Positions 1-64,000 of a stretch of DNA of 64,000 bases are shown piece by piece. The translations under genes and the position numbers were made by a program. Position 1 is the first letter of the stretch. Each line of letters begins with the position of its first letter. Source of the DNA: Gilvimarinus gilvus (GTDB lineage: Bacteria; Pseudomonadota; Gammaproteobacteria; Pseudomonadales; Cellvibrionaceae); NCBI RefSeq assembly GCF_030518155.1, contig NZ_JAULRU010000319.1:1-64000 (forward strand), read 5' to 3'. The notes beneath the pieces were generated by a model. The model was not told the DNA's origin. It saw only the letters and a program-made list of their open reading frames with translations, and did no database searches.

Positions 1-241
1 CTTGGCAAGAGGTGCAACACAGCGGATGGACGTTTTGGCCGCGCCCTTCGGGGCTTGCAGAGCTTTCCGATCTCTGTGTTGGCTCCCCTCACCGGGCCAT
101 CGGCACGCCATCGGATCGCCGCCTTGACCTCGAAAAGCTCTGTAAGCCAGAGGCCACTGAAGACTTAATCAGAGGCTCCCTAAAGTTAACTTGCGGTTTA
201 ATCATTGCGGGCCTATCAACATAACGGGAAAGGAAATCAAG
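1..241. other. Leading non-coding stretch with a long inverted repeat
   Basis: I recognise no gene here. Bases 52-68 and 132-148 form an inverted repeat, 15 of 17 positions complementary, around a 63-nt interior. The surrounding sequence is GC-rich and unlike the coding sequence that follows. A 70-codon reading frame (12-224) crosses it but resembles no family I know and overlaps the start of the next gene. It could be the edge of a repeat or the remnant of a mobile element that begins outside the window; this is a weak inference. Confidence 0.35.
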
Positions 242-781
242 ATGTCACTCAGTGCCAACCCACTGCTAATTCGCGATGCTATGACAGCCATCCATAAAAC
301 ACTGCGTACTGAGGTATTTGCGCTGTCCAGTCTGCTGGCGAAATCAACGGATGATGCAGTTACCGTATTAGAGGCTATACAGGACATGCGTCGCCAGATA
401 ATGTCGCAAGCTGAGCAGGAAGCTCAATTGTTAGAGGCAGCGTTGCGAGACTACGACCCGGTACTGGCCAATCAGCGGGAGGATAACCACTTAAAATTCG
501 CAGCAAAGCTTGACCACTTATGTGCCCGAGCTCGCCTGCTGGTTTCCATATATGGCATTAAGCGCCGACACATGCAGGAGGAAATGTACCTTGACTGGAA
601 TCTTTTTGTCAGTGAGTATCTTTTACACTTGGACTTAAAAGAGCGGGAGATGCTCCCGGCGCTGGTAATGAGCCTGGCCCCCATGAACAATCTCGCCAGC
701 TCAATGTATATTGGCAACTCCGCACTGTTAGCGGCCAATACCGCGACCAGCAAGCCGCTGTGTGCGTCAAAGAGCGATTAG
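242..781 (+). CDS. Hemerythrin-like (HHE-type) four-helix protein
   Basis: A 179-residue protein predicted to be all-helical and cytoplasmic, with no signal peptide or membrane segment. His and acidic residues recur with hemerythrin-like spacing: IHKTLRTEV near residue 17, DNHLKFAAKLDHL near 80, RRHMQEEM near 110, and a final HLDLKEREMLPAL that matches the H-x4-E-x2-LP end of HHE-domain proteins. Such proteins bind a di-iron centre and sense or store O2, NO or redox signals. The His set is not complete by eye, so metal binding is uncertain. I chose ATG 242, which has AGGA about 8 bases upstream; an in-frame start at 191 exists but lacks a good ribosome site. The next gene, an ABC exporter, follows after 39 bases and may be co-transcribed. 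Confidence 0.5.
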   Translation: MSLSANPLLIRDAMTAIHKTLRTEVFALSSLLAKSTDDAVTVLEAIQDMRRQIMSQAEQEAQLLEAALRDYDPVLANQREDNHLKFAAKLDHLCARARLLVSIYGIKRRHMQEEMYLDWNLFVSEYLLHLDLKEREMLPALVMSLAPMNNLASSMYIGNSALLAANTATSKPLCASKSD

Positions 782-820
782 ACATCATAAGTAGGCCGTC
801 ACAGCTTAAAAGGACATACC

Positions 821-1759
821 GTGCAACCAATTATTGCCATCGAAAATATTCAAAAAACCTATAAATCTGGATTTAAAGCACTCAACGGGGTTTCTTTAAC
901 CATTCAACCCGGAGAGATTTTTGCACTACTCGGCCCCAATGGTGCGGGCAAAACCACACTTATCGGCACTGTGTGTGGTTTGGTTCGGCCCAGCGGAGGG
1001 CGAATTACGGTGGATGGACTTGATATCCATGATAATTACCGTGAAGTACGCCAGCGCATTGGTCTGGTTCCGCAAGAACTGGCGGTCAGCATGTTTGAGT
1101 CCGTTTGGGATACGGTTAAATTCAGTCGCGGCCTGTTTGGCTGCAAGCCCAACGACGATTACTTGGCAGAATTACTCAAAAATTTATCGCTGTGGGAGAA
1201 AAAGGACACCAATATTATGGCACTGTCCGGGGGCATGAAGCGGCGTGTGCTTATTGCCAAGGCACTCGCTCACGAACCCCGCGTGTTGTTTCTCGACGAG
1301 CCTACCGCCGGCGTCGACGTTGAATTACGCCGGGACATGTGGTCAATGATTCGCAAACTGCGCGAGCAGGGTGTCACCATTATTTTGACCACTCACTACA
1401 TCGAGGAGGCCGAAGATATGGCCGACCGAATTGGCGTAATCAGCAAAGGGGAAATTATTCTGGTAGAACAGAAGCACGATCTAATGCAACAACTCGGCAA
1501 AAAAACCCTTACCGTTCACCTTGCCGAGCCGCTCGACAAAATACCCGAGCTGCTGGCGAACTATGACATTAGCATCAGCGACGACAGCCTATCACTGATT
1601 TATCAATACAGCACGGCAGATCAGCAAGACGGGGTTGCGCCCTTGCTGGAAAAGCTTGCGAGCCTTAATATTGGCTATCAAGACTTGTCCACCAAACAGA
1701 GCTCCCTGGAAGAGATATTTGTATCGCTGGTTGCAGAAAAAGTGGAGGCCGCACAATGA
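821..1759 (+). CDS. ABC transporter ATP-binding protein, YadG-like
   Basis: A 312-residue ATPase that should energise the membrane protein encoded next. All ABC elements are present: Walker [10 protein letters not shown] (about residues 40-48), Q-loop VPQE, signature LSGGMKRRV, Walker [13 protein letters not shown], and H-loop TTHY. The C-terminal 80 residues, ending ELFVSLV-like, match the extension of E. coli YadG and of DrrA/NodI-type exporters. Initiation is at GTG 821 with AAAAGGA just upstream. It overlaps the permease gene by 4 bases (ATGA), so the two are translationally coupled. The exported substrate cannot be read from sequence; drugs, lipids or polysaccharides are all known for this family. 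Confidence 0.9.
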
Positions 1760-2517
1760 ACGGATACGGTATCAAAGCCATTTACTTTTTTGAACTGGCC
1801 CGCACCTGGCGAACGCTGATGCAATCTATTGCCTCACCGGTACTGTCTACGTCACTGTATTTTATTGTGTTTGGCTCAGCGATTGGTTCGCGCATTGTGG
1901 AAATAGATGGTATTGGCTACGGCGCCTTTATCATTCCTGGCCTGATTATGCTCACCATTTTAACAGAGAGCACCTCAAACGCCTCGTTTGGCATCTATAT
2001 GCCGAAATTTACCGGCACTATTTACGAAATACTGTCAGCGCCGGTCTCCACCCTGGAAATCGTCATCGGCTATGTAGGTGCGGCAGCGACCAAGTCGATA
2101 ATTCTCGGCATTATTATTTTAGCCACGGCGCGGTTTTTTGTGGACTACTCGATTGAGCACCCATTTTGGATGCTGGGATTTTTAGTACTGACGTCCCTTA
2201 CGTTCAGCCTGCTCGGATTTTTAATAGGTATTTGGGCCAACAGTTTTGAGCAGTTACAAATTATTCCGATGATGGTAATAACGCCGCTGACTTTTTTAGG
2301 TGGCAGTTTCTACTCTATCACCATGCTGCCAGAATTTTGGCAAAAAGTGACATTGCTCAACCCGGTTGTTTATTTGGTGAGCGGATTTCGGTGGAGTTTC
2401 TACGGCAGCGCCGATGTCCACGTCGGAATTAGCCTGGGTATGATCGCAGTATTTATAACGTTATTTGCGGGCATCATTGCCTGGATGTTCAAAACTGGCT
2501 ACAAAATAAAATCGTAA
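1756..2517 (+). CDS. ABC-2 type transporter permease, YadH-like
   Basis: A 253-residue inner-membrane protein with about six hydrophobic segments and the ABC-2 family motif near residue 170-200 ([17 protein letters not shown], followed by [11 protein letters not shown]). This is the usual signature of YadH/DrrB exporters. It starts inside the stop codon of the ATPase gene (ATGA overlap), so the pair forms a half-size export system that would dimerise. Two polar residues, ESTSN, lie in the third hydrophobic stretch. A GC-rich hairpin follows the stop. Confidence 0.88.
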
Positions 2518-2525
2518 ACCTTGTC

Positions 2526-2542
2526 GCCCCGCCAGGCGGGGC
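2526..2542. terminator. GC hairpin between convergent genes
   Basis: Perfect 7-bp stem GCCCCGC/GCGGGGC with a CAG loop, 9 bases after the ABC permease stop and 11 bases before the end of the convergent cheX-like gene. There is no run of T on either side, so it may be a weak or factor-assisted terminator. Confidence 0.45.
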
Positions 2543-2553
2543 CACGTTCCACT

Positions 2554-3003
2554 TTATTGCTCCAGGCAAACCACTACCGCCGCGTTATACGATTTCCAGT
2601 AAATAGGAATAACGTAGGATCTTAAAGCCTGCGGGACGTGCGCCTCGCTAAGCCTACCCCGAGCTACTGTAGGCACTGAAATCATAAAATTCTGGCCAAA
2701 CTCACTTCTGGCGTTACCCGAAATCGTATTGGCGACTTCGCCGATTAGATCTGCGATATTCTCCATCGACGTATCACTTTCGCCCAGAGACAAGAGTAAG
2801 TGCGTCAATAATACCTTAGGTGCGGTAAAATACACGACACCTTTGTAGCTTCCGGATACACCAATAATACCGGTGTAATCAAGTGTGGCCGGCTCGGTAT
2901 TGTTATGTAGGTAAGGGGCGCCTACCTTAATTTTATTGTCGCTGGTATGTTTGAAATAATTCAACACACCGTCAATAAAAACTTCAAGGGCTTTCTCAGA
3001 CAT
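2554..3003 (-). CDS. CheX-like chemotaxis phosphatase
   Basis: A 149-residue cytoplasmic protein of the CheX/CheC/FliY fold. The phosphatase helix motif E-x-x-N is visible in DLIGEVANTISGNAR (Glu about 89, Asn about 92), the pair that positions water for hydrolysis of phospho-CheY in CheX. The second topological repeat lacks a convincing motif, as in CheX. Start: an upstream TTG at 3009 is possible, but ATG 3003 has AGGAG six bases away. It overlaps the end of the response regulator gene by 8 bases, so it probably acts on that protein's phosphoaspartate and switches the signal off. Confidence 0.78.
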   Translation of the reverse strand: MSEKALEVFIDGVLNYFKHTSDNKIKVGAPYLHNNTEPATLDYTGIIGVSGSYKGVVYFTAPKVLLTHLLLSLGESDTSMENIADLIGEVANTISGNARSEFGQNFMISVPTVARGRLSEAHVPQALRSYVIPIYWKSYNAAVVVCLEQ

Positions 3004-3376
3004 TGCCAACTCCTACCATTTCTCTGAGTGCATCGCTCAATTGCAATTCGCTAAAAGGCTTACAAATAAAGCCGCGGGCACCTTTTTCAAGTGCTTCTAT
3101 TCCCGTGGCCTTATCAGATAAGGCAGACACCACCAATACTTTAATATCCGGATTTTTTCCCATCATCGCTTCTATACACGCGATCCCATCCATCCTCGGC
3201 ATGGTGAGATCCATGGTCACAACATCAGGCGTTTTATCTTCAAGTTGCTGCAGAGCCGACTCACCATCGCTTGCTACCGCCACCACGTCAAAAATTGATG
3301 CATCTCTGCTGCGCTCAATCTTGCGGCGAATGATATTGGAATCATCGACAATCATCATCTTAAATAATTGACTCAT
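2996..3376 (-). CDS. CheY-like single-domain response regulator
   Basis: A 126-residue receiver domain without an output domain. The acidic pair D11/D12, phospho-acceptor D56 (TMDLTMPRMDG), the switch Ser84 and Lys106 (CKPF) are all present, so it should be phosphorylatable. AGGAG lies just upstream of ATG 3376. It sits between a CheA-like kinase and a CheX-like phosphatase on the same strand. This order implies a closed kinase-receiver-phosphatase circuit, with output through protein-protein contact and not DNA binding. The partner (flagellar motor, pilus or other machine) is unknown. Confidence 0.9.
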   Translation of the reverse strand: MSQLFKMMIVDDSNIIRRKIERSRDASIFDVVAVASDGESALQQLEDKTPDVVTMDLTMPRMDGIACIEAMMGKNPDIKVLVVSALSDKATGIEALEKGARGFICKPFSELQLSDALREMVGVGNV

Positions 3377-3386
3377 CGCGCTCTCC

Positions 3387-5468
3387 TTAAGCTGCCTCAG
3401 ATTGCTGTGCTTGCAATGGCAGACATATTTTAAACAAACAACCTGACTGTGGTTTTGAATTCACCTTCACACTGCCACCGAGATCAGCAATATCCTTTGC
3501 CACCGAATGCATGCCAACGCCGCGACCGGCATCTTTCGTAACCGCCGATGCCGTCGATATGTCAGCCCTGAAAATCATGGAATACAATTTTTTGTCGCTC
3601 CACCCCATCACCTCAGATTGGCTTGCCACACCGCGGGCAATACACTGTTTGCGTAAACGCTCCACATTGAGACCGTTGCCGTCATCACGAAATACAATTT
3701 CAATTGCACCATCGACTTCACAAGCTCTAATATCCAAACGCGCCACTGGACGCTTACCTTTGCGTTGACGCTCATCGGGTAGCTCGATGCCATGCACCAT
3801 TGAATTACGTAAAAATTGCACGAGCATACTGTCGAGCGTCTCGCGCATTGCGGGGGTCCAAGGAACCTCATTTAACCCCGACACAGTTAAACACGCTTTT
3901 TTGCCCTCTCGTTCGCTCAACGTCTCGACCAATCGATTGAGATGTGCCCAGCTAGAAGCTTTAGCTGTTTTCCCTTTATCCTGCGCGGCGGGTTGGGCCA
4001 GGCGCTCCGCCAAGGCTTTGACCGACTCCAGGTTTTTGTAGAGACTTTCCAGTAGCACCACAACCCCAAATAAATCCTTACCCGACCGCTCGGGTCGAGC
4101 TTTAACCTCGGTTAAGGTGTCTTCCATACTGTGAGCACTATTGGCCAAGTGCTCGAACTCTAATGCCGAGGAATCGCCTTTAAACTTATGAATCAGCGCT
4201 AGAATGTCATCAATTTTTGCCAACTCTATGGAGCTTCCTTTGCGTTGCTCCCTTAGTAATTGATTAACATCATCCAGTGTCGCCCACGATTTATTCAAAT
4301 ATGACTGCAAAGTATCCTGCTCGACATGCAGTATCTTCGACAGTAGCGACATCTGATGATCGCCCTTCTCTTTCTCGCGCTGTAGTTCTCTTTCTAGTTT
4401 AACGCGATCGGTAACATCGTTTACCGTGGACAATACCGCGATTATTTCGCCTTTCTGCGTAACTCGACGGAAGTCAAAACTGAGATAGCGTGAGGAGTAA
4501 GAACCATTTTCGTCACAGATATTAATTTCAATTTCATTAAGTGGATTTAGCTCAGTAATCAAGTTCGCTTTTATATCCGCTCGAAACAGCAGTCCGACAA
4601 AGCGCTCAGCGGTCTTCATATCTTTTTCAAACACCAAACCTGAAAGCAGTTCCGAAAAGGTTAAATCGGCCACTTTTCGCCCATCAAACATGGACTCAAG
4701 CCGAGCAGAGTGTTGCTTACCCACTCGCATATCTTTATCGAGAAGAAACAGGCCTTCATTGACCGTACTGAGAATTTCTTCTGTTTCCCGGCGCGCCTCT
4801 TCCAAAGCTTCATCGTTTCGGCGAAGTTGCTTAAGAAAGTGAAAAAGTATCAACAGAAAGTTAACAATAGCCAGCGATATACCAACTGTCTGAATCAGGC
4901 GCAAGCGCATCGCTTTGGCTGTCGCCACCTGTTCCAGGTCCACAGTTAAATCATTCATAAGCCCGAGCAACGTAAGGTTCATATCTCGCGCCATTGCCAA
5001 TGCGGTGGATAAGTTTAGACTTAATTGCTCACGATTTTCACTGTCGATAACCGACCTCACCTGTTGGCTAAACGGACTCCAAAGCGTTCGCGCCTGCGCG
5101 ATGGCCTTTTTCCCGGCAGGAGACTCAACGGCAGACAAGTTAACCGACTCTCCGTTAGCACCGCTTGCTTGACCGCCCTGCTCGAAGGCCAGCAACGTTG
5201 CATCAAACAGCCCATAGGTCTTTTCCAGCTCTTGTCGCGACTGCTCTGCAGACTGTCCTAAGTCATTCAAGTAGCGAATATCCAGCAAACTTTTGACCAT
5301 ACGTTGGGACAGCATGCGCTGCCTGCCGGCAAGGTTCACACCCACCGCATCACCAGAAATCTGAAAGGAAATATAGAAATTCAACATAAGTACCGAGGCA
5401 TCCAATAACAAAAATAGCGCAATGGATACGACAATAGCCTTATATTTTCCAAATAGTGTTGTAAGCAA
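3387..5468 (-). CDS. CheA-like sensor kinase with PilJ-type periplasmic domain, PAS and Hpt domains
   Basis: A 693-residue inner-membrane kinase. Order of domains: transmembrane helix (about residues 8-27); a periplasmic helical region with the nitrate/PilJ-type motif NLAGRQRMLSQRMVKSLL; second membrane helix (about 193-213); PAS domain (about 230-350); Hpt-like helix with phospho-acceptor His about 427 (IHKFKGDSS); and a CheA-type ATPase with N-box NSMVHG, G1 DDGNGL and G2 GRGVGMHSV. The CheW-binding and P2 domains of true CheA are absent, and there is no classical HisKA dimerisation domain. I prefer the TTG start at 5468, because GGGAGGT lies 5 bases upstream; an ATG at 5504 would add 12 residues without a good ribosome site. 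It is followed after 10 bases by the cheY-like gene, so the three form an operon. Confidence 0.85.
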   Translation of the reverse strand: MLTTLFGKYKAIVVSIALFLLLDASVLMLNFYISFQISGDAVGVNLAGRQRMLSQRMVKSLLDIRYLNDLGQSAEQSRQELEKTYGLFDATLLAFEQGGQASGANGESVNLSAVESPAGKKAIAQARTLWSPFSQQVRSVIDSENREQLSLNLSTALAMARDMNLTLLGLMNDLTVDLEQVATAKAMRLRLIQTVGISLAIVNFLLILFHFLKQLRRNDEALEEARRETEEILSTVNEGLFLLDKDMRVGKQHSARLESMFDGRKVADLTFSELLSGLVFEKDMKTAERFVGLLFRADIKANLITELNPLNEIEINICDENGSYSSRYLSFDFRRVTQKGEIIAVLSTVNDVTDRVKLERELQREKEKGDHQMSLLSKILHVEQDTLQSYLNKSWATLDDVNQLLREQRKGSSIELAKIDDILALIHKFKGDSSALEFEHLANSAHSMEDTLTEVKARPERSGKDLFGVVVLLESLYKNLESVKALAERLAQPAAQDKGKTAKASSWAHLNRLVETLSEREGKKACLTVSGLNEVPWTPAMRETLDSMLVQFLRNSMVHGIELPDERQRKGKRPVARLDIRACEVDGAIEIVFRDDGNGLNVERLRKQCIARGVASQSEVMGWSDKKLYSMIFRADISTASAVTKDAGRGVGMHSVAKDIADLGGSVKVNSKPQSGCLFKICLPLQAQQSEAA

Positions 5469-6061
5469 GGTAACCTCCCATGGCTCCAGGCACGTGTTTT
5501 CCACATTTGCCCAAGCATGGTGCTCATCACAAATGTCGTTTTTTGTTTTGCGCCAAAACCGTGAGTTTTTAAGAAATAATAAATTTGGGCATTTGTACTC
5601 ACGTATTGTTTTGACTTACCCACTATTGCTCCAGAGCAATCCTTGGGCCATTGACGTTTTTATATTCAATATCATGAACTTACAGCGAAGCTGCCATTGA
5701 TGATAAGAAAACCTGAAGATACTGAAAGTGCTTTTTCAGAGCATAAAATTCAAGCGCTCGAACCAAAACAATGCAGCAGCTCCACCGCCAACTGACATTC
5801 ACTGGCCCGCAGAGAATGCAAACACTCAAGGTGCGCTTACCATTGGCGCACCAACAGGGAGATAGAGCCCCTTAGTTTTAGTTCACAATGCGAGCGCTCT
5901 GCACCATTTTTGATACCGAAAGCGAAACCGATTTCATTGGCAGTGAAGGCTGCTTGCATACGTATTCATTGCAATGCATACGTATGCATCCATTTCATTC
6001 AAATCAAAAATAGTAACCTTTTGACCACTCTTAATAATCATAATGTTCAAAGGGGTTAAGC
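5469..6061. other. Intergenic control region between CheA-like kinase and pullulanase genes
   Basis: About 590 bases between divergent genes. The only structure I can support is a pair of related palindromes at 5954-5969 and 5974-5989, described separately. The middle part (5620-5930) shows no convincing reading frame, hairpin or RNA. Promoters for both flanking genes must lie here, but I could not fix -35/-10 pairs with confidence. Confidence 0.5.
5954..5989 (+). promoter_or_regulatory. Tandem LacI-type operator palindromes upstream of pullulanase gene
   Basis: Bases 5974-5989 are a perfect 16-bp palindrome, ATGCATACGTATGCAT. A second, imperfect copy, TTGCATACGTATTCAT, lies at 5954-5969, exactly 20 bp away, so both face the same side of the helix. 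Palindromes with a central CG step are typical LacI-family operators. The position about 75-100 bp before the pullulanase start suggests a maltose/starch-responsive LacI-type regulator. No such regulator gene is next to it; the only LacI-family gene in the window is linked to a different palindrome. Confidence 0.65.
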
Positions 6062-9000
6062 ATGGGATACAAACACCTAGCCGGTGTCATTGCCGCTGCA
6101 CTCATCAGCGCTTGTGGTAGTGACACAAATATTTACGAAAACCACTCTTCGTCATCACTCAATAGCAGCTCAGTCGCCAGCAGCGACTCCAGCTCATCTA
6201 TGTCCTCGAGCTCGGATGTAAGTTTTGAACTGCCTGTTGAACTAACCGATACACAAGCGATTGTTTTTTATCAACGAGAAGACGGCAACTATGACAGCTG
6301 GGGCCTACACCTGTGGAACAACGACAACTGCAGTGGCCATGCCGAATCCGCAGTAACGGGGATTACATGGGACAGCCCCATGCCTGCCTCGGGCGTTGAT
6401 GAGACCTTAGGTGCCTATTTTGTATTGGACTTGGCCAACAGTGCGACGGCCGGCGGTTGTCTTAATTTTATCGTGCATTCAGGTGACGACAAAGCGCTGG
6501 GCGAGGGAGATCTTACGCTCGATCTGTCACGTGGCAATATTGCACTGGCCCAGCATGGCTTAGCCAATATCGAATACCCGCAGGACAGCAGCGGAGAATC
6601 CCCTTTACCCTTTACCCTAACGCAATCGCAAGCCGCTATTTTTTACATGCGACCTGACGCCGATTATGACAACTGGGGACTGCATCTGTGGAATGGCGGC
6701 AACTGCAATGCCTTGGCTGATAACTCCATTAACGGTGTCACCTGGGATGCACCTATGCCCCCCACCGGTATCGACAGCGATCGTGGCGCCTATTTTATTT
6801 TGGACCTAAATGACCCGGGCGGCTGCATTAACTTTATAGTGCACCAAGGGGACACTAAGGCGCTCGGTGACGCCGACCTGGCAATGGATTTAACCGAGGG
6901 CAATATAGCTTTTACTGAGCATGGCGCCAGTGCCATCACTTACCAAGGTGTGTCAGGCCCAGCACAGGTTTCTCTTGCGGGCTTCTCAGCCCATTGGGTA
7001 GACACAAACACACTGCTCTGGAACACCCCGGACAATACGACTGAGGTGAAGCTGTATACCGACAGTACAGGTACCATTGCCGTCAGCGATAACAGCGTCA
7101 TTGGGAATACATCGATTACTCTTGCAACAACTTCTATCAAAGCGCAATCTGTCGAAAAGTTTCCCCACCTTGGCGATTGGCAAGCGTGGCACATTGATAC
7201 CAATACCATTGACGCGAACTCCTGGCTTGCCGGAGAGCTGGTTGCAGCGGCCTACGACAGCGACGGAACACTGCTAAAAGCAACCAGCGTTCAAACTCAG
7301 GGAGCCGTTGATGCCTACTATACCAGTCATAAAAAGCTTGGTGCCTGGGTTGAAAATGGAGTAACACACTTCGCCGTATGGGCACCTACCGCCCACGAAC
7401 TTAGCGTTGAAACTTTTACCGACAGCGACCAAAACGCAATGAACACCTCAGTCGCCATGACACGCGAAGAAGATGGCGTCTGGGTTGCGAGCATTGCCAA
7501 TGATCTGCACGGTCACTACTACCGCTACAATCTCAGCGTATACCACTACCTAAGCGATCAAATCGAATCCGTTAAGGTTACCGACCCCTATTCCTTAAGC
7601 CTTTCGGAAAATAGCGCACTGTCTCAGGTAGTAGACTTAAATCGCGCCGACACCATGCCAGCAGGCTGGCAAGGCCACGCAGTGCCCGCTTTAGACGCAC
7701 CGGAGGACCACATTATTTATGAGGTGCATATCCGGGACTTTTCCGCTCTCGATAGCAGCACTCCGGAGCAATACCGGGGTAAATACTTAGCCTTTACCGA
7801 TAGTGACAGCGCGCCTGTACAACATCTCGCTCACTTGCAGCAAGCCGGGCTTAATACCATCCATTTACTGCCCACATTTGACATTGCCACTATCGACGAG
7901 GCCACTGATGCGCGGGTAGACATCAACGGTACCGTTGGCGAACTGTGCGCGCTCAACACCAATGCTTCGGTGTGCGACAGTGCTGACGCCAATGCCAGCT
8001 TGTTATCGGTGCTGCAAAGCTTCGATACGAGCACCGGTGATGCACAAGCCTTGATGAACGACCTTCGTGCCCACGACTCATTTAACTGGGGTTATGACCC
8101 ATTCCACTACTCCGCGCCCGAGGGCAGTTACGCCACCAACGCTGACGGTTTCACCCGCATAATCGAGTTTCGTTCCATGGTGCAAGCTTTGCACAATATG
8201 GGCCTTCGTGTTGTTATGGATGTCGTTTACAACCACACCAACGCCTCTGGGCTTTGGGACGCTTCTGTGTTGGATAAACTCGTACCTGGCTACTATCACC
8301 GACGCAATGAGTTATCCGGTGCGGTCGAGACCTCTAGCTGCTGCGATAACACCGCCTCAGAACACACGATGATGGAAAAGTTAATGGTGGATTCGCTCGT
8401 AATCTGGGCCGATGCCTACCAAATTGACGGTTTCCGTTTTGATTTAATGGGCCACCATATGCGTCGGAATATATTGGCGGCGTTACAGGCGGTGCAAGCG
8501 ATCGATCCCGACACCTACTTTTATGGTGAAGGCTGGAATTTTGGAGAAGTGGTTGACAACCGTCGCGGCACTAACGCGGTGCAAGTCAATATGGCCGGAA
8601 CCGGCGTTGGCAGTTTCAATGACCGTATTCGCGATGCCGTTCGCGGCGGCGGCCCCTTCGACAGCGGTGATGCTCTGCGTCGCAACCAAGGCTTCGGTAC
8701 GGGGCTTTACCACTACCCCAATGAATTCAATACGGCCTCCGAGAGTGAGCGTAGCGCGCTGATCGATCTCACCGACCGCCTGCGGGTCAATCTCGCAGGC
8801 AGTCTAACCTCCTTTGACCTAACCGATCGTCACGGCAATACGGTTACAGGCGGACAAGTACCCTACTTTGATTTGTTTGCGGGCTACACTCAAGACCCAC
8901 AGGAGTCCATTAACTATATTTCCAAACACGACAACCAAACTCTATGGGATAACCTGCAGTATAAGGCGGCCTCGTCGCTTACCAGCGCCGAGCGTGTGCG

Positions 9001-9628
9001 CATGCAAAACTTCTCGCTGAGCGTGCCTATGCTGGCGCAAGGTATCCCGTTTATTCATATGGGGGTCGACTTGCTGCGCTCAAAATCCATGCAACGCGAC
9101 AGCTACGACTCCGGAGATTGGTTCAATCGGGTGGATTTCACAGCAACCCACAACAACTGGAATGTGGGGCTACCGCGCGAAGACAAAGACGCCAGTAACT
9201 GGGACTTAATCGGCCAGATCATTGCAGACCTTCAGGCCGCGCCCAGTAGCGATGACATCGCTCAGGCCAAAGCACTGTTTGCCGAATGGTTGACGATTCG
9301 CAGCGGCTCGCCTCTGTTTCGCTTAAATGATGCACAAGCGGTCAATAGTCACCTGCGCTTTCACAATACAGGCCCGGATCAGATTCCCGGGCTCATCGTG
9401 ATGACGCTAGAAGATAACACTAATATCGACCCTAACTTTGCGGCGATAACCCTTGTTTTTAACCCCACTGCGGCTGTGATTGAGCTACCTGCTCCTCTGG
9501 CAGGGGACTTTCAGCTGCATCCGGCGCAGTCCAACTCCGTGGATGCAACCACTCGCCAAGCGGCGGTAATGGGCGATCAACTCTCCGTACCGGGCCTCAC
9601 CACAGCGGTATTTGTAGCCTACGACTAG
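6062..9628 (+). CDS. pulA: Pullulanase (GH13), surface lipoprotein
   Basis: A 1188-residue debranching enzyme that hydrolyses alpha-1,6 links in pullulan and starch-derived dextrins. A lipoprotein signal ends in ISAC (Cys18), followed by a Ser-rich linker (about 28-55). Two tandem pullulanase-associated carbohydrate-binding repeats (about 62-165 and 190-290) each carry the pattern YDxWGLHLWN. A CBM48-like domain (about 425-500, GVTHFAVWAPTAHELSV) precedes the catalytic barrel. Catalytic residues are nucleophile D794 (DGFRFD), acid E823 (YGEGWN) and transition-state D957 (SKHDNQ). The C-terminal domain is of the pullulanase type. It is probably anchored at the outer membrane, as type II-secreted PulA of Klebsiella is; a type II secretin gene lies at the other end of the window. 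The upstream tandem palindromes suggest induction by maltodextrin. Confidence 0.95.
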   Translation: MGYKHLAGVIAAALISACGSDTNIYENHSSSSLNSSSVASSDSSSSMSSSSDVSFELPVELTDTQAIVFYQREDGNYDSWGLHLWNNDNCSGHAESAVTGITWDSPMPASGVDETLGAYFVLDLANSATAGGCLNFIVHSGDDKALGEGDLTLDLSRGNIALAQHGLANIEYPQDSSGESPLPFTLTQSQAAIFYMRPDADYDNWGLHLWNGGNCNALADNSINGVTWDAPMPPTGIDSDRGAYFILDLNDPGGCINFIVHQGDTKALGDADLAMDLTEGNIAFTEHGASAITYQGVSGPAQVSLAGFSAHWVDTNTLLWNTPDNTTEVKLYTDSTGTIAVSDNSVIGNTSITLATTSIKAQSVEKFPHLGDWQAWHIDTNTIDANSWLAGELVAAAYDSDGTLLKATSVQTQGAVDAYYTSHKKLGAWVENGVTHFAVWAPTAHELSVETFTDSDQNAMNTSVAMTREEDGVWVASIANDLHGHYYRYNLSVYHYLSDQIESVKVTDPYSLSLSENSALSQVVDLNRADTMPAGWQGHAVPALDAPEDHIIYEVHIRDFSALDSSTPEQYRGKYLAFTDSDSAPVQHLAHLQQAGLNTIHLLPTFDIATIDEATDARVDINGTVGELCALNTNASVCDSADANASLLSVLQSFDTSTGDAQALMNDLRAHDSFNWGYDPFHYSAPEGSYATNADGFTRIIEFRSMVQALHNMGLRVVMDVVYNHTNASGLWDASVLDKLVPGYYHRRNELSGAVETSSCCDNTASEHTMMEKLMVDSLVIWADAYQIDGFRFDLMGHHMRRNILAALQAVQAIDPDTYFYGEGWNFGEVVDNRRGTNAVQVNMAGTGVGSFNDRIRDAVRGGGPFDSGDALRRNQGFGTGLYHYPNEFNTASESERSALIDLTDRLRVNLAGSLTSFDLTDRHGNTVTGGQVPYFDLFAGYTQDPQESINYISKHDNQTLWDNLQYKAASSLTSAERVRMQNFSLSVPMLAQGIPFIHMGVDLLRSKSMQRDSYDSGDWFNRVDFTATHNNWNVGLPREDKDASNWDLIGQIIADLQAAPSSDDIAQAKALFAEWLTIRSGSPLFRLNDAQAVNSHLRFHNTGPDQIPGLIVMTLEDNTNIDPNFAAITLVFNPTAAVIELPAPLAGDFQLHPAQSNSVDATTRQAAVMGDQLSVPGLTTAVFVAYD

Positions 9629-9635
9629 CCAACCC

Positions 9636-9659
9636 GCCGGCGGCGAGCATGCCGCCGGC
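9636..9659 (+). terminator. Hairpin after pullulanase gene
   Basis: Perfect 9-bp stem GCCGGCGGC/GCCGCCGGC with a 6-base loop, 8 bases after the stop codon. No T-tract follows, so termination strength is uncertain. Confidence 0.5.
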
Positions 9660-9714
9660 TATACCCCACTTCGATACGATCATATTGTTCCGGCCTTTTA
9701 GCACAACAAAGGCA

Positions 9715-9984
9715 CTAGCAGGCTGCTGAAAAACCCCTTACGTACTCAGACTCTCAAGCTGGTTCGTAATCTAGGCGCCACTTTGACGGTGTGTGCCCAC
9801 CCATCGAAAAGTGGTAACGACGAGTACGGGCCAGCCTGGAAGTCCCGCAGGGCGAGGCCTGAAGCGCACATCTGCCGCTCCTTGCCTCTAGCAAAGGGAA
9901 CCACCCTGTCCGTCGAGACAAGGCACGACATCTGCTCGCTTCGGGGCTCGCTGAGCATGCAAGGTTTTTTCAACAGCCTGCTAG
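9715..9984. mobile_element. MITE-like non-autonomous element, 270 bp
   Basis: The ends carry near-perfect terminal inverted repeats of 19 bases: left CTAGCAGGCTGCTGAAAAA (9715-9733) and the complement of CTAGCAGGCTGTTGAAAAA at the right (9966-9984), one mismatch. The outermost CTAG is itself palindromic and may be a 4-base target duplication. The interior has no gene with any recognisable transposase motif. Similar TAGCAGGCTGTTGAAAAA ends occur on full-length insertion sequences, so this is best read as a deleted derivative mobilised in trans. It sits between the pullulanase terminator and the first hybrid kinase, 45 bases before that start codon, and may therefore separate or supply promoter sequence. 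Confidence 0.75.
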
Positions 9985-10029
9985 ATGCGCTATATTTGAT
10001 GAAACCGCATTTAAATTTCCGGGAGCCAT

Positions 10030-13000
10030 ATGACCGAGTCTCAACCACCGATACCGACCAACCGACTCAGCTTCCGTGCTATTCCCACCTCCAGGCTGAT
10101 ATTCGTATTTGCAGCACTGCTGGTGCTAGTGGCCATTGTCATTGGCGGCTACTTCGTAGATAAACTCAATAACGACCGTTACCGGCAGGTTCAAATTTCC
10201 GCAGTTCGCGACGAGTTGGCGGTTATTCGCGCCCAACTTGAGGGCAATATAAGTTCAAGCCTACAGACGGTTCAGGGGCTGGTCGCCACCATCAAAATGG
10301 AGCCGGATATCGCTCAGCCGCGTTTTGAGGGGTACGCTGAGCACCTATTTGGCGGCAATTCACTGCTTAAAAACATTGGCGCCGCGCCCAATTTGGTCAT
10401 CACCATGGTCTACCCCCTTCAGGGTAACGAAGGCGCTTTAGGGCTTGATTATCGCAAAGTTGCCGAGCAGACCCCCGCCGTTATGGAAGCCATCAATTCC
10501 AACTCCATGACCGTTGCCGGCCCCATTAATCTTATTCAGGGCGGCCAGGGCCTGATCGGCCGAATACCCGTTTATTTAGCAAACAAGGAGTTGTGGGGCA
10601 TTGTTTCAGCCGTCATTAATGTCGATAAATTCTACCGTGCATCGGATTTACTCAATCACCCAAACCTGAACATTGCAATTCGTGGCAAGGACGGCAGTGG
10701 CGCACAAGGCGAGGCTTTTTACGGTAATAACCAGATCTTCCAACAGGAATTTGTCAGCGCCATGGTTGACATACCCGGAGGCCAATGGCAACTGGTCGCA
10801 ATCCCTCAGCAGGGGTGGCCTAAAGCGGCCGATAACGCTCTTGAGGTTCGCTCAGCCATCGTTGTTTTGGCTCTGTTGATTTTATTACCCACGCTTTGGG
10901 GTATACATACGGTACTTGCCAAGCGTACCAGCGAGCAGAGGCTTAAAGCCCTCTTCGAATTATCTCCGATTGGGATTGCGCTCAATGATCTTGCCACAGG
11001 TCAGTACTTAGAGGTTAACCCCTCTTTGCTAGAGGCTGTCGGCTATAACAAAGAAGACTTTGTGGCGTTGAGTTACTGGGACGTAACCCCAAAAGATTAT
11101 ATGGAGCAAGAGCAGGAGCAACTAACCAAACTCAAGCAAACGGGTCGTTACGGCCCCTATATAAAAGAATACATAAAAAAAGACGGGGAGCGATTTCCGG
11201 TTCAGCTGACCGGCATTTTGATTCGCGACCGCTCGGGGCATGAATATATTTGGTCAATTGTTGAGGACATCAGCGAACGGGTCGCTAACAACCGCGTGCT
11301 AGAAGAACAACGCCAACAGTTGGAGTTGATTATCGACAATACCGGTGTCGGTATTTGGGATTGGGACATAGACACTGGCGTTACCCACTTTAACGAACGC
11401 TGGGCCAACATAATCGGATATCAGCTGAATGAGCTGGAACCGACAAGCATTCAAACCTGGATGGACTTTGCTCACCCCGACGATTTGACACATTCCGAGG
11501 CCGCCTTGCAGGCACACTGGCAAGGCGACACCAAACACTATACCTGTGAAAGCCGAATGCGACATAAAGACGGCCATTGGGTATGGGTATTGGATACCGG
11601 TCGCGTAGTGGAATGGAACGACGATGGAAGTCCCAAGCGTATGGTGGGCACCCATTTAGACATCAGCGAGCAGAAGCATACCCTGCAGCAATTGGAGTTT
11701 TCCGAAAGACAACTCAGCCAATTTTTTGAAAGCTCTAACGCGTTACTGTGTATTACCGACAACACAGGCAAGCTTGAGCGAGTTAACCATAGCTTTAAGG
11801 CGTTGCTAGGTTACGATGAATCCGAATTACTTGGCGTCAAAACAATCACCATAGCTCACCCTGACGATCTCGCCATCACGGAGAACAAACTGAAGCAGGT
11901 CGCCGACGGCCAACCAGCAGCAGCCTACACTAACCGAACCCGCCATAAGCAAGGCCATTATTTAACTCTGCTGTGGAATACATCGCTCGACCCCATAACC
12001 GGAAAGTTCTACGCCTCAGCCATTGACATTACCGACCGAGAAGCATACGCCAATAAATTGAAGCGCCAAAGTAAGCTGTTTGAGGCGATGAGCACGCTAG
12101 GGAAAATTGGCGCCTGGGAGTATGACTTAGAAAATCAAAGTGTGTACTGGTCAACTATGGCGCGCAAGATTCATGAAGTACCCGACAACTTTTCACCCGA
12201 TTTAAAAAATGCCATCGAATTTTGTAAACCCGGGCGTGATCGCGAGCAAATGCAGCACTTAATTCAACGAGCTATGGAAACCGGGGTCGGGTTCCGCGAA
12301 GAAATCACCATTATTACCGCCAGAGGGCGAGAGCGCTGGGTCGCCATTACCGGAGAGGCTGAACTAATTGAAGGTGAGTGCACACGACTGTACGGCTCTG
12401 TGCAGGACATTCATCAAAGTAAACTGGCCGAACAAGCCTTGGAAAAGGCCAAAAGTGATGCGGAACTGGCTGCTCGGGCAAAAAGCGAATTTTTGGCGGT
12501 GATGAGCCATGAAATTCGTACCCCCATGAATGGCGTACTCGGAATGCTAAATTTGCTCCAGCGCGAACCACTGGAGGACTCACTAAGACACAAAACTGAA
12601 GTCGCACGTGTCAGTGCCGAGTCTCTGCTCAGCATTATCAATGATATTCTGGATTTCTCTAAAGTTGAAGCAGGAAAACTTGAGCTAGAACAAGTTGATA
12701 TTGAGCTTAATCAACACTTCGAAAGCATTTGCCATGTTCAGGCCATGCGAGCACAGGATAAAGGCCTGGAACTAAACCTTGATGCGACGGGTCTGCAGAT
12801 TAGCACGGTAAAAGGTGATCCGGGACGCCTACAACAGATTCTCACCAATATACTCGGTAACGCCATAAAATTTACCGAAGAGGGTTATATCAATGTTGTT
12901 TGCTCGACACGCCAGTCAGACCGAGGCATTTTGTTAGAGGCTCGTATCGTCGATACAGGCATTGGTATACCTACGCATAAAATTGACAGTCTATTTGATG

Positions 13001-14400
13001 CATTTTCTCAAGTAGACGCCTCCACCACACGCCAATACGGCGGCTCTGGCCTTGGCCTGGCGATCTGCCGACAACTATGCCAGCTGATGGGGGGCGACGT
13101 AAATGTCACCAGCTTCGAAGGTGAAGGCAGCAGTTTTCATTTCCATATATTGTTTTCTTCCAGCGACAATAATCTTTTCTCTCCTCCCGATTTTAGCAAG
13201 TCCCAGCCTACGTTTTTACTTGTCAGTGAGAACTCTCATTTTCTGGATATTTACTCTAGAAAATTTTCGCTATGGGGAGCGAAAGTGGCTACAGTCATAA
13301 ACTGGGACGAGCTCAGCCAAAGGAGCAGCGGTAAGAATAATCTAGAGCTTGTCTTTATTGATTATAACTTTGTTCAACGCTGGCCGGGCAGTGTCGAAGC
13401 CATTCGATCCTACCACCCATTGGCCAAAATAGTAGGCCTAATTGGATTGAGCGAAGAGGCGACTACGCTGCCATTTGACTATACCATTTACAAACCGCCC
13501 ACTTCGCACGAACTTTTTGATGTATTTGACAAGACCCTAGGCACATCCGGCGAACTGAAGCAAAGCCGAAATTCTCACCGAAAACAGGGTAATGGCGAGC
13601 CCGCCAAGTCGCTTAACAGTAGTGCAAAAATACTGCTTGTGGAGGACAATCTTATTAATCAGGAAGTGGCTCAACTCATGCTGAATGAGTACGGGCTAAG
13701 CGCAGATATTGCAGGTAACGGTATTAGCGCTTTAAACTCATTAAAATCTCATCCCTCCCGCACCTACGATTTAATTTTAATGGATTGTCAAATGCCGGAA
13801 ATGGACGGTTTCGAGGCTACGCGTCAAATTCGCGCCGGCAATGCAGGAGACGCTTATTGCGACATTGCCATTATTGCGCTTACCGCCAACTCTATGCAAG
13901 GCAACCGAGAAAAATGCTTGGCGGCAGGAATGAATGACTACCTCAGCAAACCCCTTCAGGCCAATCAGCTTTACTCAGCTCTTCAAAATTGGTTGCCGGC
14001 TGGAGAATCTAGCATTAGTGAACACAGCTCCCCAATAAAAACCGATGCCTCAGATCAACCACAGTGGGATTCGCAAGAATTGCTTAAGAGCCTATTCGGC
14101 AAGAGCGACCTAATGAACACATTACTAAACCGTTACCTTGAACAATTACCAGGCCGGCTGCAGGACCTGGAAACAGCAATAAAAAGAGACGACAGAGAAT
14201 CGATTAAATTCCATGCGCATACGTTAAAAGGCGGCAGCGCCCAACTCAAAGTAAAAGCCGTAGCTGATATAGCCTTAAGCTTAGAGAAAACGTCGATGAC
14301 TGCAAGCACTGAACAACTTGAAAATCTGTTATCTGATCTGTCGGGGCGAATCCAAGAAGCCACAAACAATATTCAAAAATACCTACAAGATGCGACATAA
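10030..14400 (+). CDS. Hybrid sensor histidine kinase: CHASE, four PAS, HisKA, ATPase, receiver, Hpt
   Basis: A 1456-residue inner-membrane phosphorelay kinase. It has a membrane helix at about 23-45, a periplasmic CHASE domain (about 50-255, including a VYPLQGNEGALGLD stretch), and a second helix at about 273-293. Four PAS domains follow (about 308-425, 432-555, 566-680, 685-800). The HisKA box has phospho-His H827 (SHEIRTPMN). The ATPase has DTGIGIP and GGSGLGLAI. A degenerate receiver-like segment (about 1055-1165) lacks a clear phospho-Asp motif. The true receiver has D1252 ([11 protein letters not shown]), and the C-terminal Hpt has H1397 (HTLKGG). GGGAG lies 5 bases before ATG 10030. 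It runs into the sugar-binding-protein gene and then a second hybrid kinase, so the three are probably one operon. Confidence 0.92.
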   Translation: MTESQPPIPTNRLSFRAIPTSRLIFVFAALLVLVAIVIGGYFVDKLNNDRYRQVQISAVRDELAVIRAQLEGNISSSLQTVQGLVATIKMEPDIAQPRFEGYAEHLFGGNSLLKNIGAAPNLVITMVYPLQGNEGALGLDYRKVAEQTPAVMEAINSNSMTVAGPINLIQGGQGLIGRIPVYLANKELWGIVSAVINVDKFYRASDLLNHPNLNIAIRGKDGSGAQGEAFYGNNQIFQQEFVSAMVDIPGGQWQLVAIPQQGWPKAADNALEVRSAIVVLALLILLPTLWGIHTVLAKRTSEQRLKALFELSPIGIALNDLATGQYLEVNPSLLEAVGYNKEDFVALSYWDVTPKDYMEQEQEQLTKLKQTGRYGPYIKEYIKKDGERFPVQLTGILIRDRSGHEYIWSIVEDISERVANNRVLEEQRQQLELIIDNTGVGIWDWDIDTGVTHFNERWANIIGYQLNELEPTSIQTWMDFAHPDDLTHSEAALQAHWQGDTKHYTCESRMRHKDGHWVWVLDTGRVVEWNDDGSPKRMVGTHLDISEQKHTLQQLEFSERQLSQFFESSNALLCITDNTGKLERVNHSFKALLGYDESELLGVKTITIAHPDDLAITENKLKQVADGQPAAAYTNRTRHKQGHYLTLLWNTSLDPITGKFYASAIDITDREAYANKLKRQSKLFEAMSTLGKIGAWEYDLENQSVYWSTMARKIHEVPDNFSPDLKNAIEFCKPGRDREQMQHLIQRAMETGVGFREEITIITARGRERWVAITGEAELIEGECTRLYGSVQDIHQSKLAEQALEKAKSDAELAARAKSEFLAVMSHEIRTPMNGVLGMLNLLQREPLEDSLRHKTEVARVSAESLLSIINDILDFSKVEAGKLELEQVDIELNQHFESICHVQAMRAQDKGLELNLDATGLQISTVKGDPGRLQQILTNILGNAIKFTEEGYINVVCSTRQSDRGILLEARIVDTGIGIPTHKIDSLFDAFSQVDASTTRQYGGSGLGLAICRQLCQLMGGDVNVTSFEGEGSSFHFHILFSSSDNNLFSPPDFSKSQPTFLLVSENSHFLDIYSRKFSLWGAKVATVINWDELSQRSSGKNNLELVFIDYNFVQRWPGSVEAIRSYHPLAKIVGLIGLSEEATTLPFDYTIYKPPTSHELFDVFDKTLGTSGELKQSRNSHRKQGNGEPAKSLNSSAKILLVEDNLINQEVAQLMLNEYGLSADIAGNGISALNSLKSHPSRTYDLILMDCQMPEMDGFEATRQIRAGNAGDAYCDIAIIALTANSMQGNREKCLAAGMNDYLSKPLQANQLYSALQNWLPAGESSISEHSSPIKTDASDQPQWDSQELLKSLFGKSDLMNTLLNRYLEQLPGRLQDLETAIKRDDRESIKFHAHTLKGGSAQLKVKAVADIALSLEKTSMTASTEQLENLLSDLSGRIQEATNNIQKYLQDAT

Positions 14401-14410
14401 CTTGACGCTT

Positions 14411-15601
14411 ATGAATATCCGTTTTCTGTATTTACTGTTAGTGCTTTATTCAATTGGCGTACCAGCCAGTGCCAGTGAGATTGAATCTCTTACGCTGGAG
14501 GTGGTACACAGCCTGGATCACAGCGATTTCCCTATATTATTGAGCGAGTTCGAAAACAACAGCACTCACGCACTTGCCATTCGCCGCATCGATCCCGATG
14601 AATTGAAATCCCGACTGCTTATCTACGCCGATTCAGGTGAATTGCCAGATGTTATTATTGCTCCGTCGGATTTTCTCGGATTTCGGCATCACCTTTCTTT
14701 AACCCCAATTGAGCCAGATTGGATAACCATGCCAATGGATGACGAGCTACGCGCCACATCATCCATTGATGATAAGCTGTTCGGCCTGCCTATCCTTTCT
14801 GGCAACCATTTACTGCTATACAGCAATCACGACTTAGTTGCTACGCCAGCTTCGAGTTGGCAAGAACTCCGCCAACAACGCTCTTCGTTAAGCAAAGAAA
14901 TCGCACTGATAGGCTGGAGTTTTATGGAGATGTTCTGGTTTGTACCTTTCGTTCATGGCTTTGGCGGCACTATTACCGTGGAGGATAAGCCAAGTCTAAA
15001 TCAGCCCGCGATGGCTGAAGCTTTAAGCTTTGTCTGGACAATGGCACAATCTGGTGTACTGGATACTAAGTGCAACTATCAATGTCAACACAAAATGTTT
15101 TTAGATCGAAAGCTTGCTTACATCATAAATGGTGTATGGGCATACCGAGAGTATAAAAATGCACACGGAGATCGACTACGCGTCAACTCGATACCGACGA
15201 TTAACAATAGACTAAGCCGACCATATTTTTCATCCATTGTCGCATTTGTACCTAAAAAAGACGTATCAGACAAAGAAGGCGATGCGATAAAATCACTTTT
15301 TCTTTTTATGCAATCCACACATTTCCAAAGGAAAATTTGGAGTGTGCTAAGTGATTTACCCGCACACCAACATGAGCTGAATTTCCTGCAAGAGCTAGAT
15401 GACCCGGATATTAACGCCATCCTGACGGCACTGAGCGAAGCTGTGCCTATGCCCACCACTCGAAATATGTTGTATATATGGGAAGCAATGTCAATGGGTT
15501 ACCGGCGTTTTGGAGGCGGCTCCCTCAATGCAAACGAGGCAGCAAATTATATGCAGGAGCGCGCTGAGCGCTATATAGACCGGAGTCAAAATGCGCCCTA
15601 A
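14411..15601 (+). CDS. Periplasmic sugar-binding protein (extracellular solute-binding family 1), orphan
   Basis: A protein of about 396 residues with a Sec signal peptide ([18 protein letters not shown]) and the two-lobe fold of MalE-type binding proteins. Typical stretches are [46 protein letters not shown] and [15 protein letters not shown]. No ABC permease or ATPase accompanies it. It starts about 10 bases after the stop of one hybrid kinase gene and overlaps the next by 11 bases, so I infer that it delivers a ligand signal to one or both kinases, as the chitin-oligosaccharide binding protein does for ChiS in Vibrio. Starts at 14390 or 14318 are also open; 14411 gives the cleanest signal peptide. 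The ribosome site is weak, consistent with translational coupling. Confidence 0.8.
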
Positions 15602-18587
15602 GAGCTTTTACAGCACTATACGCTGGCAAATTATAATTCTAACCCTCGTTCCCGCAATACTTTGCATGGGCTATTTACTGACCCTAAGCTACCGTAACAC
15701 TGTTGATGAAGTTACTTACAAGCAGCACTTTCTTTCCGAACAAATTGGCTCACATATTCAGGAGCGTTTGTTTCATTCTCACGTAAATCTTCAGTTACTG
15801 GCATCTACCAAGCCTATTCAGGCCCTACCCGAAGACATAGTTTTTTCACAAATTGCGATCAATCTCATCCAGCGAGAAGTGGAACAATCTAAGGAGTTAG
15901 ACGCCATCTTGGTAGTAGATACCCGTGGCGATATATCTGAAGCCTTTCCATTAAGTGGGTTTAGCTTAGGCGGGGCTGCGCTCTCAAACATCGCGCAACA
16001 CACCGAACAACTTAATCAGCACAAAAGCGGGCCCTACCTCTATACGCTAAAGGAAGAAAATCGCCAGAAAGACCAAATTAAATTGGCATTGGCGCACCCC
16101 TTACTAAGACCAACCAATTCACTGGCGACCCCATATCGCCTGACGGGAGCCATAGTAGGCACTGTTGATTTGGAGCAACTGGCGAAACACATTGATCATT
16201 TAATAGGACTCAGTGGCTCACCCTATGAGTACAGGCTTACCATCAGCGGCCACCCCCTTATCACAAGCAATCAATTTACACTCGATCCAGACCTTACCAA
16301 GAGCTTTGCACTGTCGACCAGCGTACAGATTAACGGTACAGACGCTCAGAAAGTTCAGCTCGCTCTAACGTTACCCCGACTTCACACTATTAGCGTTATT
16401 CGCACTCAAATACTCTTAACAATGGGAATTTTGTTATTGACGATAATTTTTGTTGTTCTCTTTTCTCGATATTTTTTGAGCTCAGTAAAGAAACCTATGA
16501 CGCAACTACTCGATATTTGCCGAGAGATATCGAGCGGGCACTTTCAGTTCCCCAGACGAAAGACTAAGTTCACCGAATTTGACGAACTCAGTAAAACCCT
16601 AAGTACGATGGCTTCGACCATTGAGACCCAAATTTCAGACTTAAAAAATGAAACCCTAAAATCGGAGCAAGCTGCAGCGGCCAAAAGCGAGTTTTTGGCC
16701 ATCATGAGTCACGAAATTAGAACCCCTATGAATGGGGTTCTTGGCATGCTCCAGTCTCTGGAGAAAAGTACCACAGAGCCGCAAAATATCGATAAAATTT
16801 CGGTAGCCAAATTTAGTGCCAACGCGCTCTTAGATGTCATCAATGATATTCTCGATTTCTCCAAAATCGAAGCGGGAAAATTGGAACTGGAATCATTGGA
16901 TTTCGAGCTGGTGCCATTTATTGACATGTTTGGTCGAATAGTAGCGCCACGAGCGCAAGAAAAAGGATTAGAGCTGATTATCGATACCAGTGGCCTCAAT
17001 GTCTATGCCATCAAAGGGGACTCCTCCCGCCTTCAGCAAATACTGACAAACCTTGTCAACAACGCCATTAAATTTACTGAACAGGGTAGCATTCGTGTCA
17101 CACTTCAAAGCACACAAGTGCAAGATAGAGTTGTTCTACAAATAAACGTAGAAGACACCGGCATCGGCATTACCGAGCAGAGGCAACAACACTTATTTCA
17201 ACCCTTCACACAAGAGGACCCATCTACGACACGGCGCTATGGTGGCACGGGTCTGGGTTTGGCGATCTGCAAAAAATTGTGCACCATGATGAACGGAGAT
17301 ATTTCACTGACCAGCACCTTGGGTAACGGCAGCAACTTCAGTGTCCGTTTACAGGTATTGCCGGGTAACTCTAGCTCTTATGTAGAACCGACATTTCCCA
17401 AGCAAACGTATAGCGCTTACATTGTCTCCAATTCTGTATGGCAACAAGAGTGTATTCAGAATACCTTAAGTAATTGGGGGATTGAGACAACAGTACTAAA
17501 CAACGAACAAGCAGTTCCCGACACGGATAGCACTATCATCGTAATCGATAACGCCAACCTCAAGAGAAGTAAAACGCAAGCTTCCACTTTTAAAAATGCG
17601 TTGGTCATCCTGTTAACACCGCAGGATGTACACATTACCATTCAGCAAGACAATTACCGGCAACTGACCAAACCTATGGCCACTGAAGCACTTTTTAATG
17701 CACTGTCGTTTTTACACGCACATGGAGGAACCCTGGGCACTCAGAAGCCAGAATCAACAGCCACACAAATACCCAGCTGGCCACCAAGCACTCGACTACT
17801 TCTGGTAGAGGACAATGAGATCAATCAGCAGGTATGTCTGCTGGTACTTGAGGAGATTGGATTAAGCGCCGAAATAGCCACAAATGGAAAACAAGCACTG
17901 GAAATACTGCAGCAGTCACAAGTCACAACACCTTTCAGTTTAATTTTGATGGATTGCCAAATGCCGGAAATGGATGGCTTTGAAGCCACCCGCCAAATTC
18001 GCTCTGGCAGCGTTCCCCATGTTTACCAGCACATTCCCATTATTGCTCTAACCGCTAACGCAATGGAGGGGGATCGTAGCCGCTGCATTGCTGCGGGCAT
18101 GAGCGACTACCTCAGTAAACCATTACACAGTGCTGAATTACTGCGCTGCCTTAGCCAGTGGATTGCACCCAATCACAAATTTGAAGGTGAAGCCTCGTTA
18201 AGAAGCGAACTTACTGAGACTTCAGCTGCAGCGATATGGGATAGCAGCCAAGCCCTAAAGAGCCTATTCAATAAACCAGAAGTGCTAATCAAATTACTCA
18301 ATATTTTTATCAGTGGTAGCGAAGAAAAGCGCCAGCAATTAATGACGGCATTTGAATCCAAAGATATTGGCACAATCGAGCTTGTCGCTCATTCGGTAAA
18401 AGGCAGTGCGGGTCAACTAAAAGCTCAGACTCTGGAGCGCTCCGCACAGACACTGGAAGCCTGTGCACGCTCAGAAAACTGGAGCGAGCTCAAGCGATAT
18501 GTAGACCTTTTTCTAAGTGACTTGCAGCACACTGTCAATGCGTTTCAGGCATTTATGGATCAGCATTCCAACCATCATTCCGATTGA
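15591..18587 (+). CDS. Hybrid sensor histidine kinase with periplasmic sensor, HAMP, receiver and Hpt
   Basis: A 998-residue inner-membrane kinase. It has a membrane helix at about 12-34, a periplasmic Cache-like sensor (about 35-270), a second helix (about 272-294) and a HAMP linker (about 295-350). The HisKA box has H374 (SHEIRTPMN), followed by an ATPase ([16 protein letters not shown]). A receiver-like segment lacks a clear Asp, a full receiver has D788 ([11 protein letters not shown]), and the Hpt has H934 (HSVKGSAGQ). From HisKA to Hpt it parallels the kinase at 10030, including a near-identical receiver motif, which suggests duplication of the core with exchange of the input part. It overlaps the binding-protein gene by 11 bases and the end of the convergent lipase gene by 13. 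No DNA-binding response regulator is adjacent. Confidence 0.92.
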
Positions 18588-19510
18588 TACTTCGGCAAAA
18601 TAGAAGGTGAACCATCTGTCTGAGGCGCTCCCAATAGGTATAGATAACTATTGTGATTATGTTGAGCGGCGATTTGATCCAGATAACCGATGTTAGCGGG
18701 CAACTGGACTTTAGCGAGCGAGACTACCGTTGACGGGTGTTGCCATGCACCAACTGCAGACACTTCTTCTGCTGCAGCATAAATTAACGGCTCCAACTCC
18801 ACAGGTACTGCATCAGGAACTTTGTCGGAAATTAGACGTTTGATATCGGCATAACCAAAAGGCACAACGTCCAGAGGGTTGATCACCGCGTAGTAGTTTT
18901 TCAGTGCGCCCACACCTGCGGCAAACGTTGGATTACCCGCTGTCGGTGGCGCAAAGGCATAGCCCGCCGCCTCGGCACCAAGACCAATGGAGCGGTTAAC
19001 GTGATCAAACCAGGCCTGAAACATAGACACTAAACCAGCCCCCTGACTGTGCCCGGTCACGTACACGCGTTTTGCTTTAGCCCGATTACCTAAATACTCG
19101 CCTAAGGTCACCATCAAGCGGTCATCACGGGCGCACAACAGCGCTTTTTGTGCCTCGAGAAAGTGTGATGAGACTTTGGCGCCCTGTTGAGTTAGATAGG
19201 GGAAGTCATCCTGCCCGTCAGGTACATCCTCCCAAATACTCCCGGCCTCCTCTACGGTTCCACGCAGCACAATGGAGTAATCAGTGGTATCTGGGTTGTA
19301 GGCCAGATACATTAGGTTATCACCGTCACCATGTACTACCGGGCCCCATACCAACTGCCAACGCCCGGCAGTTGCATAGTCAGTGCGGCTTAGCGCTTGA
19401 TTGAGTTTCTTGCGAACAGCCTCGATGGAGTGGCCCGAATCCAAATAGGCCAGCCCCGCTAATGTCATTTGAACGCCCGCAATTTCCTTACTAAATCCAG
19501 CCATATCCAT
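18575..19510 (-). CDS. Lipase class 3 family alpha/beta hydrolase
   Basis: A 311-residue hydrolase with the nucleophile elbow GHSQG (Ser about 155), a downstream NPLDVVPFG segment likely to hold the acid, and a His near the C-terminus (HNHNSYLYL). This is the layout of fungal-type class 3 lipases. There is no signal peptide, so it is probably cytoplasmic or exported by another route. The frame opens at 19540, but that ATG directly abuts a terminator hairpin. ATG 19510 has AGGGA three bases upstream (19513-19517) and is the better start. The substrate is unknown. Confidence 0.75.
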
Positions 19511-19545
19511 AATCCCTGCTGATTTCGATATTGGTCCCATAAAAG

Positions 19546-19574
19546 CACTGCGGCGGCCTTAGGCCGCCGCAGTG
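19546..19574 (-). terminator. Intrinsic terminator of the RND efflux operon
   Basis: A perfect 13-bp stem (CACTGCGGCGGCC paired with GGCCGCCGCAGTG, loop of 3) followed on the minus strand by CTTTTATG. It lies 86 bases after the RND pump stop. The T-tract runs directly into the open frame of the next gene downstream (lipase), so that gene should need its own promoter or depend on read-through. Confidence 0.85.
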
Positions 19575-19659
19575 TGATTCGTTCACTTAATATTAAGCTT
19601 GCAATATAATCTTCAATGGTGCTGCTAAAGACTAGCAAACTATCCGCGAATCGGCCAAT

Positions 19660-22600
19660 TTAACCGTGCCTCTTTTTTGGAGAAATCCATTCTGCCAACT
19701 TAAACACGACCACGAAGAACAGTGGCACAAAGAAAATAGCCAGGAATGTCGCGGAAATAATGCCGCCTAAAACGGCCGTGCCTATGGCGTTCTGCGAACC
19801 CGAACCCGCACCTGTGCTGATGGCCAAGGGCGTCACCCCTAGCCCAAATGCCAGCGATGTCATGATAATGGGGCGCAAGCGCATTCGCACCGCTTCCATC
19901 GTAGCTTTTACCAAGTCCATACCATCTTCGTACAGCGCCTTGGCAAACTCGACAATCAAGATGGCATTCTTTGCTGAAAGACCAACCGTAGTCAGCAAAC
20001 CCACCTGAAAATAGACATCATTCGACAGTCCACGGCCCATGGCAAATAACACGGCCCCGAGCACGCCGAGCGGCACAACAAGCATTACGGCAAATGGCAC
20101 CGACCAGCTTTCGTAAAGTGCAGCCAAACAAAGGAACACCACCAAAATCGATAACGCATAGAGCATAGGCGCCTGATCACCGGATTCGCGCTCTTGTAAA
20201 GACATGCCGGTCCACTCATAGCCGAAGCCTGCTGGCAGCTTTGCCATTAAGGTTTCCATTATGTCCATGGCGCGTCCGGAGCTGACACCGGGAGCACCCT
20301 GCCCCTGTACATTGACCGAAGAGACACCGTTGTAACGCTCAAGCCGCGGCGAGCCGTAAATCCAGCGTCCGGTAGAAAACGCCGAAAATGGCACCATCTC
20401 GCCCTCGTTGTTGCGTGCGTACCAGTTGCCCACATCTTCAGGCATCATCCGAAAGGGTGCATCACCTTGCACATAAACACGCTTTATACGCCCCTGATCA
20501 ATAAAGTCATTGACGTAGGACGCGGCCCACGCCGTGGAAAAAACACTGTTGATCTGCTCGATAGGAACACCCAGCGCCGACGCTTTTTCCAAATCCACAT
20601 CCAGCTTGAACTGCGGCGTGTCTTCCTGACCATTGGGGCGCACAGCGGCCAATTCAGCTTCCTGCGAAGCCATGCCTAAAAGCTGATTACGAGCATTCAT
20701 TAGCGCATCGTGCCCTTGCCCACCCAAGTCTTTCAGTTGCAAACTAAAACCCGAAGACGTTCCCAACTGGTTTATTGCGGGCGGCACAAACGCAAACACC
20801 ATTGCTTCTTTAATAGTGGAGAAATAGCCCATAGCGCGCCCGGCCAATGACTGAACGTCCTGCCCGTCATCGGTGCGATCGTCCCAGTCCTTGAGCTTAA
20901 CAAAAGCAATGCCATTATTTTGGCCACGACCACTAAAGCTAAAACCAATAACCGAAAACACCGAGTCCACCACTTCACTTTCCGTATTAAGGTAGTAATT
21001 CTCAATGCCATCCATTACGTCCATAGACCGCTCTTTAGTCGCCCCAACCGGCAATGTCATTTGGGTGAACATAATGCCTTGATCTTCGTCGGGCAAAAAT
21101 GAACCCGGCAACCGACCAAACGTCACCACAAGCACCCCCACGATGGCAATATAGATGGCGAAAAAGCGACCGGTTCGGCCAAGAATATGGCTTACGCTTT
21201 TTTGATAACCAGTGGATGACCGGTCAAAGAAACGATTAAACCAACCAAAAAAACCACCCTTGTCAAAATGCCCGTCATCACTAGGCTTTAACATGACCGC
21301 ACACAAAGCTGGCGTTAGCGTTAGTGCCACCAAAACTGATAGCCCCATCGCAGACACGATGGTTATGGAAAATTGGCGATAGATAACCCCGGTTGAACCG
21401 CCAAAAAACGCCATAGGTACAAATACAGCTGACAACACCAAAGCAATGCCAATCAATGCACCGGTAATTTGCCCCATGGATTTTCGCGTTGCCTCGCGCG
21501 GCGGCAGCTTATCCTCATGCATTACCCGCTCGACGTTTTCCACCACGACAATAGCATCGTCCACCAGCAAGCCAATCGCCAGCACCATAGCAAACATGGT
21601 CAGCGTGTTAATGCTAAAACCAAAAGCCTCAAGAATCGCAAAGGTACCTAACAAAACAACGGGTACGGCAATGGTGGGAATGAGTGTCGCGCGAAAGTTT
21701 TGCAGGAACAGGTACATAACCAGGAACACCAACACGACCGCTTCAATCAAGGTGTGAACCACGCCTTCAATGGATAGCTTTACAAACGGTGTAGTGTCGT
21801 AGGGATAGGCCACTTCCAGCGAGTCGGGGAAGAATGGCTGTAATTCATCTATGCGTTCGCGAACGCCATCGGCCGCTTCCAGAGCATTGGCGCCCGAGGC
21901 CAAAGTAATCGCTAATCCCGTGGCTTGCTGTCCGTTGAGCTCGGTTTCAAACTGATAGTTTTCCCCACCAAGTTCAACACGCGCTACATCACCCAATCTG
22001 ACTTGCGAACCGTCTTCATTGACCCGCAACAGAATATTGCGAAACTCTTCTGGTGATTCGAGGCGTGATTGCACCACAATACTGGCATTCACATCCTGGC
22101 CGGGCACTGCCGGCGCACCGCCGAGCTCACCCGCTGCTATCTGTACATTTTGGGCGCGAATGGCTTGCACCACATCCAGCGTTGTCATTTTAAACGTTGC
22201 CAACTTGTCGGCATTGAGCCACACCCGCATCGCGTACTGGGAGCCAAAGATAGTGATGCTACCCACACCACCCACACGGCTCAGTGGCTCGCGCACATTT
22301 GCGGCCACGTAGTCGGCGATGTCGTACTTATCCAGACTGTTATCGTTCGAGACAAAACCCAAAACCAATAAAAAGCCTGCCGATGATTTGCTAACCCGAA
22401 TACCCTGTTGCTGCACTTCCTGAGGCAGCAAAGTCATAGCGCCCTGCAGTTTATTTTGCACCTGTACCTGTGCAATATCGGGGTCCGTTCCGGCCTCAAA
22501 GGTCACCGTGGTTTGTCCCACGCCCGACGAATCACTGGTCGACGACATATACTGCACATTATCGATACCCGTGAGGTTTTGCTCGATAATTTGAGTGACG

Positions 22601-22779
22601 GAATCTTCAACCACTTTCGCCGATGCGCCAGGGTAAACCGTTCTAATTTCTACTGAGGGGGGGGCCACCTCTGGGTACTGGGAAATAGGCAGGGTATTGA
22701 TTGCCAGCAACCCCGCCAACATAATAATGATCGATATCACCCACGCGAATACGGGGCGATCAATAAAAAACTTCGCCAT
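19660..22779 (-). CDS. RND multidrug efflux transporter, AcrB/MexB type
   Basis: A 1039-residue inner-membrane proton antiporter of the HAE-1 family, full length. The N-terminus [16 protein letters not shown], the proton-relay pair in [18 protein letters not shown], and the conserved Lys in [17 protein letters not shown] are all present. Large periplasmic loops contain the usual porter and docking segments (for example [18 protein letters not shown]). It follows the adaptor gene after 3 bases, so the two form an operon. No outer-membrane channel gene is attached, so a TolC-like protein encoded elsewhere is needed. A TetR-family gene and matching operator are just upstream. Confidence 0.95.
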
Positions 22780-22782
22780 GAA

Positions 22783-23955
22783 TTACTCCCCCTGTGTGCC
22801 CACTTCAACAGCGTTGACTTTGGCACCGGGCTTGATTTTTTGCAGCCCCGCGACAACCACTCTGTCACCCGCGGCCAAACCGCTTTCAACGAGCCACTGG
22901 CTACCAACCGCGCGCGAGGCGACCACAGTGCGCGACTCAATTTCACTGCTTTCATTGACAACCAGCGCTGTCGCGTTACCTTCGCGGTCACGCGTCACAC
23001 CGCGTTGGGGAACCAGTACTGCGTTGTCGTGCACCCCCTCATTAACTTCTGCACGAATAAACATACCCGGCAATATCAGGCTGTCGGGATTTGGGAACAA
23101 GGCGCGCACTACCACAGTACCGGTAGTTTCATTCACACTCATATCTGAAAACTGGAGTTGCCCTTCATGTTCATAGACCGAACCATCGTCCAAAATTAGA
23201 CGCACGCCCGGTGATTCTGACTGAGAGATTTTGCCCTGCATCAGCTGACGGCGCATTTGCAAAATGCGTTTAGCCGGTTGGGAAACATCAATGTAGATAG
23301 GATCCATTTGATGGATAGTCGCCAAAACTTGCGACTGTCCAGCCGAGACCAGCGCACCTTCTGTTACCGATGAAACACCGATACGACCACTAACCGGCGC
23401 TTTTACTTTGGTATAGCGCAAATCGATTTCCGCCGTTTGCAAAGCGGCCTGACTCACCGCCACATCGGCTTGTGCCTGCTCAAATGTGGCCAGGGCATCG
23501 TCGTACTCTTGCTGGCTTACCGCTTTTTCTTTAATCAGGTTTTTATAGCGCGTCTCGCGCGCTTGTGCTGTGGAAAGATTCGCCTGAGCGCGCTGCAGTT
23601 GGGCCCGGGCGTTCGCGGCCGCGGCTTCATATCGGGCCGGGTCGATTTGGTAGAGTTGCTCACCCATCTCCACTTCGGCGCCTTCGGTAAACAGACGTTT
23701 TTCAATAATGCCACTGACTTGCGGGCGCACCTGAGCTTTCCGGTAAGCGACCGCGCGACCAGGCAGTTGGTTACTCAGCTCAACTCGCTGCTCCTGCAAA
23801 GTCACCACCGATACCTCTACCGGCCCCCCGGCGGGCATCATGCCGCCACCGCCTTGTTGTTCTTCACAAGCCGCCAGCACTACCAATGCCAATGCTGCGG
23901 CGATGGTGATACGCCCAACTCGGGCCCATTTTCCTAGACTAACATTAGCGAACAT
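22783..23955 (-). CDS. RND efflux periplasmic adaptor (membrane fusion) lipoprotein, AcrA/MexA type
   Basis: A 390-residue adaptor with a lipoprotein signal ending LAAC (Cys30). It has the barrel-sandwich hybrid halves VEVSVVTL.../VKAPVSGRIGVSSVTEGALVSAGQ, a helical hairpin rich in Ala/Gln (about 95-165), and the C-terminal membrane-proximal region. It bridges the RND pump to an outer-membrane channel. AGGAG precedes ATG 23955 by about 6 bases. The promoter region upstream contains a 16-bp palindrome (24013-24028), the likely binding site of the TetR-family regulator encoded next to it. Confidence 0.93.
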   Translation of the reverse strand: MFANVSLGKWARVGRITIAAALALVVLAACEEQQGGGGMMPAGGPVEVSVVTLQEQRVELSNQLPGRAVAYRKAQVRPQVSGIIEKRLFTEGAEVEMGEQLYQIDPARYEAAAANARAQLQRAQANLSTAQARETRYKNLIKEKAVSQQEYDDALATFEQAQADVAVSQAALQTAEIDLRYTKVKAPVSGRIGVSSVTEGALVSAGQSQVLATIHQMDPIYIDVSQPAKRILQMRRQLMQGKISQSESPGVRLILDDGSVYEHEGQLQFSDMSVNETTGTVVVRALFPNPDSLILPGMFIRAEVNEGVHDNAVLVPQRGVTRDREGNATALVVNESSEIESRTVVASRAVGSQWLVESGLAAGDRVVVAGLQKIKPGAKVNAVEVGTQGE

Positions 23956-24012
23956 CTCTTACTCCTGACCATGTGGGCCTGTATTGCATGGTGAATGACG
24001 ATAAAGTCAACG

Positions 24013-24028
24013 ATGAACAAACGTTCAT
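24013..24028 (-). promoter_or_regulatory. TetR-family operator in front of the RND operon
   Basis: ATGAAC-AAAC-GTTCAT, with two perfect 6-base arms around a 4-base spacer, 58 bases before the adaptor start. The same half-site, ATGAAC, recurs 18 bases before the tetR-type start (24761-24776), so both sites are probably bound by one protein. Confidence 0.65.
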
Positions 24029-24119
24029 TATCACGCAAGTCGAATCCGATTACGCGTCGAATAACAAAACTTTGAAAGTGTAAGGGCTTATTTACACTGT
24101 GAGCCTGCCACTCACGGTG

Positions 24120-24743
24120 TTAAGCGTTACTTGAGCCCTGGGGATGACGCTGAATAGCATCCCAGCAAGCATCAATAATGGCATCTAGCATGTCATTACT
24201 GACATCAACCAAACCGAGAAAGTGCTCTCTGGCCAGATTACACAGCGGGTCGATACACAGCGCAGACAGTACCTCATCGGGTAAGTCTTTTAACTCTTTA
24301 GAATCCCGACCAACCTGATACATGTCGCTGATAGGCTTAACCGGATCGAAAACCTCGTCCCGACGGTCTAAAAGAGCGCGCATATCGTCGCTTTTACTGC
24401 CGAACAAAAGATCGGGCGGCATTGAGTCAAACTGACTTTTGCTCATCATAATTTCGGGTGATTTCAAACTAAAGCGCCATAAATTGCGCGCGATTTGGCA
24501 ATACTGAGCCTTCAGCGGTCCACTGCCATCGACGTCTGCCAACAGCTGGCGACCGACCTCGACAATAATATCCTGGTGAAGCTGCTGAATTAGGTCTTCT
24601 TTATCGCAAAAATAAAGATATATCGTACCGGCCGCCACCCCTGCTCGCTCCGCCAACTGCTTCATGGAAAATCCATGAAAGCCCCGCTGAGATAGCAGGC
24701 AAAGTGTTGCATACAAAATTGCCCGGCGCTTGTCGTCAGCCAT
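24120..24743 (-). CDS. TetR/AcrR-family transcriptional regulator of the RND pump
   Basis: A 207-residue repressor candidate. The N-terminal helix-turn-helix is clear: RAILYATLCLLSQRGFHGFS, then MKQLAERAGVAAGTIYLYFCDKEDL. The C-terminal ligand domain is variable, as in the family. The frame opens at 24791, but the palindromic half-sites at 24761-24776 would then lie inside the coding region. ATG 24743 (MADDKRR) leaves the operator 18 bases upstream and fits autoregulation. It is on the same strand as the efflux operon and directly upstream of it. Confidence 0.88.
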   Translation of the reverse strand: MADDKRRAILYATLCLLSQRGFHGFSMKQLAERAGVAAGTIYLYFCDKEDLIQQLHQDIIVEVGRQLLADVDGSGPLKAQYCQIARNLWRFSLKSPEIMMSKSQFDSMPPDLLFGSKSDDMRALLDRRDEVFDPVKPISDMYQVGRDSKELKDLPDEVLSALCIDPLCNLAREHFLGLVDVSNDMLDAIIDACWDAIQRHPQGSSNA

Positions 24744-24760
24744 AGATCTCGTCACACCCA

Positions 24761-24776
24761 ATGAACATTCATTCAT
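24761..24776 (-). promoter_or_regulatory. Second TetR-family operator, upstream of the regulator's own start
   Basis: ATGAAC-ATTC-ATTCAT is the same pattern as the site at 24013-24028, with one arm mismatch. Its position just before ATG 24743 suggests autorepression. Confidence 0.5.
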
Positions 24777-24913
24777 TTTATACCGACTCACACCTCAGGT
24801 AAAGCAGGTTCATGCCGGGAATCTCTAGTATTTACACAAGAACTGTTAAGCTAATTAAAGCCGCTTGTTGGTACATGAAGGCGTCTGCTTAAATTCAAAT
24901 ATCTATAATAATT

Positions 24914-25510
24914 ATGAGTAGCCACATGAAACACTCTATGAACCCTTCTCGCCGCCGGGCGATGAAATCTCTGGCCGGGCTTATGGGGCTTGGGCTTGGT
25001 GCCGGGCAACTACAGGCACTGGCAGCATTCGAGCCGGCAAAAGACCAACCAAGCCAGATATTTAACCTCAGCCAAACTGTGTGCGCGCAAGCGCTGGCCA
25101 ACGTCATAATTCCAGCAACGCAAACACCGGGCGCCGGTGATATAGGCGTTCACAATTATGTCGACCATCACCTTCATGCCTGCGGCAGTGATCAGGAAAA
25201 GGGCCTGGTCACAGCGATGTTCGACAAACTCGATCAAATTGCGCAAAAAACGTTCGCTGAAAGATTTTCCAGCATCACGTCCGAGCAACAAAACGAATTC
25301 ACTCAAGCACTGGCGAATGGCCAATTACCCTTCAGCAATAGCGATAAAAGCGGTTTTGCTTTGTATAAGCAGCTGGTCGTCTTCGGCTATTACACCAGCG
25401 AAATAGGCGCCACCCAAGAGTTGAGTTACCTGCCGATACCGGGAGGTTTTGACGGTGACTACACCTTTGCCGAGGCAGGCAAGGCTTGGTCCCTGCAACC
25501 TTTTATTTAA
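24914..25510 (+). CDS. Gluconate 2-dehydrogenase subunit 3 family protein, Tat-exported
   Basis: A protein of up to 198 residues with a twin-arginine signal: SRRRAMKSLAGLMGLGLGAG (residues about 12-31). The mature part has the Gluconate_2-dh3 pattern (VIIPATQTPGAGDIGVHNYVD, FASRF-like AERFSSIT, GYYTSEIGATQEL, PGGFDGDY). In this family the small subunit carries the Tat signal and brings the flavin subunit along to the periplasm. A TATAAT hexamer at 24904-24909 lies so close to ATG 24914 that starts at 24926 or 24938 are also plausible. The gene is followed after 17 bases by its GMC partner. Confidence 0.85.
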   Translation: MSSHMKHSMNPSRRRAMKSLAGLMGLGLGAGQLQALAAFEPAKDQPSQIFNLSQTVCAQALANVIIPATQTPGAGDIGVHNYVDHHLHACGSDQEKGLVTAMFDKLDQIAQKTFAERFSSITSEQQNEFTQALANGQLPFSNSDKSGFALYKQLVVFGYYTSEIGATQELSYLPIPGGFDGDYTFAEAGKAWSLQPFI

Positions 25511-25527
25511 CCTACCGGAATTTCGCT

Positions 25528-27246
25528 ATGAGCAATTCACCTTATATTCAAACCGCCAATGAACCTTTCGACGCTATTGTGGTGGGCTCCGGTATCACCG
25601 GTGGCTGGGCTGCAAAAGAGCTTACAGAGAAGGGACTAAAGACACTTTTGGTTGAGCGGGGCCAAGCGGTCGAGCACCGTAAAGATTACGTCGGTGAAGG
25701 CGTCAAAGCCTGGGATATGCCCCAGCGCGGCCGCGTCGACAAAAAACGGGTCGACGAGCAACATTCCATACAACAAGAGTGCTACGCCTTTAACGACGCC
25801 ACCAAACAGTTTTTCGGCAACGATCGCGACTACCCCTATCAACAAGAAAAGCCCTTTTCCTGGATTCGGGGCAACGCCTTCGGTGGCAAGTCCCTGCTCT
25901 GGCATCGTCAAAGCTACCGCTGGAGTGACCTGGACTTTGCAGCCAATCAAAAAGACGGTCACGGCGTCGACTGGCCCATTCGCTACAAAGACGTCGCCCC
26001 CTGGTACAGTTATGTGGAAAAGCATGCGGGCATTAGCGGATCGCGGGAAAATCTCGCCGTACTGCCAGACAGCGAATTTTTGCCGGCGTTTGAGTTTAAT
26101 CAAGTAGAAAAGGACATCAAAAAGCGCATTGAAAAGCGCTACCAAGACCGCAAAATGATTATAGGTCGCTGCGCTCACCTGTCCGAGCCTGCACAACACC
26201 ACGTAGAGCAAGGTCGTTACAAATGCATGGCGCGCAACGAGTGCCAAAAAGGCTGTTCTTTTGGCGCTTACTTTTCAACCCAAAGCTCCACGTTACCCGC
26301 GGCTCTGAAGACCGGTAATTTATCGATTGCCACCGACAGTGTCGTGCACAGCGTCATCTACGACGATAAAACCAATCGGGTCACCGGCGTTCGGGTTATC
26401 GATGCCGAAACATTAGAGACGCGTGAGTACTATGCCAAAGTAGTTTTCCTGTGCGCCTCGACCCTGGGCACGACCCAAATTATGCTTAACTCCAAAAGCG
26501 ACGCCTTCCCTACCGGCATTGCCAACTCCTCTGGTGCGCTTGGCCACTACTTAATGGACCACCTGTACGGAGTAGGCGCTACCGCCGATGTAGAAGGGTT
26601 CCACGATGCCTACTACAAAGGTCGCCGCCCGACCGGTATTTACATTCCGCGCTTTCGCAATGTTGAAAAGCAGGATGCCAACTTTTTACGCGGCTACTCT
26701 TTCGCGGGTAATGCCCGGCGCGACAGTTGGCAATCACTAGCCAATGGCCCACTGTTCGGCCTCGATCTAAAAGAAAAGATTCGCAACGCCGGGGATTGGC
26801 ATTTTCGCATGAACTGCTCCGGCGAAATGCTGCCACACTACGACAACCATGTTCGTCTGCACGATAAGCAAACCGACAAATGGGGCATTCCTCAGCTAAT
26901 CATGCACTGCGAGCGGCGAGAGAACGAAGAAAAAATGATTGCCGATATCGCCAAAACCTCGGTAGAAATGCTTGAGTCCATTGGCCTTAAAAACGTGAAG
27001 TCTTTTAACAACCCCTACACGCCCGGGCTTGCTATTCACGAAGTGGGCACGGCGCGCATGGGGCGGGACCCAAAAACTTCCGTATTGAATGGTTACAACC
27101 AGAGCCACGACATTCCCAACCTGTTTGTTACCGACGGCGCCAGCTTTGCCTCCAGCGCCTGGCAAAACCCCTCTCTAACCTTTATGGCCCTCACCGCGCG
27201 GGCCTGTGATTACGCGGCTAATGCGCTTAATCGAGGAGAGATTTAA
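25528..27246 (+). CDS. GMC-family FAD oxidoreductase (sugar/polyol dehydrogenase large subunit)
   Basis: A 572-residue flavoenzyme. The FAD dinucleotide motif is VVGSGITGGWAAKEL near the N-terminus with VERG at the end of strand 2. The C-terminal active-site region has the catalytic His in AIHEVGTARMG and the Asn in AWQNPSLTFMAL, typical of GMC dehydrogenases of the gluconate/glucose/sorbose group. There is no signal peptide; the adjacent subunit-3 gene has a Tat signal and should export both. The cytochrome c subunit usual for membrane-bound versions is not encoded next to it, so the electron acceptor is open. ATG 25528 is preferred over an upstream frame opening at 25486, which overlaps the previous gene. 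Confidence 0.88.
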   Translation: MSNSPYIQTANEPFDAIVVGSGITGGWAAKELTEKGLKTLLVERGQAVEHRKDYVGEGVKAWDMPQRGRVDKKRVDEQHSIQQECYAFNDATKQFFGNDRDYPYQQEKPFSWIRGNAFGGKSLLWHRQSYRWSDLDFAANQKDGHGVDWPIRYKDVAPWYSYVEKHAGISGSRENLAVLPDSEFLPAFEFNQVEKDIKKRIEKRYQDRKMIIGRCAHLSEPAQHHVEQGRYKCMARNECQKGCSFGAYFSTQSSTLPAALKTGNLSIATDSVVHSVIYDDKTNRVTGVRVIDAETLETREYYAKVVFLCASTLGTTQIMLNSKSDAFPTGIANSSGALGHYLMDHLYGVGATADVEGFHDAYYKGRRPTGIYIPRFRNVEKQDANFLRGYSFAGNARRDSWQSLANGPLFGLDLKEKIRNAGDWHFRMNCSGEMLPHYDNHVRLHDKQTDKWGIPQLIMHCERRENEEKMIADIAKTSVEMLESIGLKNVKSFNNPYTPGLAIHEVGTARMGRDPKTSVLNGYNQSHDIPNLFVTDGASFASSAWQNPSLTFMALTARACDYAANALNRGEI

Positions 27247-27247
27247 C

Positions 27248-27284
27248 ATGAGAAAGAGAGGGGTAATTCCCCTCCCCTTCTCAT
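27248..27284. terminator. Long imperfect hairpin between convergent genes
   Basis: ATGAGAA and TTCTCAT form the outer stem, GAGGGG and CCCCTC the inner stem, with a 5-base loop and a small internal bulge. It begins one base after the GMC gene stop and faces the end of the convergent SYLF gene. There is no T-tract. Confidence 0.5.
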
Positions 27285-27346
27285 CACACAGACTGCGACA
27301 TAAGAATATCTTGCGTGAGCCAAGTTGGTCATTGGGTTAATATCGG

Positions 27347-27907
27347 CTAGAGGCTTTCATACTTGAATTTCTGTCCACTCAAGGCAGCTTCGTACATCAG
27401 GCCACCTTTGGCATGGGTAAATACCGCGACACCATTGTTATACTTTGCTCTTTGCACACCAGCGTCATCAGAGGTGCCGGAGGCACCTGCCGCCATCCCG
27501 GTAGTACCCACTTTGGCGCTGGCACTTGCGGTAATTGCCACAGCACTGGCCTGAGCGCCAAACTCAAACTTGCCCGTTTGAAAACGCTGTAAATCGGCCT
27601 TGGTGGCAAAGAAGATTATCTCGCTAAAAGCTTGCCCTCCCAACTGCATACCGATACTGAGTTGAGTCATACTGGTATTGCCAACATGACGATTGCTTTC
27701 ATACACACGCCCCTTGCCGTGCGCGCCACCAATGCCAATTGCGCCTTTGCCAATGGTCGGAAACACCGCGTACCCGTGCGCACTTTGAAAAAAGTCCTGT
27801 ACTTGAGCGGAATTTTTAAAGGTATTTACAGTAGCCTGATAAGGGTCTTGCGCACTCGATACGCCAGCCCAAATGAATAGCACTGCGACGCTGATGACTC
27901 GAAACAT
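27347..27907 (-). CDS. SYLF (Ysc84-like) domain periplasmic protein
   Basis: A 186-residue exported protein with signal peptide MFRVISVAVLFIWAGVSSAQ. The mature part has the SYLF/Ysc84 pattern: AHGYAVFPTIGKGAIGIGGAHGKGRVYE, a middle QLGGQAFSEIIFF stretch, and the end VFTHAKGGLMYEAALSGQKFKYE. Such domains bind lipids in eukaryotes; the bacterial role is unclear. The frame extends upstream to 28036, but ATG 27907 has GAGAG nearby and starts the signal peptide. Confidence 0.82.
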   Translation of the reverse strand: MFRVISVAVLFIWAGVSSAQDPYQATVNTFKNSAQVQDFFQSAHGYAVFPTIGKGAIGIGGAHGKGRVYESNRHVGNTSMTQLSIGMQLGGQAFSEIIFFATKADLQRFQTGKFEFGAQASAVAITASASAKVGTTGMAAGASGTSDDAGVQRAKYNNGVAVFTHAKGGLMYEAALSGQKFKYESL

Positions 27908-28092
27908 ATGGCACTCTCTTTTGGTTAAGATAAGGATTGAGCAGTAAACAGCAGCCAAATTGGCTGAACATATTTGAATATTCGGACAGTTTACCCCGCA
28001 AGTGGTTCTATGGCCTAATAAGTAGGCGTGAAGCAACGCACAGTAAAATTACCTTTTAAGGGCACAATTTTTCTACTTCAGTTAAATGGAAT

Positions 28093-29049
28093 ATGACGAA
28101 AATACTCTTTGAACACCACAGCTTGCCCGTACCCACAGGTAAAAATGTGCTGGATACGTTGCTTGAAGCAAACCAACAAATCCCCTACAGTTGCCGCCAG
28201 GGTGTATGCCAGTCTTGTTTGGTTAAAGTCGAGACCGGATTCATTCCGCCCCAGGCACAGGCTGGCCTAAGCAGTGATCAAATCAATAAAAAACTGATAC
28301 TTAGTTGTAGCTGCTACCCCGACTCGGATATGGAGTTACAACGTTACTCCCCCAAAGATGATTTAATCACCGCGCAGGTAGCCAGTAAACGCCTGTTGCG
28401 GCCTGACATACTGGAACTAAAACTAGACGCCAAACTTAAATTCCGGGCGGGACAATACGTCACACTGTGGCGCGATGAGCAAATTGCCCGAAGTTTTTCC
28501 CTGGCGAGCATGCCCGATGAGCGCTTTTTGAGCTTTCACATGGATATTCGACCCAATGGCCTATTCAGCCAGTGGGCCCATAAAACACTCAAAGTGGGAG
28601 ATACACTTGGGCTACAGGGGCCCATTGGCGAGTGTTACTACCAAGGCAATACAGATCGTCCGTTACTGCTTGCGGCAACCGGCACGGGAATAGCGCCATT
28701 AGCCGCAATCGCACAAGACGCACTAAACCGGGGCCACGAGGGCGACGTTCACTTTCTGGCCTGCGCCCGCCATTTTGACTCACTTTACTGGAGCCATGAA
28801 TTACAGCGCTTAGCCAGAAGTCACCCTCAGTTTAAGCTCAGACTGCTAGCCTTGGAGGGCCCACCGCCCCATGGCGGCGAAATTGCCGATGTTTACTCAT
28901 TAATTCGCAATGAATTTGCGCCTTTGAACGATTTTGAAGTTTACATCTGCGGCGCTGCCAGCTTTGTTGGCAAGTTGCGAAAACAGTGCTTTCTCGCCGG
29001 AGTAAAGCCCCGCAATGTATTTTGCGACGCCTTTGAGGCAGGTGGCTGA
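28093..29049 (+). CDS. Ferredoxin-NAD(P)H reductase with N-terminal 2Fe-2S domain, orphan
   Basis: A 318-residue electron-transfer protein. The plant-type ferredoxin domain comes first, with Cys34, Cys39 and Cys42 (CRQGVCQSC) and the fourth Cys at 72 or 74 (LSCSCYP). A flavin domain follows with RSFSLAS near 133-139, then a pyridine-nucleotide domain with ATGTGIAPL and the end VYICGAASFVG. This order (2Fe-2S, FAD, NAD) matches reductases of ring-hydroxylating or monooxygenase systems such as BenC and MmoC. No oxygenase gene is adjacent; the next gene, 62 bases away, is a permease. Its partner is therefore unknown. Confidence 0.85.
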   Translation: MTKILFEHHSLPVPTGKNVLDTLLEANQQIPYSCRQGVCQSCLVKVETGFIPPQAQAGLSSDQINKKLILSCSCYPDSDMELQRYSPKDDLITAQVASKRLLRPDILELKLDAKLKFRAGQYVTLWRDEQIARSFSLASMPDERFLSFHMDIRPNGLFSQWAHKTLKVGDTLGLQGPIGECYYQGNTDRPLLLAATGTGIAPLAAIAQDALNRGHEGDVHFLACARHFDSLYWSHELQRLARSHPQFKLRLLALEGPPPHGGEIADVYSLIRNEFAPLNDFEVYICGAASFVGKLRKQCFLAGVKPRNVFCDAFEAGG

Positions 29050-29111
29050 CAAGACGCAAATGACTGATTACACTGGGCACTCCAAAAATGATAAAAATGT
29101 GAGAGCCCACC

Positions 29112-30425
29112 ATGGACCTGTTAGCCATAGCAGCCACAATTGCCCTGTTAATCAGTTTAATTGTCTGGCTTAAACTTCACCCCTTCATCGCCTTTTTAAT
29201 TGCATCACTATTTGCAGGTTTTGCCCTTAAGTTACCGGCCGATCAAATTCCCGGCATCATCGAACAGGGCATTGGCAACACGTTGGGCGGCCTAGTCGGC
29301 ATTGTCTGTCTGGGCGCCATGTTCGGTAAGCTGATCGCTGTCAGCGGCGCGGCGCAGAAAATCGCCAATGTACTGATACAGTTTTTTGGGCAGCGTATGA
29401 TCACTTGGGCGCTGATGCTTACCGGCTTTATTGTCGGCATTCCTCTCTTTTATAACGTGGGGTTTGTGCTCCTTGTGCCATTGGTGTTTTCAGTGGTGTA
29501 TCGCTCAAAATTACCCGCGGTTTACCTGGGCATTCCCTTGCTTGCTGCGCTGTCTGTGACTCATGGTTTTTTGCCGCCACACCCCTCTCCCACCGCAATG
29601 GTACCTATGTTCAATGCCGACATTGGTACTACCCTGCTTTTGGGGCTTTTGGTGGCCGTGCCTACCATGATCGTGGCCGGCCCACTGTTTGCGATGACAC
29701 TGAAGAACATACAGTCCAAGCCACTTGAAACCTTCCTTCCGGCAGAACTGAAGGACACCGAACTGCCCAGCACCTGGAATAGTTTTATCACCGCCCTATT
29801 GCCCGTTGTTTTGATTGCAAGCTCTGTCGCGCTACCTAAACTCGCCAGCAACGAGCAACAAACGCAGTTACTGCAATTTATCAGTAATCCACTGGTGGTT
29901 ATGCTGCTAGCCCTACTGGTCGCCACTTACACCTTGGGTATTAAACGTGGAACCTCGGTGACAAAGTTAATGGTGCACTACGGCGAGGCGGTAAAGGACA
30001 TTGCGTTGATTGTTCTGATTGTCGCCGGTGCCGGCGCTCTTAAGCAGGTATTTATTGCCAGTGGCGTGAGCCAAACATTGGCCGAACTGCTCAACGGCGT
30101 GGACATAAATCCGTTACTGTTGGGCTGGCTCATTGCGACAATCATCCGGATTTGCCTGGGGTCAGCTACGGTTGCGGGCCTAACGGCCGCGGGCATTATG
30201 GCGCCTGTCGTAGCGGCAACGGGCGCCAACCCCAATTTAATGATTCTAGCCATTGGCGCTGGCAGCTTAATGTGTTCGCACGTTAACGACTCCGGCTTCT
30301 GGATGTACAAAGAATATTTTAACCTCAGCCTTAAACAAACCTTGATGTCCTGGACGGTAATGGAATCAATTGTCGGTGTCGTCGGTATTGTGGGCGTTTT
30401 GGTCATTAATGGGTTAATCACTTAA
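29112..30425 (+). CDS. GntP-family gluconate/organic acid permease
   Basis: A 437-residue inner-membrane protein with 12 or more hydrophobic segments. GntP signatures are visible: IPLFYNVGFVLLVPLVF, THGFLPPHPSPTAMV and the C-terminal GSLMCSHVNDSGFWMYKEYF. The family imports gluconate and related sugar acids with protons. The neighbouring GMC dehydrogenase pair could make such acids in the periplasm, and this permease could take them up; that link is inference. GAGAG lies about 8 bases before the ATG. Confidence 0.92.
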   Translation: MDLLAIAATIALLISLIVWLKLHPFIAFLIASLFAGFALKLPADQIPGIIEQGIGNTLGGLVGIVCLGAMFGKLIAVSGAAQKIANVLIQFFGQRMITWALMLTGFIVGIPLFYNVGFVLLVPLVFSVVYRSKLPAVYLGIPLLAALSVTHGFLPPHPSPTAMVPMFNADIGTTLLLGLLVAVPTMIVAGPLFAMTLKNIQSKPLETFLPAELKDTELPSTWNSFITALLPVVLIASSVALPKLASNEQQTQLLQFISNPLVVMLLALLVATYTLGIKRGTSVTKLMVHYGEAVKDIALIVLIVAGAGALKQVFIASGVSQTLAELLNGVDINPLLLGWLIATIIRICLGSATVAGLTAAGIMAPVVAATGANPNLMILAIGAGSLMCSHVNDSGFWMYKEYFNLSLKQTLMSWTVMESIVGVVGIVGVLVINGLIT

Positions 30426-30436
30426 AACTTAGCGCG

Positions 30437-30463
30437 CAAGCGAGCGGCACTGGCGTTCGCTTG
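30437..30463 (+). terminator. Hairpin after GntP-family gene
   Basis: Arms CAAGCGAGCG and CGTTCGCTTG (one mismatch) around a 7-base loop, 11 bases after the stop, followed by TAACTTTTA. Probably a modest terminator. Confidence 0.45.
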
Positions 30464-30584
30464 TAACTTTTACTCGAAAATGGCGCCAGAAACCTGTAAA
30501 ATCAGTTATCAAAAGCGTCTCTTGGCTGTTTACAGAAAAGGGAGCCAATAACATCAATCAGGGATTTAGCGATCACTCGGCACT

Positions 30585-31595
30585 ATGAAACCGACTATTA
30601 AAGATGTAGCTAAACTCGCCGGCGTTTCCTTCAAAACAGTATCGCGTGTTGTAAACAACGAAGGCACCGTTGGGCAAGACCTGCAAGATCGCGTGTGGAA
30701 AGCAATTAAACAGCTTAACTATAGCCCCAACCTGTCAGCACGTGGGCTGCGCGGTGCCGCCTCATCCATTGGGTTTATCTACGATAACCCCAACAGCAAC
30801 TACGTTATTGATATGCAGCGCGGCATTCTCGATGAGTGCCGCAAGCAAGGCTACGAACTGGTCATTCACCCTTGCGATGCTAAAAATCATTCAATTATTC
30901 AAGAAGTACTGGACATGATCGATCGCAGTCGCATCGGTGGTCTGGTATTGACCCCACCCATCTCCGAGAATCAAGATATTCTCAAGGCTATTGCCGAGCG
31001 TGACGTTAAGTTTGTACGGGTATTATCTGGCTCCAGTGCACCGGATGAACTGTCACCGTGTGTATACATTGACGACCGCAATGCAGCCTATGCGATTACC
31101 GAACATTTAATTAATTTGGGCCACCAAGACATTGCGTTTTTGGGCGGGGACGAGGAGCACCAATCCAGTGGCGAGCGCCTTGAGGGCTATAAAAAAGCAT
31201 TGATAGATCACAACATAAAATTTTCAGATAGACGTGTGCTGCCCGGCAGTTATTCGTTTGAGTCGGGGGTTGAACGTACCCGTATGTTGCTTTCAAGCCC
31301 AGGTGTACGTCCCACAGCAATTTTCGCCTGTAACGATGAAATCGCTGCCGGCACTTTGTTCGCGGCACGTATTCAGGGCGTTGATGTTCCCAACCGGCTT
31401 TCTATTGCCGGCTTCGAGGACAGCCCCTTCTCTCGTCAGGCATGGCCAAATTTAACCACAGCCGCGCAGCCAACCAGTACTATTGCCCAGAAAGCGGCGA
31501 ACCTACTGATAAAATCTCTGCGCAATGGGAAAAAGGTAGAAAGCGAAGGCTTCTACCCGGAGCTTATTGTGCGCGAGTCCACGCAGGCTCCCTAA
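30585..31595 (+). CDS. nagR: LacI-family transcriptional repressor, probable GlcNAc regulator NagR
   Basis: A 336-residue LacI-type protein. The helix-turn-helix is at residues 4-23 (IKDVAKLAGVSFKTVSRVVN), the hinge helix is SARGLRG, and a periplasmic-binding-like sugar domain ends GFEDSPFSRQAWPNLTT. The gene is convergent to nagX and nagK. Six copies of a LacI-type palindrome (core GACAACGTTGTC) lie in front of kinase, receptor, hexosaminidase and chemoreceptor genes, and this is the only LacI-family gene in the window, so it is the natural candidate to bind them. LacI-type NagR of Xanthomonas, as I recall, uses a very similar site. No copy lies in its own promoter. The alternative is a GntR-like role for the neighbouring GntP permease. 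Family certain; symbol an inference. Confidence 0.85.
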   Translation: MKPTIKDVAKLAGVSFKTVSRVVNNEGTVGQDLQDRVWKAIKQLNYSPNLSARGLRGAASSIGFIYDNPNSNYVIDMQRGILDECRKQGYELVIHPCDAKNHSIIQEVLDMIDRSRIGGLVLTPPISENQDILKAIAERDVKFVRVLSGSSAPDELSPCVYIDDRNAAYAITEHLINLGHQDIAFLGGDEEHQSSGERLEGYKKALIDHNIKFSDRRVLPGSYSFESGVERTRMLLSSPGVRPTAIFACNDEIAAGTLFAARIQGVDVPNRLSIAGFEDSPFSRQAWPNLTTAAQPTSTIAQKAANLLIKSLRNGKKVESEGFYPELIVRESTQAP

Positions 31596-31644
31596 TTCGC
31601 CCCCCAATATAGCTACCGCATTGCGCTTACAGACTGCTTGACAT

Positions 31645-31669
31645 AAAAAAGGCCCGAAGGGCCTTTTTT
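31645..31669. terminator. Bidirectional intrinsic terminator
   Basis: AAAAAAGGCCC-GAA-GGGCCTTTTTT, an 11-bp stem with a T-run on both strands, between the convergent nagR-like and nagX genes. It can serve both. Confidence 0.9.
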
Positions 31670-32745
31670 TAGATCGAAATAACAATTTTTTTCTTGTCCA
31701 TCCACCAAGCCACTAGCCAAAGAATGGCGACGTGAATCAAAGCAAAGGCAAGAGAGGCGTTGTATTCATTAAGGAAACTATTAAAGGCTTGAAAAATAAA
31801 CTGATACAACGATTGGCCGTCAACACTGAAAAGATAGTAACTTTTCACCCAGACAATACTAAGAATATATATAAACAGTGGATTTTTACCCAACTGAGCA
31901 AACCCAACTTCGAGTGACCTTGCCAAGCTTAATTTTTCAAGCTGGACCAAAGCCAACAAAACCAAAATAGCAGCGCCACTTGTCAACAAGACAAAGGAAC
32001 TGGTCCACAAGGATTTGTTGATTGGGAAAACCTGATGCCACGTTAAGGCGACGGCAATACTGGCTACTGCGACTATCACTAACTTAATCTGGGCCTTTGC
32101 TTTATTTTCGCTGGCAATCAGCATCCGCGCCGCCTCAAACCCGAAAATTACATTGACGATCGCAGGGAATGTACTCAGCACCCCTTCGGGGTCAAAAGCC
32201 AAGCCTTTGCCTTGCCACAGATGATCGGCACCCAGCACTGCCAAGTCAATCTGCCGTACTATATTGCCAGTCAGGCCATAAGGATCGTCAACTAAATTCA
32301 TCAAACCCCAGTAGCCCAATAGTAATGTAGCGCTGATCATCAAGCGCGCAACACCGGGCAGCCACACAATAAAAGCAGCCGCGCAATACGCCAAGGCTAT
32401 ACGCTGCAGCACTCCGAGAATTCTAAGCTCGTCGACACTGCCACTAAACGGATAAAAATTCAGCAACAACCCAATCAAAAACATGAGCGCGGTGCGTTTA
32501 ATTATTTTTACGGTGCGAACACTATAGGGAATGCTAGCTTGCGAACGGTTGGAAAAAAACATCGCCGAGCCAACAATAAACAAAAAGAAAGGAAATATAT
32601 AATCTGTGAAGGTAGCGCCATGCCAATCGGCATGCAGTAGTGGCGCGTAGACGTAAGACCAGGAACCGGGGGTATTGACTAACACCATCAATGCCAACGT
32701 TAGGCCACGCATGGCATCGAGAGCGACATACCGTTGCTTCGCCAT
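31669..32745 (-). CDS. nagX: NagX-like integral membrane protein (DUF5009/HGSNAT-type acyltransferase family)
   Basis: A 358-residue protein with about ten membrane segments. The family start ALDAMRGLTLALMVLVN, the motif FTDYIFPFFLFIVGSAM and the segment GKNPLFIYILSI are typical of NagX, a distant relative of the heparan glucosaminide acetyltransferase. In proteobacterial GlcNAc regulons NagX is thought to handle amino sugars at the inner membrane, by transport or (de)acetylation; its biochemistry is unsettled. ATG 32745 has GGGAG close upstream; the frame extends to 32790 without a better start. It follows the kinase gene on the same strand after 158 bases and probably shares its promoter. 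Confidence 0.85.
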   Translation of the reverse strand: MAKQRYVALDAMRGLTLALMVLVNTPGSWSYVYAPLLHADWHGATFTDYIFPFFLFIVGSAMFFSNRSQASIPYSVRTVKIIKRTALMFLIGLLLNFYPFSGSVDELRILGVLQRIALAYCAAAFIVWLPGVARLMISATLLLGYWGLMNLVDDPYGLTGNIVRQIDLAVLGADHLWQGKGLAFDPEGVLSTFPAIVNVIFGFEAARMLIASENKAKAQIKLVIVAVASIAVALTWHQVFPINKSLWTSSFVLLTSGAAILVLLALVQLEKLSLARSLEVGFAQLGKNPLFIYILSIVWVKSYYLFSVDGQSLYQFIFQAFNSFLNEYNASLAFALIHVAILWLVAWWMDKKKIVISI

Positions 32746-32903
32746 AAAAAATCTCCCAGTTTTGGTCGAACAGGAGCGCCACTGGCACATGGCCCGACAT
32801 GTTATTGTTTACTTTTTTATATCGCCGTCAACCTGCTCTTACCAACGAGCAAGTTTAGTTTATGCAGTAGCCAAGTTGACCTCTAGATTGAACGAAAGGA
32901 AAG

Positions 32904-33815
32904 TTACTCGGCGACTGCTTTTAACTCTGTCTCAAATCGGCTGCGAGCATAATGCACTGCACCAAACTCTGGCTGATTCAAAGGTTTTGACATTTTCTCA
33001 GCGATATCTTTATCCATCCAGTCCACAATGCGCTGTGAAACGCCGCCAAGCATTGCCATACGCGGAGGGTTGAGTTCCCAAAGCCTACGAGCAACATCGG
33101 TCAAATACTTCGCGCCCTCCTGAACAATCTTAAGCGCAATTTCATCGCCTTGCTCGGCAGCGGTAAATACCAGCGGTGCCATTTTGGCGTAATCGCTCGA
33201 TTTGGCTCCGCTTAGTCTCTCCACAATCATAATGCCGCGCGCCTGCAATTGCTCTGCCACCAACTCAGTCATCGCTGTCTTGGGGCCAAGTTCATCCGAG
33301 TCCAGCAATACTGCTTTAATACACTCCAGCCCCATCCAGGCGCCGCTGCCGATATCACCTAAGGGGAAACCGTGAGCTCCCAAGGTTAACGACTCGTTAC
33401 CCACGTGCGCAAAACCACACGAACCCGTTCCCGAGACAATAACAGCCCCGTCGTCTTGGCTGTGCGCAGCAACGCACGCAATATGAAGGTCGGTAGTCAG
33501 ATACTGGGCATAGTAGGGATGGTCCCACTGCTTGACGATTGTGTATAAACTGGGGACGTTTACGCCGGCAAGACCGAGGCCTGCGACGATGCGAGATTTA
33601 TCTTCGGGTTTTAAACCTGCCGAACGCAATGCATTATCACTGGCATTAACAATCGACTCTAAAGCGCGAGCTACACCGTGATAAGGGTTTGCAGGGCCGC
33701 CATTGCCTTCGCCAATGACTTGATTATTCTGATCAACCAGTATGGCGCGACACTTGGTACCGCCTCCATCAACGCCTAAATAAAGCAGGTTTTCGGTTGC
33801 TGGTTGAGAGCCCAT
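32904..33815 (-). CDS. nagK: BadF/BadG-type ATPase, probable N-acetylglucosamine kinase
   Basis: A 303-residue sugar kinase of the ASKHA fold. Phosphate-1 motif LGVDGGGTKCRAILVD is at the N-terminus, phosphate-2 is VSGTGSCGF, and an adenosine-type motif MAMLGGVSQRI lies near the end. Members of the BadF/BadG family next to nagX phosphorylate GlcNAc to GlcNAc-6-phosphate in the cytoplasm; human NAGK is a relative. ATG 33815 has GAGG about 7 bases upstream. Two GACAACGTTGTC operators and a TTGACA promoter lie about 300 bases upstream, with a terminator-like hairpin between (33924-33951). nagA and nagB are not in the window. Confidence 0.85.
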   Translation of the reverse strand: MGSQPATENLLYLGVDGGGTKCRAILVDQNNQVIGEGNGGPANPYHGVARALESIVNASDNALRSAGLKPEDKSRIVAGLGLAGVNVPSLYTIVKQWDHPYYAQYLTTDLHIACVAAHSQDDGAVIVSGTGSCGFAHVGNESLTLGAHGFPLGDIGSGAWMGLECIKAVLLDSDELGPKTAMTELVAEQLQARGIMIVERLSGAKSSDYAKMAPLVFTAAEQGDEIALKIVQEGAKYLTDVARRLWELNPPRMAMLGGVSQRIVDWMDKDIAEKMSKPLNQPEFGAVHYARSRFETELKAVAE

Positions 33816-33923
33816 GATATCCTCGTTATATATTCTTAGTATGGCCAATCGCCGGAACGGTTCGCAGTCTACAGCAGCGCCCCGTTAAAAAACTAGGTAG
33901 TGCTGGCACCCCGATTTAAAAAG

Positions 33924-33951
33924 ATGGTTGGTGCCCGTGGGCACCAACCAT
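33924..33951 (-). terminator. Terminator-like hairpin in the nagK leader
   Basis: A perfect 13-base inverted repeat, ATGGTTGGTGCCC/GGGCACCAACCAT, separated by 2 bases, followed on the minus strand by CTTTTTAAAT. It has the form of an intrinsic terminator. It lies about 170 bases downstream of the predicted transcription start and about 110 bases before nagK, so full-length nagK-nagX transcripts must read through it. It may be an attenuator or the 3' end of a small RNA. No antiterminator structure is obvious by eye. Confidence 0.7.
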
Positions 33952-34101
33952 AAGGAGAGCCATGATAGATGATACATACAGTCCTTGCGTATCGCGCAAT
34001 GTCTTCCCTGTCACTGCGATTCGGTCGGCCACCGTCAAAATGCCCATAATAACGACAGCCGATCCAAATTCTTTTGTTGCCCTTCGTTTTCTCAGCCTGC
34101 T

Positions 34102-34115
34102 GGACAACGTTGTCC
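34102..34115 (-). promoter_or_regulatory. NagR-type operator, promoter-proximal downstream copy at nagK
   Basis: A perfect 14-bp palindrome, GGACAACGTTGTCC. It lies just downstream of the predicted -10 box of the nagK promoter, 37 bp centre-to-centre from the second copy. A repressor here would block initiation or early elongation. Confidence 0.8.
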
Positions 34116-34124
34116 GATACCTCA

Positions 34125-34153
34125 ACTTTAGGCCTGAGAGACAACGTTGTCAA
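34125..34153 (-). promoter_or_regulatory. nagK-nagX promoter with overlapping NagR-type operator
   Basis: On the minus strand: -35 TTGACA (34148-34153), a 17-bp spacer, and -10 TAAAGT (34125-34130). The operator GACAACGTTGTC (34140-34151) overlaps the -35 box and half the spacer. The same geometry recurs at the TonB receptor and chemoreceptor promoters. Confidence 0.75.
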
Positions 34154-34537
34154 GCATTATTTTTGATCAAGCCAATATTGCTTCACCATATGTTTTTCAT
34201 ATAATTCAACAAGTTAAGAGATATTTGGGCTATTTAACAAACTTTATTACGCTCACAATTGGCGTTTTGGGTCTCAAACTGGTCCATATTCGCGGCCAGT
34301 CACGCAGCAGCGTGTGATGCGCGATTCGCCCCAATTACCGAAACCTGAGCTATATAGGGTAGGTAATCACGAAGGTGTTAAGCCGCGCTCAACAAAGCGA
34401 ACTTTGTTTAATATTATTATTCGCAAACAATGCGTGAGCTGAGCCTCGGATTGTATCGTCGTCATAGTCCTATCAGGTGGCAAATGGTAAACTCGCGGCC
34501 CTTTTTAATGACGCCCTGATACGGAAAAACAAACAAT

Positions 34538-35452
34538 ATGTGGTACAAGAACTTAAGAGTTTTCCGCCTGCAAGACGAATTCACCCTAACTCCGGAGGCT
34601 TTGGCGGAGCACCTGGAGTCCGCTGAGTTTGTTCCTTGTGGCAAGATGGATCTATCGCGCTATGGCTGGGTATCACCGCTCGGACCAGACGGCCAATCTC
34701 TGGTACACGCTGCCAACGGCCTGATTGCTCTGTGCGCAAAAAAGCAAGACAAAATTCTTCCCGCTGGTGTCATCAAAGAACAATTGGAAGATGCTATTCG
34801 CGACATCAAAACCAAAGAAAGCCGACCGGTAAGCCGCAAGGAGCGGGAGCACTTGAAGGAGGAGATTACTTTCTCTTTATTGCCGCAGGCTTTCGCCAAA
34901 TCAAGCGTCGATCATGCCTACATTGATACCGCGAACCGTTTACTGATTATCGACACCGGCAGCGCCAACCGGGCCGAAGAACTGATTAGCACCCTGCGCG
35001 AAGCGCTGGGATCTCTGCGCTGTATCCCTCTTTCACCTCACAACGCCGTCACCAATACACTTACCCATTGGCTTAAAGGTGGCAACCTACCCGCGGACTT
35101 TACTCTGGGCGATGAGTGCGAACTCATGTCCAGTCAGGATGAGCGTATCATTCGTGGCAAAAAACTCGACCTACTCGATGAGCAGCTCACTCAACATCTG
35201 GACACCGGCATGTTTGTGAGCAAACTTGCCATCCACTGGAAAGAGACCATTAGCTGCGTCGTTGACGATCAATTTTGCTTTAAGCGTGTGAAATTTGCCG
35301 ATTCCTTGCTGGAAAGAGCCGGCGACCGCTCACCTGACACTCTGGCCGAACAGTTTGATCATGAGTTTGCCATAATGGGGCTAGAGCTAACCGCATTCAT
35401 CAAGGCCGCCCTGCACGCATTTGGCGGCGAAGCCGAAGGAGAGTTCACATGA
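34538..35452 (+). CDS. rdgC: Recombination-associated protein RdgC
   Basis: A 304-residue DNA-binding protein recognised by its N-terminus MWYKNLRVFRL, the segment CGKMDLSRYGWVSPLG, the motif SRKEREHLKEEI, and LLPQAFAKSS. RdgC forms ring dimers on DNA and limits RecA loading. Length matches E. coli RdgC (303). It overlaps the following GST gene by 4 bases. It has no obvious connection to the sugar genes around it and breaks the GlcNAc cluster. Confidence 0.97.
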   Translation: MWYKNLRVFRLQDEFTLTPEALAEHLESAEFVPCGKMDLSRYGWVSPLGPDGQSLVHAANGLIALCAKKQDKILPAGVIKEQLEDAIRDIKTKESRPVSRKEREHLKEEITFSLLPQAFAKSSVDHAYIDTANRLLIIDTGSANRAEELISTLREALGSLRCIPLSPHNAVTNTLTHWLKGGNLPADFTLGDECELMSSQDERIIRGKKLDLLDEQLTQHLDTGMFVSKLAIHWKETISCVVDDQFCFKRVKFADSLLERAGDRSPDTLAEQFDHEFAIMGLELTAFIKAALHAFGGEAEGEFT

Positions 35453-36009
35453 AGCTGTATGGAAGCTACACCTCCCCCTATGTCAGACATTGCCGTATTG
35501 TTTTATCGCAGATTGGCGAGGACTTCGAGTTTATCGAGACAGATCGCGCGGGAAGCGCGATCAAATCACCCACCAAACGGGTACCGTTTTTAGAAGATGG
35601 TAACATTTGCCTCACCGACTCCAGCGCTATCGTCAAGTATTTGCGCGAAAAGGCTAACACCCCATTCTTGCCCGATATTGCCGATTACGACAGTTACTGT
35701 TTAACCAACACCGCTCTGGATGCCGCCGCCAATGTGTTCTTTCTGGAGCTGGACGGTGTTGGGCCAGCACAAAGTGATTATCTAAAGCGTCAAGCTGATC
35801 GTATTAAATCGAGCCTTGACGCTCTAGAGCTGAAAAACCTGGCTGAAAAAGCGCCGTACAATGACTTTGAACTCAAGCTAGGCTGTTTTTTGGATTGGGG
35901 GCTGTACCGCGAACGAATCTCCCTGAAAAGCTATCCAAATTTGCAGGTATTTTTACAGGGTATAAAGCAATATCCCTACTTTGCGGCGACAACGCCTCCA
36001 CCGCTTTAG
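35449..36009 (+). CDS. Glutathione S-transferase family protein
   Basis: A 186-residue protein with an N-terminal thioredoxin-like GST domain: MKLYGSYTSPYVRHCRI, the cis-proline segment KRVPFLEDGNICLTDSSAIVKYL, and a short helical C-domain. No signal peptide. The start overlaps the rdgC stop (ATGA), so the pair is translationally coupled. The substrate is unknown; the C-domain is shorter than in classical GSTs. Confidence 0.85.
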   Translation: MKLYGSYTSPYVRHCRIVLSQIGEDFEFIETDRAGSAIKSPTKRVPFLEDGNICLTDSSAIVKYLREKANTPFLPDIADYDSYCLTNTALDAAANVFFLELDGVGPAQSDYLKRQADRIKSSLDALELKNLAEKAPYNDFELKLGCFLDWGLYRERISLKSYPNLQVFLQGIKQYPYFAATTPPPL

Positions 36010-36137
36010 GCAATGACTGTCGTAAATCAAACAAGCGCCAATTTATCCCAAATTTAACGGCGTACGGCTGGGGCTAGTTTCTCGATTCGGGTATAGTCTT
36101 AAATAACTCGCGACACAGTACAAAGAGGGGCTACACC

Positions 36138-37649
36138 TTGCAAAACAGTAAAGTCAAAAACATCGTAATTGTTGGTGGCGGTACAGCAGGTTGGATGACG
36201 GCCGCCTCTTTAGCTCACAACCTAAAGATTGACGGCCTTAAAATCAGCCTGATCGAATCCGAGGAAATTGGCACGGTGGGCGTTGGTGAGGCCACCATTC
36301 CCAGCATTCGTAGCTTTAATGACTCGCTCGGTATCGATGAAGTTGAATTTCTGCAAAAAACGCAAGCTTCGTTTAAGTTAGGCATTGAGTTTCGCGACTG
36401 GCGTGAACTGGGCTCGAGTTTTTTCCACCCCTTTGCCGATTATGGGATTGACTTGGCAGGTATTCCCTTCCACCACCACTTGAATCGATTGCGCAGCACT
36501 GGACAAAACGTAGACATTGCGGATTTTTCATTCCCCACGCAACTGGCGAAGCAAAATCGCTTTGCCCAGCCCCACCCTAACCCACCGTCTCCTTTAGCCG
36601 ATTACGGCTATGCCTATCATTTCGATGCAGGTCGCTACGCGTTGTTTCTACGCAATTACGCGGAACAGCGCGGCGTCGTACGCATAGAAGGGAAAATTGA
36701 GCATATCGAACAAAACGATAACGGGGACGTTGCGACATTGACAACTGAGTCTGGTCAAAGCGTCAGTGGCGAACTTTTTATCGACTGTTCAGGTTTTCGG
36801 GGTTTGCTCATTGAGCAGACCTTAGCAACCGGCTACGACGATTGGCGCCATTGGTTGCCTTGTGATAGGGCTATTGCGGTGCAGAGTGAAATGGGTGGAG
36901 AGATTACTCCATACACCCGAACCACGGCAAAAGATTCAGGCTGGCAGTGGCGAATCCCCCTGCAACACCGAACGGGGAATGGTTATGTTTATGCCAGTGA
37001 TTTCTGCACGCCCGATCGCGCCGAAAAAACATTATTAGATGGCCTCGACGGCGCCCCGATTACCGAACCTCGCAAGTTTGAGTTCGTTACCGGAAAACGT
37101 AAGAATATATGGAACAAGAATGTCTTTGCCATTGGATTGTCTGGCGGCTTTCTGGAACCACTGGAGTCCACCAGCATCTCATTGATACAAACCGGTATCA
37201 GCAAACTGCTGAATTTTTTTCCATACCATGGCATTAATGAATGGGATCAGGCTGAGGTTAACCGGCAGCACAGCCACGAGTTTGAGCGTATTCGAGATTT
37301 TCTAATCCTGCACTACAAGGCCACGAAACGCGACGACTCGCCCTTCTGGCGCCACTGTCAAAGCATGGAAATCCCCGAAACCTTGCAGTTAAAAATGGCA
37401 CTGTTTGAAAATCGTGGTCATGTGATGATGCTGGAGCCCGAAGCCTTTGAACGCGACAGCTGGGTCACTATGTACTGCGGCTATGAAAAATACGCTGCTG
37501 ATTACGACCGCCGCGCCGACACGATATCCGATAACGAGCTGAACGCTCAGCTTGAGAAGATGAAACAATCCATTGCCAGCGCGGCTAGCCAACCCCTTAG
37601 CCACAGTGAGTTTATTCGTCGCCACTGCGCGGCACCGAAACCAGATTGA
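36138..37649 (+). CDS. Flavin-dependent tryptophan halogenase family protein, copy 1
   Basis: A 503-residue flavoprotein with the hallmarks of PrnA-type halogenases: FAD motif GGGTAG (residues 13-18), catalytic Lys80 (SFKLGIEF, equivalent to PrnA K79), W269-x-W271-x-I-P (GWQWRIPLQH), and the Glu motif FLEPLESTSI. These residues produce and steer hypohalous acid, so the fold is intact. The real substrate is unknown. Relatives occur beside TonB-dependent receptors in Xanthomonas, Caulobacter and Cellvibrio-type bacteria with no antibiotic cluster nearby, and some such enzymes halogenate indole in vitro. Initiation is at TTG 36138 with GAGGGG about 8 bases upstream. It is convergent to copy 2, 24 bases apart. 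No NagR-type site precedes it. Confidence 0.9.
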   Translation: MQNSKVKNIVIVGGGTAGWMTAASLAHNLKIDGLKISLIESEEIGTVGVGEATIPSIRSFNDSLGIDEVEFLQKTQASFKLGIEFRDWRELGSSFFHPFADYGIDLAGIPFHHHLNRLRSTGQNVDIADFSFPTQLAKQNRFAQPHPNPPSPLADYGYAYHFDAGRYALFLRNYAEQRGVVRIEGKIEHIEQNDNGDVATLTTESGQSVSGELFIDCSGFRGLLIEQTLATGYDDWRHWLPCDRAIAVQSEMGGEITPYTRTTAKDSGWQWRIPLQHRTGNGYVYASDFCTPDRAEKTLLDGLDGAPITEPRKFEFVTGKRKNIWNKNVFAIGLSGGFLEPLESTSISLIQTGISKLLNFFPYHGINEWDQAEVNRQHSHEFERIRDFLILHYKATKRDDSPFWRHCQSMEIPETLQLKMALFENRGHVMMLEPEAFERDSWVTMYCGYEKYAADYDRRADTISDNELNAQLEKMKQSIASAASQPLSHSEFIRRHCAAPKPD

Positions 37650-37673
37650 CTGCCCAACGCGTGCAAGCCAGCC

Positions 37674-39185
37674 TTATTTAGGTGCTGGCGCGGCACAGTG
37701 CTGGCGGATAAACTCTTCGTGGCTGGGCGCTGAATTTACCGCTGAGGCAACCGCGTTGCGCATGTCCTCTAGGGCTTTTTGCAAATACTCAGGGCTCATC
37801 CGATCGATACGCTGATCGTACTTTTCGGGTAGATAGTTAAAGCCATCGTAAATAGCTATCCAACTGGGCGGACCGAATATCTCTATTGGATAGCGAATAA
37901 GCTCTCCCCGCTCACGAAACGCGGCTACTTTTTCCGCCAGTTTGTCTGGCAAAACCATATCACGGCACTCGCGCCAGAACGCGCTATCATCACGTTGATT
38001 CAGCTTGTAATGCAAAATAATAAAATCGCGAACCCGCTCATATTCTTGAGCCGTCAAATCATTAAACTCATCCACATGTTGTTTTGTGAAAAACGGTCCC
38101 CGAAAGGCTCGGCGAATTTTCTCAATAGCGGTTTCAATAAGCGCAATGCTGGTGGACTCTAACGGCTCCAGAAAGCCGGACGATAAACCGACAGCAATAA
38201 CATTTTTGTTCCAGGCTTTCTTACGTCGCCCAGCAGTAAAACCAAACTTGCGAGGCTCGTGCAACCACTCTCCTGAGGTATGTTCACGTAACGTGGTAAT
38301 AGCCTCGTCTTCACTTACATACCGACTACAATACACATGGCCATTGCCCTGGCGGTGCTGCAACGGAATTTTCCACTGCCAACCGGCCTTATGTGCCTGG
38401 CTAACGGTGTAGGAAGGTGCCGGCCCCTCGCGAGTGGATTGCACCGCCACGGCGCGGTCGCACATTAGCCATTCGCTCCAATCCTCGTAGCCTGTCTCTA
38501 ACGCCTCTTGGATCAGCAAACCACGAAATCCGGAGCAGTCAATATACAAGTCCGCGGACACCACCTCACCATTATCCAAAAACAGTGATTCTACTCCAAC
38601 GTCAGCGTTTGCCTGAATTCGCTCAATTTTTGCGTCTACCCTCCGCACGCCATTTGCTTCAGCGTATTCGCGCATAAGCAACGCAAATTGGGATGCGTCA
38701 AAATGTAAGGCCCAGTCAAATACTGACAGTTCGGAGGGTGGGCGAGGTGAAGGTTCAATAAACTTACTCTGCTGCGCCAAATTCACCCCTAAAGAGTAGT
38801 CGGCAAGCTTGCTGGTATCGCCGGTACTGCGTAGCTTCATCCAGTAGTGGATAAAATCAATACCATTTGCCTTCTGACCGTAAAGCCCAAAGGGGTGTAT
38901 AAAATCAGACCCCGGCTGATACCAGTCTTTGAATTTTATACCCAACTTGCACGTCGCCTGGGTTCGGCGCATGACATCCATATCGTCCAATCCCAACTCG
39001 GCGTAAAAACGCCGCAATGTTGGAATTGTCGCCTCGCCGACACCAACGGTGCCAATTGCTGAGGATTCAATCAAGGTAATCGAAATGGCAGTCTTGCGGA
39101 AGTGTTTGCTCAGCATCGCAGCCGTCATCCATCCTGCCGTACCGCCACCGACTATAACAATCTTATGAACTTCTTTTGTATTCAC
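37674..39185 (-). CDS. Flavin-dependent tryptophan halogenase family protein, copy 2
   Basis: A 503-residue paralogue of the convergent gene. It keeps FAD motif GGGTAG (13-18), Lys80 (TCKLGIKF), the WxWxIP motif (GWQWKIPLQHR) and FLEPLESTSI. The two proteins align from end to end by eye, including the C-terminus FIRQHCAAP/FIRRHCAAP, so they are products of duplication within this family. It lies 134 bases downstream of the TonB-dependent receptor on the same strand, behind a terminator-like hairpin, and is probably expressed by read-through from the receptor promoter. This places it under the same NagR-type control. Confidence 0.9.
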   Translation of the reverse strand: MNTKEVHKIVIVGGGTAGWMTAAMLSKHFRKTAISITLIESSAIGTVGVGEATIPTLRRFYAELGLDDMDVMRRTQATCKLGIKFKDWYQPGSDFIHPFGLYGQKANGIDFIHYWMKLRSTGDTSKLADYSLGVNLAQQSKFIEPSPRPPSELSVFDWALHFDASQFALLMREYAEANGVRRVDAKIERIQANADVGVESLFLDNGEVVSADLYIDCSGFRGLLIQEALETGYEDWSEWLMCDRAVAVQSTREGPAPSYTVSQAHKAGWQWKIPLQHRQGNGHVYCSRYVSEDEAITTLREHTSGEWLHEPRKFGFTAGRRKKAWNKNVIAVGLSSGFLEPLESTSIALIETAIEKIRRAFRGPFFTKQHVDEFNDLTAQEYERVRDFIILHYKLNQRDDSAFWRECRDMVLPDKLAEKVAAFRERGELIRYPIEIFGPPSWIAIYDGFNYLPEKYDQRIDRMSPEYLQKALEDMRNAVASAVNSAPSHEEFIRQHCAAPAPK

Positions 39186-39223
39186 AGGCCAACCATTAGG
39201 AGAATCTTTTCGACAGCATATAT

Positions 39224-39264
39224 AAAAAAACCGCCGGTAAAAACCCTAAGGCTCCTAACGGCGG
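39224..39264 (-). terminator. Terminator between TonB-dependent receptor and halogenase copy 2
   Basis: On the minus strand CCGCCG (39259-39264) pairs with CGGCGG (39231-39236) across a 22-base loop and is followed by seven T. The long loop suggests partial termination, giving more receptor than halogenase transcript. Confidence 0.65.
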
Positions 39265-39319
39265 CTAATTTGGTAAGCGAATATAACCTAAGCTATATCC
39301 GCCTATCCGGCTTCAGAAC

Positions 39320-42300
39320 TTAGAAGTTTACGCGAGCACCCAGTGCCCAGCGAGCTTCGTAGATATTCTGGAATGCTTTTTGATCTGCGTATTCCAGATA
39401 AGTTTGCTGGAACTCTTCGGTGATGTTCGAACCGTTCAAGTATACAGCAACGTTATCAGTCACATCCCAAGTTACGTTCAGATCCAATTGACCGTAGTCA
39501 TCCTGATAAAGGTTTTGACCACCAACTGCATCAGTACCTACAGTAATCAGACGAGGAGAACGGAAGTTGTAGGCCAAACGAGCTGACAAGAAGTCGTTCT
39601 CAAACCAACCTACGATGTTGTAAGTATCTTCTGAGTTGTTAACGAATGGAATCTCAGACCCGTTAATGCCAGTACCTTCTTGAGAACTGTCAGAGAATGT
39701 GTAGTTCACGTCAAAACCGAAGTTAGACAAGAAACCGTCGGTAATGTCCGCAAACGCAACTTTCGCTGCCAATTCAACACCCTGAACTTCACCACCAGTG
39801 CCCTGTACAGGTGCACTAAACGGCCAAGGTCCACGACGAATACCGTCAGCGTCTGGCTCGTCGATCATCACGGTACCGCTGGATACGAAGCTATCGATTT
39901 CAATATTGAAGATCGCAGCAGTCAACGCAGAAGCGCTACCCAAGTACCATTCCGCTGTCACTTCCATATTGGTAGCGCGAGTTGGGTCCAGCTCCGGGTT
40001 ACCACTCAAAGAGCCGCCATTCACACGCATGCAATTACAGTCTTGGTTAAACACACGACCGGTAGACTTAGCGCCGCCCCAGGTCAGCAGGTTCAAAGGC
40101 TGCATGGTTTCACCGTAGGCAAAACGCATCTTGAAGTCGTCAGTAAAGTCGTAGGCCAAGTTCAACGCCGGCAAAACATCGGTATAGCTACGGGTCGTGT
40201 ACACATCACCGTCATCGTAGTTTACGCCCGAGTGAGGCACGCTTTCGCCCGTTACGTTCTGAACAACGGTCAACTCGGTTTCTACAACTTTAACGCCCAA
40301 GCTACCAGTCAGATTGCCAACTTCGAAGTTACCGTTCAAGAAGTAGCTGAATTCATCCAAACCAACGCTGTAGCTTTGACCTGGCTGAACAAACTTAGAC
40401 TGCTCGCCAAATACGCGCTCTTGATACGCCAAAGTATCATCGAAGGCTTTAGGGTCGGCAACCCAAACACCTGGAATACCAGATACACCGCCGATGCTGT
40501 CCAGCCAAATTACGTCGTTGTTTTGGTCAAGACGCAGCGGAGGAATCAGGGTGTAGGCTTCGTAATGATCTTCATAACCCGTAATATTTCCATCTTCGTC
40601 GGTGATAGGGTTTTGAACCCATCCGCCGTCACCATCGCTCAGGCGCTCTGACTGACGCAAGTTTGGATCACACTCTGACGTGCCGGAGAATTGGTCAACA
40701 GCCTTCCATTGAGCAGAGCAGCCAGTGTCGGGGAAGGTCGCAAAGTAAGAGAAAACATCGTGATCTACTTTGCGCTCACTCTGACGAACACCAAAATCAA
40801 TACTGGTCAAGAATGCCGCATCGTCAAATGCGTAATTCCAGCGGGTGCTGAAGGTGTTCAACTCGCCTTTATCGTCAGTATTGTTCTCGGAAGAGATTGC
40901 ACCAACATGATAAGAGTCGATGTTAGACATGTAGTCAGCAACCGACATTTGTCCTTGACCGCCATCTACCATTTGGTCGAAGCCGGAGAACACTGGGTGC
41001 TCACCTGATGCGTCATAACCGATAGTCCAGTCGGTACCAGTCATACCACCGGGAGAGTACTGGACAAAACAGCCACCAAATTCACCAGTCGCAGTACCGG
41101 GGATCACACCGTATTGGTCACAGTACTCAGCCTGCAGCATACCGCCTGGGCCAGTAACAAGGGTACCGCTGTCGATACTCATCATATCGCCTTCGATGTA
41201 GCCGTGGCGCATAGAGGCGGTCGCATCAGCACGAGTCACACGTACCTGACCGGTCAACGGGCCGCCGTTATCGAAGTTCAATTCAACGCTGGCGTTATTA
41301 GACTCTTCAGTGTTGCGGTTAACCTGAGTGAACGACTGGAAGCGGTATGGACGCGCGTCATAGGCGTTAACACCTACCCAGTTCTGATCATTCCATGTCC
41401 AGGAATCGCCAGTAAAGCCGCCTTCAGCAGGTGTGGCGTAGGTGGTAAAGGTTTGCCAGCGGTTATTCTGAGAGAAACCCATACGACGGTTGAAACGGTC
41501 TTGCTTGCTGTAGAAGTAATCAGCAACCAACTCAACGCTGTCAGTCAGCTGAGCCTGGAACGATACGTTAATACCATCGCGGTTACGCTCTTCTTCTTTG
41601 TTGAAAGCGGCAAAACCCTGAGGTACGACGTGATAGTTATCACTGTACAACGGCTCGCCGCCCCAACCCATAATGTTCGGGTTAGCTGCACCAATACCGC
41701 CATTTTCAGAGGTATCAAAGTAACCATTGTAGTTGGTGGCGAGATTCTTCTCAGTGGTTACGGCACTGATCAATACACCCCAGTTTTCGTTGTTGTAACC
41801 AATCAAACCGCTGATGGTAGGATCGTATTCATCGCTGATGCTGCCGTGATCAACTTCGGCTTGGCCAGAGAAGGTGAAACCTTCATCCAGATCGAAAGGA
41901 CGACGGGTTTTCAGATCGATAGTACCGGCAATACCCAAAGAGGTAAGGTCAGCGCGGGCAGACTTGTATACGTCCGCACCAGAGAACAGCTGAGAAGGCA
42001 AATCGCCAAAGTCAGCGCCTGAAGAGTCGATGGTAGTCGCACTCAGGAAAGTCTCACCATTTAAGGTGGTGTCTACGTTACCCAAGCCGCGGATCTGAAC
42101 CGGACCACCTTCACCTGCAGTACGCTCAACCTGGATACCAGGCACACGCTGCAGCGAGTCGGAAATGGTTACGTCGGGAAGCTTACCGATGTCTTCGGCA
42201 GAGATGGCGTCAACGGTAGATGCCGCGTCGCGCTTAGTGTTAACGGCGTTTTGTTGCGAAGCATAAACACCGGTTACCACAACCTCTTCGAGCATAGGCT

Positions 42301-42394
42301 CGTCTTGAGCTTGTACATATGCGGATGCTAACAGGCAGGACGAAATACTGGTAGCCAGTACCTTCCTCCGGAAGTTGCCTTTGGTAGTTTCCAT
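39320..42394 (-). CDS. TonB-dependent receptor of the Xanthomonas/Caulobacter type, probable chito-oligosaccharide/GlcNAc uptake
   Basis: A 1024-residue outer-membrane protein. A signal peptide ends near VQAQ (about 30), a TonB box follows (MLEEVVVTG), then a plug domain (VDAISAEDIGKLPDVTISDSLQRVPGIQVERT, with IRGLGNVDTTLNGE) and a long barrel ending in Phe (ALGARVNF), the usual outer-membrane insertion signal. Size and plug wording fit the large TonB-Xanth-Caul subfamily, which imports oligosaccharides. GAGGAG precedes ATG 42394. The promoter carries a GACAACGTTGTC operator over its -35 box, so the gene should be induced together with nagK and the chemoreceptor. The exact ligand is inferred from this regulon, not from the protein. 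Confidence 0.93.
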   Translation of the reverse strand: METTKGNFRRKVLATSISSCLLASAYVQAQDEPMLEEVVVTGVYASQQNAVNTKRDAASTVDAISAEDIGKLPDVTISDSLQRVPGIQVERTAGEGGPVQIRGLGNVDTTLNGETFLSATTIDSSGADFGDLPSQLFSGADVYKSARADLTSLGIAGTIDLKTRRPFDLDEGFTFSGQAEVDHGSISDEYDPTISGLIGYNNENWGVLISAVTTEKNLATNYNGYFDTSENGGIGAANPNIMGWGGEPLYSDNYHVVPQGFAAFNKEEERNRDGINVSFQAQLTDSVELVADYFYSKQDRFNRRMGFSQNNRWQTFTTYATPAEGGFTGDSWTWNDQNWVGVNAYDARPYRFQSFTQVNRNTEESNNASVELNFDNGGPLTGQVRVTRADATASMRHGYIEGDMMSIDSGTLVTGPGGMLQAEYCDQYGVIPGTATGEFGGCFVQYSPGGMTGTDWTIGYDASGEHPVFSGFDQMVDGGQGQMSVADYMSNIDSYHVGAISSENNTDDKGELNTFSTRWNYAFDDAAFLTSIDFGVRQSERKVDHDVFSYFATFPDTGCSAQWKAVDQFSGTSECDPNLRQSERLSDGDGGWVQNPITDEDGNITGYEDHYEAYTLIPPLRLDQNNDVIWLDSIGGVSGIPGVWVADPKAFDDTLAYQERVFGEQSKFVQPGQSYSVGLDEFSYFLNGNFEVGNLTGSLGVKVVETELTVVQNVTGESVPHSGVNYDDGDVYTTRSYTDVLPALNLAYDFTDDFKMRFAYGETMQPLNLLTWGGAKSTGRVFNQDCNCMRVNGGSLSGNPELDPTRATNMEVTAEWYLGSASALTAAIFNIEIDSFVSSGTVMIDEPDADGIRRGPWPFSAPVQGTGGEVQGVELAAKVAFADITDGFLSNFGFDVNYTFSDSSQEGTGINGSEIPFVNNSEDTYNIVGWFENDFLSARLAYNFRSPRLITVGTDAVGGQNLYQDDYGQLDLNVTWDVTDNVAVYLNGSNITEEFQQTYLEYADQKAFQNIYEARWALGARVNF

Positions 42395-42603
42395 AACTGT
42401 CTCCTCACTATCATTTTAATGTTATTTTGAAACATTTGACGCCCCACTAGGTGATTGCTAACACCTTTCGGACACGCCGGATGAACTCAGTCAACTTTTT
42501 ATCGGTGTATAACACCTGCACATAATGTTTATGCGCAAGGCGCTACAAAACCGTTACAAGCCTAAAACCAACTAAATACAAGACTCGTATATTACGGAAT
42601 GTA

Positions 42604-42633
42604 GTTTTACACCCGCCCCGACAACGTTGTCAA
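42604..42633 (-). promoter_or_regulatory. TonB receptor promoter with overlapping NagR-type operator
   Basis: On the minus strand: -35 TTGACA (42628-42633), an 18-bp spacer, and -10 TAAAAC (42604-42609). The operator GACAACGTTGTC (42620-42631) overlaps the -35. The predicted leader is about 200 nt long and ends at a good ribosome site. Confidence 0.7.
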
Positions 42634-42783
42634 GAAAGTTTTTTGTAGGTAAGCGCGAACCCACCAATATAGTCACATCGACCAAAACAAATTATTTCCT
42701 TTAGTAGCAACAGGTTACAGAATTATTGCAAACAAAAAAAAGACCTAATCAAAGACCCAAAAATGTTCGAAAAAACGACACCT

Positions 42784-42795
42784 GACAACGTTGTT
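42784..42795. promoter_or_regulatory. Distal NagR-type operator upstream of TonB receptor gene
   Basis: GACAACGTTGTT, one mismatch from the palindrome, 164 bp upstream of the promoter-overlapping copy. No gene with support starts nearby in either direction. It may be an auxiliary site that allows looping by a tetrameric LacI-type protein. Confidence 0.6.
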
Positions 42796-43279
42796 CGGCA
42801 GTTATTAGAATCGCCGCCACGCAATATTTTCATTACACCCCATCAAACATGCACAGCGGTGTGGCGCAAGCAGGCCAAACACAGAGGGAGAGATACAATA
42901 ACCGCGCCTACCAACAGTGAATCCAGGCGCTTTATTGGTGCACTCCCCTCTCGCACACGTGCAAGCTTTGGAAACCGAAGGAAAGCTTTAACACTCGAGT
43001 CATTGCCCTATTAAGACATTCTTACGAGTGGCTGGCAGCACTTAGCCGGCAGAATGAACGCGACACAATGGCACTCTTCCACTCAGTGCAAGACACAGCT
43101 GTATGCGCACGGCATAATCTGACAATACAAGTGTGCTCGCACCGCCAAAGTCTTTGCTCATTAAAGTAAGGTATAGACATTTGCTGCAGGCTTGTTTAAA
43201 GAGTAATAGCACGGCCCGCCGGAAAAACAAGCGAAGCCATCGACCGGCTCTAACTTTTACTGCGCTCGGCTTATTAAAA
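42796..43279. other. Non-coding stretch upstream of the TonB receptor
   Basis: About 480 bases between the distal operator and the hexosaminidase terminator. Short frames at 42763-43014 and 43042-43230 match nothing I know and have no ribosome sites. I see no hairpin of note, RNA gene or repeat here. Confidence 0.45.
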
Positions 43280-43310
43280 AAGCCCCGGCAGGAACAACCC
43301 GCCGGGGCTT
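43280..43310 (-). terminator. Intrinsic terminator of the hexosaminidase gene
   Basis: AAGCCCCGGC paired with GCCGGGGCTT (10 bp) around an 11-base loop, followed on the minus strand by six T. It lies 66 bases after the stop codon. Confidence 0.88.
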
Positions 43311-43376
43311 AAATAGAACCACTGTGTGGCAACCAATCCATCGGTTCTCACACCAGTAGGCGAGCAAACCTCCGGT

Positions 43377-45929
43377 TCACGGCGTAACAGCGAGACTGTC
43401 AATCCGACTTATTTGCTCGCCTAACCGGGCCCGCAACATAATCTTCCCACCGCCGACTTCTGCCGGCTGCTGGTAAGACTGCCAATCCGTACCATTGTGA
43501 CTGTATTCCAGCTCAACGCCAGGATAGAGGCTATTCATGTGGAGCTTACCCGCTTTGATGGAGGCACCCGGTGGCGGCAAATAGAACTCGCCGCCCTGCG
43601 CTTGCAGACGAGGCAACTCACGATTTACAAGGGCCCCAACAAAGCCTTGGTAATCTCTTTGACGAGCAGACACAGACGCAGAGTCCTCCCAGGCGGCTTT
43701 GTGCCAGGCGCGCTCAGCCAATGCCATTAACCGGGGATAAATCATTTGCTCGAGCTGCTCAGGAGTACGAATGGTTTCGGTCCACACCTGCCCTTGAATA
43801 CCCAGTATATTTTCCGGCTTCTCCAACGGTGGCAGTGGGCGCCCCACCAAAGCCTCCAGGTTGTCTATAGGATCGCCATTGCGGGTATAGTCGGCGTTGG
43901 CATAGACATCATCGGGCAGATAAGAGAACACTTTCGCCAAATCCGTATACCGCGCCGCCCAATAGTAGCCGCGCTCCTTAGGGTGAACCTCGTGCGGATG
44001 ATCAAAGTACAAGTGTGTGCCGTGTGACAACACCACTTGATAACCGGCGTTGGCCAGACGATGCGCCCGGTCAGCAACACCCCACTCCCAAATGTTATCC
44101 CAGACATTCGCAATCACATTTTCATTGACGAACTGAGAGCGATTGAAAGTATTGGTCCAATCATACATTAGGCCGTCTTCCCAACCGGCCAAATCCAACC
44201 CACGCTTATTGGCAATCGCTGAAACACGACTTACAAAGTAAGGCTTCAGATCGGACGGGCCGGAGATTCCCAGCGTATCGGCAAATAACTGGTTACATAT
44301 AGGTGACGCCGTCCAGGAGCCTGCTCCAACCTCATCGCCTCCCATATGGAAAGTATCCAGCTTGATGCCCGCTTTGCGGTACATTTGCTGCAACTCATAT
44401 ATAACCTTATCGACAAAGTTGTAGGTAGATTCGCGGCAAACGTTAACCGAGTTATCCGTGTAATTTTGTACCGTTATATACTGCGACTGATCTTTCGGGT
44501 CTGACAATAGGTAGCGCTCTGCCTGCTCAGGCTGCCCCTCCTCCATGAGACGCTCGTAGCGCGCGTTCATCGACACGATCGCAGCCCTGGCGTGCCCCGG
44601 CATATCGATCTCGGGAATCACCTCGATATGGCGCTCGGTGGCAAATTTGAGTATTTCAATAAAGTCGTCGACGCTATAATAACCATTACCGCTGCCAGAA
44701 CTGTGAGGACCGGTTCCAAGTTGGGTCAGCAAACATTCACGCTCGCTCGGGTCAAAGCAACGATTGGCCCCCACATCGGTCAACTCAGGCAATCCTGGTA
44801 TTTGCAAACGCCAACCTTCATCTTCAGTAAGATGAAGGTGCAGCTTATTGAGCTTGTAACGCGCCATTTGCTCAATCAAGCGCAGGGTGACTTCCTTGCC
44901 GTGGAAATTGCGCCCCATATCGTAGTGCATACCACGCCAGCCCGCGCGCGGGCTGTCCTGCATGCTAACGCGCGGAACGACAACATTGCCATCCTCGGTT
45001 TTAGCCAAGCCCAGTAAGCTCTGGATTCCATAGAAAGCCCCGGCAACATCGCTACCAACCACGGCAATCTGTTTTTTCTCCACCTGCAGGGCGTAGCCTT
45101 CGGCCCCTTGGGGTGCCTTTGCCTCTACCGTGTCGGAATTGCCAGACAGGACATAAATCACCGGACCGCTTGCTGCCACGTGATCGGGCTCAGCAGCTAG
45201 CTCGAGGCCGTAGTCTTGCTTTAAGCGTTTTTGCAAATAGTTGGCTTCAAAGCGCGCGCCACCAGAGTAGCGAATTTGCCACTCTTTGGTCAGCAGCGCC
45301 TCTGCGCGGCGATATTTGATTTCAGAGGGGGCCGGAATAAGACGCGGCTCCCGGACCGCTTCGACCAGACCCTCGGCCAGCACAAAGCGCTGCTGTGGCG
45401 TTACGATCATATATTGATCATCCGCACTGCGGCGCAGCTGCTTCTCCTGGACAATGGGAGCAACAAACTCTGTCAATTGTTCGGTGTCTGTATTGGCAAA
45501 CACTTCAGGCTCTAAGCCCTCATACACCACAAATGATCTGGGCATAAAGTCGGAGTAAGCCACCATGTGTGCATTGGGGCTGAATTCGACCGCCAGTGCC
45601 TCGCCAGATTTCAGGCCACTGAATTCTTCAGTCGGCACCAACCGGTGTAAATCACCCTGAATATGCTCAATGCGTAAGTCAGCTTCGGGCGCGCTTTGGA
45701 CCTTACGAACGGCGTGAAAATATACAGCCCAATTCTCTGCGGGCAATGCCTGGCGCGACTGATTGTCGAGCTTCAACAGCATTTTTCGGCCTGCTTTATC
45801 GGTATTCGACACGACCTCAAAGGTGAGCTGAGTATCGTCTGCAAACTCGGCCATATCGCTCTGTGACCACGCGGCTCCAAGCGATGCTACCGGCCAACAA
45901 GCGGCCATTATTAGAATCAGTTTACGCAT
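43377..45929 (-). CDS. Beta-N-acetylhexosaminidase (GH20), chitobiase type
   Basis: An 850-residue exported enzyme that releases GlcNAc from the non-reducing end of chito-oligosaccharides. A signal peptide (LILIMAACWPVASLGA) is followed by a chitobiase N-terminal carbohydrate-binding-like domain (about 25-185), a GH20b domain (about 200-325), the catalytic barrel and a C-terminal beta-domain. The catalytic pair D532-E533 is in FHMGGDEVGAGSW; substrate-assisted catalysis through the acetamido group is the family mechanism. The opening segment WRGMHYDMGRNFHGKE is typical. ATG 45929 has GAGG about 10 bases upstream; the frame runs on to 45989 across an operator and is not used. A NagR-type site lies 56-67 bases before the start. 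Confidence 0.95.
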   Translation of the reverse strand: MRKLILIMAACWPVASLGAAWSQSDMAEFADDTQLTFEVVSNTDKAGRKMLLKLDNQSRQALPAENWAVYFHAVRKVQSAPEADLRIEHIQGDLHRLVPTEEFSGLKSGEALAVEFSPNAHMVAYSDFMPRSFVVYEGLEPEVFANTDTEQLTEFVAPIVQEKQLRRSADDQYMIVTPQQRFVLAEGLVEAVREPRLIPAPSEIKYRRAEALLTKEWQIRYSGGARFEANYLQKRLKQDYGLELAAEPDHVAASGPVIYVLSGNSDTVEAKAPQGAEGYALQVEKKQIAVVGSDVAGAFYGIQSLLGLAKTEDGNVVVPRVSMQDSPRAGWRGMHYDMGRNFHGKEVTLRLIEQMARYKLNKLHLHLTEDEGWRLQIPGLPELTDVGANRCFDPSERECLLTQLGTGPHSSGSGNGYYSVDDFIEILKFATERHIEVIPEIDMPGHARAAIVSMNARYERLMEEGQPEQAERYLLSDPKDQSQYITVQNYTDNSVNVCRESTYNFVDKVIYELQQMYRKAGIKLDTFHMGGDEVGAGSWTASPICNQLFADTLGISGPSDLKPYFVSRVSAIANKRGLDLAGWEDGLMYDWTNTFNRSQFVNENVIANVWDNIWEWGVADRAHRLANAGYQVVLSHGTHLYFDHPHEVHPKERGYYWAARYTDLAKVFSYLPDDVYANADYTRNGDPIDNLEALVGRPLPPLEKPENILGIQGQVWTETIRTPEQLEQMIYPRLMALAERAWHKAAWEDSASVSARQRDYQGFVGALVNRELPRLQAQGGEFYLPPPGASIKAGKLHMNSLYPGVELEYSHNGTDWQSYQQPAEVGGGKIMLRARLGEQISRIDSLAVTP

Positions 45930-45984
45930 TGTTATTTTCCTCAGTACTGTTTTATGCGGCGGCCGAAAAGTGCCAAGCCAGCCT

Positions 45985-45996
45985 GACAACGTTGTC
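45985..45996 (-). promoter_or_regulatory. NagR-type operator upstream of the hexosaminidase gene
   Basis: A perfect GACAACGTTGTC palindrome. Unlike the other three promoters it does not sit on a TTGACA box. A possible promoter, TTGGCA (45971-45976) with TAAAAC (45949-45954) 16 bp apart, would place the operator just upstream of -35, or another start may be used. Confidence 0.75.
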
Positions 45997-46250
45997 CACC
46001 TTACACCAATTACCGGCGGGCGCCCATTACTTTACACACTTTGACTTATGTTAATTTATCTCGTGCCGATAGCGTCTAGTATTTAGGGAACACTCAATGG
46101 TTCTGTCGAGATACAGTCTCAGAGCCATCACTCGCGCACCGCCTTGACGCAATCTGCAAGGAAGTTGCACCAATAATAGATAACGCATATACCTAAAAAT
46201 GGAAAATTTAATTAACTTCAACTTATTGTGGAATAATGCACCAAAACTGA

Positions 46251-46279
46251 TTGACAACGTTGACATGCAGACATAATTT
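46251..46279 (+). promoter_or_regulatory. Chemoreceptor promoter with overlapping NagR-type operator
   Basis: -35 TTGACA (46251-46256), an exact 17-bp spacer, and -10 TAATTT (46274-46279). The operator GACAACGTTGAC (46253-46264, one position off the palindrome) overlaps the -35 box. The start codon is 45 bases downstream with GAGG six bases before it. Confidence 0.72.
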
Positions 46280-46323
46280 CGATCATCAAGTAAACACTGT
46301 TTCTAGGCACCGCGAGGTACATA

Positions 46324-47946
46324 ATGTCTCTTAGATTGAAAGTGTGGGTTTTATCCGGGCTGATTCTTATAGGTCTTTTGGTTTTGACCAGTGTCGGCCT
46401 GTTCACCCTGCGCCAGGCGACCAGTGATGATAACGAAGCTCGGGTCAAACAGTTACTGACCAGTACTTACGCCACTGTCGTAGAAATGGAAGCACTCGCC
46501 AAAGAAGGCGTTTTGAGCGATGAGCAAGCTCAGGAAATTGCGGCGCGGCTGCTGCGTGAAAACGTCTATCACAATTCGGAGTATGTTTACGTCGCTGATG
46601 ATAACTTAGATTTTATTGCGGCCCCACTAGATCCGCAGTTACACGGAACCAGCTTTCACGAGTTTAAAGACGGAAACAACAAAAGCGTGGGCGAAATTAT
46701 GCTGCAGGCGGTGAACTCCGCAGGTGACAACCTGGCGAGCTATCACTGGACTCAACGCCAGGCGGATGGATCCATTGAAGAAAAGTTGTCGATCGCGCAG
46801 CGCTCTCCACGTTGGGGTTGGTTCGTCGGCACCGGAATTGGCTTTAACGAAGTAAACGCGCGCTTTTGGGACAGCGCAGGCAGTCAGTTAGTCATATGCT
46901 TGATTGTCAGCTTGTTTATTGTCGTTCCTGTTCACTTCGCCGTAAGCAAGATAAAAATTGGCTTGGGGGGTGAACTGCGTGACGTACTTGGCTTGGTGAG
47001 ACGCGTTGCCGACGGTGACCTTACCGAAAGCGCCCACGTGCTAGACTCGGCGGATGACAGCATTTACGGCTCCATGTTGCGAATGCGCCACTCAATGCGC
47101 GAGATTATGCTCGCTTTGCAATCTGCGGCGCAATCGCTCGATCAAGTCGGTGATGACATTGTCGAACGGGCGCAAACCAGCACTGCCATGGCGGAGGAAC
47201 AAAGCAGCACCGCCATTAAAATTGCCGCCTCAGCCGAAGAATTTAATCAACAAACACGCCACGCCATGGGTCAAGCGGAGGACGCTAAAAACCAGACTCA
47301 TTCGGCCTCTAGTACTTCAGAACATGGTCAACGCCTGATATCCAGTGCCGTCAGTAAATTTACGGAAATTGACCAAAGCGTCAGTACGACTCAGGACAGC
47401 ATGGACACTCTAGCCAACCGGGTGGACAACATTTCTGCCGTGGTATCGGTGATCAGTGCGGTAGCTGAGCAAACCAATTTACTAGCGCTGAACGCAGCCA
47501 TTGAGGCGGCACGGGCGGGCGAACAAGGCCGCGGCTTCGCCGTGGTAGCGGACGAGGTTCGGCAACTGGCCTCGCGCACCACGCAAGCCACGCAAGAAAT
47601 CAGCGAGAGCATCAGTGCCGTGCAGCAAAGCAGCCAGGAAAGTAAAAGCCACATGGACGCTATGGTGAACGAGTTGCGCGAAGGTATAAAACAAACCCGT
47701 GAGGGGGGCGCTATTGTCGAGTCTATTCGCAGCGAAACTCAAGTCGTGGAGGACATTGTCTCGCGCATTGGCCAAGCTATGGCGGAACATGTAGAGGCCA
47801 GCGGCCTGATCTTAGAATATGTCAGCCACATGGAGGCGTCTTCGCAAAACACCAAATCTGCGGCCCAGGGCACACTGGAGACTTCCAGAAAAATTCGCGA
47901 CGCTGCCCACCAGATGAGCGAGCAGCTGGAGCAGTTTACACTTTAA
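46324..47946 (+). CDS. Methyl-accepting chemotaxis protein with Cache sensor, in the GlcNAc regulon
   Basis: A 540-residue inner-membrane chemoreceptor. It has membrane helices at about 8-29 and 185-207, and a periplasmic single-Cache type 2 domain between them ([20 protein letters not shown], ending [14 protein letters not shown]). HAMP follows, then a signalling hairpin with the conserved tip [19 protein letters not shown] and [16 protein letters not shown]. It relays ligand occupancy to CheA/CheW. The promoter carries a NagR-type operator, so receptor levels should rise with GlcNAc or chitin products. The ligand itself cannot be read from sequence; sCache_2 domains often bind small carboxylates. 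The gene end overlaps convergent trpC by 11 bases. Confidence 0.93.
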
Positions 47947-48742
47947 AGTCAAAAAACTCCGCAAGCGCCGCGCCTGGATCGTCGCGGCGCATAAACGCCT
48001 CGCCAACCAAGAAGGCGTTAACGTCTCGGGCTCGCATAGCCTCGACGTCGGCCGGGGCTAAAATACCACTTTCGGTAACCACAATACGGTCATCACCGAT
48101 AGAATCGAGCAGAGCGTAGGTAGTATCCAGACTCACCTCAAAGGTATGCAAATTGCGATTGTTAATACCGATTAAGCGGTTGGGAAGTACAAGTGCCTGC
48201 TCCAACTCCTGCATGTTATGCACTTCCACCAATACATCTAAACCCAGCTCGAGGGCAAATTGATTAAGAGTTTGCAGTCGCTCTGGGCTCAATGCGGCAA
48301 CAATCAACAATACGCAATCTGCGCCCATTGCCCGCGCTTCAAGTAGCTGATACTCATCCACCAAAAAGTCTTTGCGTATCACAGGCAAATTAACGGCTTG
48401 ACGAGCTTGCACTAGATACTCATCCGCCCCCTGAAAGAAGTCCACATCGGTCAGAACGGACAGGCAAGCGGCGCCGCCACGCTCGTAGCTGCGAGCCAGC
48501 TCCGCCGGCACAAAATTCTCACGAATTACCCCTTTACTCGGCGAAGCCTTTTTAATTTCCGCAATCACTGCGGACTGTCCCGCCGCAATACGAGATTCTA
48601 TGGCCTGTACAAAGCCACGCGTAGGCTTTTGTGTCGCAGCAGCCTGCTCTAGAGATTGGATTGAAACCTGAGCTTTGCGCTCGGCAATCTCTTCCCTCTT
48701 GCGGGCAATGATTTTTTTCAAAATTGTAGGTGTATCACTCAT
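47936..48742 (-). CDS. trpC: Indole-3-glycerol phosphate synthase
   Basis: A 268-residue TIM-barrel enzyme that closes the indole ring in tryptophan synthesis (CdRP to indole-3-glycerol phosphate). Conserved signatures are present: [16 protein letters not shown], the barrel strands [48 protein letters not shown] and VTESGI. No fused TrpF domain, as in pseudomonads. It follows trpD after 21 bases. Confidence 0.97.
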
Positions 48743-48763
48743 TCAATATTTACCTTGAACGTA

Positions 48764-49807
48764 TTACTCAAAACACTGGGTGAAAGCGGCCAGCTCGCGC
48801 AATTTCTCGCCGGCGAGCCCTGAGCCAATCGCATCTTGAGCCATTGCCACACCTTCGTTTAGGGACCCCGCAACACCACTGACGTATATGGCAGCACCGG
48901 CATTTAGCGCTATCACATCAGCGGCTTTTTGTCCCAGCTCATCAGGTTTACGACCCAGCGCTGACTGAATCAATGCCAACGATTGCTCTGCATTATCGAC
49001 CCCCAGCCCGATCAGGCTTTGGCTTTCGATACCAAAATCTTCTGGTTTAATGGTGTATTCACTGACCACTCCGCCGTTTAATTCGGCTACCCGTGTCTCA
49101 CTGGCCAAAGAAATTTCATCGAGCCCGTCCAGTGCATGCACCACTAAAACATGTTCGCTGCCCAAGCGACCCAACACCTCGGCAATAGGCTTACACAGTT
49201 GCGCGCTGAACACACCAATCACTTGGCGCTGTACACCAGCGGGGTTAGTCAAAGGCCCCAACATATTAAAAATTGTGCGCAGGCCAAGCTCTTTGCGAGG
49301 GCCGATAGCATGTTTCATCGCACTGTGGTGGGCCGGGGCAAACATAAAGCCGACGCCTAACTCTTCAACACAGCGAGCCACTTGCTCGGCACTAATACTC
49401 AAGTTGACACCCGCCGCCTCTAGTACATCAGCGCTACCGGTGGAGCTCGAAACCGAGCGATTGCCGTGCTTGGCAACACTGGCGCCAGCCGCAGCCACGA
49501 CAAATGCACTTGCCGTGGAGACATTAAACAGATTGGCGCCATCTCCACCGGTACCACAGGTATCCACTAAGTGTTCGGCATTGATACTGACCTTGCTGGC
49601 CAACTCACGCATGACGGTAGCCGCACCGGTGATTTCATCGAGAGACTCTCCTTTCATACGCAGTGCGACCAGCAGAGCGCCTATTTGCGCATCGGTTGCC
49701 TCGCCCGTCATGACCTGACGCATTACCGATATCATCTCATCTGTATTCAGGTCGATGGTATCCACCACCTTGGCCAATGCCTGCTTAATTTCCACAGCGG
49801 TCTCCAT
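48764..49807 (-). CDS. trpD: Anthranilate phosphoribosyltransferase
   Basis: A 347-residue cytoplasmic enzyme that joins anthranilate to PRPP. The PRPP-binding loop is visible in [17 protein letters not shown], followed by [20 protein letters not shown] and the [10 protein letters not shown] motif. It lies between trpG and trpC on the same strand with small gaps, the pseudomonad trpGDC order. trpE is not in the window and must be elsewhere. Confidence 0.97.
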
Positions 49808-49853
49808 ATTGCTAAATTGGTATGGGGCGATCTCAATCCCCCGGATTCGTGCG

Positions 49854-50441
49854 TTAGCGCGAATACATTAAAAAATTTGCCAGTAACCGATGGCCCTGCT
49901 CGCTTAAAATCGATTCGGGGTGAAACTGTACTCCCTCAAGCGGAAGGCTTCTATGCTTCAACCCCATAATTTCACGATGGTGGCCAGAACCATCGGGCTC
50001 TGACCATGCTGTCACGCCTAACTCTTCGGGCAGTGTATCTGGCGCCACCACCAGTGAGTGGTAACGCGTCACCCGCAATGGGTTGTTCAAGCCCGCAAAA
50101 ACACCTTCTTGGTGGTGTTCAAGCATTGATGTTTTGCCGTGCATCACCTGCCCGGCATGAATGATTGCGCCACCCAGAGCTTCGGCAATGCACTGGTGCC
50201 CGAGACACACTCCGAGAATTGGAATACTACCAGAAAATCGACGAATAACCTCGACCGATATACCGGCCTGCTTAGGCTGCCCAGGCCCTGGCGAGATAAC
50301 AATATGACTGGGCGCCAGTTGCTCGATCTCGGCAAGGGTTAACTGATCGTTGCGCGCGACTCGCACGCGTGCGCCTAGCTCATCGAAATAGTGAACCAGG
50401 TTATAGGTAAACGAGTCGTAGTTGTCGATCATTAACAGCAT
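49854..50441 (-). CDS. trpG: Anthranilate synthase glutamine amidotransferase subunit
   Basis: A 195-residue class I glutamine amidotransferase that feeds ammonia to TrpE. The N-terminus [16 protein letters not shown], the nucleophile Cys in [15 protein letters not shown], and the His-Glu of the triad in FHPESIL are all present. The frame continues upstream to 50507, but ATG 50441 gives the family N-terminus. Enzymes of this type may also serve 4-aminobenzoate synthesis (PabA). It is divergent from the rhamnose genes, with 198 bases between. Confidence 0.95.
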
Positions 50442-50639
50442 GACGGCCCCAATGAGCGCTGTTGCAGGGGGAGGCAAGGGTAGCATAAAACCCCCGCCCG
50501 CTGACATTGTCCGCCATGTGAAGCCCCCTGATTAACTACAACCCACCGCGCCAATCCGGTATCATAGGCGGTTAATATCGGTCCAGGTACCGTCATGCCG
50601 GAACACCGGCCACATTTGCTCAAGTAAGTAACTTCGCCT

Positions 50640-51701
50640 ATGAAAGTCATCGTTACCGGCGGCGCCGGATTTATTGGCTCAGCCGTTATTCGCCACCTAA
50701 TAAACGACACTGACCACCACATACTCAATCTCGACAAGCTAACCTATGCGGGTAATTTAGACTCCCTCAGCGAGGTTAGTGACAGCCCTCGCTACCGTTT
50801 TGCGCAAGTGGACATCTGCGATAGCGAAGCCGTTGCACATCTGCTGAACGACTATCAACCAGATGCCATAATGCATTTAGCCGCTGAAAGTCATGTCGAC
50901 CGGTCGATTACCGATGCCGCCGAGTTTATGCAGACCAATATTATTGGCACTTATACCCTACTTGAACAGGCTCGCCGCTACTGGGAATCGCGTGATAGCG
51001 CACAGCCATTTATGTTCCACCACGTATCCACTGACGAAGTATATGGTGACCTGAAAGGCACCTCAGACCTATTTACTGAGGACACCCCCTATGCCCCCAG
51101 CTCACCCTACTCCGCCAGTAAGGCGAGCTCAGACCACCTGGTTCGGGCCTGGAACCGAACCTATGGCCTGCCGGTTGTGATCACCAATTGCTCCAACAAC
51201 TATGGCCCGTTTCACTTTCCGGAAAAATTTATACCACACATGATATTAAACGCTCTGGATGGCAAGCCGCTGCCAGTCTATGGCGATGGCAATCAAATCC
51301 GCGACTGGCTTTATGTCGAAGACCACGCGAAAGCGCTGGTTAAGGTCATGCTGGAGGGAACCGTAGGCGAAACCTACAACATTGGCGGCCACAACGAGAA
51401 GCGCAATATTGAGGTGGTGGAAACGCTTTGCCACCTACTCGAGGAGCTCGCCGGCGATTTGAAACCCAGCGCTATTGCGAACTACCGCGACCTGATTACC
51501 TTTGTAAAAGATCGCCCCGGGCATGACGTGCGCTACGCAATTGATGCAGGTAAAATTCAGCGCGATCTCGGTTGGGTACCGGATGAGACTTTCGACACAG
51601 GTTTGCGCAAAACCGTACGCTGGTACTTAGAGAATAAACATTGGTGGCAGAATGTGTTGGATGGCCGCTATAAACTGGAACGAATAGGACTGACCCAATG
51701 A
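50640..51701 (+). CDS. rfbB: dTDP-glucose 4,6-dehydratase
   Basis: A 353-residue short-chain dehydrogenase-type enzyme for the second step of dTDP-L-rhamnose synthesis. It shows the NAD motif TGGAGFIGS, the active-site STDEVYGDL, the [10 protein letters not shown] Tyr-Lys pair, and [14 protein letters not shown]. First gene of rfbBACD; overlaps rfbA by 4 bases. Confidence 0.97.
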
Positions 51702-52582
51702 AAGGCATTATTCTCGCTGGGGGCAGCGGTACGCGCCTGTACCCAATAACACAGGGTGTCTCGAAACAGCTTATACCGGTTTACGACAAACCGATGATCT
51801 ACTATCCGCTGTCGATCTTAATGTTCGCGGGTATTCGTGAAATCTTGATCATTACCACACCAGAAGATCAAAGTAGCTTTAAACGCTTACTGGGCGACGG
51901 ATCGCACCTCGGGGTTAGCTTTGAGTACATAGTGCAACCATCGCCCGACGGACTCGCGCAAGCGTTCATCTTGGGCGAAGACTTTATTGGCGAAGACTCA
52001 GTATGTTTAGTGCTGGGGGACAATATCTACTACGGCCATCAACTGGCCGACACCCTAAAAAATGCTGTTGGTAACGCGTCCAACCAACAGGCCACTGTTT
52101 TTGGCTATCATGTGCACGACCCCGAACGGTATGGAGTTGTAGAGTTCGATGCCACTGGCAATGCCATCAGTATTGAAGAAAAGCCTGAACAGGCCAAATC
52201 GCATTATGCGGTAACCGGTCTGTATTTCTATCCCAACGATGTGATCGAAAAAGCCAAGTCGGTAGTGCCATCACATCGCGGCGAACTGGAAATTACCAGT
52301 GTTAATCAAATGTACCTGGATGAAAGCCGGTTAAAAGTAGAACTGATGGGGCGAGGGTATGCCTGGCTGGATACTGGCACCCATGAAAGTTTGCTCGAAG
52401 CCGCGCAATTTATTGAAACTATTGAGAAGCGCCAAGGCCTAAAAATTGCCTGCATTGAAGAGATTGCTTACGAACTTGGCTATATCAGTAAGGAACAGCT
52501 CATAGCGCTTGCTGCGCCACTAGCAAAGAATCAATATGGCCAGTATTTACTACGACGTGCACAAGAGGAGTCGGTCAATTGA
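51698..52582 (+). CDS. rfbA: Glucose-1-phosphate thymidylyltransferase
   Basis: A 294-residue nucleotidyltransferase that makes dTDP-glucose from dTTP and glucose-1-phosphate, the first pathway step. Signature GGSGTRLYP with [17 protein letters not shown], metal site LGDNIYYG, and [19 protein letters not shown]. It starts within the rfbB stop (ATGA) and overlaps rfbC by 4 bases. Confidence 0.97.
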
Positions 52583-53169
52583 AAATCACGCCACAGACCA
52601 TCGCTGACGTCCTATTGATTGAGCCCAAAGTGTTTGGCGACGAGCGCGGTTATTTTTTCGAATCATTTCGCCAAGACCTGTTCGAGGCGGCCACTGGCTA
52701 CCCTGTTAATTTTATTCAAGATAACGAATCCAAGTCAGGTAAAGGGGTATTGCGCAATTTACACTTTCAACGCCCCCCCTACGCACAAAGCAAGTTAGTA
52801 CGCGTGATTGAGGGTGATGTACTCGACATTGCCGTCGACCTTCGCCAAGGCAGTCCCGCCTTCGGCCAGCATGCGAGCGCCCGCCTCAGTGGTAAAAATA
52901 AGCACCAATTATTTATACCACGCGGGTTCGCCCATGGTTTTATTGTTTTAAGTGAAACCGCCACCTTTGTGTATAAAGTGGATAACGTATACGCTCCCGA
53001 GCACGATTGCGGCATCTATTATGCCGATACAAGTCTCGGGATTGACTGGCAGTTGCCGCAGCAAGACATCAAAACATCCGAAAAAGATGCAACGCTGCCG
53101 ACCCTGGCCGAACTTACCGAGTCTACTCCCGAGGCATTGTTTCAATACGGCAGCACGCTCTATGATTAA
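52579..53169 (+). CDS. rfbC: dTDP-4-dehydrorhamnose 3,5-epimerase
   Basis: A 196-residue cupin-fold epimerase. The catalytic region [18 protein letters not shown] and VAVDLR-type [10 protein letters not shown] are present, followed by the [26 protein letters not shown] segment with the active-site Tyr. Initiation appears to be at TTG 52579 overlapping the rfbA stop. It overlaps rfbD by 8 bases. Confidence 0.96.
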
Positions 53170-54031
53170 TACCTCTCGTATACTGGTATTGGGATCAACG
53201 GGTCAGCTAGGCTCAGAGATTCGTTACCTGTGTTCTGATATCACGGACAACGAATGGATTTTTGCGGACCGCAGCGCGCTGGACCTGACAGATTCGAGCG
53301 CAATAGATGCGTATGTTGCGAAGCATGCACCGCAAGTGATTATTAACTGCGCTGCGTACACCGCGGTCGACAATGCAGAGCGAGAGGCCGACCTCGCCAA
53401 TCAAATAAATCATTTGGCGGTAAGAGCATTGGCCCTAGCTGCAAAAAAAATGGGTGCAAGTCTTATTCATATTTCCACCGATTACGTTTTTGACGGTAGA
53501 CACCACCGGCCCTATTTTCCTGACGATTTAACTGAACCAACAGGTGAGTACGGTAAAAGCAAACTTGCGGGTGAACAAGCAATAGTTGCCACCAATGTAC
53601 GCGGCATTATTATTCGCACTAGCTGGGTTTACAGCTGCTTTGGCGGGAACTTTGTCAAAACCATGCTGAGACTGGGAGCGGAGAAACCAAGCTTAAATGT
53701 AGTAGCCGATCAAGTGGGTAGCCCTACTTGGGCACGGGATTTAGCGCAAGCCATCATTCACATTACTGCTCATTCAGAAATAGCGAACAAAACGGGGGAG
53801 ATTTACCACTACAGCAATACAGGCGCATGCAGTTGGTTTGATTTCGCTGAGCATATAATGAATCATCGCCAGCTCAGCTGTAAATTAAGCCCAATTCGCA
53901 CCGAAGAGTACCCTACCCCCGCGCAACGGCCACATTATAGTGTTCTCGATTGCCGCAAAATCTGTGACGACTTTGATATCAGCATCCCCTATTGGAACCA
54001 CTCGTTAGCTAAATCGCTTGTCGAGTTTTAA
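53162..54031 (+). CDS. rfbD: dTDP-4-dehydrorhamnose reductase
   Basis: A 289-residue NAD(P)H-dependent reductase that completes dTDP-L-rhamnose. Motifs are LGSTGQLGSE, CAAYTAVDNAE, HISTDYVFDG and YGKSKLAGEQ. A longer frame reaches back to 52952 inside rfbC, but ATG 53162 gives the family N-terminus. All four enzymes for dTDP-rhamnose are therefore encoded in one overlapping operon. Confidence 0.96.
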   Translation: MINTSRILVLGSTGQLGSEIRYLCSDITDNEWIFADRSALDLTDSSAIDAYVAKHAPQVIINCAAYTAVDNAEREADLANQINHLAVRALALAAKKMGASLIHISTDYVFDGRHHRPYFPDDLTEPTGEYGKSKLAGEQAIVATNVRGIIIRTSWVYSCFGGNFVKTMLRLGAEKPSLNVVADQVGSPTWARDLAQAIIHITAHSEIANKTGEIYHYSNTGACSWFDFAEHIMNHRQLSCKLSPIRTEEYPTPAQRPHYSVLDCRKICDDFDISIPYWNHSLAKSLVEF

Positions 54032-54035
54032 CAAT

Positions 54036-54794
54036 ATGAAGGTCAGCGTCTGCCTTGCCAGCCATAACGGCAGCCAGTTTATTCACGCACAAATAGACAG
54101 TATTTTGCAGCAGCTTGCACAACAGGATGAGCTTATTATCGTCGACGACCACTCTCAGGATAACACCGTCGACATCATTAAAGATTTTGATGATAAGCGA
54201 GTAATACTTCTCGCCTCTAATAAACAGCTAGGTCATGTCGCAAGCTTCGCCAAAGCCATTAAGCATGCCACGGGAGACATTATTGTTCTATCCGATCAGG
54301 ATGACATCTGGACTGACGGCCGGCAAAAAATCGTAAATGATGCGTTTTTGCATTCAAATTGCGCTCTTGTAGCGGGCACATTCAATCAAATAGACGAGAG
54401 GGGCGAACCCTTAGCGGCACCAGAGCGTAGGCTAAAAGCGAAAGATTCCGAAAAACCACTGGCAAATATCATTGGTATATTTCTTGGTCGTAGGCCCTAT
54501 TTTGGCTGTGCTATGGCCTTTAGACGCGAGCTAACACATCTTGTGTTGCCCATTCCTAGATGGGTTGAGTCTCACGACTTATGGATAGCCATGGCAGCCA
54601 ATATGCACGGCGGAATCAAACACCTAACCAGTCCGTTACTGTACAAGCGCTTACACGCGGCTAATGTCTCTACTCCCACCAGGCGAGCTTTACCTATTGT
54701 CGCTATCAGTCGGATTAAATTTTTAGCTTGCCTATTAATTCTTTTCTGGCGCGCCATACGGCTAAAATCAAATAACGCGCGGTCAAGTACATAG
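54036..54794 (+). CDS. Family 2 glycosyltransferase, downstream of rhamnose genes
   Basis: A 252-residue GT-A glycosyltransferase. VCLASHNGSQFIHAQIDSILQQ opens the fold; VDDHSQD and the metal-binding SDQDDIW are present. The position, 4 bases after rfbD on the same strand, suggests a rhamnosyltransferase. The last 80 bases are shared in antisense with the end of the convergent glycosyltransferase gene, so the C-terminus may have shifted by loss of an older stop codon. Confidence 0.88.
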   Translation: MKVSVCLASHNGSQFIHAQIDSILQQLAQQDELIIVDDHSQDNTVDIIKDFDDKRVILLASNKQLGHVASFAKAIKHATGDIIVLSDQDDIWTDGRQKIVNDAFLHSNCALVAGTFNQIDERGEPLAAPERRLKAKDSEKPLANIIGIFLGRRPYFGCAMAFRRELTHLVLPIPRWVESHDLWIAMAANMHGGIKHLTSPLLYKRLHAANVSTPTRRALPIVAISRIKFLACLLILFWRAIRLKSNNARSST

Positions 54795-55512
54795 ACATTG
54801 GCACCGAAAAGCCCTGCTCCTTTGAGTAGATACGCCAAAAGTAAGAAATTACGCGAAGCTTATTTGCCGACACTGAGCCGGGATGTTTTCGGTATTGCGC
54901 CAGCCGCTCTTGTTGAACAGCCATACGCACGCCCGCCCGGGATAACACTAGCCACAACGCATAGTCTTCATGACCGACGACGGGAAATTTATGGTGCTGC
55001 AAATGCTTCGCCTGACACAGTACTGTTGAGCAAATCAGGGGATTACTCGCCAATAGAGACTTGTAGTCCACCGCCGTTTTAGGTTGCCGCAACCCGACGA
55101 CCTGCCCCGCCGCATTGATAAGGTCGACGCCCGCCGCGCATAAGTCAAGCTCGCGCTCATCTATAAACTGCAACTGTCGCTGGAGTTTTTGTGTCAGCCA
55201 CACATCATCCGCGTCGAGAAAAGCAATGTATTCGCCTCGGGCATACTCCAGACCCTTGTTGCGCGCAATGGCGGGCGAACCACTGTTTTCATTTAATCTG
55301 ATATACGAAATTCGAGAGTCTGCACTGACATACTTATTGATAATTTCTGCAGTGTTATCGGCAGAGGCGTCGTCGACAACCACGAGCTGCCAATCCATAA
55401 AATTTTGGCGAACGACAGATTCAATTGCATTCGCTATCGTCGCTCCCGCATTGTATGCCGGCATAATAATACTAACGAGTGCCATAGGAAGCGTCGTTGA
55501 ATCAACCGGCAT
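54715..55512 (-). CDS. Family 2 glycosyltransferase
   Basis: A 265-residue GT-A enzyme: VSIIMPAYNAGATIANAIESV, VVDDASADNT, and the metal-binding FLDADDVW. A C-terminal EDYALWLVLSRAG segment matches the acceptor region of LPS/O-antigen glycosyltransferases. The start at 55512 has AGGA about 9 bases upstream; 55485 is an alternative. It is the last gene of the minus-strand polysaccharide array, 5 bases after the giant glycosyltransferase, and overlaps the convergent gene tail to tail by 80 bases. Confidence 0.88.
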   Translation of the reverse strand: MPVDSTTLPMALVSIIMPAYNAGATIANAIESVVRQNFMDWQLVVVDDASADNTAEIINKYVSADSRISYIRLNENSGSPAIARNKGLEYARGEYIAFLDADDVWLTQKLQRQLQFIDERELDLCAAGVDLINAAGQVVGLRQPKTAVDYKSLLASNPLICSTVLCQAKHLQHHKFPVVGHEDYALWLVLSRAGVRMAVQQERLAQYRKHPGSVSANKLRVISYFWRIYSKEQGFSVPMSMYLTARYLILAVWRARKELIGKLKI

Positions 55513-55517
55513 AGACG

Positions 55518-58500
55518 CTAGTCCTGCATAATTCGCTGCAACGCCGGACGCGCAGCTTCAGGAGAAAAATAGGTTTCAAGATTACGGATGCCACCTGCGG
55601 AAATTTTCCGCCACAGTTTTGCATCCTTATAGATCTGTGCGATTTTTTCCGCAAATATTTCAGGGCCTTCGGCCACCAGAACGTCTTCGCCATCAATAGC
55701 GTGCATGCCCTCAACCGCGCAATGTGTTGCCACCACGGGAATTCCATAGTTCATCGCTTCGTTAACTTTGCCTTTAACCCCCGCGCCATAACGCAGTGGC
55801 GCAATAGACACTCTAGCTTGTTGCAGTTCAGGCTCAATATCCTCCACAAAACCTAACACGCGTACATCGTCTGCAGCCAGTGCTTTTATATCATCTGGCA
55901 TGTGACTGCCGATAATGGTTGTGACGACTCCGGGCAATATCCTACGCAGGTGAGGTAACACCTCCGCGGCATACCAATTAACAGCGTCAATGTTGGGTGG
56001 ATGACGAAATCCACCCACAAACAATATGCCTTCGCGCTCTGCGTAATCTGGGCGATCTGGGGTATGTGAATGTATATTGGATACTATCTCCACTCTTGCA
56101 TCCGGCGTAACATCGGCCAGCAACGCCTTTTCATACTCAGAGACCACAATAGTGATATCTGAGCTGTTGATCAGTCCAAGCTCTTTGCGTTTTGTTGTCT
56201 CTGACTGCGCCATTAGCGCATCGTCATCCGATAATTGAGCTTCTCGCTCCTCGCGTACATAATGTAAATCAACAGTGTCGAAAACCAGCTTAGCTTGCGG
56301 TGCTACAGCACGTACCAAGGCCGCGTACTGAGACGCTATATAGTGACGGCTAATAAAGACAGCGTCTAACCCAGGCCCTCGCTTGCGCAGCACATTGCGG
56401 ACCGAACCGGCCCACTGGTTAAAGAGCACTTCTACCCCCATCGCATTGAGCTGCTTAACGACCTTCTCTCGATATTCAAGATTATCGGCGATAAAAGTGA
56501 CGTGGTAGCCTTCGTCTTTTAACACCTTGAGCAAGTTCAGCATGCGAATAGAGCCAGAATCCTGATCGGGCGTAATCATGCATGCCTCAATGACCAGCAC
56601 ATTCCCTTTCGTATACCGATGAGCTTGATTTTCAGGATCAACAGCGTTGTCATTGTGCCCATTAAGCACCTCTTGCCAGCGCTGGAAAAACTTTTTGCCA
56701 TTAGTGACCTGATGAGCTTTAATGCCAGAGTTCTCATCCGTGCCGTGGCTCACCCCTTCAATATGAAACACTTCTGCCGCTGGCTGATAGACAACCCGCA
56801 ACCCCTTTTCACGAATTCGAAACGCGAGATCGGTATCTTCGTAGTATGCCGGCATATAGTAGGTGTCAAACCCACCCATTTCAGCGAATAAGGACCGTTT
56901 TATAGCCAGCACAGCGCCAGAGCAGTAATCAACATCACGCGTATAGTTAAAACGCGGGTCACTGGCATCTTGGTTCCGCCCCCAGTTCCAACCACTGCCA
57001 TCCTTCCAAATAATACCGCCCGCCTCTTGTAATGTTCCATCCTTATTCAGCAGCTTTGCGCCCACCAAACCAATGTCTTGTTGTTCGGTAAAAGTATCCA
57101 GCAACCGATCAAAGGCTCCCGGACAAACTACGGTATCGTTATTGAGCAGTACAAGAAACTCACCTTTTGCCTGGCCCGCCCCTGCGTTCATATTACCAAC
57201 AAACCCCAGGTTTAATTTACCGCGATAAAACGTGACTCCACTAACCATTGCCAGTGCTTCGGCGGCATTATCGGGTGAGCAATCATCGGCAATGACTACT
57301 TCATAGGGTAGTGAGGGCGGGTTTTTAGCAATGCTTACTAAACACTGATAGGTCGTGGGATGCTGACCATAAACAGGAATAACAATAGAAAGCTGTGGCT
57401 GCCCACTGGTGGCAAGCTCAAGAGCGGGTAACTCTGCTTCTGCGTTCGCCTGTCGCTCTACGACTTCATTAAACTGCTCTACCCGCCGCCGACTCTCTAC
57501 CGCAGTGACCTGCTGATTTTGCTCTCGCTGTTGTAACTCAAACCCTAAGCGATGAGCGATTGCGCGCCACTGTCCTCGTCGCACCATCGCCATGGCACGA
57601 AAGTAAGATGCAGGACGAAGTAGGTGACGTAGGGTCATTTTAGTGAAGATTAATAATCTTCGCAGCACTCTCATCATTACTCGCAAAGGTCTGGTCAGCT
57701 TCCAAGATGTACTGTTGATAACGGCATTATAGCTATTACTCAAATCGGTATTGTCAGCCCTTAATTGTTCAAGAGTTTCTTTTTGATGGTCAATATGCTG
57801 CTGAGCATCCTGAGCTTGCTTTTGTAAATCTGCAATATTGCTTTTTGCGATTGCCAGGTTATCGGCATGAAGAGCAATGGTTTGCTCTGCTCCCTGCAAT
57901 GCTACCTCGTAACGAGTCGTAACAGCCTGAAGCTCTTCTTCAGCTTCGCGTAACGCTGTACCCAAATGATTGATATCTGTCTCGGCTTTTTCTAGCTCAA
58001 GCCGCTGCTCGTTTTTGATAACAGCAATTTCTTCACGGTGGTCATTTTGCAAAACTGCAATTTTTTCTTTTAGTGGTTTGTATTGCTGAAGCTCCGCATT
58101 CAAGTCCCTGTATTGTTGCATCCCTGCAACTTCCGACTCCATATCATCCAGCTCATCCAGCCGGCGTGCAACATCGGCCAGCACACCTTGATGTTGAGTT
58201 TTCCAACCGTACTGAAACAGTGATTTAATCGGGCGATCCTGGGCAGGCGGCAGTTGCTGGAAATGTTCCATATGCTCAACCAAAACGAGAGCACCCACCG
58301 CCTCATTACACTGACTTTCAATAGGTCCCATATACCAAAGTCCATACTCTTCAGTGCTATCTAGCAACACTTTAGACTCAACACTTTGGTAGTGACAGGC
58401 CTGTTTCAAAGCATCCAACCAGATTTCGGCACTGGCATCGCTGTCGATAAGTTGGGCATTCTTAACACTGGTAAGACGATCTACAAAAGAGCCTAACTTG

Positions 58501-60308
58501 CTCGCAACAATAGGTACACCCGTTGCCAACGCCTGTGACAATGTATAACTGTAAGTTTCTGGAACCTGGGCAGGCATCCAAACCACATCGGGTTTCTCGG
58601 CCGCTATCAGTTGTGGAAGCTCCTGTTCTTCATAGCTTCCTGTCATACTCAACGAAAATGACGGAATGTCCGTAGTGTAGCCAATCAACCGAAGCAGTAA
58701 ACCGGGCGCTTCGCGGGAAGCGAGTTGCGCCACTTGCTCAACCTGACGCAAACCTTTTTCGACAGAAAGCGCGCCTAACAACAGAACCTTGTAAGGTTGA
58801 ACTGGCTGAACAACCACTTCAGGGTGACTTTTCACTTCAATACTGCTGGATGGGTAAGCTTGCTGCACAACGGATGCAACACTCTGCGAGGGAGCAATAA
58901 TGCGCTCAGCTCCAAGCATCAGGGGCTCTAGTTTTTTCTGCCAGGCGTCATCGTCAGTGGGCCAGGATTTATCATCGCAACACACGCCATCTCGCTTAAG
59001 GTGATAGTAGGGTGAAACTGCGTAGTAGTCGTGCAACGTTATGTCGTAGCGCGCATTTAATTGCTCAATTAGTTGCAACAACGCAAGCGGCCAGCCATGA
59101 ACATGATGAAGATGCAATGAATCAAACTGGAACAGCTCGAAAAAACCCAACCATTTGGCAAATGTATGGGCACCAAAACCGCCCGATCGTATACACAGCA
59201 GCGGCTCAGAGTCGAGATAGAACTGTAGTTCCACCCCACCGCCACCTAAGCCGCGCGCAACGAGAATATCCGCATCACTCACTGACACGAGATCCTCTAT
59301 GTGTTTTTGCACACCGCCTCCCCAGCCGTGGGAGAAGAACAATAAGCGAGGCCTATCGGAATGCATAAAACTTTCGATGGCCTGCACTTGGGCGGGGGTC
59401 AAACTTAACGGGTTATACTCTTGCATCGAATACATTTCTTCTAATTTGCGAAAATCAATTAATTGTTGGGCCCGCGCAGGGGCATTGCGGCTCAAAGCCA
59501 TGTCAATACGATCGCGTAACTCACGAACTGGGTCCGCAGCGATAAACGAATGGACTTCGGCGAAATAATGTGGAAAGCGCTCCTGTATGACTTTCTCTGC
59601 TTGCTTTACGAGAGCATTTTTGTCGCCCTTAAAGCTCACACCACCGGCGTGATACACAAAACAGTCTGCGGCAAGCGCATGCTGCCAACCCTGAGCAGAG
59701 GCTCTAAGGCAAAAATCGTTTTCTTCACCGTAGCCACGCCCAAACGCCACCTCATCAAACAGACCTATCTGGCTTAAGCAGGCCCGCCGAATATACATGC
59801 AAAAGCCTACCGCCGTTGGCAGTGTCACCCACCGACCATCATTGGCACTGATACAGGCCTGGTGTAACGTCTCAACGGATACATTTGGGAACAAAGTGCC
59901 GTTATAGCACATGGAAGGATAGGAGCAAATTTCGGCATTATTGGAAAAAGGTGAGACGGTGGCAACACTTTCGTCGCTGATGACCACTGACTGCAATCGC
60001 CCCACCCAGTCAGCAGCTACCTGAGTGTCACTATTGAGCAATATGACATCACGATTGCCGAAAAGCCGCATTCCCATGTTAACCGACTTCACAAAACCTT
60101 GATTAACTACGTTGTGAACGACGTGAATATCAGATACTAACGCTAAAGACTCGCAGTAGTCCCTAACGCCAGCCTCAGGGCTTGCGTCATTGATAATGAC
60201 CAGCGTAACCCCTTCCGGCCGACTGTTTAACACCGATTCTACACACGCCCGAGTCAGCGCTAAGTTGCGGTATACCGGTAAAACAATATACGGAAAGCGC
60301 TCATTCAC
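55518..60308 (-). CDS. Giant glycosyltransferase with four catalytic-type domains (GT2-GT4-coiled coil-GT2-GT4)
   Basis: A 1596-residue cytoplasmic protein. Domain order by eye: GT2 domain at about 1-250 (VLPVYRNLALTRACVESVLNS, LLNSDTQVA); GT4-like domain at about 320-680 (FFSHGWGGGVQKH, later ALATGVPIVASKLGS); a coiled coil rich in Glu, Gln and Leu at about 690-870; a SWKLTRPLR segment; a second GT2 domain at about 970-1220 (IVIPVYGQHPTTYQCL, LLNNDTVV); and a second GT4-like domain at about 1240-1596 (GAGVKGKVNEAMNYGIPVVAT). Such fusions build repeating glycan units or several linkages of one chain. It overlaps the methyltransferase gene by 4 bases. Acceptors and sugars are unknown; dTDP-rhamnose from the neighbouring operon is a likely donor. 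Confidence 0.9.
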   Translation of the reverse strand: MNERFPYIVLPVYRNLALTRACVESVLNSRPEGVTLVIINDASPEAGVRDYCESLALVSDIHVVHNVVNQGFVKSVNMGMRLFGNRDVILLNSDTQVAADWVGRLQSVVISDESVATVSPFSNNAEICSYPSMCYNGTLFPNVSVETLHQACISANDGRWVTLPTAVGFCMYIRRACLSQIGLFDEVAFGRGYGEENDFCLRASAQGWQHALAADCFVYHAGGVSFKGDKNALVKQAEKVIQERFPHYFAEVHSFIAADPVRELRDRIDMALSRNAPARAQQLIDFRKLEEMYSMQEYNPLSLTPAQVQAIESFMHSDRPRLLFFSHGWGGGVQKHIEDLVSVSDADILVARGLGGGGVELQFYLDSEPLLCIRSGGFGAHTFAKWLGFFELFQFDSLHLHHVHGWPLALLQLIEQLNARYDITLHDYYAVSPYYHLKRDGVCCDDKSWPTDDDAWQKKLEPLMLGAERIIAPSQSVASVVQQAYPSSSIEVKSHPEVVVQPVQPYKVLLLGALSVEKGLRQVEQVAQLASREAPGLLLRLIGYTTDIPSFSLSMTGSYEEQELPQLIAAEKPDVVWMPAQVPETYSYTLSQALATGVPIVASKLGSFVDRLTSVKNAQLIDSDASAEIWLDALKQACHYQSVESKVLLDSTEEYGLWYMGPIESQCNEAVGALVLVEHMEHFQQLPPAQDRPIKSLFQYGWKTQHQGVLADVARRLDELDDMESEVAGMQQYRDLNAELQQYKPLKEKIAVLQNDHREEIAVIKNEQRLELEKAETDINHLGTALREAEEELQAVTTRYEVALQGAEQTIALHADNLAIAKSNIADLQKQAQDAQQHIDHQKETLEQLRADNTDLSNSYNAVINSTSWKLTRPLRVMMRVLRRLLIFTKMTLRHLLRPASYFRAMAMVRRGQWRAIAHRLGFELQQREQNQQVTAVESRRRVEQFNEVVERQANAEAELPALELATSGQPQLSIVIPVYGQHPTTYQCLVSIAKNPPSLPYEVVIADDCSPDNAAEALAMVSGVTFYRGKLNLGFVGNMNAGAGQAKGEFLVLLNNDTVVCPGAFDRLLDTFTEQQDIGLVGAKLLNKDGTLQEAGGIIWKDGSGWNWGRNQDASDPRFNYTRDVDYCSGAVLAIKRSLFAEMGGFDTYYMPAYYEDTDLAFRIREKGLRVVYQPAAEVFHIEGVSHGTDENSGIKAHQVTNGKKFFQRWQEVLNGHNDNAVDPENQAHRYTKGNVLVIEACMITPDQDSGSIRMLNLLKVLKDEGYHVTFIADNLEYREKVVKQLNAMGVEVLFNQWAGSVRNVLRKRGPGLDAVFISRHYIASQYAALVRAVAPQAKLVFDTVDLHYVREEREAQLSDDDALMAQSETTKRKELGLINSSDITIVVSEYEKALLADVTPDARVEIVSNIHSHTPDRPDYAEREGILFVGGFRHPPNIDAVNWYAAEVLPHLRRILPGVVTTIIGSHMPDDIKALAADDVRVLGFVEDIEPELQQARVSIAPLRYGAGVKGKVNEAMNYGIPVVATHCAVEGMHAIDGEDVLVAEGPEIFAEKIAQIYKDAKLWRKISAGGIRNLETYFSPEAARPALQRIMQD

Positions 60309-61657
60309 TCAGCAACTCTCTTGCGAAACTTCAGTACAACGTTATCGTTCCACGCCCAGGTTTTGTTAACGGCCCACAACTGATCCGTCCGAGCAGCTAA
60401 GTCTTGATTAACCTTTCGTTGATCGCCCAATTGATTCCGGAGTGCCTGATAGTCCTTATTTAAGCTTAAACCAAGCTTTTTGAGGACTCTTTCCCAGAGG
60501 GAATATTTCAGTGGTTCTTGAGCAGTGGACTCGTGTAAAGGCGGCGGATTCAAAGTAAACGGGACTATTTCATGCGGCTGAATATCATAAGAACTCCACT
60601 CTAGCTCCATGCCCAAAGCAGCGCACATATTAGTAATGAGTTCTGGGTGATAGAACCTGACATGCTCTGGGTCACGCCAAAAGCCCAGCAATTGTGAGCG
60701 TATTGATTCGGGGTCGGGGAAAACCAACACTAGAACGCCGTTACGTTCTAGTGTCTGACTCATCCCCTCGAGTAAACTTTGCACCAGTTCTACGGGCAAA
60801 TGCTCAACAAAATGAGAGCAGTAGATGCCATCAAACTTTTCATTGTTATTCTGAATATACTGAACCGCATCGGCTTCAATAATATCCAACCCCATTTCGC
60901 GGCCATATTCTACGATTCCTGGACTCCTTTCGACTCCTACCCCATAAATCCTGCTTTTACGCAACAGATCGAGAAACAAGCCAACACCACACCCGAGATC
61001 TAGAACACGCTCACAACCTTGAAACAACTTGGCATCAGGAGCCTGCATAGCCGCAAGTAATGAGTGATCCCTAGACAATAATTCGTATGTATCGTAGTCA
61101 AACTTAAGGGGTTTAGACGTTGCCACATCCCGAATAGCGGCCTCGACAAGCGCCTCCGATGCCAGGGGGCCAACATAGTTTGTTACCCCCATCTCGCCAA
61201 GCATCTGTTTGTATTGTTCGGGGGCTGAAACAATAGCCGCTTTGCTTAGACAAGCTGACACCCAGGATCGAGCCTCTTTCGTCGCATCAGCAATGGCGCC
61301 ACAGGACCTTTCGTTCAGGGAAATAACACAGGGGAGACCCAACTGAGAGGCGACTCGCAATAAATCTATCGTACAACCGTAAACATCATGTACAAATAGC
61401 CCAGCGTAACGGCCACTCATCAATTTTTTAGCCACTACTGCGTTTAGCGACTGTGAAGCAAAGCCTCCCGACAAGGATGCGCAGTGCTGTGCCACAAAGT
61501 AGACATCTTCACGATCACTGAGCCAGGCGGCCAATCCTGTGGGCGACTTACTGCTCGTAAATTCAAACCAAAGTGTATGACACTCAGCTGACTCGCACTC
61601 GGCCGAGCCAATCAGTCCAACTTGTAGAAGCTGGGGCGATTCCAAATTTTTCTTCAT
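60305..61657 (-). CDS. SAM-dependent methyltransferase with degenerate glycosyltransferase-like N-terminus
   Basis: A 450-residue protein. Residues about 1-190 resemble the first half of a GT-B enzyme (LFVHDVYGCTIDLLRVASQLGLPCVISLNE) without an obvious donor site. Residues about 210-350 are a class I methyltransferase: VLDLGCGVGLFLDLL, SHFVEHLP, GVLVLVFPDPESI. A basic C-terminal tail (ARTDQLWAVNKTWAWNDNVVLKFRKR) recalls the tail found on polysaccharide-chain modifying enzymes. ATG 61657 follows AGGGGGCGG. Chain-terminating methylation of the glycan is an attractive role, but it is inference. Confidence 0.82.
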   Translation of the reverse strand: MKKNLESPQLLQVGLIGSAECESAECHTLWFEFTSSKSPTGLAAWLSDREDVYFVAQHCASLSGGFASQSLNAVVAKKLMSGRYAGLFVHDVYGCTIDLLRVASQLGLPCVISLNERSCGAIADATKEARSWVSACLSKAAIVSAPEQYKQMLGEMGVTNYVGPLASEALVEAAIRDVATSKPLKFDYDTYELLSRDHSLLAAMQAPDAKLFQGCERVLDLGCGVGLFLDLLRKSRIYGVGVERSPGIVEYGREMGLDIIEADAVQYIQNNNEKFDGIYCSHFVEHLPVELVQSLLEGMSQTLERNGVLVLVFPDPESIRSQLLGFWRDPEHVRFYHPELITNMCAALGMELEWSSYDIQPHEIVPFTLNPPPLHESTAQEPLKYSLWERVLKKLGLSLNKDYQALRNQLGDQRKVNQDLAARTDQLWAVNKTWAWNDNVVLKFRKRVAE

Positions 61658-61714
61658 ACCGCCCCCTGAAAAGCTGTCAATAGCGCGCAAAAGACACTTA
61701 TATCAGAAACTCAA

Positions 61715-62110
61715 TTATTTCTGATAAAGCCACCAGTTGCCATCAATATTGATCCAGCGTTCATTAATCTGAGTCGTCAAATCGGTTTTAATAAATGCAG
61801 TACGGTACGTCACGATGTATCGAACATCGCACAACTGCTCTTCACAACTAACGGAGTCAATCTTTCCAGATTTCCAGCCTGCTGCACCTGCAACATGGGG
61901 CTTATAACGCGCGAGAGACACACTGGAACGGTATGCCGGCGAGGTAAACTCGTACGCTTTTTCTAAATCCTTAGCCAGCAGCGCATCCAGCCTTTCCTGC
62001 GCCAAACGGCCCACCGTTTCTTCTGGCGTGCTGGATTTAAACTGACCAGCACAGCCAGCAACAATAAGCGTCGCAAACAATAAAGAAACAACACCAATAT
62101 TCTTTTGCAT
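61715..62110 (-). CDS. Small lipoprotein of unknown function
   Basis: A 131-residue protein with a lipoprotein signal ending IVAGC (Cys20). The rest (ETVGRLAQERLDALLAKDLEKAYEFTSPAYRS ... INIDGNWWLYQK, cut here) looks like a small NTF2-type fold; two Cys (SCEEQLC) may form a disulfide. I do not recognise a named family. It starts 18 bases after the secretin stop and may be co-transcribed with it. An alternative GTG start lies at 62122. Confidence 0.7.
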   Translation of the reverse strand: MQKNIGVVSLLFATLIVAGCAGQFKSSTPEETVGRLAQERLDALLAKDLEKAYEFTSPAYRSSVSLARYKPHVAGAAGWKSGKIDSVSCEEQLCDVRYIVTYRTAFIKTDLTTQINERWINIDGNWWLYQK

Positions 62111-62128
62111 AAAAAATCTCACAATTAT

Positions 62129-64000
62129 TTACTCGTTAACTAATCTACTAGAGTCTATCGACTGTTCAAAAGCCTCCAAACCCTTCATGCGACTGCGCAT
62201 TTCTTTTGTCACATCTCGGAGATCCTGGTCTGTTTTCATCACATGAGGAGTGATTATAACTAGCAGTTCCTGCCGTTCTTCTTCAATAGTGGTTCCACCA
62301 AACATCCAACCAATTAAGGGCAAATCACTAAAGAAAGGCAATCCACTCTTAGCCGAGCTTTCTGTGTCACTGATAAGTCCGCCCAAAATAACAGATTCAC
62401 CGGACCGTACAGCCACCTTACTTTGAATGGAGCGCTCAAAAAACGATGGATTTCCAGCGGCTCCTGGCGCCCCTTGGTTTTGATTAGAGACCGACTGCTG
62501 TATTTCCATGGTCACCAACCCGCCAGCATTCACCGAAGGAGTAACGTCTAACTGCACACCGGTATCACGATACGTTACATTTTGAGTAGAACCATAGTCT
62601 CCGGCCGTTGTGCTAGACAAAACCGCCGTTGAATTACCCACCTGAATAGATGCAGACTGGTTGTCCAACACCATAAGCGACGGCGTGGATAAGACCTTCA
62701 ATAAATTTTTTCCGGCCAACACATTCAAAACAGCCTGAATGCTGCCAATTGAATTGGTAAACGCGTAGCCAAAGTTAGGGATTGAGCCAGAAAATTCACC
62801 GCTGCCATCTACATTAAACCCAACATTGCCCACTCCCGAGCGGCCACCATTAAACTCATTATCAAAATACCACTCCAAGCCGTATTCTAAATTATCGGTA
62901 AGCCTCACCTCTATGATACTTGCCTCAATTAGTATTTGTGAGGGCATAATATCAAGACTTTTTAAGGCTGACGAAATCTTTTTATACTCTGTACTGGTCG
63001 CATAGATTAACAATGAATTATTAACTTGGTCTGCGACAATTTTAGCCGTATCACCAAAAGAATAACTTGATGCACCGGAAGCTGTACTATTGCGATGTCG
63101 GTTGCTGGATTGTGACGCTGCCCCAGCCGCACCCGTTGTACTTCCTGCATCGGAAGTAAGAGAGGAAGGCGTCAGCCCTGGCGAAACACCTCGGCCAGAT
63201 TGTCGACTTAAAGAGCCTGAACCTCCAGTGCCGCCAAAGACACTACTGATCAAGTGTGCCAAGTGATCGGCATTACCATTTTGCACTTCGTACACATACA
63301 GCTGAGGTTCAGCACCAGACTCAGGCGCTTTATCGAGCTTTTCAATCCAATCACCTACTCTTTTTAAGTAAGCTTTTTTCGGTGTTACTACCAATATACT
63401 GCCCAATGATTCTAGCGGTATGGTGTTGACCAATCCGCTTAGTTGCTCCTCGCCTCCGGAAGCCATAGAAGACATAACAGAGGTGAGTGCTGAAAGAATT
63501 TCCTCCACTGAGCTGTACTCGACCGGGAATATGCCCACCGACATACCACTCAACACATCAACATCGAACATTTCGACAATATCTAACCAGCCATCCATCT
63601 GACCTCTGGTGCCGGCCAATATTAGCAAGTTACGAACACCGTCCACACGTATAAAGGCCGTCTCAGGGGCAACCGGTGTGAGAATATCGACCATTTCCTG
63701 TGCACCGATATGCTCTAAAGGCACAATGACGTTACTAAAGCCCGCACCGGTGTCATTTAAGTTGTTATACCTAGGCATACGCCTATTTGCATTTTCAGCT
63801 GCGGTAATCACATAACGAGCAGCGTTGCCACCACGAATCATGACCAAGCCGTTTTCTCGTAAAAAGGCCTCAACAATCATCAATAATTCATCGCGATCGA
63901 TCGGCCCGCGCGAGCGCAGAGTAACCGTGCCAGTAACAGGGGTTTCTATGATGTAGTCTAATCCCAGTATGTCTCCCAATACACCATGAATGACATCTTC
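62129..64000 (-). CDS. gspD: Type II secretion system secretin GspD (5' end beyond the window)
   Basis: At least 623 residues of an outer-membrane secretin; the frame is open to the window edge, so the N-terminus is missing. N-domain repeats are visible (GAGFSNVIVPLEHIGAQEMVDIL with RNLLILAGTRGQMDGWLDIVEMFD; VGIFPVEYSSVEEI). A Ser/Gly-rich linker follows at the expected place between N-domain repeats, then the secretin core with TPSLMVLDNQSASIQVG, AVRSGESVILGGLISD and GLPFFSDLPLIGWMFG. The end QELLVIITPHVM is typical. It would form the exit pore for folded enzymes such as the pullulanase or hexosaminidase. No other gsp gene is in the window. Confidence 0.93.
   Translation of the reverse strand, partial: EDVIHGVLGDILGLDYIIETPVTGTVTLRSRGPIDRDELLMIVEAFLRENGLVMIRGGNAARYVITAAENANRRMPRYNNLNDTGAGFSNVIVPLEHIGAQEMVDILTPVAPETAFIRVDGVRNLLILAGTRGQMDGWLDIVEMFDVDVLSGMSVGIFPVEYSSVEEILSALTSVMSSMASGGEEQLSGLVNTIPLESLGSILVVTPKKAYLKRVGDWIEKLDKAPESGAEPQLYVYEVQNGNADHLAHLISSVFGGTGGSGSLSRQSGRGVSPGLTPSSLTSDAGSTTGAAGAASQSSNRHRNSTASGASSYSFGDTAKIVADQVNNSLLIYATSTEYKKISSALKSLDIMPSQILIEASIIEVRLTDNLEYGLEWYFDNEFNGGRSGVGNVGFNVDGSGEFSGSIPNFGYAFTNSIGSIQAVLNVLAGKNLLKVLSTPSLMVLDNQSASIQVGNSTAVLSSTTAGDYGSTQNVTYRDTGVQLDVTPSVNAGGLVTMEIQQSVSNQNQGAPGAAGNPSFFERSIQSKVAVRSGESVILGGLISDTESSAKSGLPFFSDLPLIGWMFGGTTIEEERQELLVIITPHVMKTDQDLRDVTKEMRSRMKGLEAFEQSIDSSRLVNE

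Follow-up and report, generated by a model that had tools for sequence, protein, structure and literature searches.

GlcNAc genes and operator copies in the window

The DNA analysed here, a 64-kb stretch from Gilvimarinus gilvus that we call the window, contains a gene for a LacI-family repressor together with genes for a GlcNAc kinase, a TonB-dependent receptor, a beta-hexosaminidase and a chemoreceptor.

30585..31595, plus strand: nagR candidate, a LacI-family repressor of 336 aa with the helix-turn-helix (HTH) motif VSFKTVSRVV (Pfam LacI and Peripla_BP_3 over cut-off)
31669..32790, minus strand: nagX-like membrane protein (Pfam HGSNAT_cat)
32904..33815, minus strand: nagK, GlcNAc kinase, ATG at 33815 (scanned as 32904-33818; NCBIfam NagK_SO3507, 454.6 bits against a cut-off of 370)
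39320..42394, minus strand: TonB-dependent receptor (Pfam Plug and TonB_dep_Rec_b-barrel; TIGR01782, 501 bits against a cut-off of 310)
43377..45929, minus strand: GH20 beta-hexosaminidase, ATG at 45929 (scanned as 43377-45932; Pfam Glyco_hydro_20, CHB_HEX)
46324..47946, plus strand: chemoreceptor with an sCache_2 sensor domain (Pfam MCPsignal, sCache_2)

The nagX-like protein scores 171.9 bits against NagX_SO_3504, under the cut-off of 480. Directly 5' of the nagR candidate is a GntP-type gluconate permease gene (29112-30425) that has no operator copy near it at up to one mismatch, and two convergent tryptophan-halogenase-like genes (36138-37649 and 37674-39185) adjoin the TonB receptor gene.

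The putative operator is the palindrome GACAACGTTGTC. At up to one mismatch it occurs exactly six times in the 64 kb, as four exact and two one-mismatch copies, and 100 shuffles of the window gave a mean of 0.18 copies and a maximum of 1. When two mismatches are allowed there are 11 matches against 2.35 expected, and the five additional ones (20323, 44412, 44979, 56640 and 60335) are near background. The six copies and the predicted promoter elements associated with them are as follows.

34103..34114, minus strand: second exact operator at nagK, around the predicted transcription start (pattern scan)
34125..34130, minus strand: -10 TAAAGT of the nagK promoter, spacer 17
34140..34151, minus strand: exact operator of the nagK promoter, fused with the -35 (pattern scan and base reading)
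34148..34153, minus strand: -35 TTGACA of the nagK promoter, its last four bases in common with the operator
42604..42609, minus strand: -10 TAAAAC of the TonB receptor promoter, spacer 18
42620..42631, minus strand: exact operator of the TonB receptor promoter (pattern scan and base reading)
42628..42633, minus strand: -35 TTGACA of the TonB receptor promoter, fused with the operator
42784..42795, minus strand: one-mismatch operator-like copy GACAACGTTGTT, about 150 bp farther upstream of the TonB receptor (pattern scan)
45985..45996, minus strand: exact operator upstream of GH20, no fusion to TTGACA (pattern scan and base reading)
46251..46256, plus strand: -35 TTGACA of the chemoreceptor promoter, fused with the operator
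46253..46264, plus strand: one-mismatch operator GACAACGTTGAC of the chemoreceptor promoter (pattern scan)
46274..46279, plus strand: -10 TAATTT of the chemoreceptor promoter, spacer 17

A preliminary description of this DNA had claimed six sites, two of them with one mismatch, as well as three promoters in which TTGACA merges into the palindrome. All six sites were found again, and a base-by-base reading of the promoters of nagK (34153-34125, minus strand), the TonB receptor (42633-42604, minus strand) and the chemoreceptor (46251-46279, plus strand) bore out the merged arrangement, with the -10 following at 17, 18 and 17 bp, respectively.

The two operators at nagK are 37 bp apart (34140 and 34103). 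The same 37-bp pair is present at nagK in six other genomes of the genus (G001, G002, G003, G004, G005 and G007) and a 29-bp pair in G006, while the fused nagK promoter, with TTGACA 17 bp from the -10, is repeated in G003, G004 and G007. The MCP-like gene of G001, G004, G007 and G008 has an exact operator with TT in front.

Copies across the genome

The genome scanned, that of Gilvimarinus gilvus (G000; 4.78 Mb in 852 contigs), contains eight exact copies of the operator, of which four lie outside the window, against one for a reversed-pattern control. A further 11 places match with one mismatch: two in the window and nine outside it, eight of the latter within open reading frames (ORFs). Since the exact copies exceed the control and the total at up to one mismatch does not (19 against 23), one-mismatch copies are informative only in context, and we rejected them as regulon members on a genome-wide basis. 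One of them is likely to belong to the regulon: the copy at C152:69978, which precedes a YdjC-type deacetylase gene. The four exact copies outside the window are the following.

L016: between acs and a lipoprotein gene
L017 (G000:C302): within nagA (4896-6047), towards its 5' end, the gene being part of a nagA-nagB-nagX cluster
L018: upstream of a second TonB receptor gene, with a fused TTGACA and the best -10 at 19
L019: in front of a nagP-like permease, with a fused TTGACA and a spacer of 17

The nagA and nagB genes of this genome pass the TIGR00221 and TIGR00502 cut-offs, and the nagP-like permease scores 519.5 bits against NagP_SO3503, under the cut-off of 625. The palindrome is thus common to nagK in the window and, elsewhere in the genome, to nagA-nagB and the nagP-like gene, and in the window it also accompanies accessory genes, namely those for the TonB receptor, the chemoreceptor and the GH20 enzyme. 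The preliminary description had predicted sites at nagA, nagB and a nagP-type gene, and the exact copies at the nagP-like gene and at nagA-nagB agree with this. Its remark that there were none elsewhere applies to the window and fails for the genome. An operator at the -35 is seen at the three window promoters, the nagP-like gene and the second receptor, and not at nagA, where the copy is intragenic. No -35 fusion was seen at GH20 and acs of G. gilvus or at the second copy of the nagK pair.

A probable operator within nagA

The copy in nagA lies in frame, 105 nt into the gene, and is exact in all eight genomes of the genus that were examined (G000-G007). NagA of the other seven is 75-86% identical to the G. 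gilvus protein, and in an alignment of the eight, the amino acid is the same throughout in 229 of 388 columns and the codon in 39. Upstream of nagA, a predicted promoter of the form TTGCAA-17/18-GATAAT is found in seven of the eight genomes, G002 having no match to the pattern used. Over the 400 bp upstream of nagA the best match to the operator has four or five mismatches in each of the eight genomes, and the intragenic operator is located at +134 to +199 from the predicted starts. A promoter inside the gene, fused to the site as at nagK, was considered and rejected, as TT precedes the site on neither strand in any of the eight genomes.

The stretch concerned, the 18-mer GAAAATGACAACGTTGTC, encodes the peptide ENDNVV, and it could be argued that the operator is a by-product of this peptide, which is itself invariant in all eight genomes. 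Of 144 family genomes, 12 contain the 18-mer, namely the eight of the genus and four of another genus (L388-L391), where it codes for ENDNVV in an Ig-like stretch that has no match to the reference proteins, NagA included. A coding reason for such a stretch is therefore possible, which tempers the claim for nagA. Against it, all six codons are invariant together with the peptide, whereas only 22 of the 212 other invariant residues of NagA that are neither Met nor Trp keep one codon (the six site codons left out). Only three four-codon windows of nagA are without any DNA change, and all three lie over the site. ENDNVV is flanked by residues that vary, and none of the eight other NagA proteins compared contains it. 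Finally, the nagA unit of several other genera has the operator upstream instead: directly upstream of nagA in G020, G028 and G032, and in G031 and G035 upstream of a gene that adjoins nagA and the regulator gene, a SIS-domain gene where scanned. We therefore consider a purely coding origin of the site rather unlikely. In the genus of the Ig-like 18-mer, one member (G010) has the regulator.

An exact operator with invariant codons, placed downstream of an operator-free promoter, suggests repression by roadblock, and we take this intragenic site as the most likely point at which nagAB would be repressed. The gene order of related loci offers a possible history. Four Cellvibrio-type loci (L305, L307, L310 and L313) have nagK-nagP-nagX-nagA-nagB on one strand, with one exact operator about 250-270 bp before nagK. 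The simplest account would be that a single nag operon was split and that regulation was regained from within nagA. Going one step further, we lean towards the view that in Gilvimarinus the sole NagR operator of nagA-nagB-nagX lies within nagA and acts purely as a roadblock to elongation, that regulatory DNA rather than enzyme function dictates the ENDNVV of a NagA loop that otherwise varies, and that this arose after nagAB left the single nag operon of the Cellvibrio-type loci. Among the best-matching titles listed in a literature search, none concerned a Gilvimarinus NagR regulon or an intragenic site in nagA; judged by these titles alone, a conserved intragenic nagA operator seems to be unreported.

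Overlap of the operator with the -35 hexamer in relatives

The sharing of bases between -35 and operator was assessed from the 170 exact sites in the 19 genomes with a close ortholog of the 30585 protein (see below), of which 103 face one candidate gene on one side; the remaining 67, which have two candidate genes or none near, or lie inside a long ORF, were removed. The counts include related genomes, and kinship is handled only in the per-genus tally of co-occurrence. Genes in the relatives were called with a simple ORF script and named by their best BLAST match to 22 proteins of G. gilvus.

TT directly precedes the site on the gene-facing strand at 58 of the 103 one-sided sites and on the other strand at seven. 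A TAnnnT-type -10 follows at a spacing of 17 in 23 of the 58 fused sites, compared with two of 58 on the opposite strand; there are none at 16, three at 18 and nine TAnnnT-type hexamers at 24. At most TonB receptors of the genus the hexamer at 18 bp is TAAAAC or TAAAAA.

Because GACA belongs to the operator anyway, a -35-like hexamer needs just two further bases, and one might suppose that the TT is a part of the operator, that its likeness to TTGACA is incidental and that the true promoters lie elsewhere. We find this quite improbable. A symmetric operator would not give so one-sided a TT, the 17-bp peak of TAnnnT-type hexamers is confined to the gene side, and the receptor hexamers at 18 bp recur as described. 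In addition, 45 of the 103 one-sided exact operators have no TT in front, which means that the operator itself does not include TT. As read from these predicted promoters, the fusion of -35 and operator is a recurrent, strand-asymmetric feature.

The genes behind the 58 fused sites match TonB receptors (26), nagK (13), nagP (6) and acs (1), and 12 are unmatched. Twenty proteins next to sites were scanned for protein families, two of which had no family. Where scanned, the unmatched genes at fused sites include GH19 and GH18 chitinases, a ChitinaseA_N protein and an AA10 LPMO, and further scanned genes beside sites encode CBM5/12 proteins, SIS-domain proteins, PGI, and an OmpA-type and a ShlB-type gene product. 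Sites at chitinase genes, which had been anticipated from the window, thus appear in the relatives, at GH18 and GH19 chitinases and also at AA10 LPMOs.

The candidate regulator and its paralog

The preliminary description had named the protein encoded at 30585 as the local candidate for the regulator and had likened the site to the box used by a LacI-type NagR in Xanthomonas. The best-scoring solved structures for the 30585 protein are CcpA and PurR. We followed its distribution over 58 genomes (own, genus, family and order), taking at least 60% identity to the 30585 protein as a close ortholog, which 19 of them have, the own genome included. All 19 carry at least two exact sites, compared with one of the 39 genomes without an ortholog; when tallied per genus, the figures are 12 of 12 and one of 39. 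The ortholog-bearing genomes have 2-16 exact sites each, 170 in total against 23 for the reversed control, while the other 39 have nine in total (two in G034 and one each in seven genomes) against 31. Five of these nine were fetched (those of G016, G017 and G024 and both of G034), and all five overlap an ORF. Across the 58 genomes the exact operator therefore goes with the 30585 protein and not with its nearest paralog, which upholds the earlier nomination; by co-occurrence, the 30585 protein is the predicted regulator of these sites.

The genome of G. gilvus has 10 LacI-type genes, nine of them over the Pfam cut-off, and the distribution across genomes was followed for two, the 30585 protein and its nearest paralog, which is 45% identical to it (G000:C762:116838). 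Paralog identity was checked directly in G000, G001, G003 and G004 (80-100%) and in G013 (53%, with 42% to the 30585 protein). A rival reading is that another LacI-family protein, most likely this paralog, occupies the sites, either by itself or in competition with the 30585 protein. This would fit the similar recognition helix of the paralog (SMKTVSRVV against SFKTVSRVV), an operator of its own that differs only at the two positions next to the central CG, and the eight LacI-type genes that lie outside the distribution evidence. We find it very improbable: this other operator, GACAGCGCTGTC, is located some 20-110 bp ahead of the paralog-type gene in nine genomes (G000-G007 and G013); G018 and G029, in which the 30585 type is present and the listed matches include no 40-48% paralog, carry 12 and five sites; and G013, with the paralog type alone, has no exact site. 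With the 30585 protein as the predicted regulator, the pair of paralogs with AACGTT and AGCGCT cores would provide a compact case of operator divergence.

The paralog gene adjoins an MFS permease gene, and its palindrome TTGACAGCGCTGTCA starts with TTGACA (L094:4871-4886, G000:C762). Another palindrome, around TTAACGTTAA, is found between a further LacI-type gene and a following gene with a TonB-receptor-like start (L096:6111-6126, G000:C594) and is possibly a third LacI-type operator. In other genera a site is present in front of the regulator gene itself (G010, G028 and G035; L333, L350, L354 and L361), and the eight genomes of the genus Gilvimarinus have no exact site in front of nagR. The regulator match in G005 begins only at residue 53 of 336 (L051), and the best match of L315 (G. 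polysaccharolyticus YN3) showed no HTH motif; both defects may reflect a frameshift or a sequencing error.

Proposed mechanism and comparison with known systems

From the sites, their fusion to the -35, the co-occurrence with the regulator, the separate site of the paralog and the codon conservation in nagA, we infer a scheme for binding, effector, start sites, occlusion and roadblock, and we regard it as very probable overall that the palindrome is a NagR-type operator of the 30585-31595 repressor, with fused, adjacent and intragenic sites. In the absence of GlcNAc (or GlcNAc-6P), a dimer of the 30585 protein would occupy GACAACGTTGTC. The operator's first half doubles as the predicted -35 TTGACA at nagK, at the TonB receptors, at nagP and at the chemoreceptor, so that binding there would exclude RNA polymerase. 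The second operator copy at nagK would cover the start region, and at GH20 and acs the site would lie beside the promoter. At nagA-nagB-nagX, the operator in nagA, past an operator-free promoter, would most likely block elongation, as is reported for PurR at purB of E. coli.

DNA looping between paired sites was considered and rejected, since operators paired within 100 bp of each other are 29-40 bp apart (68 bp in one case) and keep no single helical phase. We prefer a model in which paired sites are bound by independent dimers; the 30585 protein presumably lacks the extra C-terminal length of tetrameric LacI.

He and Zalkin reportedly described, in 1992, a PurR operator inside E. coli purB that acts as a roadblock. 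In a survey of LacI-family sites, less than 1% are inside coding regions, with lacZ and purB named (PMC4052901). The nagA site resembles purB, as far as that account goes, in being a LacI-family operator within coding sequence, and differs in regulator and pathway, with the roadblock at nagA being our proposal from its position.

A NagR regulon of this kind is already known from Shewanella, to which Gilvimarinus appears to add a member. The targets of the LacI-family NagR of Shewanella oneidensis (SO3516) are nagK, nagP and genes for an outer-membrane protein, a chitin-binding protein and a chemoreceptor with hexosaminidase, and its control of them was validated by gel shift, by release with 20 mM GlcNAc and by 5- to 50-fold derepression; the release by GlcNAc was seen in vitro (PMC3223726). 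For the LacI-type NagI of S. maltophilia, GlcNAc-6P is the inferred inducer (PMC13055268). Within the scope of the Shewanella account, the two systems share a LacI-family repressor with nagK, nagP, nagA/nagB function, an outer-membrane receptor, a chemoreceptor and a hexosaminidase as targets, predicted ones in Gilvimarinus, release of the repressor by an amino sugar being a feature described for Shewanella; the likeness is one of regulon make-up. Unlike in Shewanella, nagK-nagX in Gilvimarinus stands apart from nagA-nagB-nagX, the nagA operator is intragenic, and there are further sites at acs and, in relatives, at GH18, GH19 and AA10 genes. In Xanthomonas, as outlined in PMC5343134, NagR controls a GlcNAc kinase and TonB receptors, as would be the case here, and NagQ controls nagAB and nagP; in contrast to that outline, exact NagR-type sites are found here also at nagA and the nagP-like gene.

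The predicted regulon extends an experimentally validated type to a lineage of marine polysaccharide degraders, and because promoter and operator are defined together, genes that are likely regulated can be read from sequence, among them those for chitinases, LPMOs, receptors and chemotaxis. The nagA site would offer a clean natural example of a transcription-factor site that seems to take precedence over codon choice, and probably over some of the enzyme sequence as well, and repression by roadblock at this site could be tested by synonymous changes alone.

Operator cores and regulator clades

To compare operator cores we used the best 80 loci (L300-L379) and counted only the four forms of GACA[AG]CG[CT]TGTC. 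Residue 16 of the regulator is F in 32 of these loci and I in 47, with one (L315) not classified. The AACGTT core makes up 57 of 59 sites of the F-type loci (L340 included) compared with nine of 111 of the I-type, where the other 102 sites have mixed or AGCGCT cores. The F-type group consists of Cellvibrionaceae, Halieaceae and Woeseiaceae, and the I-type group of Alteromonadaceae, Colwelliaceae, Rheinheimera and kin, and Marinobacter.

Residue 16 was considered as the cause of the strict AACGTT core and rejected. The F/I split runs almost wholly along one branch of the tree, and the only F outside that clade, L340 (Alteromonas, on a long branch of unsure place), has GACAGCGTTGTC. As this F-type locus does not follow, residue 16 alone is insufficient as an explanation, and we take the link between residue and core in these sequences as an association at clade level that does not establish a one-residue switch. 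The best 80 loci listed contain no Shewanella or Xanthomonas record; the same loci include regulators of Rheinheimera, Alishewanella, Thalassotalea and others with about 55-60% identity to the 30585 protein, often near nag-type genes.
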